A stretch of DNA of 55,683 nucleotides from Pengzhenrongella frigida (lineage in GTDB: Bacteria; Actinomycetota; Actinomycetes; Actinomycetales; Cellulomonadaceae). Within the stretch, counting starts at the first letter, position 1, and each line of letters starts with the position of its first letter. The notes beneath the pieces were generated by a model. That model did no database searches. It was not told where the DNA came from and worked only from the letters and a program-made list of their open reading frames with translations. The position numbers and the translations under genes are program-made. Where the stretch lies: positions 1-55,683 of the forward strand of contig NZ_SDWW01000028.1 in the NCBI RefSeq assembly GCF_004168625.1, in the 5' to 3' direction. This document shows positions 1-55,683 of this stretch, in pieces.

Positions 1-1512
1 CGCGACAGCCGCGGGCGCGAGCGGGGCGCGGCCCGCGCATCCGGCCAGGGCCACCACACCGCGGCCGCGCCGGCCGACCGCCGTCGCGGGACGGACCTCG
101 CGCGCAACGCCGCGTTCGACGTGCTGCGTGACGTCGACGAGTCGGACTCCTACGCCAACCTCGTCCTGCCGCCGCTGCTGCGGGACCGAGGGATCTCCGG
201 CCGCGACGCGGCGTTCGCCACCGAGCTCGCCTACGGGACGCTCCGGCTGCGCGGCCGGTACGACGCGATCATCGAGATCTGTGCGGCCCGCACGCTCGAC
301 AAGATCGAGGCGCCCGTGCTCGACCTGCTGCGCCTCGGCGCGCACCAGCTGCTCGGCATGCGGGTCCCGGCGCACGCCGCGGTCTCGGAGACCGTCGGGC
401 TGGCGCGCGAGCGCACCGGCGTCGGCAGCGGACAGTTCGTCAACGCCGTGCTGCGCTCGGTCGGGCGCGAGTCGCTCGAGACCTGGCTCGAGCGCATCGG
501 CGAGGTCGCCGACCCGGCCGGGACCGACGTCGTCGCCCGCCTGGCCGTGACCGAGAGCCACCCGGCGTGGGTCGCCCGGGCGATGCGCGAGGCGCTGGTC
601 GGCAACGGTCGGTCCGCCGAGGAGCTCGGCGACCTGCTGCGCGCCGACAACCTCGCACCCCAGGTCACGCTCGTGGCCCGGCCGGGGCTGATCCGCACCG
701 GTGACCTGGTCGAGGAGACCCGCGGGGCCGGGACGCGTGGGCACTGGACGCCGACCGCCGTCGTGCTCAGCGGCGGCGACCCGGGGGTCATCCCCGCGGT
801 GCGTGACTGCCGGGCCGGCGTGCAGGACGAGGCCAGCCAGCTGGTCGCCCTCGCCCTGACCGTGGCGCCGCTGCTCGGCGAGAGCGACTCCCGGTGGCTG
901 GACCTGTGCGCGGGCCCGGGCGGGAAGGCCGCGCTGCTGGGCGCCGTCGCGCACGAGCGCGGAGCCCGACTCGTCGCCAACGAGGTGACCCCGCACCGGG
1001 TGCGCCTGGTCGAGCACGCCCTGGCGGCGCTGCCGCGCGACACCATCGAGGAGATCCGCACCGGGGACGGGCGGATCGTCGGGCAGGACGAGCCGGGCAG
1101 CTACGACCGCGTGCTGGTCGACGCGCCGTGCACGGGGCTGGGTGCCCTGCGTCGACGGCCGGAGGCCCGCTGGCGACGGACGCCGTCGGACCTGGCGCAG
1201 CTCGGCACACTGCAGCGGGAGCTGCTGACGTCGGCGCTGACCGCCGTGCGACCGGGCGGCGTCGTCGCCTACGTCACCTGCTCGCCGCACCTGGCCGAGA
1301 CCCAGCTCGTGATCAAGGACGTGCTGCGCAAGCGGGCCGACGTCGAGGTGATCGACGCGCGCCCCGCGGTGCGCCGGATCGCCGGCCAGAACATCCCGCT
1401 CGGTGACCGGCCGGACATCCAGCTCTGGCCGCACGTGCACGGCACCGACGCGATGCACCTCACGCTCCTGCGGCGCGCCCTCGAGGGAACCGCCGTCGAC
1501 GAAGCGGTCTAG
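1..1512 (+). CDS. rsmB: 16S rRNA m5C967 methyltransferase RsmB, 5'-truncated by window edge
   Basis: SAM-dependent methyltransferase that makes 5-methylcytosine at position 967 (E. coli numbering) of 16S rRNA. The frame is open from base 1, and the text before the first in-frame GTG at 121 (TDLARNAAFDVLRDV) reads as normal coding sequence, so the true start lies upstream. An N-terminal NusB-like RNA-binding domain (AAFATELAYGTLRLRGRYD) is followed by the Rossmann methyltransferase domain. SAM-binding motif DLCAGPGGK lies near 901-927, the first catalytic cysteine sits in VDAPCTGLG near 1120-1140, and the second in YVTCSPH near 1270-1290. Both cysteines of the two-cysteine m5C mechanism are present. 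The gene is followed by 273 non-coding bases and then rpe, a neighbour commonly seen in actinobacteria. Confidence 0.95.
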   Translation, partial: RDSRGRERGAARASGQGHHTAAAPADRRRGTDLARNAAFDVLRDVDESDSYANLVLPPLLRDRGISGRDAAFATELAYGTLRLRGRYDAIIEICAARTLDKIEAPVLDLLRLGAHQLLGMRVPAHAAVSETVGLARERTGVGSGQFVNAVLRSVGRESLETWLERIGEVADPAGTDVVARLAVTESHPAWVARAMREALVGNGRSAEELGDLLRADNLAPQVTLVARPGLIRTGDLVEETRGAGTRGHWTPTAVVLSGGDPGVIPAVRDCRAGVQDEASQLVALALTVAPLLGESDSRWLDLCAGPGGKAALLGAVAHERGARLVANEVTPHRVRLVEHALAALPRDTIEEIRTGDGRIVGQDEPGSYDRVLVDAPCTGLGALRRRPEARWRRTPSDLAQLGTLQRELLTSALTAVRPGGVVAYVTCSPHLAETQLVIKDVLRKRADVEVIDARPAVRRIAGQNIPLGDRPDIQLWPHVHGTDAMHLTLLRRALEGTAVDEAV

Positions 1513-1540
1513 CCGCCGCGTAGCAAGTCTCGGCCGGCCG

Positions 1541-1760
1541 GCCGGCGCGGGTCGGCGCATGGTTGGCGTGGGCCGGCGCGGGTCGGCGGTGCTGACAGCC
1601 GCGCGTGGGACAGGTGTGTTCCACGGGGTGAGTGCGACGCCTCACCCTCCCCACCCGCACCAGAAGTCACAGACGCGGCTGTCCGCACCGGTCGGTCGCG
1701 CCGCGCGGCGGGCGTGGCCGGGGACGGGGGTGCGACCGGGCGGGCGTGGCCGGGGACGGG
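1541..1760. repeat. two pairs of short direct repeats, both with 31-base period, in the rsmB-rpe gap
   Basis: GCCGGCGCGGGTCGGCG occurs at 1541-1557 and again at 1572-1588. GGGCGTGGCCGGGGACGGG occurs at 1711-1729 and again at 1742-1760. Both pairs have the same 31-base offset. The rest of the 1513-1785 gap shows nothing I can name apart from the rpe promoter element. Confidence 0.6.
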
Positions 1761-1773
1761 CGACCGGTCCCAG

Positions 1774-1779
1774 TACGGT
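1774..1779 (+). promoter_or_regulatory. -10 element of a leaderless rpe promoter
   Basis: TACGGT ends six bases before the rpe ATG, and there is no Shine-Dalgarno sequence between them, so transcription should begin at or next to the start codon. Confidence 0.5.
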
Positions 1780-1785
1780 GGGCGC

Positions 1786-2454
1786 ATGGCCGCCCTGATC
1801 AACCCGAGCATCCTGTCCGCCGACTTCGCCAACCTCGAACGCGATCTGGCGGCCATCGGGACCGCGGACTACGCGCACGTCGACGTCATGGACAACCACT
1901 TCGTGCCGAACCTGACCCTCGGGCTCCCGCTGGTCTCGCGGCTCGTCGAGGTCTCGCCGATACCCATCGACGTGCACCTGATGATCGAGGACCCGGATCG
2001 GTGGGCGCCCGGCTTCGCGGAGGCCGGGGCGGCGTCGGTCACCTTTCACGCCGAGGCCGCGCGGGCGCCCGTACGGCTGGCCCGTGAGCTGCGGCGCCTC
2101 GGCGCGCGCGCGGGACTCGCGCTGAAGCCTGCGACCCCGGTCGAACCGTTCCTCGACCTGCTGTCCGAGATCGACATGCTGCTCGTGATGACGGTGGAGC
2201 CCGGGTTCGGGGGCCAGTCGTTCATCGAGGGCACGCTGCCGAAGATTCGTCGGGCGCGTGCGGCGATCAGCGAAGCGGGCCTCGACGTATGGGTCCAGGT
2301 CGACGGCGGCGTCTCGCGCAGCACCATCGAGCGGATCGCGGACGCCGGCGCGAACGTGTTCGTCGCCGGCTCGGCCGTCTACGGCGCGGCGAGCATCCCG
2401 GCGGAGATCGACACCCTGCGCGCCCTCGCGAACGCCTCGACCCATCGCCACTGA
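1786..2454 (+). CDS. rpe: ribulose-phosphate 3-epimerase
   Basis: Interconverts D-ribulose 5-phosphate and D-xylulose 5-phosphate in the cytosolic pentose phosphate pathway, feeding the Ru5P pool that RibBA (downstream) also uses. The 222-residue TIM barrel has the family signatures [16 protein letters not shown] at the N-terminus, [14 protein letters not shown] (metal-binding His and catalytic Asp), [20 protein letters not shown] and QVDGGVS. Full length for the family. The frame stays open upstream to 1714, but that extension lacks conserved sequence, and ATG 1786 follows a -10 hexamer at leaderless spacing. It is separated from the rib operon by a hairpin and a low-complexity repeat, so it is probably not co-transcribed with it. 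Confidence 0.95.
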
Positions 2455-2459
2455 CCCAC

Positions 2460-2504
2460 TTCTCAGAGCAGTCCGCGCGGACCCCGCACCGGATCCGCTG
2501 AGAA
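2460..2504 (+). terminator. hairpin just after rpe, candidate terminator
   Basis: TTCTCAG (2460-2466) pairs with CTGAGAA (2498-2504) and encloses the perfect 12-base palindrome GTCCGCGCGGAC (2471-2482). It starts six bases after the rpe stop. No T-run follows, which is usual for high-GC actinobacteria and keeps this uncertain. Confidence 0.35.
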
Positions 2505-2512
2505 CTGCGCTG

Positions 2513-2680
2513 AGACCGGAGCGGTCGGGCGGACGGGACCGACCGGAGCGGAGCGGGCGGACCGGAGCGGGCGGACCGGAGCGGAGCGGTCGGGCGAACC
2601 GGAGCGGCCCGGAGCGGAGCGGTCCGGCGGAACGGACCCGAGCGGGCGACGATCGGCCGGACCGGAGCGGCCCGGGCGGA
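2513..2680 (+). repeat. degenerate GGACCGGAGCGG low-complexity repeat
   Basis: About seven to nine imperfect copies of a unit built on ACCGGAGCGG, some followed by an extra AGCGG or by TCGGGC, fill the space between the rpe terminator and the rib promoter. The plus strand is G-rich with almost no T. No convincing coding frame covers it; the apparent ORFs read as Pro/Leu/Arg/Ser-rich repeats. Confidence 0.75.
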
Positions 2681-2693
2681 ACGTCCGGGGGAG

Positions 2694-2716
2694 TTGACAA
2701 CCCGCTGTGGCATGAT
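2694..2716 (+). promoter_or_regulatory. tentative promoter of the rib operon
   Basis: A consensus -35 TTGACA stands at 2694-2699. The best -10-like hexamer, CATGAT at 2711-2716, is only 11 bases away, which is too short for a normal promoter, while nothing good lies at 17 bases. The position just before the riboswitch argues for a promoter here, but its -10 is unresolved. Confidence 0.35.
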
Positions 2717-2734
2717 CGAGGGCAAGAACACACA

Positions 2735-2870
2735 CGTGCTCCGGGGTCGGTGCAATTCCGAGCCGGCGGTGACAGTCCGCGACCCGCGCAAGACCCTCTC
2801 GAGGGTGGAGCGCGGTTGACCTGGTGAAACTCCGGGACCGACGGTGAAAGTCCGGATGGGAGGAAGTACG
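2735..2870 (+). ncRNA. FMN riboswitch (RFN element)
   Basis: The aptamer core is clear: GGGTCGGTGCAATTCCGA, CCGGCGGTGACAGTCCGCGA, GACCTGGTGAAACTCCGG, then GACCGACGGTGAAAGTCCGG followed by ATGGGAGGAAGT. These are the conserved segments of the FMN-sensing riboswitch. About 100 bases separate it from the ribD start; within them 2910-2930 can form a GC-rich hairpin (GGCTC, loop CAAC, GAGCC plus an outer GCG/CGC with one bulged C). The ribD Shine-Dalgarno GGAGGT (2968-2973) is itself part of ACTCCGGAGGT and could be masked. FMN binding should lower rib operon expression; whether by termination or by hiding the ribosome site cannot be read from the sequence. Confidence 0.95.
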
Positions 2871-2976
2871 TGGCGGTGTGCTCGGCCTCGGCCGTCGCAC
2901 CGTGGCTTCGCGGGCTCCAACGAGCCCCGCGCCGCCCATCCGTCCCCGGAGCCGTCTCAGGCACTCCGGAGGTGGC

Positions 2977-4110
2977 ATGGCCAGGCAGTCCGCACACTCG
3001 TACGGCGCATCACCCCGGACGATGCCGTCCGAGCGCGCCGCCATGGACCGTGCCCTCGAGCTCGCCCGCCGCGGTCCCGCGTTCGGTCCCAATCCCCGCG
3101 TCGGCTGCGTGCTGCTCGGCGCCCCCGACCGTGGGCTGACCGGCCCGGTCGACGGCGATCTCCGGGTGCTCGCCGAGGGCTGGCACGAGGGCGCGGGGAC
3201 CGCGCACGCCGAGGCCGCCGCCCTCGCCAGCGCGTTCGGCGCCGGGGTCGACGTGCGCGGCGCGACGGCGGTCGTCACCCTCGAACCCTGCAACCATACC
3301 GGCCGGACCGGGCCATGCGCCCAGGCCCTGCTCGACGCCGGGATCGCCCGCGTCGTGGTGGCGGTGCCCGACCCGAACCCGCAGGCGGCCGGGGGAGCGG
3401 AGCACCTGCGCACGGGCGGTGTCGACGTCGCGGTCGGCGTCGGCCAGGCACAGGGGCGCGCGCTGCTGCAGCACTGGCTCGCCGCGGTCGACCGCGCCCG
3501 GCCGTTCGTCACACTCAAGCTCGCCGTCAGCATCGACGGGCGCATCGCCGCCGCCGACGGTTCGAGCCGCTGGATCACCTCGGAGGTGGCCCGCCAGCAC
3601 GCCCACGGCCTGCGCGCCGAGGTCGATGCGATCGCGGTGGGCACCGGCACCGTCGCCGCGGACGACCCGTCCCTCACCGCCCGGAACGCGGCCGGCGGAC
3701 TGACCGGGCACCAGCCGCTGCGGGTCGTCGTCGGGCACCGCGAGGTCCCGGCCGGGGCGCGGCTGCGCGGCCCGGGCGGCGAGCTGGTGCACCTGCGCAC
3801 GCACGACGTCGCCGCGGTGCTGGCCGCGCTGCACGAGCGCGAGGTCCGCCACCTGCTCGTCGAGGGCGGCCCCATGCTCGCCACGGCGTTCCTGCGCGGG
3901 GGGTTCGTCGACGAGCTGTACACCTACGTCGCGCCCGTGCTGCTCGGGACGGGGTTGACCGCCGTCGGCGACCTCGGCGTCGGTTCGATCGGCGAGGCGC
4001 TGCGCTTCGTCCCGCGAGAACCCGTACCGCTGGGACCGGACGTCCTGATCGTGTCCACCCCGGTGCGGGCCTCGCGCGCACCGGCCACCACCACCGAGGA
4101 GTCGCGCTGA
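2977..4110 (+). CDS. ribD: bifunctional diaminohydroxyphosphoribosylaminopyrimidine deaminase / 5-amino-6-(5-phosphoribosylamino)uracil reductase
   Basis: Second and third steps of riboflavin synthesis: deamination of the GTP-derived pyrimidine, then NADPH-dependent reduction of its ribose side chain. The deaminase domain (about residues 15-150) has the zinc ligands in HAEAAAL and PCNHTGRTGPCAQAL; the reductase domain (about 165-370) begins FVTLKLAVSIDGRIAAADGSS and has the LVEGGP turn. The product is 377 residues, normal for RibD. I chose ATG 2977 because GGAGGT (2968-2973) precedes it; an in-frame GTG at 2878 overlaps the riboswitch region and ATG 3022 lacks a ribosome site. First gene of the rib operon. 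Confidence 0.96.
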   Translation: MARQSAHSYGASPRTMPSERAAMDRALELARRGPAFGPNPRVGCVLLGAPDRGLTGPVDGDLRVLAEGWHEGAGTAHAEAAALASAFGAGVDVRGATAVVTLEPCNHTGRTGPCAQALLDAGIARVVVAVPDPNPQAAGGAEHLRTGGVDVAVGVGQAQGRALLQHWLAAVDRARPFVTLKLAVSIDGRIAAADGSSRWITSEVARQHAHGLRAEVDAIAVGTGTVAADDPSLTARNAAGGLTGHQPLRVVVGHREVPAGARLRGPGGELVHLRTHDVAAVLAALHEREVRHLLVEGGPMLATAFLRGGFVDELYTYVAPVLLGTGLTAVGDLGVGSIGEALRFVPREPVPLGPDVLIVSTPVRASRAPATTTEESR

Positions 4111-4730
4111 TGTTCACAGGGATCGTCGAAGAGGTCGGCCGAGTGGTCGCGATCGACGCCGCGGCCGACGGCTCGGCCGACGGCGACGCGCGGCTGACGG
4201 TCCGGGGGCCGCTTGTCACCTCCGACGCCGCCCGGGGGGACTCGATCGCGGTCGCCGGGGTGTGCCTCACGGTCGCGGACCTCGCCGACGGCACGTTCAC
4301 GGCGGACGTCATGCCGGAGTCGCTGCGGCGCACGGCGCTCGGCTCGCTCGTGGCCGGCAGCCCGGTGAACCTCGAACGCGCCGTGCGCGCCGACGGGCGG
4401 CTGGGCGGTCACGTCGTGCAGGGGCACGTGGACGGCGTCGGCCGGATCGTGAGCCGCGAGCCCGGTGCGCGCTGGGACGACCTCGTGGTGTCGATGCCGA
4501 TCGAGCTCGCCGGGTACGTCGCCGAAAAGGGGTCGATCACCGTCAGCGGGGTCTCCCTCACCGTCACGCACGTCGGTCCGGACACCTTCGGCGTGAGCCT
4601 CATCCCGACCACTCTCGCCGCCACGACGCTCGGCACCCTCGCCGTCGGCGACCCCGTCAACCTGGAGGTGGACGTCATCGCAAAATACGTCGAACGACTG
4701 CTCGTGACCGGAACGGTGGCCCAGCGATGA
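4110..4730 (+). CDS. ribE: riboflavin synthase, alpha subunit
   Basis: Dismutates two 6,7-dimethyl-8-ribityllumazine molecules into riboflavin and the diaminouracil, the last step of the pathway. The 206-residue protein shows the internal duplication of the lumazine-binding barrel: [10 protein letters not shown] with [13 protein letters not shown] in the first half, and [12 protein letters not shown] with [12 protein letters not shown] in the second. Its ATG shares one base with the ribD stop (TGATG) and is preceded by GAGGAG. Expression is therefore coupled to ribD and the FMN riboswitch. The alternative name in some databases is ribC. Confidence 0.96.
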
Positions 4731-6082
4731 ACGCGCCGTTGGATCCCGCGGAGATCGGGCTCGACCCCGAGCAGATCCACCTCGGCACCGTCGAGGAAGC
4801 CCTCGAGGCGCTGCGGCAGGGTCGCCCGGTCCTGGTCGCGGACTCGCCCGACCGGGAGAACGAGGCGGACGTGATCCTCGCCGCCGGTTCGGCGACCGAG
4901 GACTGGGTCGCCTGGACCATCCGGCACTCGTCCGGGTACCTGTGCGCGCCGATGACCGTGGAACGCGCCGACGCGCTCGAGCTGCCGCTGATGGTGCCGC
5001 GCAGCGAGGACCCGCGGCGCACGGCGTACACCGTGACGGTCGACGCCTCCCGCGGCGTGACCACCGGCATCTCCGCGCACGACCGGGCCCGCACGCTGCG
5101 GGTGCTGGCCGATCCGGCGTCGGGCGCCGTCGATCTCATCCGTCCCGGCCACGTGCTGCCGCTGCGCGCGGTCCCGGGTGGCGTGCTGCACCGCGCGGGG
5201 CACACGGAGGCGGCCGTGGACCTGTGCCGCCTGGCCGGGCTGGCGGAGGTCGCGGGCATCGCGGAGCTGGTGAACGACGACGGCTCGATGATGCGGCTCC
5301 CGCAGGTGGCTGCCGTCGCCGAGCGCACCGGCCTGGTGCTGCTCACGATCGCCGACCTGATCGTGTGGCGGCGCGCGCACAACGACCTGCCGCCCACCGT
5401 CGAGGTCGACGCCGCCGCGCGGATACCGCGGGTGCACGGCGGCAGCAGCGCGACCCTGCCCACCCGGCACGGCGAGTTCCGCGTCCACGGCTACCGCGAC
5501 CTGCGCACCGGCGCCGACCACCTCGCGCTCGTCTCCACGCACCCGCTCGGAGACGCCCCTATCGTCCGCGTGCACTCCGAGTGCCTCACCGGGGACGCGT
5601 TCGGGTCGTTGCGCTGCGACTGCGGACCCCAGCTCGAGGCGTCGATGGAACGCGCGGCGGCCGAGGGCGGCGTCGTCGTCTATCTGCGCGGGCACGAGGG
5701 ACGGGGCATCGGGCTGCTGTCGAAGATCGAGGCCTACGCGCTCCAGGACGCGGGGCGCGACACCGTGCAGGCGAACCTCGACCTCGGCTGGCCGGCCGAC
5801 CGGCGCGAGTACGGCGCCGCCGCGGCGATCCTGGCCGACCTCGGCGTGCACCGCCTGCGGCTGCTCGCCAACAACCCCGCCAAGGCCCTCGGGCTGCGCG
5901 CCCACGGGCTGGACGTCATCGAGGTGATCCCGCTCGAGGTGGGTCGCACGCCCGAGAACGCCGCGTACCTGCACACCAAGGTCGACCAGATGGGCCACGT
6001 GCTCACGCGTCCGACGACCGCACCGCACGGCATCCCCGCCGTTCCCGCCACCCCCGTCCGCACCCAGGAGACCCCCGCATGA
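4727..6082 (+). CDS. ribBA: bifunctional 3,4-dihydroxy-2-butanone-4-phosphate synthase / GTP cyclohydrolase II
   Basis: Supplies both inputs to the pathway: the C4 unit from ribulose 5-phosphate and the pyrimidine from GTP. The RibB half (residues 1 to about 225) has [15 protein letters not shown], the acidic metal-binding region, and the [10 protein letters not shown] / [14 protein letters not shown] segments. The RibA half has the zinc cysteines in [19 protein letters not shown] and the [10 protein letters not shown] motif, then [12 protein letters not shown] and NNPAKALGL. 451 residues, ordinary for the fusion. ATG 4727 overlaps the ribE stop by four bases (ATGA). Confidence 0.96.
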
Positions 6083-6546
6083 GCGGTACCGGAGCACCCA
6101 CGAGCCACGTCGACGGGACGGGGCTACGCGTCACGATCGTCGCGGCGAGCTGGCACACCGTGGTGATGGACGGCCTGCTGGCCGGTGCCCGCCGGGCGCT
6201 GGCCGAGGCGGGCGTGACGGACGTCCGCGAGGTGCGCGTGCCGGGTTCGTTCGAGCTCCCGGTGGCCGCCTCCCGCGCCGCGCACCACGGGGCCGACGCC
6301 GTCGTCGCGCTCGGCGTCGTGATCCGGGGCGGCACCCCGCACTTCGACTACATCTGCGCCGCCGCGACCCAGGGCCTGTCCGACGTCGCGCTGCGCTCGG
6401 GTGTGCCGGTCGGTTTCGGCCTGCTCACCTGCGACGACGAGGCGCAGGCCCTCGACCGGGCCGGGCTGCCCGGCTCGCACGAGGACAAGGGGGCCGAGGC
6501 CGCCCAGGCCGCCGTCGCGACCGTCGTCGCCCTCCGGGGGATCTGA
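6079..6546 (+). CDS. ribH: 6,7-dimethyl-8-ribityllumazine synthase
   Basis: Condenses the RibBA-derived butanone phosphate with 5-amino-6-ribitylaminouracil to make lumazine, the RibE substrate; the family forms pentamers or 60-subunit capsids. The 155-residue protein has the substrate-site motifs [26 protein letters not shown] and [13 protein letters not shown]. The start overlaps the ribBA stop by four bases. Confidence 0.96.
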
Positions 6547-7241
6547 TGGGGCTGCTCGGCTGGCTGTTCGACGCGCAGGTCACCATCGCCGGGCACCCGA
6601 TCCTGTGGCGCGAGATCATCGGCAACCTGTTCGGCCTGGCCTCGGCGATCGGGGGGATGCGACGCCAGATCTGGGCGTGGCCGGTCGGGATCACCGCCAA
6701 CGTGCTGCTGTTCACCGTCTTCCTGGGCGGAGTGTTCAGCACCCCGCAGGCGGTCGACCTGTACGGGCAGGCCGGGCGACAGGTCTTCTTCATCGTCGTC
6801 TCGGTCTACGGCTGGGTTCAGTGGCGCCGCACCCGGCAGGCCAGCGGGGGAGAGGGGCCTGCGGTGATCCCGCGCTGGGCCGGCCGGACCGGCTGGATCC
6901 AGATCGGCACGGTCGCGGTCGTCGGGACGGTCGTCTTCGCCTACATCTTCCGGGCCCTCGACTCCTACGGGCCCTGGGCGGATGCCTGGATTTTCACCGG
7001 CAGCCTGCTCGCCACCTACGGGATGGCCCGCGGCTGGACCGAGTTCTGGCTGATCTGGATCGCGGTCGACGCCGTCGGGGTGCCGCTGCTGCTGCGCGCC
7101 GGGTACTACCCGTCCGCGGTGCTGTACCTGGTGTACGCCGTCGTCGTGGCGTACGGCTTCACGGTGTGGTTGCGGGCGCAGCGGGCCGAGCGTCCGTCGA
7201 TCGACCCGGCGGCCGAATCATCGCCCGCGGCGGTGGGCTGA
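6546..7241 (+). CDS. ribM: PnuC/PnuX-family transporter, probable riboflavin permease RibM
   Basis: A 231-residue membrane protein with about seven hydrophobic segments and the PnuC-family WxxW element in YGWVQWRR, plus the conserved C-terminal region DAWIFTGSLLATYGMARGWTEFWLIW. Generic PnuC proteins carry nicotinamide riboside, but PnuC homologues inside FMN-riboswitch rib operons of actinobacteria (RibM/PnuX of Streptomyces and Corynebacterium) carry riboflavin. This gene shares one base with the ribH stop, so the riboflavin assignment follows from context; a nicotinamide riboside permease is the alternative. Last gene of the rib operon. Confidence 0.85.
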   Translation: MGLLGWLFDAQVTIAGHPILWREIIGNLFGLASAIGGMRRQIWAWPVGITANVLLFTVFLGGVFSTPQAVDLYGQAGRQVFFIVVSVYGWVQWRRTRQASGGEGPAVIPRWAGRTGWIQIGTVAVVGTVVFAYIFRALDSYGPWADAWIFTGSLLATYGMARGWTEFWLIWIAVDAVGVPLLLRAGYYPSAVLYLVYAVVVAYGFTVWLRAQRAERPSIDPAAESSPAAVG

Positions 7242-7285
7242 CGGATGGCCCCGGCCGGCCGCGCTGGGCCGCCTGCCGCGGCGTC

Positions 7286-7291
7286 TAAACT
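7286..7291 (+). promoter_or_regulatory. -10 element of a leaderless hisE promoter
   Basis: TAAACT ends seven bases before the hisE GTG with no ribosome-binding site between them. Confidence 0.55.
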
Positions 7292-7298
7292 CGGGGCC

Positions 7299-7562
7299 GT
7301 GAAAACGTTCGAGTCGCTGTTCGCCGAGCTGGCCGACAAGGCCGCTACCCGCCCGACCGGGTCCCGCACGGTTGCCGAGCTGGATGCCGGCGTGCATTCC
7401 ATCGGCAAGAAGGTCGTCGAGGAGGCCGCCGAGGTCTGGATGGCCGCCGAGCATGAGGGGCGCGACCGCACGGCCGAGGAGATCTCGCAGCTGCTCTACC
7501 ACCTGCAGGTCATGATGATCGCGAGCGACCTCACCCTCGAGGACGTCTACCGCTTCCTGTAA
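7299..7562 (+). CDS. hisE: phosphoribosyl-ATP pyrophosphatase
   Basis: Second step of histidine synthesis: hydrolyses phosphoribosyl-ATP to phosphoribosyl-AMP. The 87-residue all-helical MazG-type protein has the metal-binding [13 protein letters not shown] helix and the [20 protein letters not shown] region; 87 residues is typical of stand-alone actinobacterial HisE. GTG 7299 begins [11 protein letters not shown], the usual family N-terminus; an in-frame start at 7245 would add unrelated sequence upstream of the -10 hexamer. It sits directly before hisG as in many actinobacteria, but a strong hairpin separates the two. Confidence 0.93.
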
Positions 7563-7580
7563 GACCTTCGTCAACGCGCT

Positions 7581-7608
7581 GCCCGCCCGGCCGCTCGGCC
7601 CGGTGGGC
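7581..7608 (+). terminator. strong GC hairpin between hisE and hisG
   Basis: GCCCGCCCGGCC (7581-7592) pairs with GGCCCGGTGGGC (7597-7608) around a GCTC loop, 12 positions with one mismatch and one G-T pair. There is no T-run afterwards. It could partly terminate or process hisE mRNA before hisG; it does not look like a His-rich leader peptide attenuator. Confidence 0.45.
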
Positions 7609-7677
7609 GCGTGACCCGCGCGATCCGCCCCTCGGGGCGCTCGCTCCCGTCCGTCACCGTTCTTCGTGAGGATCCTC

Positions 7678-8523
7678 GTGTTCCGCATCGCCGTACCGAA
7701 CAAGGGCTCCCTGTCGGAGCCCGCCGTCACCATGCTCAAAGAGGCCGGCTACCGCCAGCGTCGCGACCCGCGTGAGCTCGTGCTGCAGGATCCCGACAAC
7801 GACGTCGAGTTCTTCTTCCTGCGCCCGCGGGACATCGCGGTCTACGTCGGGTCGGGCACGGTCGACGCCGGGATCACCGGCCGGGACCTGCTGCTCGACT
7901 CCGGGGCGGACGCGGTCGAGCACCTGCCGCTCGGCTTCGCCGGGTCGACCTTCCGGTTCGCGGCGCCGCCGGCGCGCGTGGGGTCGATCGAGCAGATCCA
8001 GGGCCTGCGCCTGGCCACGTCCTACCCCGTGCTCGTGACCGACCACCTCGCCGCGCACGGGGTGACGGCCAAGGTCGTCCGCCTCGACGGCGCGGTCGAG
8101 TCGGCCGTCCAGCTGGGCATCGCCGACGTCGTGGCCGACGTCGTGTCCACCGGGACGACCCTGCGCGGCGCCGGGCTCGAGGTGTTCGGCGATCCGATCC
8201 TCGTGTCCGAGGCGGTGCTGATCCGCCCGCGTGCGAGCGAGGTGACCAGCGGGCTCGACACCCTCATGCGCCGCCTGCAGGGCGTGCTCGTCGCCCAGCA
8301 GTACGTCCTGATGGACTACGACGTGCCGGTCGACCAGGTCGACCGGGCGATCGCCATCACCCCCGGCCTCGAGTCGCCGACGGTGTCGCCGCTGCACAAC
8401 CGCGACTGGGCGGCGGTGCGGGCGATGGTGCCCCGCGACCAGACCAACCGGATGATGGACGACCTGTACGACGTCGGCGCGCGCGCCATCCTGGTCACCT
8501 CGATCCACGCCTGCCGGCTCTGA
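7678..8523 (+). CDS. hisG: ATP phosphoribosyltransferase, long form with regulatory domain
   Basis: Committed step of histidine synthesis: joins ATP and PRPP. The 281-residue length and the C-terminal region ending [13 protein letters not shown] indicate the long HisG form with an ACT-like domain used for histidine feedback. The N-terminus [15 protein letters not shown] and the PRPP-loop region [18 protein letters not shown] are diagnostic. I place the start at GTG 7678 because AGGA (7669-7672) sits five to six bases before it; GTG 7666 in the same frame would put a start inside that ribosome site. Confidence 0.94.
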
Positions 8524-8525
8524 CG

Positions 8526-8990
8526 GTGCCCGCCGACCCGCGCGACGCGGCCCGGCGCGCGCTGCACGCGCCGTTCCGGCCGCGGCTCGCGCGGGTCGTG
8601 GCGCTCGTTCTCGGGGTCGTCGTCGCGGTGGCGACACCGGCGCTCGTGCTGACGATCCCCGGCGAGTACGGCGTTCCCGACCTGGTCGGGTTCGCGCTGG
8701 TCGGCGGGGCGATCGTCTGGTTCTGCTGGCGTCAGGCCGGGGTGCGCGCGCAGGTCGACGAGCACGGGATCGCGGTCCGCAACCTCATGCTCTCGCGCCG
8801 GGTCGAGTGGGCCGAGGTCGTCTCGGTCCGGTTCGGCCAGGGCCGTCCCTGGGTTCAGCTCGACCTGGCCGACGGCGACACGCTCGCCGTGATGGGCATC
8901 CAGCGGGCCGACGGCGACTTCGCCGCGGCGGAGGCGAGCCGGCTCGCGACCCTGGTCGCGCTGCACACCCGCACGGCCCAGAACGACTGA
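8526..8990 (+). CDS. small membrane protein with bacterial PH domain
   Basis: 154 residues. Two hydrophobic segments (about residues 22-45 and 50-67) are followed by a soluble domain that looks like the bPH_6 type of bacterial PH domain (VDEHGIAVRNLMLSRRVEWAEVVSVRFGQGRPWVQLDLADGD). The function is unknown. It starts two bases after the hisG stop, so it is probably co-transcribed with hisG, an arrangement seen in related actinobacteria, but no role in histidine synthesis is established. Confidence 0.85.
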   Translation: MPADPRDAARRALHAPFRPRLARVVALVLGVVVAVATPALVLTIPGEYGVPDLVGFALVGGAIVWFCWRQAGVRAQVDEHGIAVRNLMLSRRVEWAEVVSVRFGQGRPWVQLDLADGDTLAVMGIQRADGDFAAAEASRLATLVALHTRTAQND

Positions 8991-9010
8991 CCGCCCCAGC
9001 AGGCGCGCCG

Positions 9011-10216
9011 CTACAGCAGGCGAGCAGCGTGGACGCCGGCGGCCGCGGCGGTGAGGAAGGCGGCCGGGTCCTGGGCGAGCCCGCGCCCCATCGTGGACAG
9101 CCGGACCGGTGAGGCGGCGAGCGCAGCGAGCAACGCGGACCCGGCCTCGACCGGGACCAGCCGGTGCCGCCCGACCGGCGTGCCGAGGGCGAGGGATTGC
9201 TGGTGCACCCGCGCGCCGAGCGCATCGAGCGACCCGCTCTCGAGCGGGGGGACGCCGTCGCTGTCTGCGAGGCCCTCGAACGGGCCGGGCTCGAACACCG
9301 GCACGACGACGTCGGCGGGCAGCAGCGCGACCCGCCCGTAGGCGGTCAGGGAGTGGTGCGAGATCCCGAGGTGCCGGTCGCGCAGGTCCGCCCCGGACAC
9401 CCGCAGGGCCGCGACCGGTCGGCCGCCCAGGACGCCGACGGCGTTGATCGCCTCACCCGCGGCCACCCCGGAAAAGCCCCACCGCGTGCCCGTGCCGAGG
9501 TTCCCGGGCCCCTGGGTGACGACCACGAGATCGGCGCCGACGACGAGCCGGGCCGCGAGCAGCGCGGTGTGCACCGTGACAGCCTCGAGGTCCCCGCCGA
9601 ACGCCTGCCCGGCGGTGAGGCAGGAGGCGATCCAGCCCGCGGCCCGCAGACCGGCGACGGTCCGCGAGAACCAGGCCGGCAGGGCGCCGCCGTCGGTCAG
9701 GACGTAGGCGATCTTCGGGGCGGGTCGCCCGGCGAGCGCGGCGGCGTGCCGAGCGCCGGCGATGATGGCGGGCAGGGCCGAGTGCAGGTCGGCGACCACG
9801 ACGGGCATCCCGGCGAGGTCGTCGGCGTCGCGCAACGTCGCGTGGTGGGCGGACTCCTGCTCGTCCACGCCCAGCACGAGCGCCTGCAGCGGCGTGTAAC
9901 GCGCCTTGACGAGGTGGCCCGGACCCGGGGCGGGGTCGGGCGGCGGTGCGTCCGGAAGGGCCACGACGAGCGCGTACCCGCCCGTGCCGAGCCCCCGGGC
10001 CAGCGCCGAGACGTTCAGCAGCACCCGGTCCCCGACCGCCGGGTCGCCGACCAGGCTGGGGTAGGCCAGCGCGCGGACCTCGGTCCCCGCGGGCAGGACC
10101 ACCGGTTCCGCCGCGTCGTCGGCCCCCGGCGCGCCCTCCAGCCGGACCTGCACCTCGACGGCTCCGGTCCACGCCGCACCGCGGGACACCACCACTCCTG
10201 CTCGCCACGTGATCAC
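9011..10216 (-). CDS. DUF3866 family protein
   Basis: 401-residue cytoplasmic protein of the actinobacterial DUF3866 family, function unknown. Recognisable stretches are MITWRAGVVVSRGAAW at the start, HLVKARYTPLQALVLGVDE, YVLTDGGALPAWFSRTVAGL, TQGPGNLGTGTRWGFSG and LGISHHSLTAYGRV. Gly- and His-rich loops suggest an enzyme fold, but no known catalytic motif is visible. Divergent from pafB with 53 bases between starts. The GTG start follows a TAGCGT hexamer at six bases. Confidence 0.85.
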   Translation of the reverse strand: MITWRAGVVVSRGAAWTGAVEVQVRLEGAPGADDAAEPVVLPAGTEVRALAYPSLVGDPAVGDRVLLNVSALARGLGTGGYALVVALPDAPPPDPAPGPGHLVKARYTPLQALVLGVDEQESAHHATLRDADDLAGMPVVVADLHSALPAIIAGARHAAALAGRPAPKIAYVLTDGGALPAWFSRTVAGLRAAGWIASCLTAGQAFGGDLEAVTVHTALLAARLVVGADLVVVTQGPGNLGTGTRWGFSGVAAGEAINAVGVLGGRPVAALRVSGADLRDRHLGISHHSLTAYGRVALLPADVVVPVFEPGPFEGLADSDGVPPLESGSLDALGARVHQQSLALGTPVGRHRLVPVEAGSALLAALAASPVRLSTMGRGLAQDPAAFLTAAAAGVHAARLL

Positions 10217-10222
10217 CCGGCC

Positions 10223-10261
10223 ACGCTACCGGCCGGCGCGGGCCCGCCCGGCCACTACCGT
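10223..10261. promoter_or_regulatory. divergent pair of leaderless promoters, DUF3866 and pafB
   Basis: On the minus strand TAGCGT (10228 to 10223) ends six bases before the DUF3866 GTG. On the plus strand TACCGT (10256-10261) ends eight bases before the pafB ATG. Neither gene has a Shine-Dalgarno sequence. Confidence 0.5.
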
Positions 10262-10269
10262 GGTGCCCG

Positions 10270-11439
10270 ATGCCTGATCACCTGCACCCCGCCGAGCGGC
10301 TGCTCAACCTCGTCATCGCCCTGGTCAACACGGCCGGTCGCCTGACCAAGGAGCAGATCCGCACCACCGTCGCGGGATACGCCGACGCCTCCACCCCTGA
10401 TGCCTTCGAGCGCATGTTCGAACGGGACAAGGACACCCTGCGCGAGCTGGGGATCCCGATCCTCACGGTGGCCGGGAGCGGGCACAGCGACGACGTCGGC
10501 TACCGCATCGACCAGGAGGCGTACGCACTGCGGGCGGTCGAGCTGACCGCGGCCGAGCTCGGGGTGCTGTCGCTCGCGGCGGGGTTCTGGCAGGACAAGT
10601 CCCTGCGCACCGACGCGCAGCGCGCCCTGACCAAGCTGCGCGCGGTCGCCGCGGAGCCCGGCGGCACCGACCTGGTGGCGGGGCTCGCGCCGCGGGTGCG
10701 GGCCGCGGGGGAGGCGTTCGGGCCGCTGCTCGACGCCGTCCAGGCGCGGCAGGCGGTCCGGTTCACCTACCGGGCGGCCAACACCGGCGAGGTGGGGGAG
10801 CGCACCGTCGAGCCGTGGCGGCTGCTCGCCCGCGGCGGCGGCTGGTACGTCGTCGGGCGCGACCGGGACCGCGACGCCCCCCGCTCGTTCCGGCTGAGCC
10901 GGCTCGAGGGCGCCGTCCGTCCCGTGGGTGCCCCCGGGTCGTACGCGATCCCGACCGATCTCGACGCCGCGGCCGTGCTCTCCGGCCGACCGGCCGACCC
11001 GGTGCGGATCGCCACCCTCGCGCTGCGTCCCGAGCGGGCCAGCGCGCTGCGGGCCCGCGCGGTCTCGTCCGAGCCCACCGCCACCGCCACCGCCCCCACC
11101 GCCACCGCCCCCACCGCCCTTGCCACCGAGACCGCCGCCGACGCCATCGGCCTGGCACCCGAAGCCCGCGCGACCGCACTGGCCGATCGCGACGTGGTGC
11201 AGATCCCGTTCACCTCGACCACGGACCTGGCCGACGAGGTCGCCGGCTACGCCGACGCCGTCGTCGTCCTCGCGCCGCACGACCTGCGCGCGGCGGTCCT
11301 GCAGCGGCTGCGCGCCGCCGCAGCGCTCGACGTCGCGGCACTCGACGTCGCCGCGCCCGATTCCGCCGTGCCCGACACGGCCGCGCTCGCCTTGCCCGCA
11401 CCGCTGGAGACCCCCGAGACCGGAGATGCTCGTGGCTGA
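10270..11439 (+). CDS. pafB: PafB, WYL-domain transcription regulator
   Basis: With PafC, PafB forms the activator of the LexA/RecA-independent DNA-damage response of actinobacteria; the WYL domain is thought to sense single-stranded nucleic acid. 389 residues: N-terminal winged helix (ERLLNLVIALVNTAGRLTKEQI), a WYL domain (AVRFTYRAANTGEVGERTVEPWRLLARGGGWYVVGRDRDR) and a C-terminal WCX region. An Ala/Thr/Pro low-complexity insert (TATATAPTATAPTA, about residues 271-285) interrupts the C-terminal region. The reading frame overlaps pafC by eight bases. The pup-proteasome genes that lie near pafBC in mycobacteria are not in this window. Confidence 0.9.
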   Translation: MPDHLHPAERLLNLVIALVNTAGRLTKEQIRTTVAGYADASTPDAFERMFERDKDTLRELGIPILTVAGSGHSDDVGYRIDQEAYALRAVELTAAELGVLSLAAGFWQDKSLRTDAQRALTKLRAVAAEPGGTDLVAGLAPRVRAAGEAFGPLLDAVQARQAVRFTYRAANTGEVGERTVEPWRLLARGGGWYVVGRDRDRDAPRSFRLSRLEGAVRPVGAPGSYAIPTDLDAAAVLSGRPADPVRIATLALRPERASALRARAVSSEPTATATAPTATAPTALATETAADAIGLAPEARATALADRDVVQIPFTSTTDLADEVAGYADAVVVLAPHDLRAAVLQRLRAAAALDVAALDVAAPDSAVPDTAALALPAPLETPETGDARG

Positions 11440-12433
11440 GAAGGCGAGCGACCGGCTCCTGCGCATGCTCGGCATGATCACCTACCTCGACCGGCACGCC
11501 GGCGTGCCCCTCGAGCAGCTGGCGGACCAGTTCGGGGTGAGCACGCACCAGGTGGTCGAGGACATCGACACGCTGTGGGTCACCGGCACGCCCGGGTACT
11601 GGCCGCACGACCTCATCGACTTCGACGCCGCGTCCTACGACGAGGGCGTGGTGCGCCTGGTGGAGTCCCGCGGGATGACGAGCCCGCTGCGGCTCGGCAC
11701 CCGCGAGGCCGTGGCGCTGATCGCGGCATTGCGAGCCATGCGCGCGGTGCTGCCCCCCGGCCTGGACGCGGGCCGCACGGCGGTGCTCACCTCGGCCCTC
11801 GACAAGCTCACGGCCGCGACCGGCGAGGCGGCCGCCGCCGTCGACGTCCGGTTGGCGGTCGAGGGCGCGCCCGTGGTGCTCGCAGCACTCGGCGAGGCCG
11901 TCGTGCGCGGGCTGCGGCTGCGGCTGCGGTACGTCACCGCGGCCGACGTCACCAGCGTGCGCGACGTCGACCCGATCCGACTGCTCACCGAGGACCAGCA
12001 CTCCTACCTCCAGGCCTGGTGCCACCGGGCGCGCGACGAGCGCCTGTTCCGGGTCGACCGGATCCTGGCGGCCGAGGTGCTCGACACCCCCGCGGCCACC
12101 CATCAGGTGAGCGCGCACACGGCGACGTTCGCCCCCGACCCCGACGACGAGCTGGTCACCCTCGAGCTCGCCAGTCGGGCCCGATGGATCGCCGAGCAGG
12201 TCCCGGTCGAACGCGTCGAGAACCTGCCCGACGGCGACTTCCGCGTCGCGCTGCGGGTGGCGGACCCTGCGTGGCTGCGCCACCTGCTGCTGCGCGTGGC
12301 CGACGACGTCCGCTCGGTCACCCCGGCGCGGGTGGCGGCGGATGCGGCCCAGGCGGCCCGCACCGCCCTGGCCGCCTACGCCGAGCTCGGTCCGTTCGAG
12401 GGCCTGACCGACGCCCGCAGCCCGCTAACCTGA
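11432..12433 (+). CDS. pafC: PafC, WYL-domain transcription regulator
   Basis: Partner of PafB in the DNA-damage activator. 333 residues with an N-terminal helix-turn-helix (RLLRMLGMITYLDRHAGVPLEQLADQFGVS), a WYL domain (LRLRLRYVTAADVTSVRDVDPIRLLTEDQHSYLQAWCHRARDERLF, cited in parts: the R-Y-V strand, then DPIRL, then SYLQAWC and RLFRVDRI) and a WCX extension. GTG 11432 is preferred because GGAGA (11422-11426) precedes it; an ATG at 11426 in the same frame overlaps that site. Confidence 0.9.
   Translation: MAEKASDRLLRMLGMITYLDRHAGVPLEQLADQFGVSTHQVVEDIDTLWVTGTPGYWPHDLIDFDAASYDEGVVRLVESRGMTSPLRLGTREAVALIAALRAMRAVLPPGLDAGRTAVLTSALDKLTAATGEAAAAVDVRLAVEGAPVVLAALGEAVVRGLRLRLRYVTAADVTSVRDVDPIRLLTEDQHSYLQAWCHRARDERLFRVDRILAAEVLDTPAATHQVSAHTATFAPDPDDELVTLELASRARWIAEQVPVERVENLPDGDFRVALRVADPAWLRHLLLRVADDVRSVTPARVAADAAQAARTALAAYAELGPFEGLTDARSPLT
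12426..12431 (+). promoter_or_regulatory. -10 element of a leaderless promoter inside the end of pafC
   Basis: TAACCT overlaps the last pafC codons and ends six bases before the ATG at 12438. Confidence 0.45.
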
Positions 12434-12437
12434 CCGC

Positions 12438-12761
12438 ATGCTCTGGTTCACGGTCTGGTCGGTCCTCGTGCTCGCCACGCTCGGCGGCGGGTTCCTGCTC
12501 GGGCGTGACCTGTGGCGCAAGGGCAAGGCGCTGCTGGTCGAGGTCGGCCGCGCCGGGGATCTGGCCAGCACCTTCGCGGTCCGCACGGACGAGCTCACCG
12601 CCGCGGGGCAGCAGCTCGCCGTGACGCACGACCTGTTCACCGTCCGCGCCGTCCCGCTCGCCCGCCGCGCCGAGCTGCGCGCGGCACGGGACCGTCGGCG
12701 GGCGGTGCGCCAGCAGCGCCACGACCAGACGATCGCGCAGTGGCGCGGGTACTGTCGCTGA
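12438..12761 (+). CDS. small single-pass membrane protein, unknown
   Basis: 107 residues: one N-terminal transmembrane segment (LWFTVWSVLVLATLGGGFLLG, roughly residues 2-21) followed by a charged, helical cytoplasmic part rich in Ala, Arg and Gln (ARRAELRAARDRRRAVRQQ). This looks like the small proteins often found between pafC and tatA in Micrococcales. No function is known to me. The position before tatA could mean an envelope role, but that is only context. Confidence 0.75.
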   Translation: MLWFTVWSVLVLATLGGGFLLGRDLWRKGKALLVEVGRAGDLASTFAVRTDELTAAGQQLAVTHDLFTVRAVPLARRAELRAARDRRRAVRQQRHDQTIAQWRGYCR

Positions 12762-12846
12762 ACCGAGCACATGCGCCTTCGACGGCCGGGATCGTTCACG
12801 GCCGCAGAGATACGATGGCCCCAGTGCCAAGACAAGGATGGTCGTC

Positions 12847-13170
12847 ATGCCAAACCTGAAGCCGATGGAGATCCTCCTCATCGTGCTCGTCGTCCTGCTG
12901 CTCTTCGGGGCGAAGCGCCTGCCGGACCTCGCCCGGAGCGTCGGGAAGTCGATGAAGATCCTCAAGTCCGAGGTCAAGGACCTGAACGACGACGACCATC
13001 CGACCGCGGCCGCTCCGACGTCCGCCGCTCCGCCTGCCTCCGCCCCGGCCCCCGTCGCACCGGCGCCCGTCGCGTACACCCCGCCGCCGACCGCGCCGCC
13101 CGCCGTCGCGTACACCGAGCCCGTGACGCCCGCACAGCCGGCGGACGACAACGACCGTAAGCAGGTCTGA
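12847..13170 (+). CDS. tatA: Sec-independent translocase subunit TatA
   Basis: Pore-forming subunit of the twin-arginine translocase, which exports folded proteins. 107 residues: short N-terminus, one transmembrane helix (MEILLIVLVVLLLFGAKRLP), the FGAKRLP hinge, the amphipathic helix (DLARSVGKSMKILKSEVKD) and a long Pro/Ala-rich tail. AAGGAT (12834-12839) lies seven bases before ATG 12847, which I use; ATG 12838 in the same frame falls inside that site. TACGAT at 12811-12816 is a plausible -10. tatC follows after seven bases. Confidence 0.93.
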   Translation: MPNLKPMEILLIVLVVLLLFGAKRLPDLARSVGKSMKILKSEVKDLNDDDHPTAAAPTSAAPPASAPAPVAPAPVAYTPPPTAPPAVAYTEPVTPAQPADDNDRKQV

Positions 13171-13177
13171 GCCGGAA

Positions 13178-14011
13178 GTGAACGCACGCCCCACCCGGCA
13201 GCGCAAGGACGCCGCAGGCCGGATGCCTCTTCGTGCGCACTTGATCGAGCTGCGCAAGCGCCTCGGCCTCGCCGCGATCGGGCTCGTGATCGGCTCGATC
13301 GCCGGGTGGATCGTCTATCCGACGGTGTTCGCGATCCTGCAGGCACCGGTCGTGGACCTCAACTCCGAGCGCGGCCAGCTGATCGCGCTGAACTTCAGCG
13401 GCGTGCTGTCGGCGTTCGACATGCAGCTCAAGGTGTCGTTGTTCGTCGGGGTGCTGATCTCCAGCCCGTGGTGGGTCTACCAGCTCTGGGCGTTCATCAC
13501 CCCCGGCCTGACCCGGCGCGAGCGGCTGGTCACGGTCGGCTTCCTGGGTGCGGCCGTTCCGCTGTTCCTCACCGGGGCGTTCCTCGCCTGGTGGCTCCTT
13601 CCCAAGGCGGTCGGGGTCCTCACCGGGTTCACCCCCGCGGACTCGACCAACCTCATCTCCGCGCAGGAGTACCTCACCTTCGTGATGCGGATGGTGCTCG
13701 CGTTCGGCGCGGGCTTCCTGCTGCCGGTGATCATGGTCGGGCTGACCAAGGTCGGCATCGTCGCCGGACGCACCTGGCTCGGGGGCTGGCGGGTCGCCGT
13801 GCTGCTGTCGTTCGTGTTCGGTGCGGTCGCGACGCCCACGGGCGACGCGATCTCCATGCTCGTGCTCGCGGTCCCGATCACGACCCTGTACTTCATCGCG
13901 GTCGGGATCACGCTCCACCTCGACCGACGCGCGGCCAAGCGGGCCCGGGCTGCGGACCTGGCCGACGGGCTCGCCGACGACGACCTCGCCGCCGGCGCGG
14001 ACGACGCGTGA
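13178..14011 (+). CDS. tatC: Sec-independent translocase subunit TatC
   Basis: Receptor for twin-arginine signal peptides. 277 residues with six predicted transmembrane segments. Family marks are MPLRAHLIELRKRL before helix 1, SPWWVYQLWAFITPGLTRRER, FGAGFLLPVIMV, and the C-terminal TPTGDAISMLVLAVP. The Asp/Ala-rich C-terminal tail is cytoplasmic. It begins seven bases after tatA and shares four bases (GTGA) with dagK, so the three are one operon. Confidence 0.95.
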   Translation: MNARPTRQRKDAAGRMPLRAHLIELRKRLGLAAIGLVIGSIAGWIVYPTVFAILQAPVVDLNSERGQLIALNFSGVLSAFDMQLKVSLFVGVLISSPWWVYQLWAFITPGLTRRERLVTVGFLGAAVPLFLTGAFLAWWLLPKAVGVLTGFTPADSTNLISAQEYLTFVMRMVLAFGAGFLLPVIMVGLTKVGIVAGRTWLGGWRVAVLLSFVFGAVATPTGDAISMLVLAVPITTLYFIAVGITLHLDRRAAKRARAADLADGLADDDLAAGADDA

Positions 14012-14922
14012 GCCATCTCGGTGTCGTGATCAACCCGACGGCTGGTCGAGGGCGAGGCGCCGACGTCGGATCCGCCGTGCTCGCGGCGCTCCGCCGGCGC
14101 GGCCACACGATCGAGGACCTGTCGGCGCCCACCCTGGCCGAGGCCACCGCCCGCGCCCGGCACGCGGCAGTGGCCGGTCTGGACGCGATCGTCGTCGTCG
14201 GCGGGGACGGCATGTCGCACCTGGGGGCGAACGTCGTCGCCGACACGGACCTCCCGCTCGGGATCGTCGCGGCCGGCACCGGCAACGACGTCTCGCGCGC
14301 CCTGGGGCTCCCGCAGTCGGACGTCGCGGCGTCGGTGCGCGCCATCGAGCACGGGCTGACGGACGGGCCCCGGCGGATCGACGCGGTGAGCGCCGGCCCG
14401 CCCGACTACAGCGCGCGGGAGTGGTTCCTCGGCGTGCTGTCGTGCGGGTTCGACGCCGCCGTGAACGCCCGCGCGAACACGATGACCTGGCCGCGGGGGA
14501 GTGCACGGTACGTGCGCGCGGTCGCGGCCGAGCTCGGCGGGTTCACGCCCTACGGCTACAAGGTCACGCTGGACGACGCCGTCTGGGAGTCCGCGGGCAC
14601 CCTGGTGGCCGTCGCGAACTCGTCGGTCTTCGGCGGTGGGATCCGGATCGCGCCGGACGCCGTGATGGACGACGGGCTGCTCGACGTCGTCGTCGGTGGG
14701 CCGTTCACCAAGCTCGGCGTCGTCCGGATCTTCCCCGGGATGTACGCCGGCCGGCACGTCCGTCACCCCGCGGTGCAGGTGTTCCGGTCCCGCTCGGTCC
14801 TCATCGAGTCGGACCTGCGCCTGGGCGGCCTGCCCCCGGCCGCGTTCGCCGACGGCGAGCGCCTCGGCCCGCTCCCGCTGCGCGCCGAGATCCACCCCGG
14901 CGCCCTCGCCGTCCTCGCCTGA
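14008..14922 (+). CDS. diacylglycerol kinase family lipid kinase (DagK/DgkB type)
   Basis: Probably phosphorylates a lipid such as diacylglycerol to recycle it into phospholipid synthesis. 304 residues. The catalytic-domain motifs are INPTAGRGRGADVG at the N-terminus, VVVGGDGMSHLG (the usual GGDGT has Met in place of Thr) and AAGTGNDVSRALG; the C-terminal beta-sandwich has GGGIRIAPDAVMDDGLLDVV. The acceptor lipid cannot be told from sequence. Translationally coupled to tatC. Confidence 0.9.
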   Translation: MSHLGVVINPTAGRGRGADVGSAVLAALRRRGHTIEDLSAPTLAEATARARHAAVAGLDAIVVVGGDGMSHLGANVVADTDLPLGIVAAGTGNDVSRALGLPQSDVAASVRAIEHGLTDGPRRIDAVSAGPPDYSAREWFLGVLSCGFDAAVNARANTMTWPRGSARYVRAVAAELGGFTPYGYKVTLDDAVWESAGTLVAVANSSVFGGGIRIAPDAVMDDGLLDVVVGGPFTKLGVVRIFPGMYAGRHVRHPAVQVFRSRSVLIESDLRLGGLPPAAFADGERLGPLPLRAEIHPGALAVLA

Positions 14923-14974
14923 CCCGGGTCGGGGTGTTCCGGCGCGGGCGTGTCGACCTGGTGGTCGGGGTGCC

Positions 14975-14980
14975 TAGGCT
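14975..14980 (+). promoter_or_regulatory. -10 element of a leaderless helY promoter
   Basis: TAGGCT ends seven bases before GTG 14988, with no Shine-Dalgarno sequence. Confidence 0.5.
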
Positions 14981-14987
14981 GGCGGAT

Positions 14988-17864
14988 GTGTCCGCAGACC
15001 CCGAGCCGTCGCCGTCCGAGCGGTCCGCCGCTGTCCATCCGACCGCCGACGCCGACCTGCCGTCCGGCACGGTCGGCCGCCCGACCGAGCTCGAGGTCTT
15101 CCGGGCGCTGATGGGCTTCACCCTGGACGACTTCCAGGTCGCCGGGTGCGAGGCGCTCGAGGCGGGCCGCGGCGTCCTCGTGGCGGCGCCCACCGGGGCC
15201 GGCAAGACGGTCGTCGGCGAGTTCGCCGTGCACCTGGCGCTGGCGGCCGGCCGGAAGGCGTTCTACACGACGCCGATCAAGGCGCTGTCGAACCAGAAGT
15301 ACGGCGACCTCGTGCGCCGGTACGGGCCCGAGCGCGTGGGTCTGCTCACCGGAGACACGACCGTCAACGGCGAGGCGCCGATCGTCGTGATGACCACCGA
15401 GGTCCTGCGCAACATGCTGTACGCCGACTCGCCCACCCTCGACGGGCTCGGGTACGTCGTGATGGACGAGGTGCACTACCTCGCCGACCGGTTCCGCGGT
15501 CCGGTCTGGGAAGAGGTGATCATCCACCTCGCCCCCGACGTGCAGCTCGTGTCCCTGTCGGCCACGGTCTCCAACGCCGAGGAGTTCGGCGACTGGCTCG
15601 AGATGGTCCGCGGCGACACCGCGGTCGTCGTCAGCGAGGTGCGCCCCGTCCCGCTCGGTCAGCACGTCCTGACGCGCGGCGACCTGTACGACCTGTACGC
15701 CGGGCACGTGGACCCGACCGCGCCGGGCGTCGACCCGCCGATCAGCCCCGAGCTGGCCGACGCGATGCGCCGGCGCCAGGCGGGCGATTCGGCCGGCGGC
15801 GGGCCGGTCGGTCGCGGCCCACGCGGACGGGGAGACCGCGGCTACCGCGGTGGCGGCTACCGCAGCGGCGGCGACCGACCTGGCGGGCCGCCCCGGCCCG
15901 CCTTCCGGCCGACCCCGCGGTTCGCCGTCGTGCGCCTGCTGGCCGACGCCGGCCTGCTCCCGGCGATCGTGTTCATCTTCTCGCGGGCGGGGTGCCAGGG
16001 GGCGGTCAGCCAGTGCCTGGCGGCCGGGCTCCGACTCACCACGCCGGCGCAGGAGGCGCAGATCCGGCAGATCGTCGAGGAGCGGTGCGCGACGCTGCCG
16101 TCGGAGGACCTCGCGGTCCTCGGGTACTGGGAGTGGACCGAGGCCCTCGCGCGAGGCCTGGCGGCCCACCACGCCGGCATGCTGCCGATCTTCAAGGAGA
16201 CCGTCGAGGACCTGTTCTCCCGCGGGCTGGTCCAGGTGGTCTTCGCGACCGAGACGCTGGCCCTGGGCATCAACATGCCGGCCAAGTCCGTCGTGCTCGA
16301 GAAGCTGGTCAAGTGGGACGGCTCCGCGCACGTGGACGTCACCCCGGGGGAGTACACCCAGCTCACGGGCCGCGCCGGGCGCCGGGGGATCGACGTCGAG
16401 GGGCACGCGGTCGTCGTCGACCACCCCGGGCTGGACCCGGTCGCGCTGGCCGGCCTGGCGTCCAAGCGCCTGTACCCGCTGCGGTCGAGCTTCATCCCCA
16501 CCTACAACATGGCCGTGAACCTCGTGGCGCAGGTGGGCCGGGAACGGGCCCGTGAGGTGCTCGAGACGTCGTTCGCGCAGTTCCAGGCGGACCGGGGGGT
16601 CGTCGGGCTGGCCAAGCAGGCCAAGGCGCACGCGGAGGCGCTCGAGGGCTATGCCGAGGCCATGCGGTGCCATCTGGGCGACTTCGCCGAGTACGCCGGA
16701 CTGCGCCGGGCGATCACGGAGCGCGAGCACGGCCTGACCCGGGACGCGTCCCGCGAGCGTCGGGCGGCGGCGGCCCGGTCGCTCGAGGGCCTGCAGGTCG
16801 GCGACGTGCTGGAGATCGCCAGCGGGCGCCGCGCGGGGCACGCCGTCGTGCTCGACCCGGGGTCGGACGTCGGCGTCGAGGGGCCACGCCCCACGCTGCT
16901 GATGGACGACCGCCAGGTGCGACGCGTCTCGATCGCGGAGGTGCCCGACGGCGTCCGCCGGATCGGCTCGTTGCGGGTCCCGCGCGGGTTCAACGGCCGC
17001 AACCCCGCCGCGCGCCGGGCGCTGAGTGCCGACCTGCGCGAGTGGCTCCCGCAGGCGGCACCACCCCGCGGCGGACGGCAGCGACCGGCCAAGGGGCGCA
17101 AGGCCGCGACCGAGGACGCCGAGCTGGCGTCCCTGCGCCGCCGCGTGCGCGCCCACCCGTGCCATGCCTGCCCGGACCGCGAGGACCACGCGCGCTGGGC
17201 CGAACGCTGGGACAAGCTGCGCCGCGAGCACGCTGCGCTCGTTGCCCGGATCGAGGGCCGCACGAGCTCCATCGCGCGGGTCTTCGACCGCATCTGCGAC
17301 GTGCTGCAGCGCCTGGGCTACCTCGCGGCCGCACCCGACCAGCCGGTGACCGTGACCGCGGACGGGCAGTGGCTGCGCCGGCTCTACGCGGAGAACGACC
17401 TGCTGGTGGCCGAGTGCCTGCGCCGCGGGGTCTGGGAGGACCTGGACGCCCCGGGCCTGGCCGCCGCGGTGTCGACCGTCCTGTACTCGGCCCGCCGGGA
17501 CGACCGCGAGGGCGAGCCGCGCATCCCCGGTGGACCCGCCGGGACGCTCGGCCGGGCGCTCGAGGAGACCAGCCGGATCTGGTCCACGCTCGAGACACTC
17601 GAGGCCGAGCACCAGATCGAGTCGACCGGACCGCTCGACCTCGGCCTGGTGGAGGTCGTGCACCGCTGGGCCGCCGGTCGCAGCCTCGAGGTGGTGCTCA
17701 AGAGCACCGATCTCGCGGCCGGCGACTTCGTGCGGTGGTGCAAGCAGATCATCGACCTGCTCGACCAGATCGCGCAGGCGGCGCCCACCGCGAAGGTGCG
17801 CGAGACAGCGCATCGCAGCATCCGTGGGCTGCGGCGCGGGGTGGTGGCCTACTCGTCGCTCTAG
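14988..17864 (+). CDS. helY: Ski2/Mtr4-like DEVH-box helicase HelY
   Basis: Superfamily 2 helicase of the Ski2/Mtr4 group, presumed to unwind RNA. 958 residues. The helicase core has FQVAGCEALEAGRGVLVAAP with Walker A APTGAGKT, TTPIKALSNQKY, motif II DEVH, SAT and the C-terminal RecA domain with TLALGINMPA and QLTGRAGRRG. A Gly/Arg-rich loop (GRGPRGRGDRGYRGGGYRSGG, residues about 275-297, quoted with one overlap) lies between the two RecA domains. The C-terminal DSHCT domain ends IRGLRRGVVAYSSL. Position after tatAC and pafBC matches the mycobacterial helY locus. GTG 14988 follows a leaderless -10. Confidence 0.93.
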   Translation: MSADPEPSPSERSAAVHPTADADLPSGTVGRPTELEVFRALMGFTLDDFQVAGCEALEAGRGVLVAAPTGAGKTVVGEFAVHLALAAGRKAFYTTPIKALSNQKYGDLVRRYGPERVGLLTGDTTVNGEAPIVVMTTEVLRNMLYADSPTLDGLGYVVMDEVHYLADRFRGPVWEEVIIHLAPDVQLVSLSATVSNAEEFGDWLEMVRGDTAVVVSEVRPVPLGQHVLTRGDLYDLYAGHVDPTAPGVDPPISPELADAMRRRQAGDSAGGGPVGRGPRGRGDRGYRGGGYRSGGDRPGGPPRPAFRPTPRFAVVRLLADAGLLPAIVFIFSRAGCQGAVSQCLAAGLRLTTPAQEAQIRQIVEERCATLPSEDLAVLGYWEWTEALARGLAAHHAGMLPIFKETVEDLFSRGLVQVVFATETLALGINMPAKSVVLEKLVKWDGSAHVDVTPGEYTQLTGRAGRRGIDVEGHAVVVDHPGLDPVALAGLASKRLYPLRSSFIPTYNMAVNLVAQVGRERAREVLETSFAQFQADRGVVGLAKQAKAHAEALEGYAEAMRCHLGDFAEYAGLRRAITEREHGLTRDASRERRAAAARSLEGLQVGDVLEIASGRRAGHAVVLDPGSDVGVEGPRPTLLMDDRQVRRVSIAEVPDGVRRIGSLRVPRGFNGRNPAARRALSADLREWLPQAAPPRGGRQRPAKGRKAATEDAELASLRRRVRAHPCHACPDREDHARWAERWDKLRREHAALVARIEGRTSSIARVFDRICDVLQRLGYLAAAPDQPVTVTADGQWLRRLYAENDLLVAECLRRGVWEDLDAPGLAAAVSTVLYSARRDDREGEPRIPGGPAGTLGRALEETSRIWSTLETLEAEHQIESTGPLDLGLVEVVHRWAAGRSLEVVLKSTDLAAGDFVRWCKQIIDLLDQIAQAAPTAKVRETAHRSIRGLRRGVVAYSSL

Positions 17865-17906
17865 ACGGTCGGCGGTGGGGCGGTCGGCGGTCCCGCCCGG
17901 GAGGCC

Positions 17907-17912
17907 TATCGT
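17907..17912 (+). promoter_or_regulatory. -10 element of a leaderless amidohydrolase promoter
   Basis: TATCGT ends eight bases before GTG 17921. Confidence 0.45.
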
Positions 17913-17920
17913 GAGCGACT

Positions 17921-19570
17921 GTGAGCTCCAGCCTGTACCGCAACGGTGTCATCCACTCCTCCTCCGACCCGTTCGCCGAGGCAGTGCTCGTCGCCGACGG
18001 GGTCATCACCTGGCTCGGCGCTGACGACACGGCAGCGGGGCTCGTGGCCACCGTCGACGAGGTCGTGGACCTGGACGGTGCGCTGGTCGCCCCGGCCTTC
18101 GTGGACGCCCACGCGCACCTGCTCGAGACCGGGCTCGCGCTCGAGGGGCTCGACCTGTCCGCGGCGGCGGGGATCCACTCGCTGGCGGGTGCGCTCTCCG
18201 CCCTCGCCGCGGCCGCGCGGGCCGCGCGGGCCGGCGGCGCGTCCGGGCCGCTGCTCGGGCACGGCTGGGACGAGCGGACCTGGCCGGAGGGTCGCGCGCC
18301 GACCATTCAGGAGCTCGACCTGGCGGCCGGCGGGGCGCCGGTCTACCTCGCGCGGGTCGACGTGCACTCGGCGGTGGTGTCGTCGTCGTTCGCGGCGGTC
18401 GCCGGCCTGGCGGGGCTCGCGGGCTGGACCGCCGACGGCGGCGTCTTGGGCGAGGCCCATCACGCCGCCCGCGAAGCGGCGCGGGACGTCGACCAGCCCC
18501 GGCGCGAGGGCCTCTACCGACAGGCGCTCGCCCGGGCCGCGGCCCACGGCATCGCGTCGGTGCACGAGCACAGCGCGCCCTTCATCGACACCCGCGCCGG
18601 GCTCCTCGAGCTGCTGGCGCTGACCACCGATCCGGCGGCGGCCCTGCCGCACGTCGTGGCCTACCGCGGCGAGCTGTGCACCACGGTCGACGACGCCCGG
18701 GAGATCCTGGCCGCCCTGCCGGGCCTGACGGGCATCGGCGGCGACCTCAACGTCGACGGGTCGCTCGGGTCGCGCACCGCTGCCCTGCGGTCGCCGTACT
18801 CGGACCTGCCCGCCCGCCACGCGCACGCGGGGTCGCTGTACCTGACCGCCGACCAGATCGCCGCCCATCTGGTCGCGGTGACCCGGGCCGGGGTGCAGGC
18901 CGGCTTCCACGTCATCGGCGACCGCGCGATGGACGAGTTCCTCGCCGGGCTGCAGCTGGCGGTCGAGGAGGTCGGGGCCGGTCCGATCCGCGGCGCCGGG
19001 CACCGGGTCGAGCACGCGGAGATGATCGACGCCCCGACGCTGGCCGCGCTCGTCCTGCTCGGGGTGCGCCTGAGCGTGCAGCCCGCCTTCGACGCCGCGT
19101 GGGGCGGGCCGGACGGGATGTACGCGGCCCGGCTCGGGGCCGGCCGCGGTGCGGCGCTCAACCCGCTCGCCGATCTTGCGGCGGCCGGGGTCCCGATGGC
19201 GTTCGGCTCGGACTCGCCCGTGACGCCGTTCGACCCGTGGGCAGGGGTGGGCGCGGCGGTCACCTTGCACGAGGCCGACCAACGCATCTCCGCCCGGGCC
19301 GCGTTCCGCGCGCACACCCGCGGCGGCTGGCGGCTGGCGGGGCTGGACCACACCGGGGCGGGGGAGATCCGGCTGGGAGCCCCCGCCCACCTGGCCGTGT
19401 GGCGCGCCGAGCAGCTGGTGGTCCAGGCCGCGGACGGGCGCGTCTCGGCCTGGAGCACGGACGCGCGCGCCGGGACGCCGCTGCTCCCGGAGGTGGGACC
19501 CGACGCCGTCCCTCCCCGGTGCCTGCGCACCGTGCGCGACGGCGTCGTCGTGCACGACGCCCTCGACTGA
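17921..19570 (+). CDS. YtcJ-like metal-dependent amidohydrolase
   Basis: 549-residue member of the amidohydrolase 3 (YtcJ/AepA) family. The small beta-sandwich at the N-terminus (LYRNGVIHSSSDPFAEAVLVADG, quoted in part) precedes the metal-binding DAHAHLLE. Further ligands are HVIGDRAMDEF, HRVEHAEM and the catalytic Asp in FGSDSPVTPFDPW. Substrate unknown; members cleave amide bonds of varied metabolites. It stands alone between helY and the lnt leader, with its own promoter and a strong hairpin after it. Confidence 0.88.
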   Translation: MSSSLYRNGVIHSSSDPFAEAVLVADGVITWLGADDTAAGLVATVDEVVDLDGALVAPAFVDAHAHLLETGLALEGLDLSAAAGIHSLAGALSALAAAARAARAGGASGPLLGHGWDERTWPEGRAPTIQELDLAAGGAPVYLARVDVHSAVVSSSFAAVAGLAGLAGWTADGGVLGEAHHAAREAARDVDQPRREGLYRQALARAAAHGIASVHEHSAPFIDTRAGLLELLALTTDPAAALPHVVAYRGELCTTVDDAREILAALPGLTGIGGDLNVDGSLGSRTAALRSPYSDLPARHAHAGSLYLTADQIAAHLVAVTRAGVQAGFHVIGDRAMDEFLAGLQLAVEEVGAGPIRGAGHRVEHAEMIDAPTLAALVLLGVRLSVQPAFDAAWGGPDGMYAARLGAGRGAALNPLADLAAAGVPMAFGSDSPVTPFDPWAGVGAAVTLHEADQRISARAAFRAHTRGGWRLAGLDHTGAGEIRLGAPAHLAVWRAEQLVVQAADGRVSAWSTDARAGTPLLPEVGPDAVPPRCLRTVRDGVVVHDALD

Positions 19571-19577
19571 CTGCTCG

Positions 19578-19631
19578 ACCCGGGCACCGCGCGGGCGCCC
19601 CGCACGGGGTGGCGCCACGACGCACCCGGGT
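19578..19631 (+). terminator. nested hairpin after the amidohydrolase gene
   Basis: An outer stem ACCCGGG (19578-19584) with CCCGGGT (19625-19631) encloses an inner one: GGCG CCCC (19594-19601), loop GCAC, GGGG (19606-19609) and CGCC (19613-19616) with three bulged bases. It begins eight bases after the stop. No T-run. Confidence 0.45.
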
Positions 19632-19732
19632 GACGGGGGAGGGCAGAGTCCGACACGCCGCACGACACGCCGTCGCCCGGCCGAGATCCGTCGATGAGGT
19701 ATCTGGCTGACCTGCAGCAACGCCTCTGAACT

Positions 19733-19744
19733 GGACATATGTCC
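19733..19744. promoter_or_regulatory. perfect palindrome GGACATATGTCC, candidate operator
   Basis: The 12-base perfect palindrome ends two bases before a consensus -35 (TTGACA at 19747). The AT core is unusual in this GC-rich setting. The position suggests a regulator site; I cannot name the regulator. Confidence 0.55.
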
Positions 19745-19746
19745 CC

Positions 19747-19774
19747 TTGACAGCGCTCCCAGACCCGGTAGGTT
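19747..19774 (+). promoter_or_regulatory. strong housekeeping-type promoter upstream of lnt
   Basis: TTGACA (19747-19752), a 16-base spacer and TAGGTT (19769-19774) make one of the best promoters in the window. Transcription would start near 19781, about 200 bases before the lnt start. Confidence 0.65.
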
Positions 19775-19780
19775 CACGTC

Positions 19781-19916
19781 TTGTTCCTCTTCTCATAGGC
19801 GCTGGTGCCCCGGGAGTTCATCTCTTGCCGGCACCCGCCCGGGCGGGAAGTGGACACCGGCTGGGCCCGCGTGTTCAACAGAAAACAAGCGCCGCCCTCG
19901 CAAGGGGCGGCCCTTG
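19781..19916 (+). ncRNA. candidate structured leader or small RNA upstream of lnt
   Basis: This non-coding stretch lies downstream of a strong promoter. GGTGCC (19804-19809) can pair with GGCACC (19830-19835), while the overlapping GCCGG (19827-19831) can instead pair with CCGGC (19857-19861) around the palindrome CCCGCCCGGGCGGG (19834-19847). These two pairings exclude each other. It ends in a hairpin at 19886-19916: CAAG plus GCCGCCC, loop TCGCAAG, GGGCGGC plus CTTG, with one C/C mismatch. On the opposite strand that hairpin is followed by TTTTCTGTT. No match to a named RNA family was recognised. Confidence 0.4.
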
Positions 19917-19965
19917 GTACGAAGGACGCGCGGGTCGGTCGGTCGGCGGGAGGGGTCCGCTGTCG

Positions 19966-19971
19966 TACCCT
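19966..19971 (+). promoter_or_regulatory. -10 element of a leaderless lnt promoter
   Basis: TACCCT ends six bases before ATG 19978, giving lnt a second, leaderless transcript besides any read-through from 19747-19774. Confidence 0.5.
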
Positions 19972-19977
19972 TCTGGA

Positions 19978-21540
19978 ATGCCCCACCCCGAGCCCAACCG
20001 ATGGTGGGTGCTCGCCCTCGCCGCCGGCAGCGGACTGCTCACCGAAGCAGCCTTTCCCGACCGCGGCTGGTGGGGTGCCGGCTTTGTCGGGATGGCCCTG
20101 CTCTTCCTCGCGCTGCGCCGCGACGGTGCCCTCTGGAACGCCCTGGTCGGCTTCGTATGGGGGCTGGCCTTCTTCGCCCCGCACATCACCTGGGCCGACT
20201 ACGTCGTCGGGCGCGTGCCATGGGTGGCGCTGACCGTGTTCGAGGCCCTGTACATCGCCCTGTTCGGCGCCCTGTGGACCTGGGCGCGCCGCGGCACGGC
20301 CATCTGGCGCAGCGCCGGGCTGCAGGTGACCGCGTTCGTCGTGCTGTGGGTGGCGGTCGAGGAGCTCCGGTCCGTCGCGCCGTTCGGGGGCTTCCCGTGG
20401 GGCCGGTTGGCGTTCTCCCAGGCCGACTCCCCGCTCGTCCGGCTCGCCTGGCTCGGCGGGGCCCCGCTCGTGTCGGCGGCCGTGGTCGCGATCGGTGCGC
20501 TGCTGGCCGTGGCCATGCTCGCGGCGCGTCGGCTGACGCTGCTCCGCACGGTGTTCGCCACCGCGCTCGCCCTGCTCCTGGTCGGCGTCGGGCTGCTCGT
20601 CCCGCTCGACACCCAGGCCCAGGAGGGGCACCTGCGCGTCGGCGCGGTGCAGGGCAACGTACCCACACCGGGCGCCGAGGCGTTCTCGCAGGCACGCGAG
20701 GTGCTCCGCCTGCACGCGGAGGGCACCCGGGCCCTCCTGGACCAGGTCGAGCCGGGTGAGCTCGACGTCGTGCTCTGGCCCGAGAACGGCACCGACGTCG
20801 ACCCCCAGGTGGACGCGGCCGCGGCCGCGGAGATCGACGCCGCGGCGCGTGCCGTCGACGCCCCGATGCTGGTCGGCACGGTGGAGTACCCGTCGACCGG
20901 CGGCCGGTACAACACGGCGGTGCTGTGGGTTCCCGGCGAGGGGGTGGTGGCGACCTACGTCAAGCAGCACCCGGCGCCGTTCGCCGAGTACATCCCGCTG
21001 CGGCGTTGGGTGCGGCCGTTCTCGTCCGCCGTGGACCTGGTCCGCAACGACATGATCGCCGGCACGAAGGTGGGGGTGGTGCCGCTGGAGTCCGCCCGCC
21101 TGGAGCGGACCGTGCCGCTGGGGGACGTCATCTGCTTCGAGGTGGCGTACGACCCGCTGGTCCGCGAGTCGGTGCGCGCCGGCGCCGAGGTGCTGGTGGT
21201 GCAGACGAACAACGCGTCGTTCGGCTTCACCGACGAGTCCACCCAGCAGCTCGCGATGTCCCGGCTGCGGGCGATCGAGCACGGTCGTGCCACGGTGCAG
21301 ATCTCGACCGTCGGCGTGAGCGGGATCATCGCGCCGAACGGGGTCGTGAGCCAGCAGACCGACCTGTTCACCGCTGCCCAGCTGGTCGCGTCGCTGCCGC
21401 TGCGGACCTCCCTGACCCCGGCGACGCGGATCGGGGACTGGCTCGCGTGGGGCGTCGCGGGGCTCGCGGTCGTGATCGTGCTCTCCGGCATGGTGGGCGC
21501 CACGAGGGTCCGCCGCCCGAACCGGCCGGAGGGCCTGTGA
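19978..21540 (+). CDS. lnt: apolipoprotein N-acyltransferase
   Basis: Adds the third acyl chain to the N-terminal cysteine of lipoproteins at the outer face of the membrane. 520 residues: about seven N-terminal transmembrane segments, a nitrilase-like domain (about residues 215-480) and a last transmembrane helix. The Glu-Lys-Cys triad is visible in LWPENGTD, YVKQHPAPFAEY and GDVICFEVAYD. Actinobacteria make triacylated lipoproteins, and in Mycobacterium tuberculosis Lnt is fused to the Ppm1 synthase; here the two are separate genes sharing one base (TGATG). ATG 19978 is used because upstream in-frame sequence overlaps the leader region. Confidence 0.95.
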   Translation: MPHPEPNRWWVLALAAGSGLLTEAAFPDRGWWGAGFVGMALLFLALRRDGALWNALVGFVWGLAFFAPHITWADYVVGRVPWVALTVFEALYIALFGALWTWARRGTAIWRSAGLQVTAFVVLWVAVEELRSVAPFGGFPWGRLAFSQADSPLVRLAWLGGAPLVSAAVVAIGALLAVAMLAARRLTLLRTVFATALALLLVGVGLLVPLDTQAQEGHLRVGAVQGNVPTPGAEAFSQAREVLRLHAEGTRALLDQVEPGELDVVLWPENGTDVDPQVDAAAAAEIDAAARAVDAPMLVGTVEYPSTGGRYNTAVLWVPGEGVVATYVKQHPAPFAEYIPLRRWVRPFSSAVDLVRNDMIAGTKVGVVPLESARLERTVPLGDVICFEVAYDPLVRESVRAGAEVLVVQTNNASFGFTDESTQQLAMSRLRAIEHGRATVQISTVGVSGIIAPNGVVSQQTDLFTAAQLVASLPLRTSLTPATRIGDWLAWGVAGLAVVIVLSGMVGATRVRRPNRPEGL

Positions 21541-22289
21541 TGCGCACGGTCGTGATCATCCCGACCTACAACGAACGCGACGCCCTGCCGGTGACGCTCG
21601 CGCGCGTGCGCGCCGCCGTGCCCGACGCGGACGTGCTCGTGGTCGACGACGGCAGCCCGGACGGCACGGGCCAGCTCGCGGACCGGGCCGCGGCCGACGA
21701 CGCGGGCGTGCACGTGCTGCACCGCGCGAGCAAGCTGGGGCTCGGCCAGGCGTACGTGGCGGGGTTCACCTGGGCGCTGGCCCGGGGCTACGAGGTCGTC
21801 GTCGAGATGGACGCTGACGGCTCGCACCGCGCCGAGGACCTCCCGCGTCTGCTGGCGGCCCTGCCCGACGCCGATCTGGTGCTCGGGTCTCGCTGGGTCC
21901 CGGGTGGCCGCGTCGTGAACTGGCCGACGCATCGCCAGCTGCTCTCCCGCGGCGGCAACACCTACACGCGGCTCATGCTCGGTTTCCCGCTGCGCGACGC
22001 CACCGGCGGCTTTCGGGCGTACCGCGCGCCGCTGCTCGCCAGCCTCGACCTCGGGGCGGTCGCATCGCACGGGTACTGCTTCCAGGTGGACATGGCCTGG
22101 CGGGTGCTGCGCGCCGGCGGTCGCGTGGTCGAGGTGCCGATCACGTTCGTCGAGCGCGAGCAGGGCACCTCGAAGATGAGCCGCGAGATCGTGGTCGAGG
22201 CGCTCGTCCGGATCACCAGCTGGGGAGTCGCCTTCCACGCACGCCAAACAGCCGACGCGGTGCGCCGGCTGCTTGGTCGAGCGAGGTAG
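21540..22289 (+). CDS. ppm1: polyprenol monophosphomannose synthase
   Basis: Family 2 glycosyltransferase that moves mannose from GDP-mannose to polyprenyl phosphate, the donor for extracytoplasmic lipoglycan and protein mannosylation. 249 residues: VVIIPTYNERDALP, VVDDGSPDGTG, the metal-binding VEMDADGSHRAEDLP, SRGGNTYTRLMLGFPLRDATGGFRAY and the C-terminal VPITFVEREQGTSKMS. No membrane segment, so it probably relies on Lnt for membrane attachment, as described for the two-gene mycobacterial arrangement. Start overlaps the lnt stop by one base. Confidence 0.92.
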   Translation: MRTVVIIPTYNERDALPVTLARVRAAVPDADVLVVDDGSPDGTGQLADRAAADDAGVHVLHRASKLGLGQAYVAGFTWALARGYEVVVEMDADGSHRAEDLPRLLAALPDADLVLGSRWVPGGRVVNWPTHRQLLSRGGNTYTRLMLGFPLRDATGGFRAYRAPLLASLDLGAVASHGYCFQVDMAWRVLRAGGRVVEVPITFVEREQGTSKMSREIVVEALVRITSWGVAFHARQTADAVRRLLGRAR

Positions 22290-22290
22290 C

Positions 22291-22310
22291 TCCCGGGTGC
22301 GAGCCCGGGG
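22291..22310. terminator. hairpin in the convergent ppm1-rbpA gap
   Basis: CCCGGG (22292-22297) and CCCGGG (22304-22309) pair around TGCGAG. The gap between the two stop codons is only 36 bases, so this could serve both genes. No T-run. Confidence 0.4.
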
Positions 22311-22325
22311 ACGAGCGGTGAAGCC

Positions 22326-22670
22326 TCAGGCGCTCCGACGGAGCTTGCCCGCGCGGAGCAGGTCGAGGCGTTCCTCGAGCAGCTCCTCGAGCTCCTTGAC
22401 CGTGCGACGCTCGAGGAGCATGTCCCAGTGCGTACGCGGCTTCTTGCCGTTCTTCGGTTCGGGCCGGGTGGCGTCGCGCAGCAACGCCTCCTCGCCACAC
22501 CGGCACTCCCAGACCAGGGGCACGTCGGCCTCGGTCGAGAAGGGCAGGATGATGGTGTGCCCGTTCGGGCAGTCGTAGTGGGCCTGCAGCCGGGGAGCGA
22601 ATTCCACGCCCTCTTCCGTCTCCAGGCTGTTGGAACCGATGCGCATTCCGCGCAAAGATCGGTTCGCCAT
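22326..22670 (-). CDS. rbpA: RNA polymerase-binding protein RbpA
   Basis: Actinobacterial factor that binds the principal sigma factor and RNA polymerase and stabilises the open complex; linked to rifampicin tolerance. 114 residues beginning MANRSLRGMRIGSNSLETEEGVEFAPR, followed by a core domain with CPNGH and CRCGEE (cysteine pairs) and the sigma-interacting C-terminal helix RTVKELEELLEERLDLLRAGKLRR. GGAGGT lies four bases before ATG 22670. The frame is open further upstream (to 22721), but that extension is not part of the family and lies between promoter and ribosome site. Confidence 0.95.
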   Translation of the reverse strand: MANRSLRGMRIGSNSLETEEGVEFAPRLQAHYDCPNGHTIILPFSTEADVPLVWECRCGEEALLRDATRPEPKNGKKPRTHWDMLLERRTVKELEELLEERLDLLRAGKLRRSA

Positions 22671-22719
22671 CTGTACCTCCGTGGTGCCGTCATTCGACTC
22701 GTGCTCTACCGTTGTGTTC

Positions 22720-22745
22720 AACGCATACGACCCCGCCCGTGTTCC
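22720..22745 (-). promoter_or_regulatory. SigR/SigH-type promoter of rbpA
   Basis: On the minus strand GGAAC (22745 to 22741), an 18-base spacer and GTT (22722 to 22720) match the GGAAT-N18-GTT pattern of the actinobacterial oxidative-stress ECF sigma factor SigR. The expected transcription start is about 40-45 bases before the rbpA ATG. In Streptomyces rbpA belongs to the SigR regulon. The remaining bases 22746-22918 show nothing I can support. Confidence 0.65.
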
Positions 22746-22918
22746 ACGACGAGGTGAAGGTCCCGTGAACGTCGGTCTGCGTGGCTCGGTTGGCCAGGTT
22801 GTGCGGGGCGATCCGGGTGAAGTACGCCGCCTCGGCGCCCCGGACTCATGGTGGCGGCCCGCGAGCCCCGCTGCAAACTTTCCCGGTGTGACGCTCGACT
22901 CCTTCTAGGACTTCCGCC

Positions 22919-23593
22919 TCATGTGAGGCCGAGCGGAAGGACCCGGGAGCGGTCGCGGCCGATGGCGACCATGGCCCGCACCGCGACCCCGGCCTCGGCC
23001 ATCGCCTCGGACAGCGCCTGGGACCAGCCGGCCTCGAACGTGCCGCGGTCACCGCCGCCGCGGCGCACGAGCCCGAACGCCAGGCACCCGCCGGGCGCGT
23101 TCTCGTCGAGGAGCGTGCGCAGCTGCCGGGCGAGATTGGCGACCATCGCGCGGTTGACGATCGTGGGCAGGTCGCCGATCGGGATCACGAGCGGTAGCAC
23201 ACGGTCGTGCTCGTCGAGGAACACCACCCACAGGGCGCGGGGGCCATCGCGTTCGGGGCCCACGAGGGCGAGGAGGTGCTCGTGCACGTCGTCGGCCGTG
23301 CACAGGATCCGCCACGGTCGCGGTATCCGCTCGTCGTCGTCCTCGTCGTCCTCGTCGAAACCTCCGAAGTAGCCGAACGCGTCCAGATCGTCCTCGTCGG
23401 AGTCGTCATCGAAGGGCATGGGGTCGAACGGGCCGCGGCGGAGGATCTCCTCGTGCGAGAGGGGGTTGCCGAAGCGGTCGGCGCACATCGGGAAGCTCTC
23501 ACCGAACGGGAACGTCCGGTCGAGCGCATGCGGATCGTCGGGGGAGTCGGCGCCGTCGAGGTCGTCGTCCCAGCTGTCGTTGAGGTTCGTCAT
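22919..23593 (-). CDS. acidic hypothetical protein
   Basis: 224 residues, family not recognised. The first 85 residues are very acidic with runs of Asp and Glu (DDDSDEDDLDAFGYFGGFDE). The rest looks like a folded alpha/beta domain (PRALWVVFLDEHDRVLPLVI, then NLARQLRTLLDENAPGGCLAFGLVRRG and a final SEAMAEAGVAVRAMVAIGRD region). The second half vaguely recalls JAB/RadC-like domains, but no metal motif is visible. ATG 23593 is preferred over GTG further upstream because the acidic text starts there; no ribosome site is seen and GAGGCT precedes it by seven bases. Confidence 0.75.
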   Translation of the reverse strand: MTNLNDSWDDDLDGADSPDDPHALDRTFPFGESFPMCADRFGNPLSHEEILRRGPFDPMPFDDDSDEDDLDAFGYFGGFDEDDEDDDERIPRPWRILCTADDVHEHLLALVGPERDGPRALWVVFLDEHDRVLPLVIPIGDLPTIVNRAMVANLARQLRTLLDENAPGGCLAFGLVRRGGGDRGTFEAGWSQALSEAMAEAGVAVRAMVAIGRDRSRVLPLGLT

Positions 23594-23688
23594 GCCGGTC
23601 AGCCTCGCCACGGCGTCCGGTGCGCACCCCGCGGGCCTGCGGCGCTGGGGACGACCTGCCCGAGCGGTGGTCCTGTGGGCGGGTCGAC

Positions 23689-25803
23689 TCAGAGGTCGGG
23701 GCCGCCGGGCTGGGCCAGGACCACGCCGTCGGTGAACATCACACCGTCCGCGAACCGGGCCTCGACCCGACCGCCACCGAACTGCTCGGCGTACAGCCGG
23801 GCGTACAACCCGTCGGGTGCGGCGACCAGCTCCTCGTGCGTCCCGTGCTCGACCACCCGGCCGTCGTCGACCACGAAGATCACGTCGGCATGCCGGATCG
23901 TCGAGAGCCGGTGCGCGATCGCGAGCGTCGTCCGCCGGGTCATCGCCACCGCCAGTGCCTGCTGCACGAGCCGTTCGGACGCCGAGTCGAGGGCGGAGGT
24001 CGCCTCGTCGAGGATGAGGATGCGCGGGTCCTTGAGCAGCACCCGGGCGATCGCGATCCGCTGCTTCTCGCCCCCGGACAGGCGGTAGCCCCGCTCGCCG
24101 ACCGTCGTCGCGTAGCCGTCGGCGAACGCCACGATCCGGTCATGGATGTTCGCCGCGCGGCAGGCGTCCTCCAGCTGGGCGTCCGTGGCGTCCGGGCGCG
24201 CGTACCGCAGGTTCTCGGCGATCGTGGCGTGGAAGAGGTACGGATCCTGGGTGACCATGCCGACGACGTCGGCCAGGGACCCCATCGTGACGTCCCGCAC
24301 GTCGAAACCGTCGACGCGGACGGCGCCACGGTCGACCTCGTACAGCCGGGGGACCAGGTAGCTCAGGGTCGTCTTGCCGGCGCCCGACGGCCCGACGAAC
24401 GCCGCGAGCTGACCCGGCTCGATCACGAATGACGTGTCACGCACGGCCCACGGACGCGGCCGGGTGTCCGGGCCCCGGGCGGCGCCGGGGTCCGCCAGGG
24501 GCGGTGCGGGCTGGGTCGAGCCGCCGGGTCGGCCGCCGCCGGTCGGCGCGAGCCCGAACGCCAGCCCGATCCCTTTCCCGCCGCCACCCATGCCGCCGCC
24601 GTGCATCCCGGGCAGGCGGGGCACCGGCGCCGGTGCGTACAGCCGCGGGGGAGGGGGGTAGGCGAACCAGACGCCGTCGAGCTCGACCCGCCCGCGCGTG
24701 GTCGCCCGATCGAGCGCCACCGCGCCGGGGCGGTCGGTGATCGCGGGGGTGAGGTCCAGGTACTCGAAGATCCGGCGGAACAGCGCCAGCGAGGTCTGCA
24801 CGTCCAGGGCGACCCGCATCAGGGACAGCATCGGCATCAGCAGCCGGGCCTGCAGGGTCGAGAACGCCACGAGGGTGCCGGCCGTGAGCACCTGGGTGTC
24901 GGTGGAGCCGGCGAGCATGTACCCCGCCACCAGGTAGACCAGCGCGGGCGTGATCGCCATGAAGGCGGACACGACCCCGAAGAACCCCTGGCCGGCCATC
25001 GCCTGCCGCACCTGCAGGTCGACCAAGCGGTCGTTCTCGTCGCGGTACCGGGTGACCTCGGAGTCGGCCCGGTTGAAGATCTTCGCGAGCAGCACCCCCG
25101 AGACGCTCAGCGCCTCCTGCGTGATCGCGGTCATGTCCGACAGCGACTCCTGGGTGGCGCGCGCGAGCCGCTGGCGGCGCGCCCCGACGCGGCGCTGCAG
25201 CACGATGAACACCGGCATCAGCGCCAGTGCGACGACCGTCAGCTGCCAGCTCAGCAGCACCATCGCGATGATGGACGCGATCACGGTCACCGAGCTGGAC
25301 AGGATGGACGACGCCGTCGTGGTCAGCACCGAGCCGACCCCGCCGACGTCGTTGGCGAGCCGGGACTGGATCGACCCCGTCTTGGTGGTCGTGAAGAACG
25401 CCAGCTCCATGCGTTCGAGGTGCTCGAACAGCCGCCCGCGCAGGTCGGCCATCGCGAGGTTGCCGACCTTGGTCGTGAGGTAGGTCTGCCCGACGCCGAT
25501 CGCCGAGCTGAGCAGCGGGATCGCGATCATCGCGGCCGTCAGCTGCGCCAGCAGCGGCAGGTCCACGCCCGTGCCGGTGGCGAACCCGAGCGCGTCGTCG
25601 AACACGCGACGGGTGAGGAACGGGGTGATCACCCCGAGCGTCGAGGCGACCAGGATCGCGACGGCGACCAGGACCAGCCGGCCCCGGTAGGGCGTGAGCA
25701 GCGCGCCGATCCGGCGCAGCAGGGCGGGGGAGGCCGCGACCTCCGGGGTGCTCGCGTGCGGTGGGGTGGCTGGCACGCCCCCAGTGTTGTCTGGCACGCC
25801 CAC
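23689..25803 (-). CDS. ABC exporter, fused transmembrane and ATPase domains
   Basis: 704-residue half-transporter of the MsbA/multidrug type, probably a homodimer in the membrane; substrate unknown. Six transmembrane segments (residues about 40-350) precede the nucleotide-binding domain, which has the A-loop FAYPPPP, Walker A GPSGAGKTT, Q-loop TQDPYLF, signature LSGGEKQR, Walker B ILILDEAT and H-loop AIAHRLSTIR. An insert of about 75 residues, rich in Gly, Pro and Met (HGGGMGGGGKGIGLAFG), separates the A-loop from Walker A, longer than usual. Three in-frame GTG codons (25803, 25797, 25776) inside a tandem repeat compete as start. Confidence 0.9.
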   Translation of the reverse strand: MGVPDNTGGVPATPPHASTPEVAASPALLRRIGALLTPYRGRLVLVAVAILVASTLGVITPFLTRRVFDDALGFATGTGVDLPLLAQLTAAMIAIPLLSSAIGVGQTYLTTKVGNLAMADLRGRLFEHLERMELAFFTTTKTGSIQSRLANDVGGVGSVLTTTASSILSSSVTVIASIIAMVLLSWQLTVVALALMPVFIVLQRRVGARRQRLARATQESLSDMTAITQEALSVSGVLLAKIFNRADSEVTRYRDENDRLVDLQVRQAMAGQGFFGVVSAFMAITPALVYLVAGYMLAGSTDTQVLTAGTLVAFSTLQARLLMPMLSLMRVALDVQTSLALFRRIFEYLDLTPAITDRPGAVALDRATTRGRVELDGVWFAYPPPPRLYAPAPVPRLPGMHGGGMGGGGKGIGLAFGLAPTGGGRPGGSTQPAPPLADPGAARGPDTRPRPWAVRDTSFVIEPGQLAAFVGPSGAGKTTLSYLVPRLYEVDRGAVRVDGFDVRDVTMGSLADVVGMVTQDPYLFHATIAENLRYARPDATDAQLEDACRAANIHDRIVAFADGYATTVGERGYRLSGGEKQRIAIARVLLKDPRILILDEATSALDSASERLVQQALAVAMTRRTTLAIAHRLSTIRHADVIFVVDDGRVVEHGTHEELVAAPDGLYARLYAEQFGGGRVEARFADGVMFTDGVVLAQPGGPDL

Positions 25804-25809
25804 AGTGTG
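25768..25809 (-). repeat. 21-base tandem direct repeat over the ABC exporter start
   Basis: Two adjacent 21-base units (25789-25809 and 25768-25788 on the minus strand) share the core GGGCGTGCCAG and agree at 18 of 21 positions. The unit contains the candidate GTG start codons, so it could be an operator or a duplicated start region. Confidence 0.6.
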
Positions 25810-25873
25810 CGGTGCGCGTGCGCCGTCTGTCGCCTGCCCGGCGGCGGGTTTCGCGGTTGGCGCAGCGCGGCCG

Positions 25874-26353
25874 TCAGGCCAGGAAGACCCGCAGCGCCTC
25901 GACCACCAGGGCGTGGTCGTCGGCCTGCGCCAGGCCCGAGACCGTCACCGTGCCGACCACGCCCACCCCGACCACGCGCACCGGGAAGCACCCGCCGTGC
26001 GCGGCGTACTGCTGCAGCGGCAGGTCGTGCGCGACGGCGAACGTGGTGCCCTTGGCGACCGCGCGCAGGCCGACGAGGTAGGACGACGCCCCGAACCGCT
26101 CGACCACCCGGACCTTGCGCTCGACCCAGGTGTCGTTATCGGCGACCGTGCCGGGCAGGGCCGCGTGGAACAGCTGTTGGGTGCCGCGGCGCACATCGAT
26201 CGTGATCGGCAGCTCGCGCTCCTGGGCGAGCTCGACGAGCAGGCAACCCAACTGCCACGCGTCGGCGTTGTCGAACCGGGTGAACACCAGGTCGCGCTCG
26301 TGCGCCTCGAGGGTCGCGATCGTGGCCAGGACGGTGGGATCGGGTGCGCTCAT
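25874..26353 (-). CDS. UPF0303 / heme-degrading-domain-like protein
   Basis: 159-residue protein of the UPF0303 family, related to the DUF336 (HbpS/GlcG) fold. Recognisable stretches are RFDNADAWQLGCLLVELA, ITIDVRRGTQQLFHAALPG, DNDTWVERKVRVVERFG, and AAHGGCFPVRVVG near the C-terminus. Function in bacteria is not established, and the heme link is only by family. ATG 26353 follows TACGAT at seven bases. The gap 25804-25873 before the ABC exporter has only the repeat noted there. Confidence 0.85.
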   Translation of the reverse strand: MSAPDPTVLATIATLEAHERDLVFTRFDNADAWQLGCLLVELAQERELPITIDVRRGTQQLFHAALPGTVADNDTWVERKVRVVERFGASSYLVGLRAVAKGTTFAVAHDLPLQQYAAHGGCFPVRVVGVGVVGTVTVSGLAQADDHALVVEALRVFLA

Positions 26354-26360
26354 GCCGGCG

Positions 26361-26366
26361 ATCGTA
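26361..26366 (-). promoter_or_regulatory. -10 element of a leaderless UPF0303 gene promoter
   Basis: TACGAT on the minus strand ends seven bases before ATG 26353. Confidence 0.5.
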
Positions 26367-26434
26367 CGCAGGTGGCCGGTCCGCCGCCCGGTCGGGCCCG
26401 GGGGGCCGGACCCCGCTCCGCACGCTCACCCGAC

Positions 26435-26462
26435 AACGCCGATAAGGTACATTATGACAAAC
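26435..26462. other. dif: candidate chromosomal dif site (XerC/XerD recombination)
   Basis: A left arm AACGCCGATAA (26435-26445), a six-base centre GGTACA (26446-26451) and a right arm TTATGACAAAC (26452-26462) reproduce the 11-6-11 layout of dif. The right arm matches the XerD half-site core TTATG followed by a CAA trait, and the left arm has the CGATAA seen in actinobacterial dif. The site is AT-rich in very GC-rich surroundings, lies in a non-coding gap of about 270 bases (26354-26620) and coincides with a change of prevailing gene strand. No integrase or transposase is nearby, which argues against a mobile-element attachment site. Confidence 0.75.
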
Positions 26463-26620
26463 GACCCGAGGAAACTGGTCGATCGGGGGCCCGGCCCCTC
26501 CTCCGCGGCCCGCTGGCTCCTCCTCGGGCCGCCGGCGCGACGGACCGGCGACCGCGGGACCGGCGACCGCGCTGTCGCGGCTGACCGACGACACCGGCGG
26601 TTCGTGGCACAGTATCTGCC

Positions 26621-26872
26621 ATGCCCGAACTGATCCCGTCCGACGAGCCCGATCCGACCGAGTCCGAGGACGACGACGCCCCGACCTCGATCCGGGACAA
26701 CTGGTGGTGGTCGCCCTCGTTCGCCATCGTCATCGGCGTCGTGGTGGTGCTGTTCCAGGTCGGACCGATCAACGACTCCGGTGGGGTCTGGCTGAACTGG
26801 GCGGTCGCCGGGATCGGCATCGCCCTGGCCGCCACCGGTGCTGCCCGCCTCGTGCGGGCCTACCCGCGCTGA
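26621..26872 (+). CDS. small two-segment membrane protein, unknown
   Basis: 83 residues: an acidic N-terminus (SDEPDPTESEDDDAP) and two transmembrane segments (about residues 32-47 and 55-74, WSPSFAIVIGVVVVLFQVG and WLNWAVAGIGIALAATGAAR). Family not recognised; proteins like this are common and uncharacterised in actinobacteria. The last 13 bases overlap the end of the convergent small gene on the other strand. A -10-like CAGTAT lies five bases before the ATG. Confidence 0.7.
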   Translation: MPELIPSDEPDPTESEDDDAPTSIRDNWWWSPSFAIVIGVVVVLFQVGPINDSGGVWLNWAVAGIGIALAATGAARLVRAYPR

Positions 26873-26991
26873 GGATCGACCGGCTCGCGGTCCGCGCGGG
26901 CCACGTCCGCGATCTCTTCCTCGGGTCGCGGCGGGATCGTCTCGTCGAACTCGAGGTTGACGACCTCGTCGTGGGAGAACGGCTCGGTCAT
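26860..26991 (-). CDS. small acidic protein of 43 residues
   Basis: MTEPFSHDEVVNLEFDETIP starts a 43-residue product with 12 acidic residues. GAAGGAG lies six bases before ATG 26991, the best ribosome site of this region, and third codon positions are almost all G or C. TACCGT (27024 to 27019) could be its -10. Convergent with the preceding membrane protein, overlapping by 13 bases. No function recognised. Confidence 0.7.
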   Translation of the reverse strand: MTEPFSHDEVVNLEFDETIPPRPEEEIADVARADREPVDPQRG

Positions 26992-27129
26992 GGCGGGCTC
27001 CTTCGGGGCGAGATCCCCACGGTACGGCGCCGGCCGGCGACAGGCCAGTACGCCGATGGTGGCGCGCTGGGGTGAGATTCGGTCCGTTCCGGGCCCGCCT
27101 CGCACGGGAGGCCTTCGTCGTCTCGTAGG

Positions 27130-27792
27130 GTGGAGCGTCCGGATACCGTGCTTGTGCATCTCAGGGTGGTGACGCGGGTGCTCGAAGGCAGCCCGAGCGT
27201 GGTGATCGTCGGCGAGGCCGAGGTCGCGCGCGGCGAGGTGAGCGTCGATGCGGGCCTGTCCCTGAGCATCCGGCTGGCCGAGGTGCTCGGTGACCTTCCC
27301 GCGCCCGGTGACGAGGTCGTGGTGCGCACGTTCGAGGCGATCCGTGGCCGCCGGGAGTACGTCGTCACGGTCGAGTCGGTCAACCAGGAGATGCTGGTCG
27401 TCACCGACATCGAGCTCATCTCCGCCTTCCAGCAGCGGGCGATCGTCCGGGTGGAGACCGACCTTCCGGTCACCCTCGTGTACGAGATGATCGGCGACGA
27501 GCTCGTCGACGCCGAGATCCCGATCCAGGGCAGGATGCTCGACCTCAGCGCGACCGGGTTCAGCCTGTTCTGCTCGACCGCGCTGCCCGAGGCCTATCGC
27601 TTCGGCTTCCACTTCAGTACCGACTTCGACGAGATGGTGCTCGTCGCCGATGCGATCCGGAGCGAGGACGTCCCGCGGGGGCACCGCTACGGCTGCCGGT
27701 TCGTGGGCACCACGCAGCGCGAGGCCGACGCCCTGCACCGGTACGTCCTCAGCGAGCAGATCGCCCAGCGCCGGCGCACCGACGGCCTCTGA
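27130..27792 (+). CDS. PilZ-domain protein (cyclic di-GMP effector candidate)
   Basis: 220 residues. The N-terminal half (residues 1-105) looks like a YcgR-type beta domain, the C-terminal half is a PilZ domain with the RxxxR motif in QQRAIVRVE and the D/NxSxxG motif in LDLSATGFS, both needed to bind cyclic di-GMP. Partner unknown; PilZ proteins of this layout often act on flagella or surface polysaccharides. The start is unsure: GTG 27130 gives the longest frame, but TAGGGT at 27126-27131 would, if a -10, favour GTG 27148 or 27154. The gap 26992-27129 otherwise shows nothing clear. Confidence 0.82.
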   Translation: MERPDTVLVHLRVVTRVLEGSPSVVIVGEAEVARGEVSVDAGLSLSIRLAEVLGDLPAPGDEVVVRTFEAIRGRREYVVTVESVNQEMLVVTDIELISAFQQRAIVRVETDLPVTLVYEMIGDELVDAEIPIQGRMLDLSATGFSLFCSTALPEAYRFGFHFSTDFDEMVLVADAIRSEDVPRGHRYGCRFVGTTQREADALHRYVLSEQIAQRRRTDGL

Positions 27793-27840
27793 GGCATCCC
27801 CTCCCCCGCCGGCGGGGCGCCCTGCGCGGTCGAGGCAGGC

Positions 27841-28497
27841 TCAGGGCAGCTCGAGCCCGACGCCGTCGACGGGCCGCAGGTACTGCGCGCCGCCCAGTCC
27901 CAGCCCGTGCGGACCGAGCAGGCGGTCGACCAGGTCGCAGCCGATCCGGGAGTACAGCGCGTCGTGGATGGGGATCGTCAGGCGCGGGCCGACGGCCCGG
28001 ACGTAGTCGACCACGTCGCCCAGGCGCAGCCACGGAGCGGCGATCGGGATCAGCAGCACGGCCACCGGGCGGGGCGGCACCGTGAACGAGTCCCCCGGGT
28101 GCAGGACGGACCCGTCGATGAGGTAGGCGACGTTGGCCAGGCGTGGGACGTCGGGATGGACCGCCTCGTGCAGGCCGCCGTAGACCTCCACCTCGAAACC
28201 GGCCACCTCGAACGTGTCCCCTGCGCGCACGGCGTGGACGCGGTCGGCGAGCTCTGGAGCACCCTCGAGCAGCAGCGCGACGACGTCGGCCGGGGCCCAG
28301 ACCTCGAGATCCGGCCGGGACACCAGGTCGCGACGCAACGTGACCGGCACGACGTGGTCGGCGTGCTGGTGGGTGACCAGGACGGCGTCGGCGTCGTGCG
28401 TGGCGTCGCTCGCGCTGAACGAGCCGGGGTCGATCACGAGCCGGGCGCCGTCCTTCTCCAGACGTACGCACGCGTGGCTCAGCCGTGTCAGGAACAT
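27841..28497 (-). CDS. MBL-fold metallohydrolase (UlaG-like)
   Basis: 218 residues with the metallo-beta-lactamase metal motif THQHADHV and downstream ligands in VLHPGDSF and PIHDALYS. N-terminus MFLTRLSHACVRLEKDGARL is typical of the UlaG-like L-ascorbate lactonase group, though substrates vary widely. Start follows CAGGCT at seven bases, a near-consensus leaderless -10. It is 23 bases from the pyc stop and on the same strand. Confidence 0.85.
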   Translation of the reverse strand: MFLTRLSHACVRLEKDGARLVIDPGSFSASDATHDADAVLVTHQHADHVVPVTLRRDLVSRPDLEVWAPADVVALLLEGAPELADRVHAVRAGDTFEVAGFEVEVYGGLHEAVHPDVPRLANVAYLIDGSVLHPGDSFTVPPRPVAVLLIPIAAPWLRLGDVVDYVRAVGPRLTIPIHDALYSRIGCDLVDRLLGPHGLGLGGAQYLRPVDGVGLELP

Positions 28498-28519
28498 GGC
28501 CGCCAGCCTGCCACGAGGG

Positions 28520-31500
28520 TCAGCCGATCACCAGCACCAGGTCGCCGCCCTCGAGCTGCTGGGTCGCCCCGATCGCCAGCCGGCGCACCACTCCCCCGAT
28601 CGGGGTCGTGATCGCCGCCTCCATCTTCATGGCCTCCACGGTGGCGACGGTCTGGCCGGCCTTGACCCGCTGACCCTCCTGGACCACCGGCGTGACCGCC
28701 CCGGCGAACGGCGCCGCGATGTGACCGGCGACCCCGGGATCGGCCTTCTCGGACGACGCGAGGTCGACCTCGATCCCGGTGTCGCGGACCTGCAGCGGGC
28801 GCAGCTGCCCGTTGAGGGTGAACATCGCGCTGCGCATGCCCCGCTCGTCCGGGATGCCGACCGCCTCGAGCCCGACGAGCAGCCGCACGCCCTTCTCCAG
28901 GACGATCTCGACCTCGCCGCCCGGGTCCATCCCGTACAGGTAGCTCTTGGTGTCGAGCACCGACACGTCGCCGTGGGCCGCACGGGACGCCTCGAACTCC
29001 TTGGTCGGCCCGGGGAACAACAGGTGGTTGAGCCGGTCCCGGCGGGTCGCGGAGTCGCCGTCCAGGTCCTGGCGGTCCTGGTCGGTCAGGGGCTGCACGC
29101 CGGACCGCACGGCGCGGCCCTTGAGGGCCTTGGTGCGGAACGGCTCGGGCCACCCGCCCGGCGGAACGCCGAGCTCGCCCGACAGGAACCCGATCACCGA
29201 GTCGGGGATGTCGAAGTCCTGCGGCCGGTCGGCGAAGTCCGCCGGGTCCGCGCCGCGGGCCACCAGGTGCAGGGCGAGGTCGCCCACCACCTTCGACGAC
29301 GGGGTGACCTTGACCAGCCGGCCGAGGATGTGGTCGGCCGCGGCGTACATCTCCTCGATCGCCTCGAACTGGTCGCCCAGACCGAGCGCGATCGCCTGCT
29401 GGCGCAGATTGGACAGCTGACCGCCCGGGATCTCGTGGTCGTACACGCGACCGGTCGGTCCGGGCAGGCCGGACTCGAACGGCCGGTACAGGCGGCGCAC
29501 GCCCTCCCAGTACGGCTCGAGGTCGCAGACCGACCGCAGGGAGAGCCCGGTGTCCCGCTCGGTGAACGCCAGCGCGGCCACCAGCGCCGACATGGGCGGC
29601 TGGCTGGTCGTGCCGGCCATCGGAGCGCTGGCCACGTCGACGGCGTCGACCCCGGCGTCGGCGGCCGCGAGCAGGGTCGCCAGCTGGCCGCCGGTGGTGT
29701 CGTGGGTGTGCAGGTGGACCGGCAGGTCGAACCGCGCCCGCAGCCCGGCCACGAGCGCCGTGGCGGCGGCGGGGCGCAGCAGGCCGGCCATGTCCTTGAT
29801 CGCCAGGACATGGGCGCCGGCCTCGACGATCCGGTCGGCCAGCCGGAGGTAGTAGTCGAGCGTGTACAGGTCTTCCGCCGGGTCCAGCAGGTTGCCGGTG
29901 TAGCACAGCGCGACCTCGGCGACCGTCGTCCCCGTCGCGCGCACGGACTCGATCGCGGGTCGCATCTGCTCGACGTCGTTCAGGGCGTCGAAGATTCGGA
30001 ACACGTCCACCCCGGTCGCCGCGGCCTCGCGCACGAAGGCGTCCGTGACCTCGGTCGGGTAGGGCGTGTAGCCGACCGTGTTGCGGCCGCGCAGCAGCAT
30101 CTGGATCGCGATGTTCGGGAGCGTCTCGCGCAGCGTGGCGAGGCGGCTCCACGGGTCTTCGCCGAGGAACCGCAGCGCGACGTCGTAGGTGGCGCCGCCC
30201 CACGCCTCGACGGACAGCAGCTGCGGCGTCAGCAGCGCGACGTGCGGCGCGACGGCGACCAGGTCGTGCGTGCGCACGCGGGTCGCCAGGAGCGACTGGT
30301 GCGCATCGCGGAACGTGGTGTCGGTGACGGCCAACGGGCGCTGGGCACGCAGCGCGGCCGCGAAGCGCTCCGGGCCGAGCTCCAGCAGCCGCTGCCGGCT
30401 GCCGTCCGGGATGGCCACGCCGAGCGGGAGCACGGGGAGCTTGGAGCGCGGGTCCGCGAGCGTGGGGGCCACACCGTACGGCTTGTTCACCGTGACGTTG
30501 CCGAGGAACCCGAGCAGCTTGGTGCCCCGGTCGGCGCTCGCGCGCGCGGCCAGCAGCTGCGGGCGCAGGTCGATGAACGACGTCGACAGGTCGCCGGCGA
30601 CGAACGCGTCGTCGGCCAAGACGGCCTGCAGGAACGAGATGTTCGTGCGCACCCCACGGATCCGGAACTCCGCCAGCGCCCGGCGGGCCCGGCGGACCGC
30701 CATCGGGAAGTCCCGGCCGCGGCAGGTGAGCTTGACCAGCATCGAGTCGAAGTGGCCGCTGACCTCCGCCCCCGCGGAGGCCGTCGCGCCATCGAGCCGC
30801 ACCCCGGCGCCGCCCGGCGAGCGGTAGGCGATGATGCGGCCGGTGTCCGGTCGGAACCCGTTGGCCGGGTCCTCGGTGGTGATGCGGCACTGCAGCGCGA
30901 AGCCGTTGACCCGCACGGAGTCCTGGGAGATCCCGAGGTCGGCGAGGGTCTCCCCCGCCGCGATCCGCAGCTGGGAGGACACCAGGTCGATGTCGGTGAC
31001 CTCCTCGGTCACGGTGTGCTCCACCTGGATGCGCGGGTTCATCTCGATGAAGACGTGCTGACCGGCGCGGTCCCCCTCGGTGGCCACGAGGAACTCGACC
31101 GTGCCGGCATTCTCGTACCCGATGCTGCGTGCGAACGTCACGGCGTCGCGGCACAGCGCGTCCCGGATCGCGGGATCCAGGTTCGGCGCCGGCGCGATCT
31201 CGATGACCTTCTGGTGGCGCCGCTGGAGCGAGCAGTCACGCTCGAACAGGTGTACGACGTTCCCGGCCTTGTCGGCCAGGATCTGGACCTCGATGTGCCG
31301 GGGCCGCAGCACTGCCTGCTCGAGGAACATCGTGTCGTCGCCGAAGGAGCCGCTGGCCTCGCGCATCGCGGCCGCGAGGGCCTCCCGCAGGTCCTCGCGG
31401 CGCTCGACCCGCCGCATCCCGCGGCCTCCCCCGCCGGCGACCGCCTTGGCGAACAGCGGGAAGCCGACCTCCTCGGCCGCCACGACGAGCACCTCGATGT

Positions 31501-31930
31501 CGGCGGACGGCGCGCTGGAGGCGAGGACGGGAATCCCCGCGTCCCGCGCCGCCTGCAGGGCGAGCACCTTGTTCCCGGCCAGCTCGAGCACCTCCGGCGG
31601 GGGCCCGATGAAGACGAGGCCCGCGGCCTGGCAGGCGCGCGCGAGCTCGGGGTTCTCTGACAGGAATCCGTAGCCGGGGTAGATCGCGTCGGCGCCCGAG
31701 TCGCGTGCGACCCGGATCATCTCGTCGATGTCGAGGTACGCCCGCACCGGGTGGCCCGTCTCCCCGATCGGGTAGGACTCGTCGGCCTTGAGCCGGTGCT
31801 CGGAGTTGCGGTCCTCGTGCGGGAACACCGCGACGGTCCGCGCACCGAGCTCGTAGGCGGCCCGGAAGGCCCTGACGGCGATCTCCGCCCGGTTCGCGAC
31901 AAGCACCTTCGAGAACACGTGCCACCCCAT
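28520..31930 (-). CDS. pyc: pyruvate carboxylase
   Basis: Carboxylates pyruvate to oxaloacetate with biotin and ATP, replenishing the TCA cycle. 1136 residues in the standard order: biotin carboxylase (1 to about 450, with AVAGGGGRGMRRV and EMNPRIQVEHTVTEE), carboxyltransferase (about 520-810, with DTTFRDAHQSLLATR, NVEQM-type metal site and the carbamylated Lys in AIKDMAGLL), then the biotin carrier domain with VEAMKMEAA, the biotinylated Lys at residue 1102. No domain is missing. ATG 31930 is the longest start; GTG 31918 (VFSKVLVANRAEIAVRAF) matches the usual N-terminus and follows GGGGTGG, so it may be the real one. Confidence 0.95.
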   Translation of the reverse strand: MGWHVFSKVLVANRAEIAVRAFRAAYELGARTVAVFPHEDRNSEHRLKADESYPIGETGHPVRAYLDIDEMIRVARDSGADAIYPGYGFLSENPELARACQAAGLVFIGPPPEVLELAGNKVLALQAARDAGIPVLASSAPSADIEVLVVAAEEVGFPLFAKAVAGGGGRGMRRVERREDLREALAAAMREASGSFGDDTMFLEQAVLRPRHIEVQILADKAGNVVHLFERDCSLQRRHQKVIEIAPAPNLDPAIRDALCRDAVTFARSIGYENAGTVEFLVATEGDRAGQHVFIEMNPRIQVEHTVTEEVTDIDLVSSQLRIAAGETLADLGISQDSVRVNGFALQCRITTEDPANGFRPDTGRIIAYRSPGGAGVRLDGATASAGAEVSGHFDSMLVKLTCRGRDFPMAVRRARRALAEFRIRGVRTNISFLQAVLADDAFVAGDLSTSFIDLRPQLLAARASADRGTKLLGFLGNVTVNKPYGVAPTLADPRSKLPVLPLGVAIPDGSRQRLLELGPERFAAALRAQRPLAVTDTTFRDAHQSLLATRVRTHDLVAVAPHVALLTPQLLSVEAWGGATYDVALRFLGEDPWSRLATLRETLPNIAIQMLLRGRNTVGYTPYPTEVTDAFVREAAATGVDVFRIFDALNDVEQMRPAIESVRATGTTVAEVALCYTGNLLDPAEDLYTLDYYLRLADRIVEAGAHVLAIKDMAGLLRPAAATALVAGLRARFDLPVHLHTHDTTGGQLATLLAAADAGVDAVDVASAPMAGTTSQPPMSALVAALAFTERDTGLSLRSVCDLEPYWEGVRRLYRPFESGLPGPTGRVYDHEIPGGQLSNLRQQAIALGLGDQFEAIEEMYAAADHILGRLVKVTPSSKVVGDLALHLVARGADPADFADRPQDFDIPDSVIGFLSGELGVPPGGWPEPFRTKALKGRAVRSGVQPLTDQDRQDLDGDSATRRDRLNHLLFPGPTKEFEASRAAHGDVSVLDTKSYLYGMDPGGEVEIVLEKGVRLLVGLEAVGIPDERGMRSAMFTLNGQLRPLQVRDTGIEVDLASSEKADPGVAGHIAAPFAGAVTPVVQEGQRVKAGQTVATVEAMKMEAAITTPIGGVVRRLAIGATQQLEGGDLVLVIG

Positions 31931-32113
31931 CTTCTTGCCGTTCGCAGGCGCACGGCCAGCGAGTCGTGTGAACTCGGGTGCTCCCGGTCAGGGCGGCGGG
32001 CGAACCCGCGCCTCCCCAGCGATCGGCGTGATCATCCCACGATGCGGGGGGCGATGTGCTCGTCAGATGTCCCACCGCGGTGTGGTCTCACCCTGTGAAC
32101 CCGTTCCTGCCGC

Positions 32114-32119
32114 TACGGT
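32114..32119 (+). promoter_or_regulatory. -10 element of a leaderless parA-like promoter
   Basis: TACGGT ends six bases before GTG 32126. The rest of the 195-base pyc-parA divergent gap shows no other clear element. Confidence 0.5.
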
Positions 32120-32125
32120 GAGCGC

Positions 32126-32899
32126 GTGCTGGTGCTAGGGGTGTGCAGTCTCAAGGGTGGTGTGGGGAAGACCTCGGTGACCCTCGGCCTCGCGTCGGCC
32201 GCCGCCGCCAGGGGGGTGCGCACCCTGGTGATCGATCTCGACCCGCAGGGCGACACGACCATGGCGCTGGGTGCCGACAGCACCGACCGGCTCGATGTCG
32301 CGGCGGTGCTCGACGACCCGCGCTCGTCGGTGGTCGACCGCTCGATCGCCCCGAGCGCCTGGGCGCCCGACGGGCTCGACGTGATGCTGGGCTCCGCGCG
32401 CTCGGCGGCGCACGACGGGCCCGGGTCCGACGAGGATCTCGACCGGCTCGCGTTCGCGCTCTCGTTCGTCGGCGACTACGAGCTCGTCCTGATCGACTGC
32501 CCGCCCTCGTTGGGTGGCCTCACGAAGGCGGGCCTGATGGCCTGCGACCGCGCCGTGATCGTCACCGAGCCCGGGCTGTTCGCCGTGATGGCCGTCGGGC
32601 GCGCCATGCGCACGATCGACGAGCTCCGCCGCGGTCCGGCCCGCGAGCTCCAACCGCTCGGCATCATCGTGAACCGGGTCCGGGGCCGCTCGGTCGAGCA
32701 GACCTACCGGCTCGACGAGCTCAAGACGCTGTATGGCCCGCTGGTGCTCTCCCCGGCCATCCCGGAGCGCGCAGCGCTGCAGCAGGCACAAGGAGCCGCC
32801 CGCGGGTTGCACTCGTGGCCGGGGGCCTCGGCCGCCGAGCTGGCAGATATGTTCGACCAGCTGCTCGACCGGGTGCTGCGCGCGCCGCGCACCAACTGA
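32126..32899 (+). CDS. orphan ParA-family ATPase
   Basis: 257-residue deviant-Walker ATPase: KGGVGKT in the first 16 residues, LVIDLDPQGDTT (Walker A'), LVLIDCPPSLG (Walker B) and the VNRVRGRS loop. No parB gene or parS cluster lies near, so this is an orphan ParA that may position something other than the origin. Its place beside the ftsR-garA cluster recalls orphan ParA proteins linked to division such as PldP of Corynebacterium, but orthology is inference. Confidence 0.88.
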   Translation: MLVLGVCSLKGGVGKTSVTLGLASAAAARGVRTLVIDLDPQGDTTMALGADSTDRLDVAAVLDDPRSSVVDRSIAPSAWAPDGLDVMLGSARSAAHDGPGSDEDLDRLAFALSFVGDYELVLIDCPPSLGGLTKAGLMACDRAVIVTEPGLFAVMAVGRAMRTIDELRRGPARELQPLGIIVNRVRGRSVEQTYRLDELKTLYGPLVLSPAIPERAALQQAQGAARGLHSWPGASAAELADMFDQLLDRVLRAPRTN

Positions 32900-33024
32900 C
32901 GCGGGGCCGTCCAGGAACTGGCCGCCGCCCGGGACCCAGGAGCCGTCCGGAACGCTGATGCCGCCCGGGAGCCAGGCGGCGGGTATGACCCCGCGAGCGG
33001 GTGCTGATCAGTGAGCGGTGCTGA

Positions 33025-33606
33025 TCAGCCGGCGGTGCGGGCGTGTCGACGCTGGGCGAGCTCGTCGTTCGCGCCGTTGGTGGGGCTGTCCTCGAGGCGC
33101 TCGGTCGGCAGGGCCGCCAGCGTGCCCTCGACCTCGCGCCAGACGCGGCCGACGGCGATGCCGAAGACGCCCTGACCGCCCTGCACCAGGTCGAAGACCT
33201 CGTCGGCGGACGTGCACTCGTACACGGAGGCGCCGTCGGACATCAGCGTGATCTGCGCGAGATCGTCCACGCCGCGCTCGCGCAGGTGCGCCACTGCCGT
33301 ACGGATCTGCTGCAGGGACACGCCCGTGTCGAGGAGCCGCTTGACGACCTTGAGCACGAGGATGTCGCGGAAGCTGTACAGCCGCTGCGTCCCGGAACCG
33401 GTCGCGGTGCGGATCGTCGGCTCGACCAGTCCGGTGCGGGCCCAGTAGTCGAGCTGGCGGTAGGTGATCCCCGCCGCCCGGCAGGCCGTCGGGCCGCGGT
33501 AGCCGGTCGTGGTGTCGAGGTCGGGAAGCTCATCGCCGAAGAGCAGGCCCTGCGCGCGCTGCGGGACCCTGCCTGCGGCGTCCCCTGTCTCGCCGGTGCC
33601 GCTCAC
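33025..33606 (-). CDS. MerR-family regulator (Rv1830-like)
   Basis: 193 residues. The MerR helix-turn-helix (YRGPTACRAAGITYRQLDYW, then TGSGTQRLYSFRDILVLKVVKRL) is followed by an effector-like domain (DGASVYECTSADEVFDLV). In Mycobacterium tuberculosis the gene order Rv1827-Rv1830 is garA, ftsR-like, bifunctional nuclease, MerR, as here. GTG 33606 is preferred because GGAGGA precedes it by three to four bases; the longer frame to 33681 lacks a ribosome site. Gap 32900-33024 has only a GGTGCTGATCA direct repeat. Confidence 0.88.
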   Translation of the reverse strand: MSGTGETGDAAGRVPQRAQGLLFGDELPDLDTTTGYRGPTACRAAGITYRQLDYWARTGLVEPTIRTATGSGTQRLYSFRDILVLKVVKRLLDTGVSLQQIRTAVAHLRERGVDDLAQITLMSDGASVYECTSADEVFDLVQGGQGVFGIAVGRVWREVEGTLAALPTERLEDSPTNGANDELAQRRHARTAG

Positions 33607-33720
33607 GGGTCCTCCATCTGGCCGTTGCACGCATCCGCCGAAGATGTCGGCGCTCGTCTCCCGGCTCGGCGCGCCCTGCAAAGGCCGCGCGTGAGTCGGG
33701 GTGCTTCGGATGTCAGTGCA

Positions 33721-33749
33721 ACGCTAGGCCGCGCCGGTAGGGCAGTCAA
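33721..33749 (-). promoter_or_regulatory. housekeeping-type promoter of the merR gene
   Basis: On the minus strand TTGACT (33749 to 33744), a 17-base spacer and TAGCGT (33726 to 33721) give a near-consensus promoter with an untranslated leader of about 105 bases. Confidence 0.6.
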
Positions 33750-33827
33750 CGACGCCGCGCCGTGGCCGAGCGAGCGGGTTGTCGTGGCGCAGGTCTCACC
33801 GCCGGGCCACGGCGGGTGCCGCCGCGC

Positions 33828-34343
33828 TCACCCGCCGGGAGGTGCGGGGTTCTCGCCGGTGTCGAAGTCCTCCGGGGTGACCTGTTCGAGGAACTCGCGG
33901 AACCGTTCGAGCTCCTGCTCCGCGGGCCCCGCCGATGCCTCGACCCCGGCGATCGCGACGACCTCCGCCGAGCAGAGCACCGGGCTTCCGGTGCGCACCG
34001 CGAGAGCGATGGCATCGGACGCCCGCGAGTCGACCCGGACCCCGGTGGTGAGCACGAGCTCGGCATGGAAGACGCCGTCGGTGAGGCTCGTGATCTCGAT
34101 ACGTACGAGCCCGACGCCGAGCGCCGCCAGCACGTCACGCAGCAGGTCGTGCGTCATCGGACGGGGCGGGACGATGCCGGCCTGGGCGGCCGCGATGGCG
34201 CTGGCCTCGTTCGGCCCGATGAGGATCGGGACCAGAAGCTCGGCCGCCGGGTCGAGCAGGAGCACGACGATCTCGTCGTCGAGGCGGTGCTGGCGCACAC
34301 CGACGACCTCCACCGGGACCAGTTCCTCGTCGTCTCCCGTCAC
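33828..34343 (-). CDS. bifunctional nuclease family protein (DUF151)
   Basis: 171-residue BFN-domain protein: VGVRQHRLDDEIVVLLLD, LVPILIGPNEASAIAAA and the conserved DSRASDAIALAVRTGSPVL. The family is named for plant nucleases; its activity in bacteria is unproven. Corresponds by context to Rv1829. GTG 34343 has TAGCGT six bases upstream (34355 to 34350), again leaderless spacing. Confidence 0.88.
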   Translation of the reverse strand: MTGDDEELVPVEVVGVRQHRLDDEIVVLLLDPAAELLVPILIGPNEASAIAAAQAGIVPPRPMTHDLLRDVLAALGVGLVRIEITSLTDGVFHAELVLTTGVRVDSRASDAIALAVRTGSPVLCSAEVVAIAGVEASAGPAEQELERFREFLEQVTPEDFDTGENPAPPGG

Positions 34344-34349
34344 AGCTCC

Positions 34350-34355
34350 ACGCTA
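34350..34355 (-). promoter_or_regulatory. -10 element of a leaderless DUF151 gene promoter
   Basis: TAGCGT on the minus strand ends six bases before GTG 34343; GGAG within those six bases is too close to act as a ribosome site. Confidence 0.4.
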
Positions 34356-34380
34356 CGGCCTTCGTCCCCTTCTGGGGGAA

Positions 34381-35163
34381 TCAGGGTGAGAGTTCGGTGA
34401 CGCCGGCGCGGACGAGCACCGTGTGCAGCTGGCTGCACAGCTCGCCGACCTCGGCCGCGAGGGTTCCCGCGCGGGCCCGCGACGACGCCGCGTGCTGTCC
34501 GCGCCACGGCGCGACGACCTGGTCGACCAGGTCCACCTGCCGCTCGGCCGCCGTGCGGAACGCCCGCAGGTGCCGGGTGTCGATCCCGTGCTCGTTCAGG
34601 GCCGCGGCCAGCGCGACGACGTCGCGCGACCAGGGGTCGAAGTACCCCCGCGCGGTCGGACGCAGCACGCCCGCCTCGACGAGCGCCACGACGAAATCCT
34701 CGGGGACGCCGGCATCGGCGGCCAGGCCGGCGGTCGTCCATCGGCCGGCGATCGCGGGCCGATGGGCGCCGTCGGCCGTCGCGAGCCGCGCCGGGGCGGG
34801 CGCCGCGCTCTCGTCACCGAGGTCCAAGGCGTCGAGCTGTTCGCCGATCACCTTGAGCGGGAGGTACCGGTCGCGCTGCTGGCGCAGCACGAACCGCAGG
34901 CGCTCGACGTCGGCCGGGCTGTACTGGCGGTAGCCCGACGCGGAGCGCACCGGCTCGACCAGACCCTGCTCCTCGAGGAACCGGAGCTTGGAGTTGGTCA
35001 CCGCGGGAAACTCGAGCTGAAGAGCTCCGAGAACGTCGGAGATCCGCATGGACGCCTTGCGGGACACCCCGCGCGGCCAGGGTTCGACGATGTGCGGACG
35101 GGCAGGTGCCGTGGGGTCGAGCAGGGCGCGGGTCTCCTGCAACGGACCCCGAGAGACGCTCAT
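34381..35163 (-). CDS. ftsR: MerR-family transcription factor FtsR
   Basis: 260 residues. FtsR of Corynebacterium glutamicum (Rv1828 in M. tuberculosis) activates ftsZ. The winged helix (MRISDVLGALQLEFPAVTNS, then FLEEQGLVEPVRSASGYRQY) is followed by a helix and a second, C-terminal domain that starts TTAGLAADAGVPEDFV, the double-domain architecture of this subfamily. A 38-residue N-terminal extension precedes MRISDVL; a shorter start at that Met is possible. It follows garA after 56 bases. Assignment rests on domain layout and conserved order. Confidence 0.87.
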   Translation of the reverse strand: MSVSRGPLQETRALLDPTAPARPHIVEPWPRGVSRKASMRISDVLGALQLEFPAVTNSKLRFLEEQGLVEPVRSASGYRQYSPADVERLRFVLRQQRDRYLPLKVIGEQLDALDLGDESAAPAPARLATADGAHRPAIAGRWTTAGLAADAGVPEDFVVALVEAGVLRPTARGYFDPWSRDVVALAAALNEHGIDTRHLRAFRTAAERQVDLVDQVVAPWRGQHAASSRARAGTLAAEVGELCSQLHTVLVRAGVTELSP

Positions 35164-35219
35164 CGCGCCCCGTTCACACGGTGCCGATGTGTCGACGCGA
35201 CCTCACGCACGACTGCCGC

Positions 35220-35753
35220 TCACTGCCCAGACATCGGGCCGGGCGCCCCACCGCTCTCGCGTCCCGGACTCGGGTGGAAGGTCAGTCGGTACTTGCCGAT
35301 CTGGACCTCGTCGCCCGACCGGAGCACGGCGGAGTCGATCCGGTTGCGGTTGATGTAGGTGCCGTTGAGCGAACCGATGTCCCGGACCACGAAGTCGTCA
35401 CCCTCGCGGACGAACTCCGCGTGCCGACGCGACACGGTCACGTCGTCGAGGAAGATGTCGGCGTCGACGCTGCGGCCCGCCACGGTCTTCTCGGCGTCCA
35501 GCAGGAACCGGGCCCCGGCGCTCGGGCCGCGCTGCATGATCAGCAGTGCCGACGTGCGCGGCAGCGCGGCGACAGCGGCACGCTCCTCGCCGGACAGCCC
35601 CGGCGCCGCGACCGCATCGGCTTCGACCGCCTCGAGCTGGCCCAGGCTGATGGTGGTGTCGCCGGCCCCGCGTGGCGCGTTCGCCTGCAACGGCGCACGA
35701 CCCGGTACGCCCTCGCCCGCATCGGGTGGGGATACCTGTGGGTCGTCCATCAT
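35220..35753 (-). CDS. garA: FHA-domain protein GarA/OdhI
   Basis: Phospho-switch protein that inhibits 2-oxoglutarate dehydrogenase and tunes glutamate metabolism; it is phosphorylated by PknG/PknB at a pair of threonines near the N-terminus. The FHA domain (VAGRSVDADIFLDDVTVSRR, HAEF, SLNGTYINR) fills the last 100 residues. The switch motif reads GDTTISLGQ instead of the ETTSVF of M. tuberculosis and Corynebacterium. ATG 35753 is preferred (GGGAGG four bases upstream; 177 residues); ATG 35789 in frame has no ribosome site. TAGGCT (35821 to 35816) may be the -10. Confidence 0.88.
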   Translation of the reverse strand: MMDDPQVSPPDAGEGVPGRAPLQANAPRGAGDTTISLGQLEAVEADAVAAPGLSGEERAAVAALPRTSALLIMQRGPSAGARFLLDAEKTVAGRSVDADIFLDDVTVSRRHAEFVREGDDFVVRDIGSLNGTYINRNRIDSAVLRSGDEVQIGKYRLTFHPSPGRESGGAPGPMSGQ

Positions 35754-35847
35754 CGCGCCTCCCGGGAGGTGAACAGAGAAATCAGACATCGGCTTGTGGC
35801 TCGGGGACTGCCCTTAGCCTATGCGGACCGGCGCGGGGTCGCAGCCC

Positions 35848-36693
35848 TCAACCCGCCCCGATCGGCGCGGGTGTGGCGAACTCGGGCTCCGACACCGTCC
35901 GCGTGGCGGTGATCTGGATCTTGTCGCGTGCCACCGGGGATCCACGTCCGCCGGCGTTCCGGACCGCGGCCATGGCGCCCCCAGGGATCTCGAGCGCGGT
36001 GGGGGCCAGCGCCGCGGGATCGCCGATGGCGAGCCAGTGGTACGGGGGGGTCAGGAGCATGCCGTCGATCTCGACCCCGTCGTCGGTGTCCACGAAGTAG
36101 CTGCTCGCCACGACGCGTTGCTCGTTGACCTGGATCGCCTCGGCGCCGGCGTTACGCATCTCCTCGAGCACGTTGAACAGCGTCAACGCGGGGATCGTGC
36201 CGGTGGACTCGGTGATCGTGACCTCGATGCCAGGCCCTTCGGCGGGGAGCCGGCCCGACAGGATCCCCAGGGTGGTCGCGGTCTTGGTCGCCGCGTCGAG
36301 CGCCGCCTGCTGCTGGTCGGACCCGCTGAGGAGCTCCTGACGGCTGCGCTCCAGGGCAGCAGCCTCACGCTCGAGATCGGCGGTGCGCTGTGCGGTCTCG
36401 TCGAGGATCCGCACCAGGTCGGACTGCCCGAGGGCGGAGAGTCCCTCGACGTTGGTCTGGCGGACCTGAACGACGAGGGCGAACCCGAGCAGCGCGCACA
36501 GCAGGGCGACGAAGAACTGTGCCCGGCTCGCGCGCGGTCTGCCCGCAGCCCACAGCGTGCGTGGACCGGACGGCCCCGCCGGCGTCGAACCCGCAGCGTG
36601 CTCGTCGTCCGACGGGGTCGTCGGGGGCACTGCCGCCGGGACGGCCGGGATCATGTCGGTCGCCGCCTCGCTGCGGTGCTCGCCGGGCACCAT
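35848..36693 (-). CDS. DUF881 membrane-anchored protein (first copy)
   Basis: 281 residues: a cytoplasmic Pro/Ala-rich N-terminus, one transmembrane segment (FFVALLCALLGFALVVQV), a short coiled coil (LDETAQRTADLEREAAALER) and the extracytoplasmic DUF881 domain (GPGIEVTITESTG, then MRNAGAEAIQVNEQRV, DGVEIDGMLLTPPY, LEIPGGAMAAVRNAGG). Function unknown. Its start shares one base with the sbp stop. In mycobacteria a gcvH gene separates this copy from garA; here only 94 bases lie between. Confidence 0.87.
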   Translation of the reverse strand: MVPGEHRSEAATDMIPAVPAAVPPTTPSDDEHAAGSTPAGPSGPRTLWAAGRPRASRAQFFVALLCALLGFALVVQVRQTNVEGLSALGQSDLVRILDETAQRTADLEREAAALERSRQELLSGSDQQQAALDAATKTATTLGILSGRLPAEGPGIEVTITESTGTIPALTLFNVLEEMRNAGAEAIQVNEQRVVASSYFVDTDDGVEIDGMLLTPPYHWLAIGDPAALAPTALEIPGGAMAAVRNAGGRGSPVARDKIQITATRTVSEPEFATPAPIGAG

Positions 36694-37025
36694 CAGGCCT
36701 TGAGGACGTGGCGGCGGATCGCCGCGGCGTTGGAGAAGATCCGGATCCCGAGCACCACGACGACGGCCGTCGAGAGCTGTGTCCCGACGCCCAGCTGGTC
36801 GCCCAGGAAGACGATGAGGGCGGCCACCACGACGTTCGAGAGGAACGACACCAGGAACACCCGGTCGTTGAAGATGCCGTCGAGCATGGCGCGCAGGCCC
36901 CCGAACAGCGCGTCGAGAGCGGCCACGACCGCGATCGGAAGGTACGGCTGCAACGACGTCGGCACGGTTGGCTCAAGAACCAGGCCGGCGACGACCCCGA
37001 TGATCAGACCCAGCACCGCGATCAC
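36693..37025 (-). CDS. sbp: small basic protein (DUF1290)
   Basis: 110-residue membrane protein with three to four hydrophobic segments, characteristic of the SBP family (MIAVLGLIIGVVAGLVLEP, PYLPIAVVAALDALFGGLRA, FLGDQLGVGTQL). Function unknown; always found beside DUF881 genes and near division genes in Gram-positives. AAAGGAG seven bases before GTG 37025 is a good ribosome site. Overlaps the upstream DUF881 stop by four bases. Confidence 0.9.
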   Translation of the reverse strand: MIAVLGLIIGVVAGLVLEPTVPTSLQPYLPIAVVAALDALFGGLRAMLDGIFNDRVFLVSFLSNVVVAALIVFLGDQLGVGTQLSTAVVVVLGIRIFSNAAAIRRHVLKA

Positions 37026-37945
37026 GGCTCAACTCCTTTGACGGTGGGGCTCGACGATGCCATAGTCCCGGCCTCGGTCGTGGTCGGCAGCCGCGCGGAC
37101 CACAGCCGGGTGCTCGATGCCGCCGGCAGCTCGAGGCTGTCCTCGCTCGAGAACCTGCTGCCGATCCCGTAGTTGTTGCGGAGCGTGGACAGGTGCTGCC
37201 CCGCATCGGTGCGCGCGAACCTGGTCTCGAGGTCCGCGGGGTCACCGATCGCCTCGACCACGTACGGGCCCGAGAGCGGGACGAGATCGACCAGGATCGC
37301 GCTGCCCGCGCTGCGGATCGCGGTCACGGCGGAGAGGCGGTGCCCGTTGATCGCGATCGCCTCCGCGCCTGACGCCCAGAGCCCGTTGACCGTGACCTGG
37401 AGGTCGCCGTCCTGCACCCGCTCATTGGGGTTCGCCCGCTCCAGGTCTTCCCGCGCGGCGGCCGAGTCCTCAACCGTGAGCCGGAGCCCGGGCCCGTTCA
37501 CGGCCACCGCCCCCGAGCTCACGCCGTCCGACGCGACGCGCGCGAGCGAGGCTGGATCGCGGTCGCCGAGCGCCGCGGCCTGCAGCTCGGCGATCTCCTG
37601 CGTGCGCTCCGCGTTGTCCTCCTCGAACTGCTCGGCGACGGCGGACCGCTCCTCGATCTGCTCCTCGAGCAGCGCGCGGGCCTGGGCGACGGCCGGCTCG
37701 GGGGCGCGCAGATCGGCGGCCGCGGCGGCCGTGACCAGACCGAGCGCGATGGCCAGCAGGAAGTGCCAGGCCGTGTGCAGCGGGCGGACGGGCGGGTTGC
37801 CGGCGGCGCGACGCCGGTCGGCGGCCTGTTGGTAGCCCGGGTCGAGGGGCTTGAGCATGACCTCGTTGAGGAGCGTCATCGACGCGTCGACGGGTCGGGC
37901 GGACGCAGGGCTCGGGGGCGCGCCCTGAGGTGGGCGCGTCGTCAT
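37022..37945 (-). CDS. DUF881 membrane-anchored protein (second copy)
   Basis: 307 residues, paralogue of the other DUF881 protein two genes away: one transmembrane segment (FLLAIALGLVTAAAAADL), a coiled coil (ARALLEEQIEERSAVAEQF, then EEDNAERTQEIAELQ) and the DUF881 domain (NGPGLRLTVEDSA, VNGLWASGAEAIAINGHRL, SGPYVVEAIGDP). Start ATG 37945 overlaps the pgsA stop by four bases. The pgsA-DUF881-sbp-DUF881 chain is one operon. Confidence 0.87.
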   Translation of the reverse strand: MTTRPPQGAPPSPASARPVDASMTLLNEVMLKPLDPGYQQAADRRRAAGNPPVRPLHTAWHFLLAIALGLVTAAAAADLRAPEPAVAQARALLEEQIEERSAVAEQFEEDNAERTQEIAELQAAALGDRDPASLARVASDGVSSGAVAVNGPGLRLTVEDSAAAREDLERANPNERVQDGDLQVTVNGLWASGAEAIAINGHRLSAVTAIRSAGSAILVDLVPLSGPYVVEAIGDPADLETRFARTDAGQHLSTLRNNYGIGSRFSSEDSLELPAASSTRLWSARLPTTTEAGTMASSSPTVKGVEP

Positions 37946-38526
37946 GCCGTGACCTGAGGCTGACGGAGCAGGGCGCGCGCCTGGGCGAAGTAGAGCAGTG
38001 CGGCGAACCAGTAGAGCCCGACGCCCCACCACGCGAAGGCCCAGCCGAGCGCGGATGCGACCGTCCCGACCGGTCCGCTCCACTCGGCGAGCAGCAGGAG
38101 GGGGAACGCATACAGCAGCGCGAACGTGCCGGCCTTGCCCGCGAAGTGCACCGGCAGGGGGCCGTAGCCGTGGCGCGCGAGCACCGGCAGCAGGCCGGCG
38201 AGCAGCACGTCGCGTCCGACGAGCACGACCACGAGCCACACCGGGACGACGTCACGCAGGGCGAGACCGATCAGGGTCACGAGGATGAACAGCCGGTCGG
38301 CGGCGGGATCCAGGAGCTGTCCGAGCCGGGAGACCTGGTTGAAGCGCCGCGCGATCAGGCCGTCGAGCCAGTCGCTCGCACCGGAGACCGCGAGCACCGC
38401 GAGGGCCCAGATGTCCTCACCCTGGACGATCAGGACGGCAAAGACCGGCACGAGCGCGAGCCGGCCGAAGCTGATCACATTGGGGACGGTGAGCACGCGG
38501 CTGCTGACCTCTAGCTCGCGTGCCAC
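37942..38526 (-). CDS. pgsA: CDP-alcohol phosphatidyltransferase (PgsA family)
   Basis: Joins CDP-diacylglycerol to an alcohol such as glycerol 3-phosphate in phospholipid synthesis. 194 residues with the full signature DWLDGLIAR then RLGQLLDPAADR, and five to six transmembrane segments. It corresponds by position to pgsA2 (Rv1822) of M. tuberculosis; the acceptor alcohol is not certain. GTG 38526 is used: GGGGGAG lies just upstream, and TAGGAT (38581 to 38576) would start transcription after the alternative GTG 38574. Confidence 0.88.
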   Translation of the reverse strand: MARELEVSSRVLTVPNVISFGRLALVPVFAVLIVQGEDIWALAVLAVSGASDWLDGLIARRFNQVSRLGQLLDPAADRLFILVTLIGLALRDVVPVWLVVVLVGRDVLLAGLLPVLARHGYGPLPVHFAGKAGTFALLYAFPLLLLAEWSGPVGTVASALGWAFAWWGVGLYWFAALLYFAQARALLRQPQVTA

Positions 38527-38629
38527 TGCTCCCCCGTCGATGTCGCGACCCGCCTGTGGGCCGTACTGATTCACGATCCTAAGGGAACCGTGCCTGGTCA
38601 CAGCCCGCAAGGACCGGCGCTTCGGTGGC

Positions 38630-39679
38630 CTACGGGCGCAGCATCGTCTTGATCGCGCGACGCTCGTCCATCGCGGCGTAGCCCTCGGCGACGGCGTCGA
38701 GCGGAAGGGTGAGGTCGAAGACGCGGCCCGGATCGATCGAGCCGTCGAGCACGTCCGCGAGCAGCTCGGGCAGATAGGCGCGTACCGGCGCGACGCCGCC
38801 CGCGACGTTGAGGTTCGCCCCGAACATCTGCCCGATGGGCAGCTCCGGACCGCCCGCCGGGACCCCGACGTACCCGACGAATCCGCCAGGGCGGGTGGAG
38901 TCGAGCGCCTGCTGCATCGACTCACGGGTGCCGACGCACTCCAGGACGGCATCGGCTCCGATACCTCCGAGCAGCTCGAGCACGGCGGCCACCCCGGCGG
39001 GTCCGCGCTCGGCCACGATGTCCGTCGCCCCGAACTCCCGGGCCACGGCCTGCCGGTCGGCGTGCCGCGACATGGCCACGATGCGGCCGGCGCCGAGGCG
39101 CGCGGAGGCAAGGACCGCGCACAGCCCGACGGCACCGTCGCCCACGACGACGACGGTCGAACCGGGGCCGACGCGCGCGGAGATGGCGGCGTGGTGGCCG
39201 GTCCCCATCACGTCGGAGAGCGCCAGCAGGCTCGGGATGAGCTCGTCGGAGGGGTAGGTCGGCGTCGCGACGAGGTTCGCGTCGGCGAACGGGGTGCGGA
39301 CCAGCTCGCCCTGTGCGCCGTCGACGAGCAGGCCCTCATGGTCGAGGCCGCCCCACATCACGCCGTGCACGCACGAGGTCGGGAAGCCGTTCAGGCAGTG
39401 CGGGCAGGTGCCGTCGCCCAACGCGAACGGCGCGATCACGAAGTCGCCGGGGCGCACGGTCGTGACGTCGGCGCCGATGGCCTCGACGACCCCGACCAGC
39501 TCGTGGCCGATCCGGCGCGGTTTGGCCGTGGGTCGGATCCCGCGGTAGCCCCACAGGTCCGAGCCGCACACGCACGCCGCGACCACACGCACGATCGCGT
39601 CGGTCGGTCGGTGCAGGACGGGGTCCAGGACCTGCTCGAGGCGGACGTCTTTCGGGCCGTGCAGAACGGTGGCGCGCAT
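38630..39679 (-). CDS. zinc-dependent alcohol dehydrogenase
   Basis: 349-residue medium-chain dehydrogenase. Catalytic zinc Cys in CVCGSDLWGY, GHELVGVVEAIG, structural region GTCPHCLNGFPTSCVHG (three Cys, as in the IMP/threonine-dehydrogenase-like group) and Rossmann motif VVVVGDGAVGLCAVL. Substrate not predictable. Divergent from the CoA-binding gene, with both starts inside a shared 14-base inverted repeat. Confidence 0.88.
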   Translation of the reverse strand: MRATVLHGPKDVRLEQVLDPVLHRPTDAIVRVVAACVCGSDLWGYRGIRPTAKPRRIGHELVGVVEAIGADVTTVRPGDFVIAPFALGDGTCPHCLNGFPTSCVHGVMWGGLDHEGLLVDGAQGELVRTPFADANLVATPTYPSDELIPSLLALSDVMGTGHHAAISARVGPGSTVVVVGDGAVGLCAVLASARLGAGRIVAMSRHADRQAVAREFGATDIVAERGPAGVAAVLELLGGIGADAVLECVGTRESMQQALDSTRPGGFVGYVGVPAGGPELPIGQMFGANLNVAGGVAPVRAYLPELLADVLDGSIDPGRVFDLTLPLDAVAEGYAAMDERRAIKTMLRP

Positions 39680-39764
39680 GGCGTCACCCTACGGTGGGCG
39701 CGGTGCCGCCGGGGCCGCCAGTGGTTCTCTCGGCCACGGGCCGGTGTGGCAGGGTGACGCCATG
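39677..39764. promoter_or_regulatory. divergent leaderless promoters in a 14-base inverted repeat
   Basis: CATGGCGTCACCCT at 39677-39690 is the exact reverse complement of AGGGTGACGCCATG at 39751-39764. Each arm holds a start codon and its -10 hexamer: TAGGGT on the minus strand for the dehydrogenase, CAGGGT on the plus strand for the CoA-binding protein, each six bases from ATG. Confidence 0.55.
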
Positions 39765-40178
39765 TCTCACGTGAACGATCCCGCGGTGGTGCAGCGCCTG
39801 CTCACGACCCCCGCCCGCTGGGCCGTGGTGGGGCTGTCCACGAACCGCGCGCGGGCCGCGTACGAGGTGGCCGCCTACGTCCAGGGCGCCCTCGGGATGA
39901 CGATCGTCCCGGTGCACCCGGCCGCCGCGACCGTGCATGGTGAGGTGGGCTACGCCAGCCTCGGGGACGTGCCCGGGCCGGTCGGCGTCGTGGACGTCTT
40001 CGTGAACTCCGCCCTGGCAGGCGACGTGGTCGACCAGGTGATCGCCGTCGGTGCCGGTGCGGTCTGGCTGCAGCTCGGAGTGGTCGACGAGGCCGCGGCG
40101 GCCCGGGCCCGGTCCGCCGGGCTCGATGTGGTCATGGACCTGTGCCCCATGATCGAGGCGCCGCGGTTCGGCCTCTAG
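39762..40178 (+). CDS. CoA-binding domain protein
   Basis: 138-residue single Rossmann domain of the CoA_binding_2/YccU type: WAVVGLSTNRARAAYEVAAY, VDVFVNSALAGDVVDQVIAVG, VWLQLGVVDEAAA and VMDLCPMIE. Thought to bind CoA; function unknown. ATG 39762 is used, since upstream in-frame sequence to 39669 is inside the divergent promoter. Confidence 0.87.
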   Translation: MSHVNDPAVVQRLLTTPARWAVVGLSTNRARAAYEVAAYVQGALGMTIVPVHPAAATVHGEVGYASLGDVPGPVGVVDVFVNSALAGDVVDQVIAVGAGAVWLQLGVVDEAAAARARSAGLDVVMDLCPMIEAPRFGL

Positions 40179-40245
40179 CCCGCCCCCGGCCCCACGATTC
40201 GCCGTGCGTGAGCGACGTCACCACCGAGCTATGCCCGGCGTCCGG

Positions 40246-40401
40246 TAGACTCATCGTCGAATCTGGAGTTCGTCGCGTAATCCCTCATGTGTCTGTGCCG
40301 GTGGTTCGACCACCTGTGTGTTCGGGGATGGCGACCATGCGGTCCGCTACCTGGCACCCGTTACAAGACTCCGCTATGCGACGGAATGGTTCTTAAACCA
40401 C
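40246..40401 (+). promoter_or_regulatory. promoter and long structured leader of the RNA helicase gene
   Basis: TAGACT (40246-40251) is a good -10; transcription from about 40258 gives a leader near 145 bases. It holds a perfect hairpin GGTGGT, loop TCG, ACCACC (40300-40314), and a markedly AT-richer end (GTTACAAGACTCC, TTCTTAAACCAC) before the ATG. Long leaders are typical of cold-induced DEAD-box helicase mRNAs. No Shine-Dalgarno sequence lies close to the ATG. Confidence 0.5.
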
Positions 40402-42264
<1,863 letters not shown>

Positions 42265-42276
42265 GACACCGGCCCT

Positions 42277-43881
42277 ATGACGAACGACCTCGACGGCATG
42301 CTGGTCGACGACGCGATCGGCGTCGTCGGCCAGGCTGGACCGGGCGCACGGCATGCAGATGCCGCGCGCCCGGTCGCCGAGGTCGCGTCGGTCGCTGAGC
42401 TCGTGCCGGCCGCTCAGGTCGCGCCTGGCGACGTGGTGCCGGTGTTCGACCCCGCTCCCGCGGACCTGGAGACCTTCCTGCGGGTCGCGCGTGAGCTCGC
42501 GGCGCTCCCGGCCGATCACCCGGCCAACCTTGCCGCCCGGCGCGCCACCTCGGAGCTGTTCAAGGCGGTGAAGAAGGACCGGCGGACGACCAAGCGTGCG
42601 GCGGTGTCCGCGGCCGACTCGGCCGTCGTGGCCGCCACCGCCACCGGCAGCCCCGGGCGGATCGACGACGAGACCCGTGGGATCCCGCTCGTCTCGCAGG
42701 CGCCGGGCGCCCTCGCCGGGACGTTGCTCAAGGCTCGTGCGTGCTACATCTGCAAGGAGCTGTACCGCGACGTCGACGCGTTCTACCACCAGCTGTGCCC
42801 GTCCTGCGCGGCCCAGCACCGCGCCAAGCGCGACGCCCGGACGGATCTGACCGGACGGCGTGCGCTGCTCACCGGCGGCCGCGCCAAGATCGGCATGTAC
42901 ATCGCGCTGCGGCTGCTCCGCGACGGTGCCCACACCACGATCACCACCCGCTTCCCGCGCGACGCCGCCCGCCGGTTCGCCGCGATGGACGACAGCGATC
43001 AGTGGCTGCACCGGCTCAAGGTGGTCGGCATCGACCTGCGCGACCCCGCGCAGGTCGTCGCGCTGGCCGACGAGGTCAGCGCCGCCGGCCCGCTCGACAT
43101 CCTCATCAACAACGCCGCCCAGACCGTGCGTCGCTCCCCCGGGGCCTACGCCCCGCTGGCCGACGCCGAGCTGGCGCCGCTGCCCGCCGGTCCGATGCCC
43201 GAGCTCATCACCTACGGCCACACCAGCGACGCCCACCCGCGCGCGCTGGCGGGGTCGGTGGCGACCCTCTCCGACGCCGTCGCGCAGGTCGAGGCCGGGG
43301 ATGTCGCGACGCTCGCGCTCACGGCCGACGCCGCCTCGCTCACCCGCCTCGTGGCCGGGACCTCGATCGACGCCGGGGGGCTCGTCCCGGACACCCATGC
43401 CACGAACAGCTGGGTGGCGACGGTCGGCGAGGTGGACGCGCTCGAGTTGCTCGAGGTCCAGCTGTGCAACCAGACCGCGCCGTTCATCCTGGTCAGCCGG
43501 CTACGCCCCGCGATGGAAGCCGCGGCCGCCCGGCGCAAGTACATCGTCAACGTCTCCGCGATGGAGGGGGTCTTCTCCCGCGGGTACAAGGGGCCGGGGC
43601 ACCCGCACACGAACATGTCGAAGGCCGCCCTGAACATGCTGACCCGGACCAGCGCCGGCGAGCTCGCCGAGCACGGGATCCTCATGACGGCGGTCGACAC
43701 CGGCTGGATCACGGACGAGCGCCCGCACCCGACCAAGGTGCGCCTGGCCGAGGAGGGCTTCCACGCCCCGCTCGACCTGGTGGACGGCGCCGCCCGCGTC
43801 TACGACCCGGTCGTCCGCGGCGAGGCCGGCGAGGACCTGTACGGCGTCTTCCTCAAGGACTACAAGCCCTCGTCCTGGTAA
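42277..43881 (+). CDS. SDR-family protein with zinc ribbon, lacking the catalytic Tyr
   Basis: 534 residues. A 150-residue N-terminal region of unknown fold leads to a zinc ribbon (CYICKELYRDVDAFYHQ, LCPSC), then a Rossmann domain with TGGRAKIG and NNAAQTVRR. The catalytic Ser is in NVSAMEG, and the lysine in HTNMSKAAL, but the residue four before the Lys is Thr, not the Tyr of classical SDRs. The same PHTNM-SK arrangement occurs in a small family shared with fungi and plants, so this is probably a family trait. It starts 12 bases after the helicase stop. Substrate unknown. Confidence 0.85.
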   Translation: MTNDLDGMLVDDAIGVVGQAGPGARHADAARPVAEVASVAELVPAAQVAPGDVVPVFDPAPADLETFLRVARELAALPADHPANLAARRATSELFKAVKKDRRTTKRAAVSAADSAVVAATATGSPGRIDDETRGIPLVSQAPGALAGTLLKARACYICKELYRDVDAFYHQLCPSCAAQHRAKRDARTDLTGRRALLTGGRAKIGMYIALRLLRDGAHTTITTRFPRDAARRFAAMDDSDQWLHRLKVVGIDLRDPAQVVALADEVSAAGPLDILINNAAQTVRRSPGAYAPLADAELAPLPAGPMPELITYGHTSDAHPRALAGSVATLSDAVAQVEAGDVATLALTADAASLTRLVAGTSIDAGGLVPDTHATNSWVATVGEVDALELLEVQLCNQTAPFILVSRLRPAMEAAAARRKYIVNVSAMEGVFSRGYKGPGHPHTNMSKAALNMLTRTSAGELAEHGILMTAVDTGWITDERPHPTKVRLAEEGFHAPLDLVDGAARVYDPVVRGEAGEDLYGVFLKDYKPSSW

Positions 43882-43912
43882 TCCACTGTACAAGGCAGCC
43901 CGCCGCGGAGCC

Positions 43913-44962
43913 TCAGGGGATGAGCTCGTGGCGGATCGCGGCGGCGAAGGCGTCGACGTCGGCTTCGGTGGTGTCGAACGCGCACATCCAGCGGACCTCG
44001 CCGGTCGCCTCGTTCCAGTCGTAGAAGCGGAACCGGGTGCGTAGCCGGTCGGCCACCCCGGCGGGCAGGATCGCGAACACTGCGTTCGACTGGGTGGGCT
44101 GCGTGATCACGAGACCCTCGGTGCCCTCGACCGCGGCCCTCAGCCGGGTCGCCATCGCGTTGGCGTGCTGGGCGGACCGCAGCCACAGGTCGCCGTCGAG
44201 CAGTGCGAGGAGCTGTGCGGAGACGAACCGCATCTTCGACGTGAGCTGCATGTCCATCTTGCGCAGGTAGGGCAGCCCGGCCGACGCCGCGGGGTCGAGC
44301 ACGACGACGGCCTCGCCGTACAGCAGGCCGTTCTTCGTCCCGCCGAACGAGACCACATCCACGCCGACGTCCGTGGTGAACGCGCGCAGCGGGAGGTCGA
44401 GGCTGGCCGCCGCGTTGGCGATCCGGGCGCCGTCCAGGTGGACCGTGAGGCCCAGGTCGTGCGCGTGCGTCGTCAAGGCGGCGATCTCGCCCGGGGTGTA
44501 GGCGGTGCCGAGCTCGGTGGTCTGCGTGATCGACACCACGCCCGGCTGAGCGCGGTGCTCGTCGCCGAACCCCCACGCCTGTCGGTCGATCAGCTCGTGG
44601 GTGAGCTTGCCGTCGGGCGCGGGCACGGTCAGCAGCTTGAGGCCGCCGATCCGCTCGGGTGCACCGTTCTCGTCCATGTTGATGTGGGCGGTCTCGACGC
44701 AGATCACCGCACCCCAGCGCGGGAGCATCGACTGCAACGACAGCACGTTCGCGCCGGTCCCGTTGAACACCGGGAAGGCGCGGGCCTTGTCCCCGAAGTG
44801 GCCGGCCATGACCTCCTGGAGGCGGGCGGTGTACACATCTTCGCCGTAGGCGACCTGGTGCCCACCGTTGGCGGCCGCGATGGCGGCGAGCACCTCGGGG
44901 TGGGCGCCGGCGTAGTTGTCGGAGGCGAAACCGCGGGATTCGGGGTCGTGGAGAGTCGTCAC
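43913..44962 (-). CDS. threonine aldolase-family PLP enzyme
   Basis: 349 residues. Low-specificity L-threonine/beta-hydroxy amino acid aldolase type: YGEDVYT, FNGTGANVLSL, the HLDGARIANAAA region and the PLP lysine in SFGGTKNGLLYGEAVV. Cleaves threonine or allo-threonine to glycine and acetaldehyde, or related substrates. GTG 44962 is preferred because GGAGGA lies upstream; the frame to 45055 has no ribosome site and overlaps the next gene. Stops are convergent with the SDR gene. Confidence 0.87.
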   Translation of the reverse strand: MTTLHDPESRGFASDNYAGAHPEVLAAIAAANGGHQVAYGEDVYTARLQEVMAGHFGDKARAFPVFNGTGANVLSLQSMLPRWGAVICVETAHINMDENGAPERIGGLKLLTVPAPDGKLTHELIDRQAWGFGDEHRAQPGVVSITQTTELGTAYTPGEIAALTTHAHDLGLTVHLDGARIANAAASLDLPLRAFTTDVGVDVVSFGGTKNGLLYGEAVVVLDPAASAGLPYLRKMDMQLTSKMRFVSAQLLALLDGDLWLRSAQHANAMATRLRAAVEGTEGLVITQPTQSNAVFAILPAGVADRLRTRFRFYDWNEATGEVRWMCAFDTTEADVDAFAAAIRHELIP

Positions 44963-45051
44963 GGCGACATCCTCCCCCACTCGGGCGCCCGGCCGGTGCG
45001 GGCGATCGGGCGACGTGCGCGACGGCGTCCGGAACGGCGCCCGCGTGCCGC

Positions 45052-46986
45052 TCACGCCGTGATGCCGGAGGTCGAGGCCACCACGTCACCGATCTTGCGG
45101 GCCAAGGCCTCGTAGAACATCGAGAGCGGGAACTCGTCGGGCAGGACGGCGTCCGTCAGGCCCTTGGGGGGCCCGTCGAGCGGCAGTGCCTCCCCCGCCC
45201 GGGCCCAGGCCGACGCCGGGTGCGGTGTCAGCGTGCCGGCGACCAGCGCATAGGCGGCGAGCCAGTGCGCGACCTTCGGCCGGTCGATCGAGCGCCAGTA
45301 CAGGGTGTCGATCTCGTCGCCGAGCGCGATCACGGCCGCGGGGACGTCCGGCCAGTCGATCGTCAGGCGGCTGTCGGTCCAGTGCAGGACGTGGTGCTGG
45401 TGCAACCAGGCGAACAGCAGCTGACCGCCGAGGCCGTCGTAGTTGCGTACCCGCGACCCGGAGACCGCGAACCGGAAGATCCGGTCGAAGATCACCGCGT
45501 ACTGGACCAGCCGCGCGTGCGGGACGCCTTCGGCCTCGAGCGTGACCGCCTCGCGGAACGCCGTCAGGTCGCAGCGCAGCTCCTCCAGCGAGTACAGGAA
45601 GTACGGCATCCGCTGCTTGATCATGAACGGGTCGAACGGCAGGTCGCCGCGCATGTGGGTGCGGTCGTGGATGAGGTCCCACAGCACGAACGTCTCCTGC
45701 GCGAGCGTCTGGTCGGCCAGGAGCCGGGCGGCGTCGGGCGGCAGGGCGAGCCGGGTGGTGTCGGCTGCCGCCCGCACGACCCGGCGGAACCGGGCCGCCT
45801 CGCGGTCGGCGAAGATCCCGCCCCAGGTGAACCGGGGGATCTCGCGCATCGCGACCGTCTCGGGGAAGAGCACCGCGGAGTTCGTGTCGTACCCGGCGGT
45901 GAAGTCGAGGAACGTGATCGGCACGAACATCGGGTTCGAGTACCCGCCGGCCTCGAGGTCCGCGACGAACTCGGGCCAGAACACCCGCAGCAGCACGGCC
46001 TCGACCTTGCGTTCGGTGCTGCCGTTCTGGGTGTACATCGGGAACACGACCAGGTGGTCGAGTCCGTCGGTGCGCTGGAGCTCGGGGTGGAACGCGGTGA
46101 GCGAGTCGAGGAAGTCGGGTACGCCCAGGCCGAGGTCGCACCACCGGTGGAAGTCCTTGACCAGGCCGTCGAGGTAGTCCGCGTCGTGCGGCAGCCGCGG
46201 CGCCAGCTCGGCCGTCGCGGTGCAGATCGTCTCGACGAGCATCTGCGCGTGCGCGTGGTGGCGCGGATCTGGCACCGAGCCGTCCGGGGCCTGCAGCGGC
46301 TGCAGTGCCGTGACGGCCTCCTTCAGCCGCAGCCAGGCCGGGTCGGCGGCGATCGCACCGGTCCCGGTGGCGGTGGCGGTGGCGGGGACCGCCGGGGCGG
46401 GGCGCGGCGCGGCCCAGAAGATCGCGTTGAGGAGCAGCTCGGCGCCGGTGGAGAGGTCGGGGAGGACGCCGTCGAGCGGCTCGTCCGGGTGCGCGGCGTC
46501 GCTGACGTCGACCGTTAGCGCGACGAGGCGACAGCCGTCGTCGTCGGCCACGGCGGCCACGACCGGGCCCGGCTGGCCCGCACGACCAGCCTGGCGCAGG
46601 GCCGCCACCGCGGGGAGGCTGACGGCGAGATCCGCGCTGACGGGCAACGTGGGCGTCGTCGTCCAGGCGAGGAGATCCTCGGCCGACGTGGCCGGTCCGG
46701 GCTCGACCGGCACGATGCGGCGTCGGGCCGGGTGCTCCTGCGGGCGAGTCATGATGCCGCGCGCGGCCAGCAGTCCCTCGGCGACCGGCTGCGCGCCGAC
46801 CAGGACGACGACACCGGCACCCTCGCGGCGGACGGCGCTCTCGTCGGCGCCACCGATCGCGACGACGACATCGGCCACGCCGGGCCGATCGACGAGGGAC
46901 AGACCGTGGGAGACCAGGTGGTCACGCAGCGCGGGGGCGCCGACGCGCAGCGGTTCGGGCAGGTACACCGTCGGGAAGAGCGTCAT
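45052..46986 (-). CDS. DUF6421 family protein
   Basis: 644-residue protein of an uncharacterised actinobacterial family. A long middle region is rich in aromatic and acidic residues (LDHLVVFPMYTQNGSTERKV, SNPMFVPITFLDFTAGYDTN, FVLWDLIHDRTHMRGDLPFD, QRMPYFLYSLEELRCDLTAF). Conserved HDRTHMRGD and DFHRWCD stretches hint at an iron/oxygen-type helical enzyme, but no motif allows a firm call. Ribosome site GAGGAAG is four bases before ATG. In other actinobacteria this gene is often near the SDR type found here; that is memory, not checked. Confidence 0.82.
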   Translation of the reverse strand: MTLFPTVYLPEPLRVGAPALRDHLVSHGLSLVDRPGVADVVVAIGGADESAVRREGAGVVVLVGAQPVAEGLLAARGIMTRPQEHPARRRIVPVEPGPATSAEDLLAWTTTPTLPVSADLAVSLPAVAALRQAGRAGQPGPVVAAVADDDGCRLVALTVDVSDAAHPDEPLDGVLPDLSTGAELLLNAIFWAAPRPAPAVPATATATGTGAIAADPAWLRLKEAVTALQPLQAPDGSVPDPRHHAHAQMLVETICTATAELAPRLPHDADYLDGLVKDFHRWCDLGLGVPDFLDSLTAFHPELQRTDGLDHLVVFPMYTQNGSTERKVEAVLLRVFWPEFVADLEAGGYSNPMFVPITFLDFTAGYDTNSAVLFPETVAMREIPRFTWGGIFADREAARFRRVVRAAADTTRLALPPDAARLLADQTLAQETFVLWDLIHDRTHMRGDLPFDPFMIKQRMPYFLYSLEELRCDLTAFREAVTLEAEGVPHARLVQYAVIFDRIFRFAVSGSRVRNYDGLGGQLLFAWLHQHHVLHWTDSRLTIDWPDVPAAVIALGDEIDTLYWRSIDRPKVAHWLAAYALVAGTLTPHPASAWARAGEALPLDGPPKGLTDAVLPDEFPLSMFYEALARKIGDVVASTSGITA

Positions 46987-47081
46987 CGTGCTTCCTCGCA
47001 GCCGTGTGGGCGGACCGTCACGGACTCCTCGCGGAGCCGGCCTGGTGGGCCGAGCGCCGGTACGCAGATGACGGTTACTGC

Positions 47082-47111
47082 ACGGTACGGTCCGGTTTGG
47101 CGCCCGGTCAA
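47082..47111 (-). promoter_or_regulatory. promoter of the DUF6421 gene
   Basis: On the minus strand TTGACC (47111 to 47106), an 18-base spacer and TACCGT (47087 to 47082) sit about 95 bases before ATG 46986, giving a long untranslated leader. Confidence 0.5.
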
Positions 47112-47124
47112 CGATTGCGACCGG

Positions 47125-47688
47125 TCAGCTGTCCCGGTCCAGGTCGTCCCGGACGGGCGTCACGCCGGAACGTACGAGGATGCCCTCGATCGTCGCCACG
47201 CCCCGCACCGTGGCCACCACGCCGAGGCGGCGCTCGATGGCGGAGGTGGTCATCTTGGTGCGGGCCTGGCCGTTCGGGTAGTGCAGGGCCAGCTCGCCGC
47301 CGAGGTACCGGTGCTCGTCGGGCGCGAACGCGCCGAGCAGCTCGTCGGCGTCGGGGCCGGGATCGCGGTCGAGGAAGGCGACCTGCACCCGCCGGGGCTC
47401 GGCGTGCGCGAACACCGGCCGGACGCGGTCGAGGGTCGCCAGCAGCTGTGCGGGCGTACGCACCACCACGGGCACCTCACGGGCGTACTCGGCCCGCAGC
47501 GCCGCCGACAGGCGCTCGGCGACGGCCGTCGCGGTCTGCGTGGTCGACAGCAGCAGGTTGCCCGTCGCGAGGTAGGTGATGACGTCGGTCCAGCCGAGCT
47601 CGAACGCCAGATCCCGCAGGTGCTCCATCGGGACCGTGACGCCTCCGACATTGATGGCGCGGAGCAGGGCGACGTGGGTCGTGGTCAT
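47125..47688 (-). CDS. DUF1697 family protein
   Basis: 187-residue protein with the family N-terminus VALLRAINVGGVTVPMEHLR, then ITYLATGNLLLSTTQT and the C-terminal TKMTTSAIERRLGVVATVR. Function unknown; the family is widespread and its fold is known but its role is not. Stands between the DUF6421 promoter and the divergent peptidase gene. Confidence 0.9.
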   Translation of the reverse strand: MTTTHVALLRAINVGGVTVPMEHLRDLAFELGWTDVITYLATGNLLLSTTQTATAVAERLSAALRAEYAREVPVVVRTPAQLLATLDRVRPVFAHAEPRRVQVAFLDRDPGPDADELLGAFAPDEHRYLGGELALHYPNGQARTKMTTSAIERRLGVVATVRGVATIEGILVRSGVTPVRDDLDRDS

Positions 47689-47789
47689 GTGCGCATCGTT
47701 TCACGTCTCCTCCCGCCGACGACCTCTCATACCCGCGCCCCGGCGGCCGATGGGCCGGGCGAGAATCCCCGACGAGCGGCAGGACTGCA

Positions 47790-48377
47790 GTGGACGGCAT
47801 CGCCGCGATCAACAACCGCATCGCCGAGATCCGCGGCACCCTCGCCGTGTTCGCTCCGGAGCGGGCCAGCACGCTGACCGCCACCACGGCTGTCACAGGT
47901 GACTCGTTCGCCTCGGTGCTCGCAGGTGAGGTCGCGGGCGGGTCGTCGGTGGCGACGAGCACCGGCAGGCTCACCGCGGACGGCGCCCCGGTGGAGCTCG
48001 CGGCCTATGGCAACGGCCGGATCCCGGCCGACGCGCTCGCCTCGATCGGCTCGACCGGTCACCGCCTCTGGGCACCCGCGACCAAGGCGTACGACCAGCT
48101 CACCGCCGCCGCGGCACGCGACGGGGTCACGATCGGCATCACGGACTCCTACCGGTCCTACGAGAGCCAGGTCGACGTCGCCGAGCGCAAGGGTCTGTAC
48201 TCCCAGGGAGGGCTTGCCGCAGCGCCCGGAACCTCCGACCACGGCTGGGGTCGCAGCCTCGACCTCGATCTCGACGCCAAGGCTCTCGCCTGGATGAAGG
48301 CGAACGCCGGCACCTACGGCTTCGTCGCGGACACGCCGCGTGAGTCGTGGCACTGGACGTACTCCCCTCCCGCCTGA
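47790..48377 (+). CDS. M15-family D-Ala-D-Ala peptidase-like protein without signal peptide
   Basis: 195 residues. The C-terminal 115 residues form a VanY/DacY-type M15 domain: TDSYRSYESQ, zinc ligands in GTSDHGWGRSLDLDL and the ESWHWTY end. The N-terminal 75 residues (INNRIAEIRGTLAV, then FASVLAGEV) carry no signal peptide or membrane segment but recall the N-termini of flagellar assembly hydrolases. Possibly a peptidoglycan hydrolase exported by a flagellar or other route. GTG 47790 has AGGA five bases upstream. Gap 48378-48526 shows only a weak CAAGAT -10 near 48488. Confidence 0.82.
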   Translation: MDGIAAINNRIAEIRGTLAVFAPERASTLTATTAVTGDSFASVLAGEVAGGSSVATSTGRLTADGAPVELAAYGNGRIPADALASIGSTGHRLWAPATKAYDQLTAAAARDGVTIGITDSYRSYESQVDVAERKGLYSQGGLAAAPGTSDHGWGRSLDLDLDAKALAWMKANAGTYGFVADTPRESWHWTYSPPA

Positions 48378-48526
48378 CGCGCTGCGACGTCGTCGGGCAC
48401 GATCGACTAGAGGACTTGTCTCCTATCGACCTGCGCGCGATCGTGTGAGTCGGGCGCTCCGGAGGTCGGCCCTGCCCGGCGATGCGGCAAGATGTTCAGC
48501 GCAGTCGAGGCAAGGGGAGCAGAGGC

Positions 48527-49093
48527 GTGGGTGAGGTCGAGCCGGTGAGCGCCGGGATTCGTCGGGTGGGTGCGCAGGTGCGAGCCGAGCACCATACGGC
48601 CGGTGTGGTGCGCACGCTGCCCGGAGCCGTCAACCAGCTCGACTGCGCGTGCGGGGTGACCCTGACCAACGGCCCGGGCTGGTCCCTCGACGAGCACCTG
48701 AGGCTGCATCGCGCCGAGGTCAAGTACGAGGCCCTGCTCGCGGTCGCCCATCCCGACATGCCGCTGATCCGCCGGTCGCCGCGCTCGCGCGGGGCAACCG
48801 CGATCGACGCGCTCCTCGGCGGGCACACCGACGTGGCGGCCAACGCACTGGCGTTCGCCGACTCCGGTGAGCGCGACAGCCTGCGCGCGGCGGCCCAGGC
48901 GCTGCTCGGCCTGCTCGACGTCGAATGGACCGCCGGCTTCCCTAGCCTGGGCCGCTACGGCGCCCCGGACACCGAGGCTCGCGTGCGCGACCAGGTCGCC
49001 GGATGGAACGCCAAGGTGGCCGCCGGGCACGAGAGCGTCCCGGCAGCGGTCTGCCAGCGCCGATCGGGCGGCGCATGGGAGCCCGCCAGCTGA
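48527..49093 (+). CDS. hypothetical protein with CxC...HxxxH motif
   Basis: 188 residues, family not recognised. Residues about 37-65 contain LDCACGVTLTNGPG and DEHLRLHRAE, a C-x-C, 14 residues, H-x3-H pattern that could bind zinc. The C-terminal 90 residues are helical (AQALLGLLDVEWTAGF; ARVRDQVAGWNAKVAAG). GTG 48527 is used because GGGGAG lies seven bases upstream. The next gene has its own leaderless promoter. Confidence 0.72.
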   Translation: MGEVEPVSAGIRRVGAQVRAEHHTAGVVRTLPGAVNQLDCACGVTLTNGPGWSLDEHLRLHRAEVKYEALLAVAHPDMPLIRRSPRSRGATAIDALLGGHTDVAANALAFADSGERDSLRAAAQALLGLLDVEWTAGFPSLGRYGAPDTEARVRDQVAGWNAKVAAGHESVPAAVCQRRSGGAWEPAS

Positions 49094-49137
49094 GCGCGAT
49101 CCTGCACGCCCCGACCTGGGTGGGCAGACTGGTGCGC

Positions 49138-50250
49138 GTGACGAACTCTCCACCGCGGCCCGACGCCGGCGGCGCCGCGCGGTCCATGGGCCGACACCGT
49201 GGTGGCCGGATCGAGGACGCGATGAACCGGGTCGTCGCGCGGGTGCTGTGGCGACGGGGCTGGCGCACGACGGTGCTGCCCTACGCCGGGTACGGCGGGC
49301 AGGGCTGGATCCGGGTGCTGGCTCGCGCCGCGCTCGTGCCGGCCGCTCCCCCGGGCCCCGCCCGGGGCGGGGCCGCGGACCCGGTCGACCTGCCTCCGGA
49401 TGCCGTGCCACGGATCCGTGGGTGGCGCCACCTCGTGACGGCCCAGGTCGAGGGCGTCGCGGTCGAGGTACGGGCCGGGTCGAGCTCCCACCGGACCGTC
49501 TCCGACCACGGCGGCTATCTCGATGTCACCCTGCCGGTCGATCTGGCGCCGGGCTGGCACCAGGTCGAGCTCACCTACGCGGGCGGTCGGGTCAGCGCGC
49601 CGGTGTACGTCGTCGCGCCGGACGTGACGGCGGGGATCGTCAGCGACATCGACGACACCGTGATGATCACCTCGGCGCCGCGGCCGCTGCTCGCGGTGTG
49701 GAACACCTTCGTCGTGCACGAGGGCACCCGCCGACCGGTGCCCGGGATGGCGGACCTCTACGGGGACCTGCTGCGCGATCACCCGGGCGCTCCGGTGATC
49801 TACCTGTCGACCGGCGCGTGGAACGCCGCGCCGGCCCTCGTGCGGTTCCTGCGCCGGTTCGACTACCCCGCCGGGCCGCTGCTGCTCACGGACTGGGGAC
49901 CGACCCGCACCGGGTGGTTCCGGGACGGCTTCGACCACAAACGCGCAGCGCTGCGCCGGCTGACCACCGAGTTCCCGCACATCCGCTGGATCCTCGTCGG
50001 GGACGACGGACAACGCGACCCCGAGATCTACGCCGAGCTTGCCCTCGAGCAGCCTGACCGGGTGCGGGCGATCGCGATCCGCCAGCTGTCCGGCGCCGAG
50101 CAGGTGATCGTCCACGGCTCCCCCGCGAAGCCCACGGCGGGTCACGTCGCGCTGCGGCTCGCTGCTGCCGCGGGGGTGCCGGTGATCGCAGCCCGCAACG
50201 GCGCGCGCCTGGCGGAAGGGCTGCGCGAGGCCGACATCGATCTGACCTGA
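49138..50250 (+). CDS. App1-family (DUF2183) phosphatase
   Basis: 370 residues. The catalytic phosphatase domain has VSDIDDTVMITSAP, PVIYLSTGAWN and WILVGDDGQRDPEIY, the HAD-like motifs of App1 proteins; yeast App1 is a phosphatidate phosphatase. The N-terminal third (about residues 40-150) looks like a beta-rich domain (VEVRAGSSSHRTVSDHGGYL). GTG 49138 has CAGACT seven bases upstream and no ribosome site. Confidence 0.87.
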   Translation: MTNSPPRPDAGGAARSMGRHRGGRIEDAMNRVVARVLWRRGWRTTVLPYAGYGGQGWIRVLARAALVPAAPPGPARGGAADPVDLPPDAVPRIRGWRHLVTAQVEGVAVEVRAGSSSHRTVSDHGGYLDVTLPVDLAPGWHQVELTYAGGRVSAPVYVVAPDVTAGIVSDIDDTVMITSAPRPLLAVWNTFVVHEGTRRPVPGMADLYGDLLRDHPGAPVIYLSTGAWNAAPALVRFLRRFDYPAGPLLLTDWGPTRTGWFRDGFDHKRAALRRLTTEFPHIRWILVGDDGQRDPEIYAELALEQPDRVRAIAIRQLSGAEQVIVHGSPAKPTAGHVALRLAAAAGVPVIAARNGARLAEGLREADIDLT

Positions 50251-50305
50251 CGGTGCCTCGAACGGGGTGAGCCCGCAGCGAACCCGCGGTGAGTACCTCG
50301 GTGCG

Positions 50306-51370
50306 TCACCTCGGGGGCACGCCGCGGCCAGGACGCAGCGGCGGGCTCGCGGTCCCGTCCGCGCCGATCATCCCGGCGACCAGCTCGGCGACGGCCGACG
50401 CGCTCGAGTGCAGCGGGGTCCAGCTGAGCAGTCGGCGGGCGCGCGCGGTGTCCAGGACCGGGACCGAGCGGGCCAGCCCGATCCAGCTGCCGGGCGCGGG
50501 TGCGATCCGGGCCCGCCAGGCCGTCTCGACGGCGGCCCGCACGAGACCGGGCGGCAGGTCCCGTACGCGCGCCGTGCCGACGAGCGCCGCGATGTCGTCC
50601 TCGCGCACGAGGTCGGGGGCCGCGATGTTGAACGCGCCGCCGTGGCGGCGCACGACGATCTCTCGGTACGCGGCCGCGAGATCGTCCGCGTGGACCGCCT
50701 GCAGCCGCAGCCCGCGCGGCAGGGGCACGGGCCGGCCCGGCACCAGCCGGGTCAGGGCGCCCAACCGGCCGACATACGTGTCCATGACCTGCCGGCCCGC
50801 GGCCCGCTGGGCCACCCACCCGGAGCGCACCCGCGTGACCACCAGCCCCGGGTGCAGGCGTTCGACGTCGTCCAGGGCCCCTTCGACGGCCACCTTGTCG
50901 GCGCTGAAGGCCGAGTCCGGGTGACCGCCCGTCGGCCAGGACTCGGTCCGAGGCTCGTCGTCGTCGGCGGGCGAGTACGCCGCGCCCGCCGAGGCCACCA
51001 CGAGGTGGGGCACCCCGGCCAGCACGGCGGCGTCGGCCACCCGTCGCGCACCGTGCACGTTGGCGCGGTGCAGGCCGGCCCGGTCGTGGCTGGGCCGGTG
51101 CGCCCACGCGAGGTGGACGACGGCGTCGGCCCCCGCGAAGGCCGCGGCGAGGCGGTGGACGACGGCGTCGTCCGACTCCTGGGCCGCCAGGTCGCACCCG
51201 ACCCAGCGTGCGACGTCGTACGGCGCGGGCAGGTCGCGCGCGGCGACGACGGCGGCCGGTGGCGGCCGGCGGACGATTCCGACGACCGAGGTCACCGTGG
51301 CGTCGTCGGCGAACCGGCGCAGCAGCGCGGTGCCGACATTCCCGCTCGCCCCGACGACCGCGACCCTCAT
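50306..51370 (-). CDS. NAD(P)-dependent epimerase/SDR-like protein
   Basis: 354 residues, extended SDR type: MRVAVVGASGNVGTALLRRF nucleotide motif, VVHLAWAHRPSH, catalytic-type Ser and Lys region VVASAGAAYSP and SAFSADKVAVEGAL. The Tyr-x3-Lys triad appears as FSADK, Phe replacing Tyr, so classical catalysis is doubtful; some family members are transcription- or redox-linked NAD(P) sensors. Translationally coupled (ATGA) to the PHP gene upstream. Confidence 0.85.
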   Translation of the reverse strand: MRVAVVGASGNVGTALLRRFADDATVTSVVGIVRRPPPAAVVAARDLPAPYDVARWVGCDLAAQESDDAVVHRLAAAFAGADAVVHLAWAHRPSHDRAGLHRANVHGARRVADAAVLAGVPHLVVASAGAAYSPADDDEPRTESWPTGGHPDSAFSADKVAVEGALDDVERLHPGLVVTRVRSGWVAQRAAGRQVMDTYVGRLGALTRLVPGRPVPLPRGLRLQAVHADDLAAAYREIVVRRHGGAFNIAAPDLVREDDIAALVGTARVRDLPPGLVRAAVETAWRARIAPAPGSWIGLARSVPVLDTARARRLLSWTPLHSSASAVAELVAGMIGADGTASPPLRPGRGVPPR

Positions 51371-52416
51371 CGGTGCCAGGCCAGGAGCCGTTCGAGCGGC
51401 CACGTGTTCACGACCCGCTCCGGCGCCAGGTCGTGCGCCGCGGCCCGGTCGCACCCGGCCGCCTGCCAGTCGAGCTGCCCCGGGGCGTGCGCGTCGGTGT
51501 CGATCGAGAAGAGGCAGCCGGCGTCGATCGCGGTCTGCAGCAGGGCGTGCGGCGGGTCGAGCCGGTCGGGGCGGCAGTTGATCTCCACGGCCACCGCGTG
51601 CTCGGCGCAGGCGGCGAACACGGCGTGGCGGTCGAAGGTGCTCGGCGGCCGCAGCTTTCCGGTGAGCTGACGGCCGGTGCAGTGGCCGAGGACGTCGGTG
51701 TTCGGGTCGGCCAGGGCGGTGAGCAGGCGACGGGTCATCGGCCCGGACTCCATCCGGAGCAGGGAGTGCACGGATGCGACCACGACGTCGAGCTCGGCGA
51801 GCAGGTCGGGCTCCTGGTCGAGCGAACCGTCCTCGAGGATGTCCACCTCGATCCCCGAGAGCACCCGGAACGAGCTGTCGGCCGCGTCGAGGGCGGCGTT
51901 GAGGGCCGCGATCTGGTCGAGCTGGGCGCGCAGCCGCGCCGGGCTCAACCCGTGGGCGATCGTCAGCCGGGGCGAGTGGTCGGTGACCGCCAGGTAGTCG
52001 TGCCCGAGGTCGATCGCGGCCGCGACCATCTCCGGCAGCGGGCTCACGCCGTCGCTCGCCTCGGTGTGGGAGTGCAGGTCGCCGCGCAGGGCCGCGCGCA
52101 AGGCCGCCGCCGGGCCGGACGGGGGCGTGGCGACCGCCTCGCGCTCGAGCCGCTCGAGGTACTCGACGGGGTCGCCGCGCAGGACGGCGTCGACCACTCC
52201 CGCCGTCTTCTCCCCCACCCCCGGCAGGTCCCGCAGCCGGCCCGACGACGCGAGGAGGCCGAACCGCGTGGGGTCGCACGCTTCGACCGCGCGGGCCGCG
52301 CCGCGGAACGCCTCGCTGCGGTACGGCGTCGCCCGGGCGCGTTCGAGCAGGTAGGCGATCCGGCGCAGGGTCTGCCCGGCAGCGTCCTGCGCCTCGCTCG
52401 CGGCCGAAGGCGTCAT
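51367..52416 (-). CDS. HhH-PHP protein, PolX-like without the polymerase core
   Basis: 349 residues. The first 90 resemble the 8-kDa domain of PolX-type DNA polymerases (RRIAYLLERARATPYRSEAF, then helix-hairpin-helix LPGVGEKTAG). The PHP domain begins near residue 112 with GDLHSHTEASDG, then YLAVTDHSP, SGIEVDILEDGSLD, ASVHS, GHCTGR, EINCRPDRLD and SIDTDAH, matching the metal-binding residues of the PolX PHP exonuclease. The fingers, palm and thumb expected between them are absent. Start 13 bases after the ku stop, same strand, so probably one operon with ku. Confidence 0.87.
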   Translation of the reverse strand: MTPSAASEAQDAAGQTLRRIAYLLERARATPYRSEAFRGAARAVEACDPTRFGLLASSGRLRDLPGVGEKTAGVVDAVLRGDPVEYLERLEREAVATPPSGPAAALRAALRGDLHSHTEASDGVSPLPEMVAAAIDLGHDYLAVTDHSPRLTIAHGLSPARLRAQLDQIAALNAALDAADSSFRVLSGIEVDILEDGSLDQEPDLLAELDVVVASVHSLLRMESGPMTRRLLTALADPNTDVLGHCTGRQLTGKLRPPSTFDRHAVFAACAEHAVAVEINCRPDRLDPPHALLQTAIDAGCLFSIDTDAHAPGQLDWQAAGCDRAAAHDLAPERVVNTWPLERLLAWHR

Positions 52417-52428
52417 CGGTGCCCCGGC

Positions 52429-53553
52429 TCAGGACGCGCGGCGCCGGGTCGTCGAGCGAGCCCGGGCCTTGGCAGCCGGCTCGCCCGCGGCAGGCGTGGA
52501 CGCTCGTTCTGCTGCTGCTTCTGCCGCTGCCGACGTGGGCTCGGACCCGGCGTCCTGCTTGGCGGCCTGCTTGGCCGCGGGCCTGGCGGCCCGCTTGGCT
52601 GCCGGCTTCGGCGTGGACTGCGCCGCCGCCCGCGGCGCGGCCTTCTTCGCCGGCTTCGGTACCGAGGTCGACGCCGCCGGTGCGGAGGGCTTCGTCGTCG
52701 GCCGGGCCCGCTTCGAGCCGGCCGACGCCGCGGACGCCGCCTGCTCGCGCGGCGGTGCGCCGCGGGCCTCGCGGGCCTTGTCGACGCTGCGCTGCAGGGC
52801 AGCGAGCAGGTCGATCACCTCGCCGCCGCCGCGGGCGCCGCCCTGCGCGTCCTGCGCGGGCACCGCCTGGGTGCTGCCTGCCGAGACCTTGGCCTCGATG
52901 AGCGCCTCCAGCGCGCCGGCGTACGCGTCGTGGAACTCGGACGGGTCGAAGTCCCCCGCGAGGGACTCGACCAGCGACGACGCCATCGTCAGCTCCTGCG
53001 GGCGGACCGCGACGTCGGTCTCGAGCACCGGGAAGTCGGCCTCGCGGACCTCGTCGGGCCACAGGAGCGTCTGCAGGCAGATCACGTCCCCACGCACCCG
53101 CAGCACCGCCATCGACTCGCGCTGGCGCAGGGCCACCTTCACGACGGCCATCCGCTCGCTCGCCGCCAAGGCCTCCCGCAGGAGTGCGTACGGCTTCGCG
53201 GCGGTCTTCTCGGGTTCGAGGTAGTACGTCTTGGCGAGCAGGATCGGGTCGACCTGCTCGGACGGGACGAACTCGAGCACCGAGATCTCCCGTTCCGTGG
53301 CCAGCGGCAGCTCTGCGAGGTCCTCGTCGGTGAGGACGACGAGCTCGCCGTCGTCCGTCTGATAGCCCTTGGCGATGTCACCCATCTCGACCGTCTCGCC
53401 GCACACCCCGCAGGTCTTGCGGTAGCGGATCCGGCCACCGTCCGCGCGGTGCACCTGATGGAGCGGAACCTCGTGCTCCCCCGTGGCCGCATAGAGCTTG
53501 ACCGGGACGTTGACCAGGCCGAAGGCCACCGCGCCCTTCCAGATCGCTCGCAC
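52429..53553 (-). CDS. ku: non-homologous end-joining protein Ku
   Basis: Homodimeric ring that binds DNA double-strand ends and recruits LigD. The 374-residue protein has the core KGAVAFGLVNVPVKLYAAT, HRADGGRIRYRKTCGVCGE, EISVLEFVP and YLEPEK; the last 90 residues are a Lys/Ala/Pro-rich tail (PKPAKKAAPRAAAQ and AAKRAARPAAKQAAKQ) of the sort that adds DNA binding in mycobacterial Ku. GTG 53553 follows GAGGAGG at eight bases. Divergent from the ligase gene with 78 bases between starts. Confidence 0.94.
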   Translation of the reverse strand: MRAIWKGAVAFGLVNVPVKLYAATGEHEVPLHQVHRADGGRIRYRKTCGVCGETVEMGDIAKGYQTDDGELVVLTDEDLAELPLATEREISVLEFVPSEQVDPILLAKTYYLEPEKTAAKPYALLREALAASERMAVVKVALRQRESMAVLRVRGDVICLQTLLWPDEVREADFPVLETDVAVRPQELTMASSLVESLAGDFDPSEFHDAYAGALEALIEAKVSAGSTQAVPAQDAQGGARGGGEVIDLLAALQRSVDKAREARGAPPREQAASAASAGSKRARPTTKPSAPAASTSVPKPAKKAAPRAAAQSTPKPAAKRAARPAAKQAAKQDAGSEPTSAAAEAAAERASTPAAGEPAAKARARSTTRRRAS

Positions 53554-53631
53554 CGTCGTCGCCTCCTCGTGGCTGAAGCCCGCGGCGGGTGTCCCCGCGC
53601 CGAAACGAGCCTGTCTGGGCAGGATGGACCC

Positions 53632-54567
53632 GTGCAGCCGATGCTCGCCACCCGAGCGGCCGATCCGGCCGACCTGCCCACCGGGCCCGAGTGGGTCTAC
53701 GAGGTCAAGTGGGACGGCGTCCGCCTGCTCGCCGACACCACCGGCGCGCGCCTGCGACTGCTCAGCCGGACCGGGCGCGACGTGACCGTTGCCTACCCGG
53801 AGCTCGCCAACCTGGCCGGGATCCAGGGCGCGGTGCTCGACGGCGAGGTCGTGGCGATGGTCGAGGGTGTCCCGTCGTTCGCGGCGCTCGCGGAGCGGAT
53901 GCACGTGCGCGACGCCGCCCGGGCGCGCGTGCTGGCGGAGCGGCTCCCGGTGACCTACATCGTGTTCGACGTGCTGCGCCTCTACGGCGTCGACCTGACC
54001 TCGCGATCGTTCGACAAGCGGCGCGCGACGTTGGAGCGCCTCGGCCTGCCCGCCCGGGCGCTGCTCTCGCCGGTGTACGACGACGGGGACGACCTGTGGC
54101 GCGTCACCCGCGAGCACGGCTTGGAGGGGGTCCTCGCGAAGCGGCGCGCGTCGACGTACCAGCCGGGGCGCCGCTCGCGGGACTGGATCAAGGCCGCGCA
54201 CCGCAGCGTCCGCACGGCGGTCGTCGGCGGCTGGCGGGAGGAGTCCACGGGGACCGGCCGGCTGGGGGCGGTGCTGCTCGGCGCGCCCGACGCCGCGGGT
54301 GGGTTGCGCTACCTCGGCCGTGCCGGCAGCGGTTTGGGCAGGGTGCTCGCGGACGGCCTCGTCGCGGCACTCACCTCGCCGCCCCTGCCCGGCAGCCCGT
54401 TCACGGACGAGGTTCCTGCGGTCGACGCCCGGGGCGCGCACTGGGTCCGCCCCGACGTGCTGGTCGACGTCGTCTACCTCACGCGCACCCCGTCCGGCCG
54501 GCTCCGCCACCCCGTCATCCGCGCGATCAGGGACGACAGCGCCGCGGACCCCTGGGAGGAGCCATGA
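53632..54567 (+). CDS. ligD: LigD-type ATP-dependent DNA ligase, stand-alone domain
   Basis: Seals nicks and double-strand breaks in end joining. 311 residues: nucleotidyltransferase with the AMP-binding Lys in YEVKWDGVR, VLDGEVVAM, EGVLAKRRAS and GRRSRDWIKAAH, then an OB fold (VVGGWREESTGTGRLGAVLL). It matches the ligase part of LigD; the polymerase part is the next gene and the 3'-phosphoesterase part is not in this window. GTG 53632 has CAGGAT six bases upstream. Confidence 0.93.
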   Translation: MQPMLATRAADPADLPTGPEWVYEVKWDGVRLLADTTGARLRLLSRTGRDVTVAYPELANLAGIQGAVLDGEVVAMVEGVPSFAALAERMHVRDAARARVLAERLPVTYIVFDVLRLYGVDLTSRSFDKRRATLERLGLPARALLSPVYDDGDDLWRVTREHGLEGVLAKRRASTYQPGRRSRDWIKAAHRSVRTAVVGGWREESTGTGRLGAVLLGAPDAAGGLRYLGRAGSGLGRVLADGLVAALTSPPLPGSPFTDEVPAVDARGAHWVRPDVLVDVVYLTRTPSGRLRHPVIRAIRDDSAADPWEEP

Positions 54568-55454
54568 GTCCTGACGACGACGGTCAGCTCTTCGATGTGG
54601 AGGGGCGTCAGGTGCGGATCGGGCACCTCGACAAGGTCATGTACCCCGCCGTCGGCATGACCAAGGCGGAGGTGATCGACTACTACTCCCGGGTCGCCGG
54701 CGCGCTGCTCCCCCAGTTGCTGGACCGTCCCGTCACCCGGATCCGCTACCCGCAGGGGGTCGACGGGGAGCGGTTCTTCGAGAAGAACGTCCCCGCGGGT
54801 GCCCCGGCGTGGTTGCGCCGCCAGACGATGCCCACCGCGCCGGAGGCCCCCGAGGAGGGAAGGGAGGTCACCTTCCCGTTCCTCGACGATCTCGCGGCGC
54901 TGGTCTGGGCGGCCAACCAGGGGGCCCTCGAGCTGCACACGCCGCAGTGGCGGGTGGGGAGCGAGGGCGAGATCCGCACCCCCGATCGGCTCGTGATCGA
55001 CCTCGATCCCGGCGCGCCCGCCACGCTCCGGGACTGCATCCGGGTCGCTCGTCTGGTCGCCGACCGGCTGCGCGACGACGGGCTCGAGACCGTCCCCGTG
55101 ACCTCCGGGAGCAAAGGACTTCAGCTGTACGCGTCGCTCGATGGGCAGCAGTCGGCCGAGGACGTGCGGCAGTACGCACGGCGACTGGCGCTCGAGCTCG
55201 CGAAGGCACACCCGTCCCGGATCGTCGCGGTGATGCGGAAGGACCTGCGCGGAGGCAAGGTGCTGCTCGACTGGTCGCAGAACCACCCGGGCAAGACGAC
55301 GATCACGCCGTACTCGCTGCGAGGTCGCGAGGTGCCCACGGTCGCCGCGCCGCGGACCTGGGACGAGCTGGCCGACGACGACCTCGAACAGCTGTCCCCC
55401 GACGAGGTGCTCGACCGGCTCGACCGCGACGGCGACCTCATGGCTGGGCGGTAG
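54564..55454 (+). CDS. ligD: LigD-type polymerase/primase, stand-alone domain
   Basis: Archaeo-eukaryotic primase-type polymerase that fills ends during non-homologous end joining. 296 residues: DKVMYPAVGMTKAEVIDYY, the catalytic metal motif DLDPG, TSGSKGLQLYASL and LLDWSQNHPGKTTITPYSLR. Start overlaps the ligase stop by four bases (ATGA), so ligase and polymerase are made together from split genes. Confidence 0.94.
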   Translation: MSPDDDGQLFDVEGRQVRIGHLDKVMYPAVGMTKAEVIDYYSRVAGALLPQLLDRPVTRIRYPQGVDGERFFEKNVPAGAPAWLRRQTMPTAPEAPEEGREVTFPFLDDLAALVWAANQGALELHTPQWRVGSEGEIRTPDRLVIDLDPGAPATLRDCIRVARLVADRLRDDGLETVPVTSGSKGLQLYASLDGQQSAEDVRQYARRLALELAKAHPSRIVAVMRKDLRGGKVLLDWSQNHPGKTTITPYSLRGREVPTVAAPRTWDELADDDLEQLSPDEVLDRLDRDGDLMAGR

Positions 55455-55569
55455 CGGGATCCGTTCTGGCGCGGGTGGACGCGCGGGTTGCGGGGTGCGG
55501 CGCCGGGGGCCGGGGCCCGTCAGTAGTTGGCTCGACGGAGATCTGTGTCCACAGGAGGGTTGTCACCCC

Positions 55570-55607
55570 TTGTCCGTATCGTCACCCTCTAGTACTATTC
55601 ATACTAG
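55570..55607 (+). promoter_or_regulatory. strong promoter with overlapping inverted repeat
   Basis: TTGTCC (55570-55575), 17 bases, TACTAT (55593-55598) form a near-consensus promoter. CTAGTA (55589-55594) and TACTAG (55602-55607) make an inverted repeat across the -10, as a repressor operator would. Base composition drops sharply in GC from about 55550. Between 55455 and 55550 I see nothing. Confidence 0.55.
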
Positions 55608-55631
55608 TGTACTGTGTCGCTTAGCGTGGAT

Positions 55632-55683
55632 ATGGCACGCTCAAGATTGTCCGCTCAGGACCACAAAGACGGAGTTGCGGCAG
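55632..55683 (+). CDS. possible start of a gene running off the window
   Basis: ATG 55632 opens MARSRLSAQDHKDGVAA to the window end. It lies about 27 bases after the likely transcription start. The text resembles the N-terminus of TetR-type regulators, which would fit the operator-like repeat, but 17 residues cannot support a call, and no good ribosome site is seen. Confidence 0.3.
   Translation, partial: MARSRLSAQDHKDGVAA

Follow-up and report, generated by a model that had tools for sequence, protein, structure and literature searches.

The 28-bp sequence at positions 26435..26462 is almost certainly the chromosomal dif site of a Cellulomonas-like actinobacterium. The sequence-only reading had proposed a likely chromosomal dif at this place, and the proposal is now supported by the match of the sequence to the dif of Frankia alni, its single-copy status, its conservation in relatives, its location opposite dnaA in relatives with complete chromosomes and the convergence of a polar motif, GGGGGAG, which switches strand at the site. 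The window is the whole stretch of DNA that was analysed and corresponds to the entire contig C47 (55,683 bases) of a 126-contig draft genome of 4,316,912 bases. Its identification as the chromosomal dif places the terminus region on this contig. The site and its two flanking genes are composed as follows:

26435..26462, plus strand: dif site, 28 bp arranged 11-6-11, AACGCCGATAA-GGTACA-TTATGACAAAC
26435..26445, plus strand: left arm AACGCCGATAA, core CCGATAA invariant in 52/52 of the relatives' sites used
26446..26451, plus strand: central region GGTACA, first base G being the minority state (5/52 relatives)
26452..26462, plus strand: right arm TTATGACAAAC, TTATG invariant in 52/52 of the relatives' sites used
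25874..26353, minus strand: HbpS-like gene (PF03928)
26621..26872, plus strand: small frame without Pfam match

By analogy with E. coli dif, we take the left arm AACGCCGATAA to be the XerC side and the right arm TTATGACAAAC to be the XerD side.

The layout described initially, an 11-6-11 arrangement with CGATAA closing the left arm, TTATG opening the right arm and about 22 of 28 positions shared with actinobacterial dif, was found as described. Scanning the window with the 28-mer dif of F. alni, with up to nine mismatches allowed, returned 26435-26462 as the sole match, with six mismatches (22/28). A core pattern allowing up to three mismatches was found once in the window and in none of 100 shuffled versions of it. 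Applied to all 4,316,912 bases of the draft, the same search gave one match, so that dif is single-copy by the genome-wide check that had been suggested, and a reversed control pattern gave no match across the genome. Both core patterns had been designed with knowledge of the site; fairer tests are provided by the F. alni scan and by a matrix derived from the sites of 52 relatives. This matrix, which left out the site itself and a second match in relative G023, assigned 43.1 bits to dif and -9.4 to the runner-up in the window.

The immediate setting also agrees with the initial description of an AT-rich, non-coding sequence. The site has a GC content of 39% relative to a mean of 73% for the 28-mers of the window, of which 0.05% are equally AT-rich, and it is flanked by two divergently oriented genes, modelled at 25874-26353 (-) and 26621-26872 (+), among the 41 that we called in the window from codon-position GC. 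It had further been stated that no integrase lies alongside, and for tyrosine recombinases this was found to be correct: of the 12 tyrosine-recombinase domains of the genome, none is on the dif contig. The ten window proteins that were scanned against Pfam, out of the 41 gene models, included no mobile-element family. Pfam matches in the neighbourhood (22326-32899) comprise RbpA, an ABC transporter, a PilZ-domain protein, a beta-lactamase-fold protein, a pyruvate-carboxylase-like protein and a ParA/MinD-like ATPase.

We searched for the dif pattern in 59 genomes, namely our own and 58 relatives, and detected it with up to two mismatches in 52 of the 58. A relaxed pattern recovered a credible site, with zero or one mismatch, in four of the six remaining genomes (G009, G013, G020 and G053); G020 additionally presented eight places at two mismatches, and six were obtained with the reversed control. 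Using this relaxed pattern, no credible site was found in G045, which had two-mismatch places only and in a number equal to the control, or in G050, which had no place at all. The dif core of G002, a member of the same genus, is identical to that of the Cellulomonas aerilata locus L043. When contigs were searched with a gene neighbouring dif, the top-ranking locus came from an Actinomycetales MAG and the majority of those ranked next came from Cellulomonas, hence our description of the genome as Cellulomonas-like. In G023, a second and weaker dif-like match is located on another contig (G023:C6:190639-190661), and it is possibly the Xer site of a mobile element. The pattern was also considered as a phylum-wide signature, and this was dropped: with a related pattern and at most one mismatch, only 30 of 80 genomes sampled across the phylum, our own included, presented a match.

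Our genome is a draft of 126 contigs, and the position of dif relative to the origin was therefore taken from relatives. The gene dnaA was found in 20/20 genomes searched. Eleven relatives were comparable, as they carry both genes' positions, dnaA and dif, on a single contig whose length is given, and in all 11 dif is opposite dnaA, at a distance of 0.470-0.538 of the chromosome and with a shorter arm of at least 0.462; these relatives are mutually non-independent. Three further relatives, for which only rounded sizes were used, gave distances of 0.50-0.51. The comparison excludes G036, which has no length, and five genomes, our own included, with dnaA and dif on separate contigs. Relative to dnaA, dif is on the same strand in 5/11 relatives and on the opposite strand in 6/11. 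In Actinoplanes and similar genera (loci L078, L092, L096, L097, L099, L100, L102-L106 and L108), the HbpS-like gene was likewise observed no more than about 8 kb away from a dif-pattern match, which suggests that its residence near the terminus is widely conserved.

The flanks of the site are strongly polarized. Words with a strand bias were chosen using 38 20-kb stretches of the same-genus relative G004, each separated from the dif of that genome by 200 kb or more, so that the window was uninvolved in the choice. The top heptamer in these far stretches was GGGGGAG, with 123 copies on the leading strand and 16 on the lagging strand. In the window, 26 copies point towards dif and none away (two-sided sign test, 3e-8):

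2687..25732, plus strand: 12 GGGGGAG motifs directed rightward to dif, 12/12 of those left of dif, at 2687, 3391, 6846, 10707, 10794, 14495, 16346, 19360, 19635, 23540, 24647 and 25726
27801..54714, minus strand: 14 GGGGGAG motifs directed leftward to dif, 14/14 of those right of dif, at 27801, 28591, 30950, 31426, 38529, 41571, 43134, 44972, 45190, 49346, 50118, 52210, 53476 and 54708

The interval in which the motif switches strand, 25726-27801, contains dif. The same convergence was found within 100 kb of dif in seven relatives, with towards/away counts of 69/3 (G019), 59/1 (G011), 57/3 (G037), 115/5 (G046), 56/0 (G038), 83/2 (G022) and 44/1 (G004). The peak stretch of the cumulative GGGGGAG count includes dif in 7/7 of these relatives, and de novo ranking of heptamers near dif placed GGGGGAG first in six of them and second in G004. 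Among the 80 named loci obtained from a contig search with a gene neighbouring dif, 22 contain a single match to the dif pattern, and the motif copies of these 22 loci are directed towards dif in 204/204 cases. Across ten matching genomes of the phylum sample, 101 copies within 20 kb point towards the site and six away, five of the six being in G078; GGGGGAG is absent within 20 kb of the weak dif-pattern match of G069.

Within 200 kb of dif in G004, 90 copies of GGGGGAG are on the leading strand and three on the lagging strand. The density of the motif per kb in this genome is 0.38 up to 20 kb from dif, 0.19-0.24 at 20-1000 kb and 0.17 beyond, and its strand bias is 0.86 beyond 1000 kb and 0.93-0.98 nearer, with no steady climb within 1000 kb. 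Our own genome contains 919 copies in 4317 kb, compared with 26 in the 55.7-kb window. Among the 100 of these 919 matches that were listed, several contigs presented one main polarity (C31, 17/17 minus; C30, 17/18 plus; C11, 10/11 minus; C33, 9/11 plus) and C32 was mixed (five plus, seven minus). On contig C22, where dnaA is located at 10.7-11.2 kb, the matches listed are 11/11 minus up to 24.8 kb, followed by 14 plus and six minus, a ragged divergence near the origin.

We considered other causes for this polarity. A coding-strand bias was rejected, as all 26 motifs point to dif whatever their coding class (12 on the coding strand, eight on the template strand and six between gene models); approximately 68% of the coding bases of the window (27,378/40,486) are on the leading strand. 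General G-richness was likewise rejected: GGGGGTG, GGGGGCG and GGGGAAG do not favour the leading strand in either G004 or the window. In other relatives GGGGGTG and GGGGGCG were variable, being leading-biased in G038 (13 vs 4 and 31 vs 12) and reversed in G046 (11 vs 27 and 43 vs 101), and GGGGGAC partly has the same bias as GGGGGAG (8 vs 0 in the window). Finally, the E. coli KOPS motif GGGNAGGG was discarded as the main local signpost because it is non-polar in the window (nine towards dif, eight away); elsewhere its polarity was mild in the far G004 stretches (85 vs 48) and stronger in G019 (23 vs 6).

The motif itself is not new. We dropped GGGGGAG as a novel candidate because it corresponds to the published octamer (T/C)GGGGGAG, an architecture imparting sequence or AIMS (excerpts of PMC2830990, PMC3219685 and PMC3022926). 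In those excerpts, the AIMS octamers G(A/T/C)GGGGGA and (T/C)GGGGGAG are plotted to locate the dif of Corynebacterium, and the excerpt of PMC2830990 credits AIMS to Hendrickson and Lawrence 2006. As far as these excerpts describe it, the corynebacterial word is the same, is biased to the leading strand and switches strand at dif. In G004, the base preceding GGGGGAG is C or T in 183/213 leading-strand copies, and in our window the published octamer pair is found 28 times towards dif and once away (38100, +). Since the motif is the published AIMS octamer, both dif and its polar motif are of known kinds. Kono et al. 2011 (PMC3025954) report the dif of F. alni and dif predictions in 66/66 actinobacterial genomes, and the actinobacterial dif described there shares with ours a length of 28 bp, the 11-6-11 layout, the core CGCCGATAA...ACATTATG.CAA, a single copy and a location opposite the origin, here as observed in complete relatives. 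Relative to the F. alni dif, our site has six substitutions, such as a G in place of T at the start of the central region. This dif adds a new but ordinary member to a familiar class, and its identification is routine. A literature search within a limited collection found no paper joining 'dif site' with 'Cellulomonas'.

In contrast to the motif, GC skew carries little information here. The sequence-only reading had proposed a skew extremum near the site as a check, and this was not observed: the cumulative GC skew of the window reaches its maximum at 55562 and its minimum at 15982, with no extremum at dif. Taken literally, raw GC skew thereby fulfils one of the refuting conditions named in that reading, the absence of a skew change at this place. 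Within 100 kb of dif, however, the expected excess of skew on the left side was present in three of seven relatives and not in the other four, and raw GC skew was for this reason set aside as uninformative. A shift in GC skew is a correlate of dif rather than a strict requirement. In G004, the mean skew of 20-kb stretches was +0.0014 on the left (30 stretches) and -0.0136 on the right (27 stretches), a weak and noisy difference (Mann-Whitney P 0.0035; 57 of 58 stretches compared). GC skew is usable in corynebacteria according to the excerpts of PMC2830990 and PMC3022926, whereas it is nearly absent in the Cellulomonas-like genome studied here.

Sites resembling dif are used by mobile elements that exploit Xer recombinases (excerpt of PMC3025954), and the site might be an attachment site or scar of a phage, an integrative element or a plasmid pdif; the second, weaker match in G023 lends this some weight. 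Such an origin is nevertheless very improbable for a site that is single-copy in the genome, on a contig without tyrosine recombinase and with no mobile-element family among the ten Pfam-scanned window proteins (41 gene models), and towards which polar motifs point from either side. The six differences from the F. alni dif, including the first central base, could also be read as those of a chance or decayed dif-like sequence. We give this reading next to no credence: the site outscores the runner-up in the window by over 50 bits, every base of its 23-bp core is found at the same position in some relative, GGGGGAG converges on it and the genome has no other match at three mismatches or fewer.

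A further possibility is that dif is real and that replication usually ends elsewhere, so that the site serves dimer resolution and is not the meeting point of the forks. This refines the dif call and is not an alternative to it, and we consider it a serious possibility, if somewhat short of an even chance. PMC3025954 argues that replication ends near, not at, dif, PMC13342612 reports some replicons in which dif does not coincide with the coverage minimum, and GC skew has no extremum at our site. On the other hand, in 11/11 comparable relatives the location of dif deviates by no more than 4 percentage points from the point opposite dnaA. The initial claim that the window contains the terminus stands for the terminus region, which is on this contig, and not for an exact meeting of forks at dif, which does not follow (PMC3025954).

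The identification as chromosomal dif is accompanied by a predicted set of cognate proteins. Of the 12 tyrosine-recombinase domains in the genome, the best two were scanned further using the NCBIfam equivalog cut-offs for XerD (TIGR02225) and XerC (TIGR02224). The protein on contig C44 is XerD-like, with 326.3 bits for TIGR02225, just under the cut-off of 329.6, and 356.7 for NF001399, above its cut-off of 279; its best match among solved structures is XerD (1a0p). The protein on contig C30 is XerC-like, with 292.4 bits for TIGR02224, clearly under the cut-off of 335.15. A single FtsK-gamma domain was found in the genome, on C82 (L112), and exceeds its cut-off. By these domain matches, the genome carries XerC-like, XerD-like and FtsK-gamma genes, the predicted partners of dif. 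Like the XerCD/dif and FtsK/KOPS system of E. coli, the system includes a pair of Xer-like recombinases, an FtsK-gamma domain and G-rich motifs that converge on dif, and it differs from it in that the KOPS GGGNAGGG is non-polar in our window. A switch of KOPS orientation at dif is described as a structural hallmark of the system (excerpt of PMC13342612).

By analogy with the E. coli pathway, XerCD would bind and recombine at the candidate dif, which would mark the site of action of XerCD and FtsK, as the sequence-only reading had supposed. Once crossing over had linked the sister chromosomes as a dimer, septal FtsK would load onto the G-rich motifs of each arm with a set orientation and would pump DNA up to XerCD bound at both copies of dif. 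Its gamma domain would then activate XerD on the right arm TTATGACAAAC, and XerC on the left arm AACGCCGATAA would finish the exchange across GGTACA, turning the dimer into two circles.

The FtsK-gamma domain may also explain the choice of motif. The part between helices 2 and 3 binds KOPS (excerpt of PMC5052618). All 18 actinobacterial genomes read (C82/L112 and loci L253-L269) present the FtsK-gamma stretch G(F/Y)A(K/R)AGR(L/I/M)MD, and the same stretch is GYNRAAR(I/M)IE in the solved FtsK structures 2j5p and 2ve8; the domain of P. frigida has GFAKAGR..D in place of GYNRAAR..E. Because the stretch differs from the solved structures in 18/18 genomes, the motif and the protein domain that reads it would have been altered jointly, and such a joint change of FtsK-gamma and motif is plausible. 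The FtsK-gamma of G069 has the usual actinobacterial stretch, yet GGGGGAG is lacking near its weak dif-pattern match. From these sequence comparisons, and as its polarity would fit, we lean towards the view that (T/C)GGGGGAG, presented in the corynebacterial papers only as an AIMS with a strand bias, is the actinobacterial KOPS, read by FtsK-gamma, and that reader and signpost changed together between phyla.

The terminus region of this draft genome is now assigned to one 56-kb contig, with the directions of both arms given. In these GC-rich Actinomycetales, where GC skew is silent, the GGGGGAG switch pinpoints dif to approximately 2 kb. If it is true that FtsK-gamma of this phylum reads (T/C)GGGGGAG, the co-evolution of motor and signpost would become directly testable.
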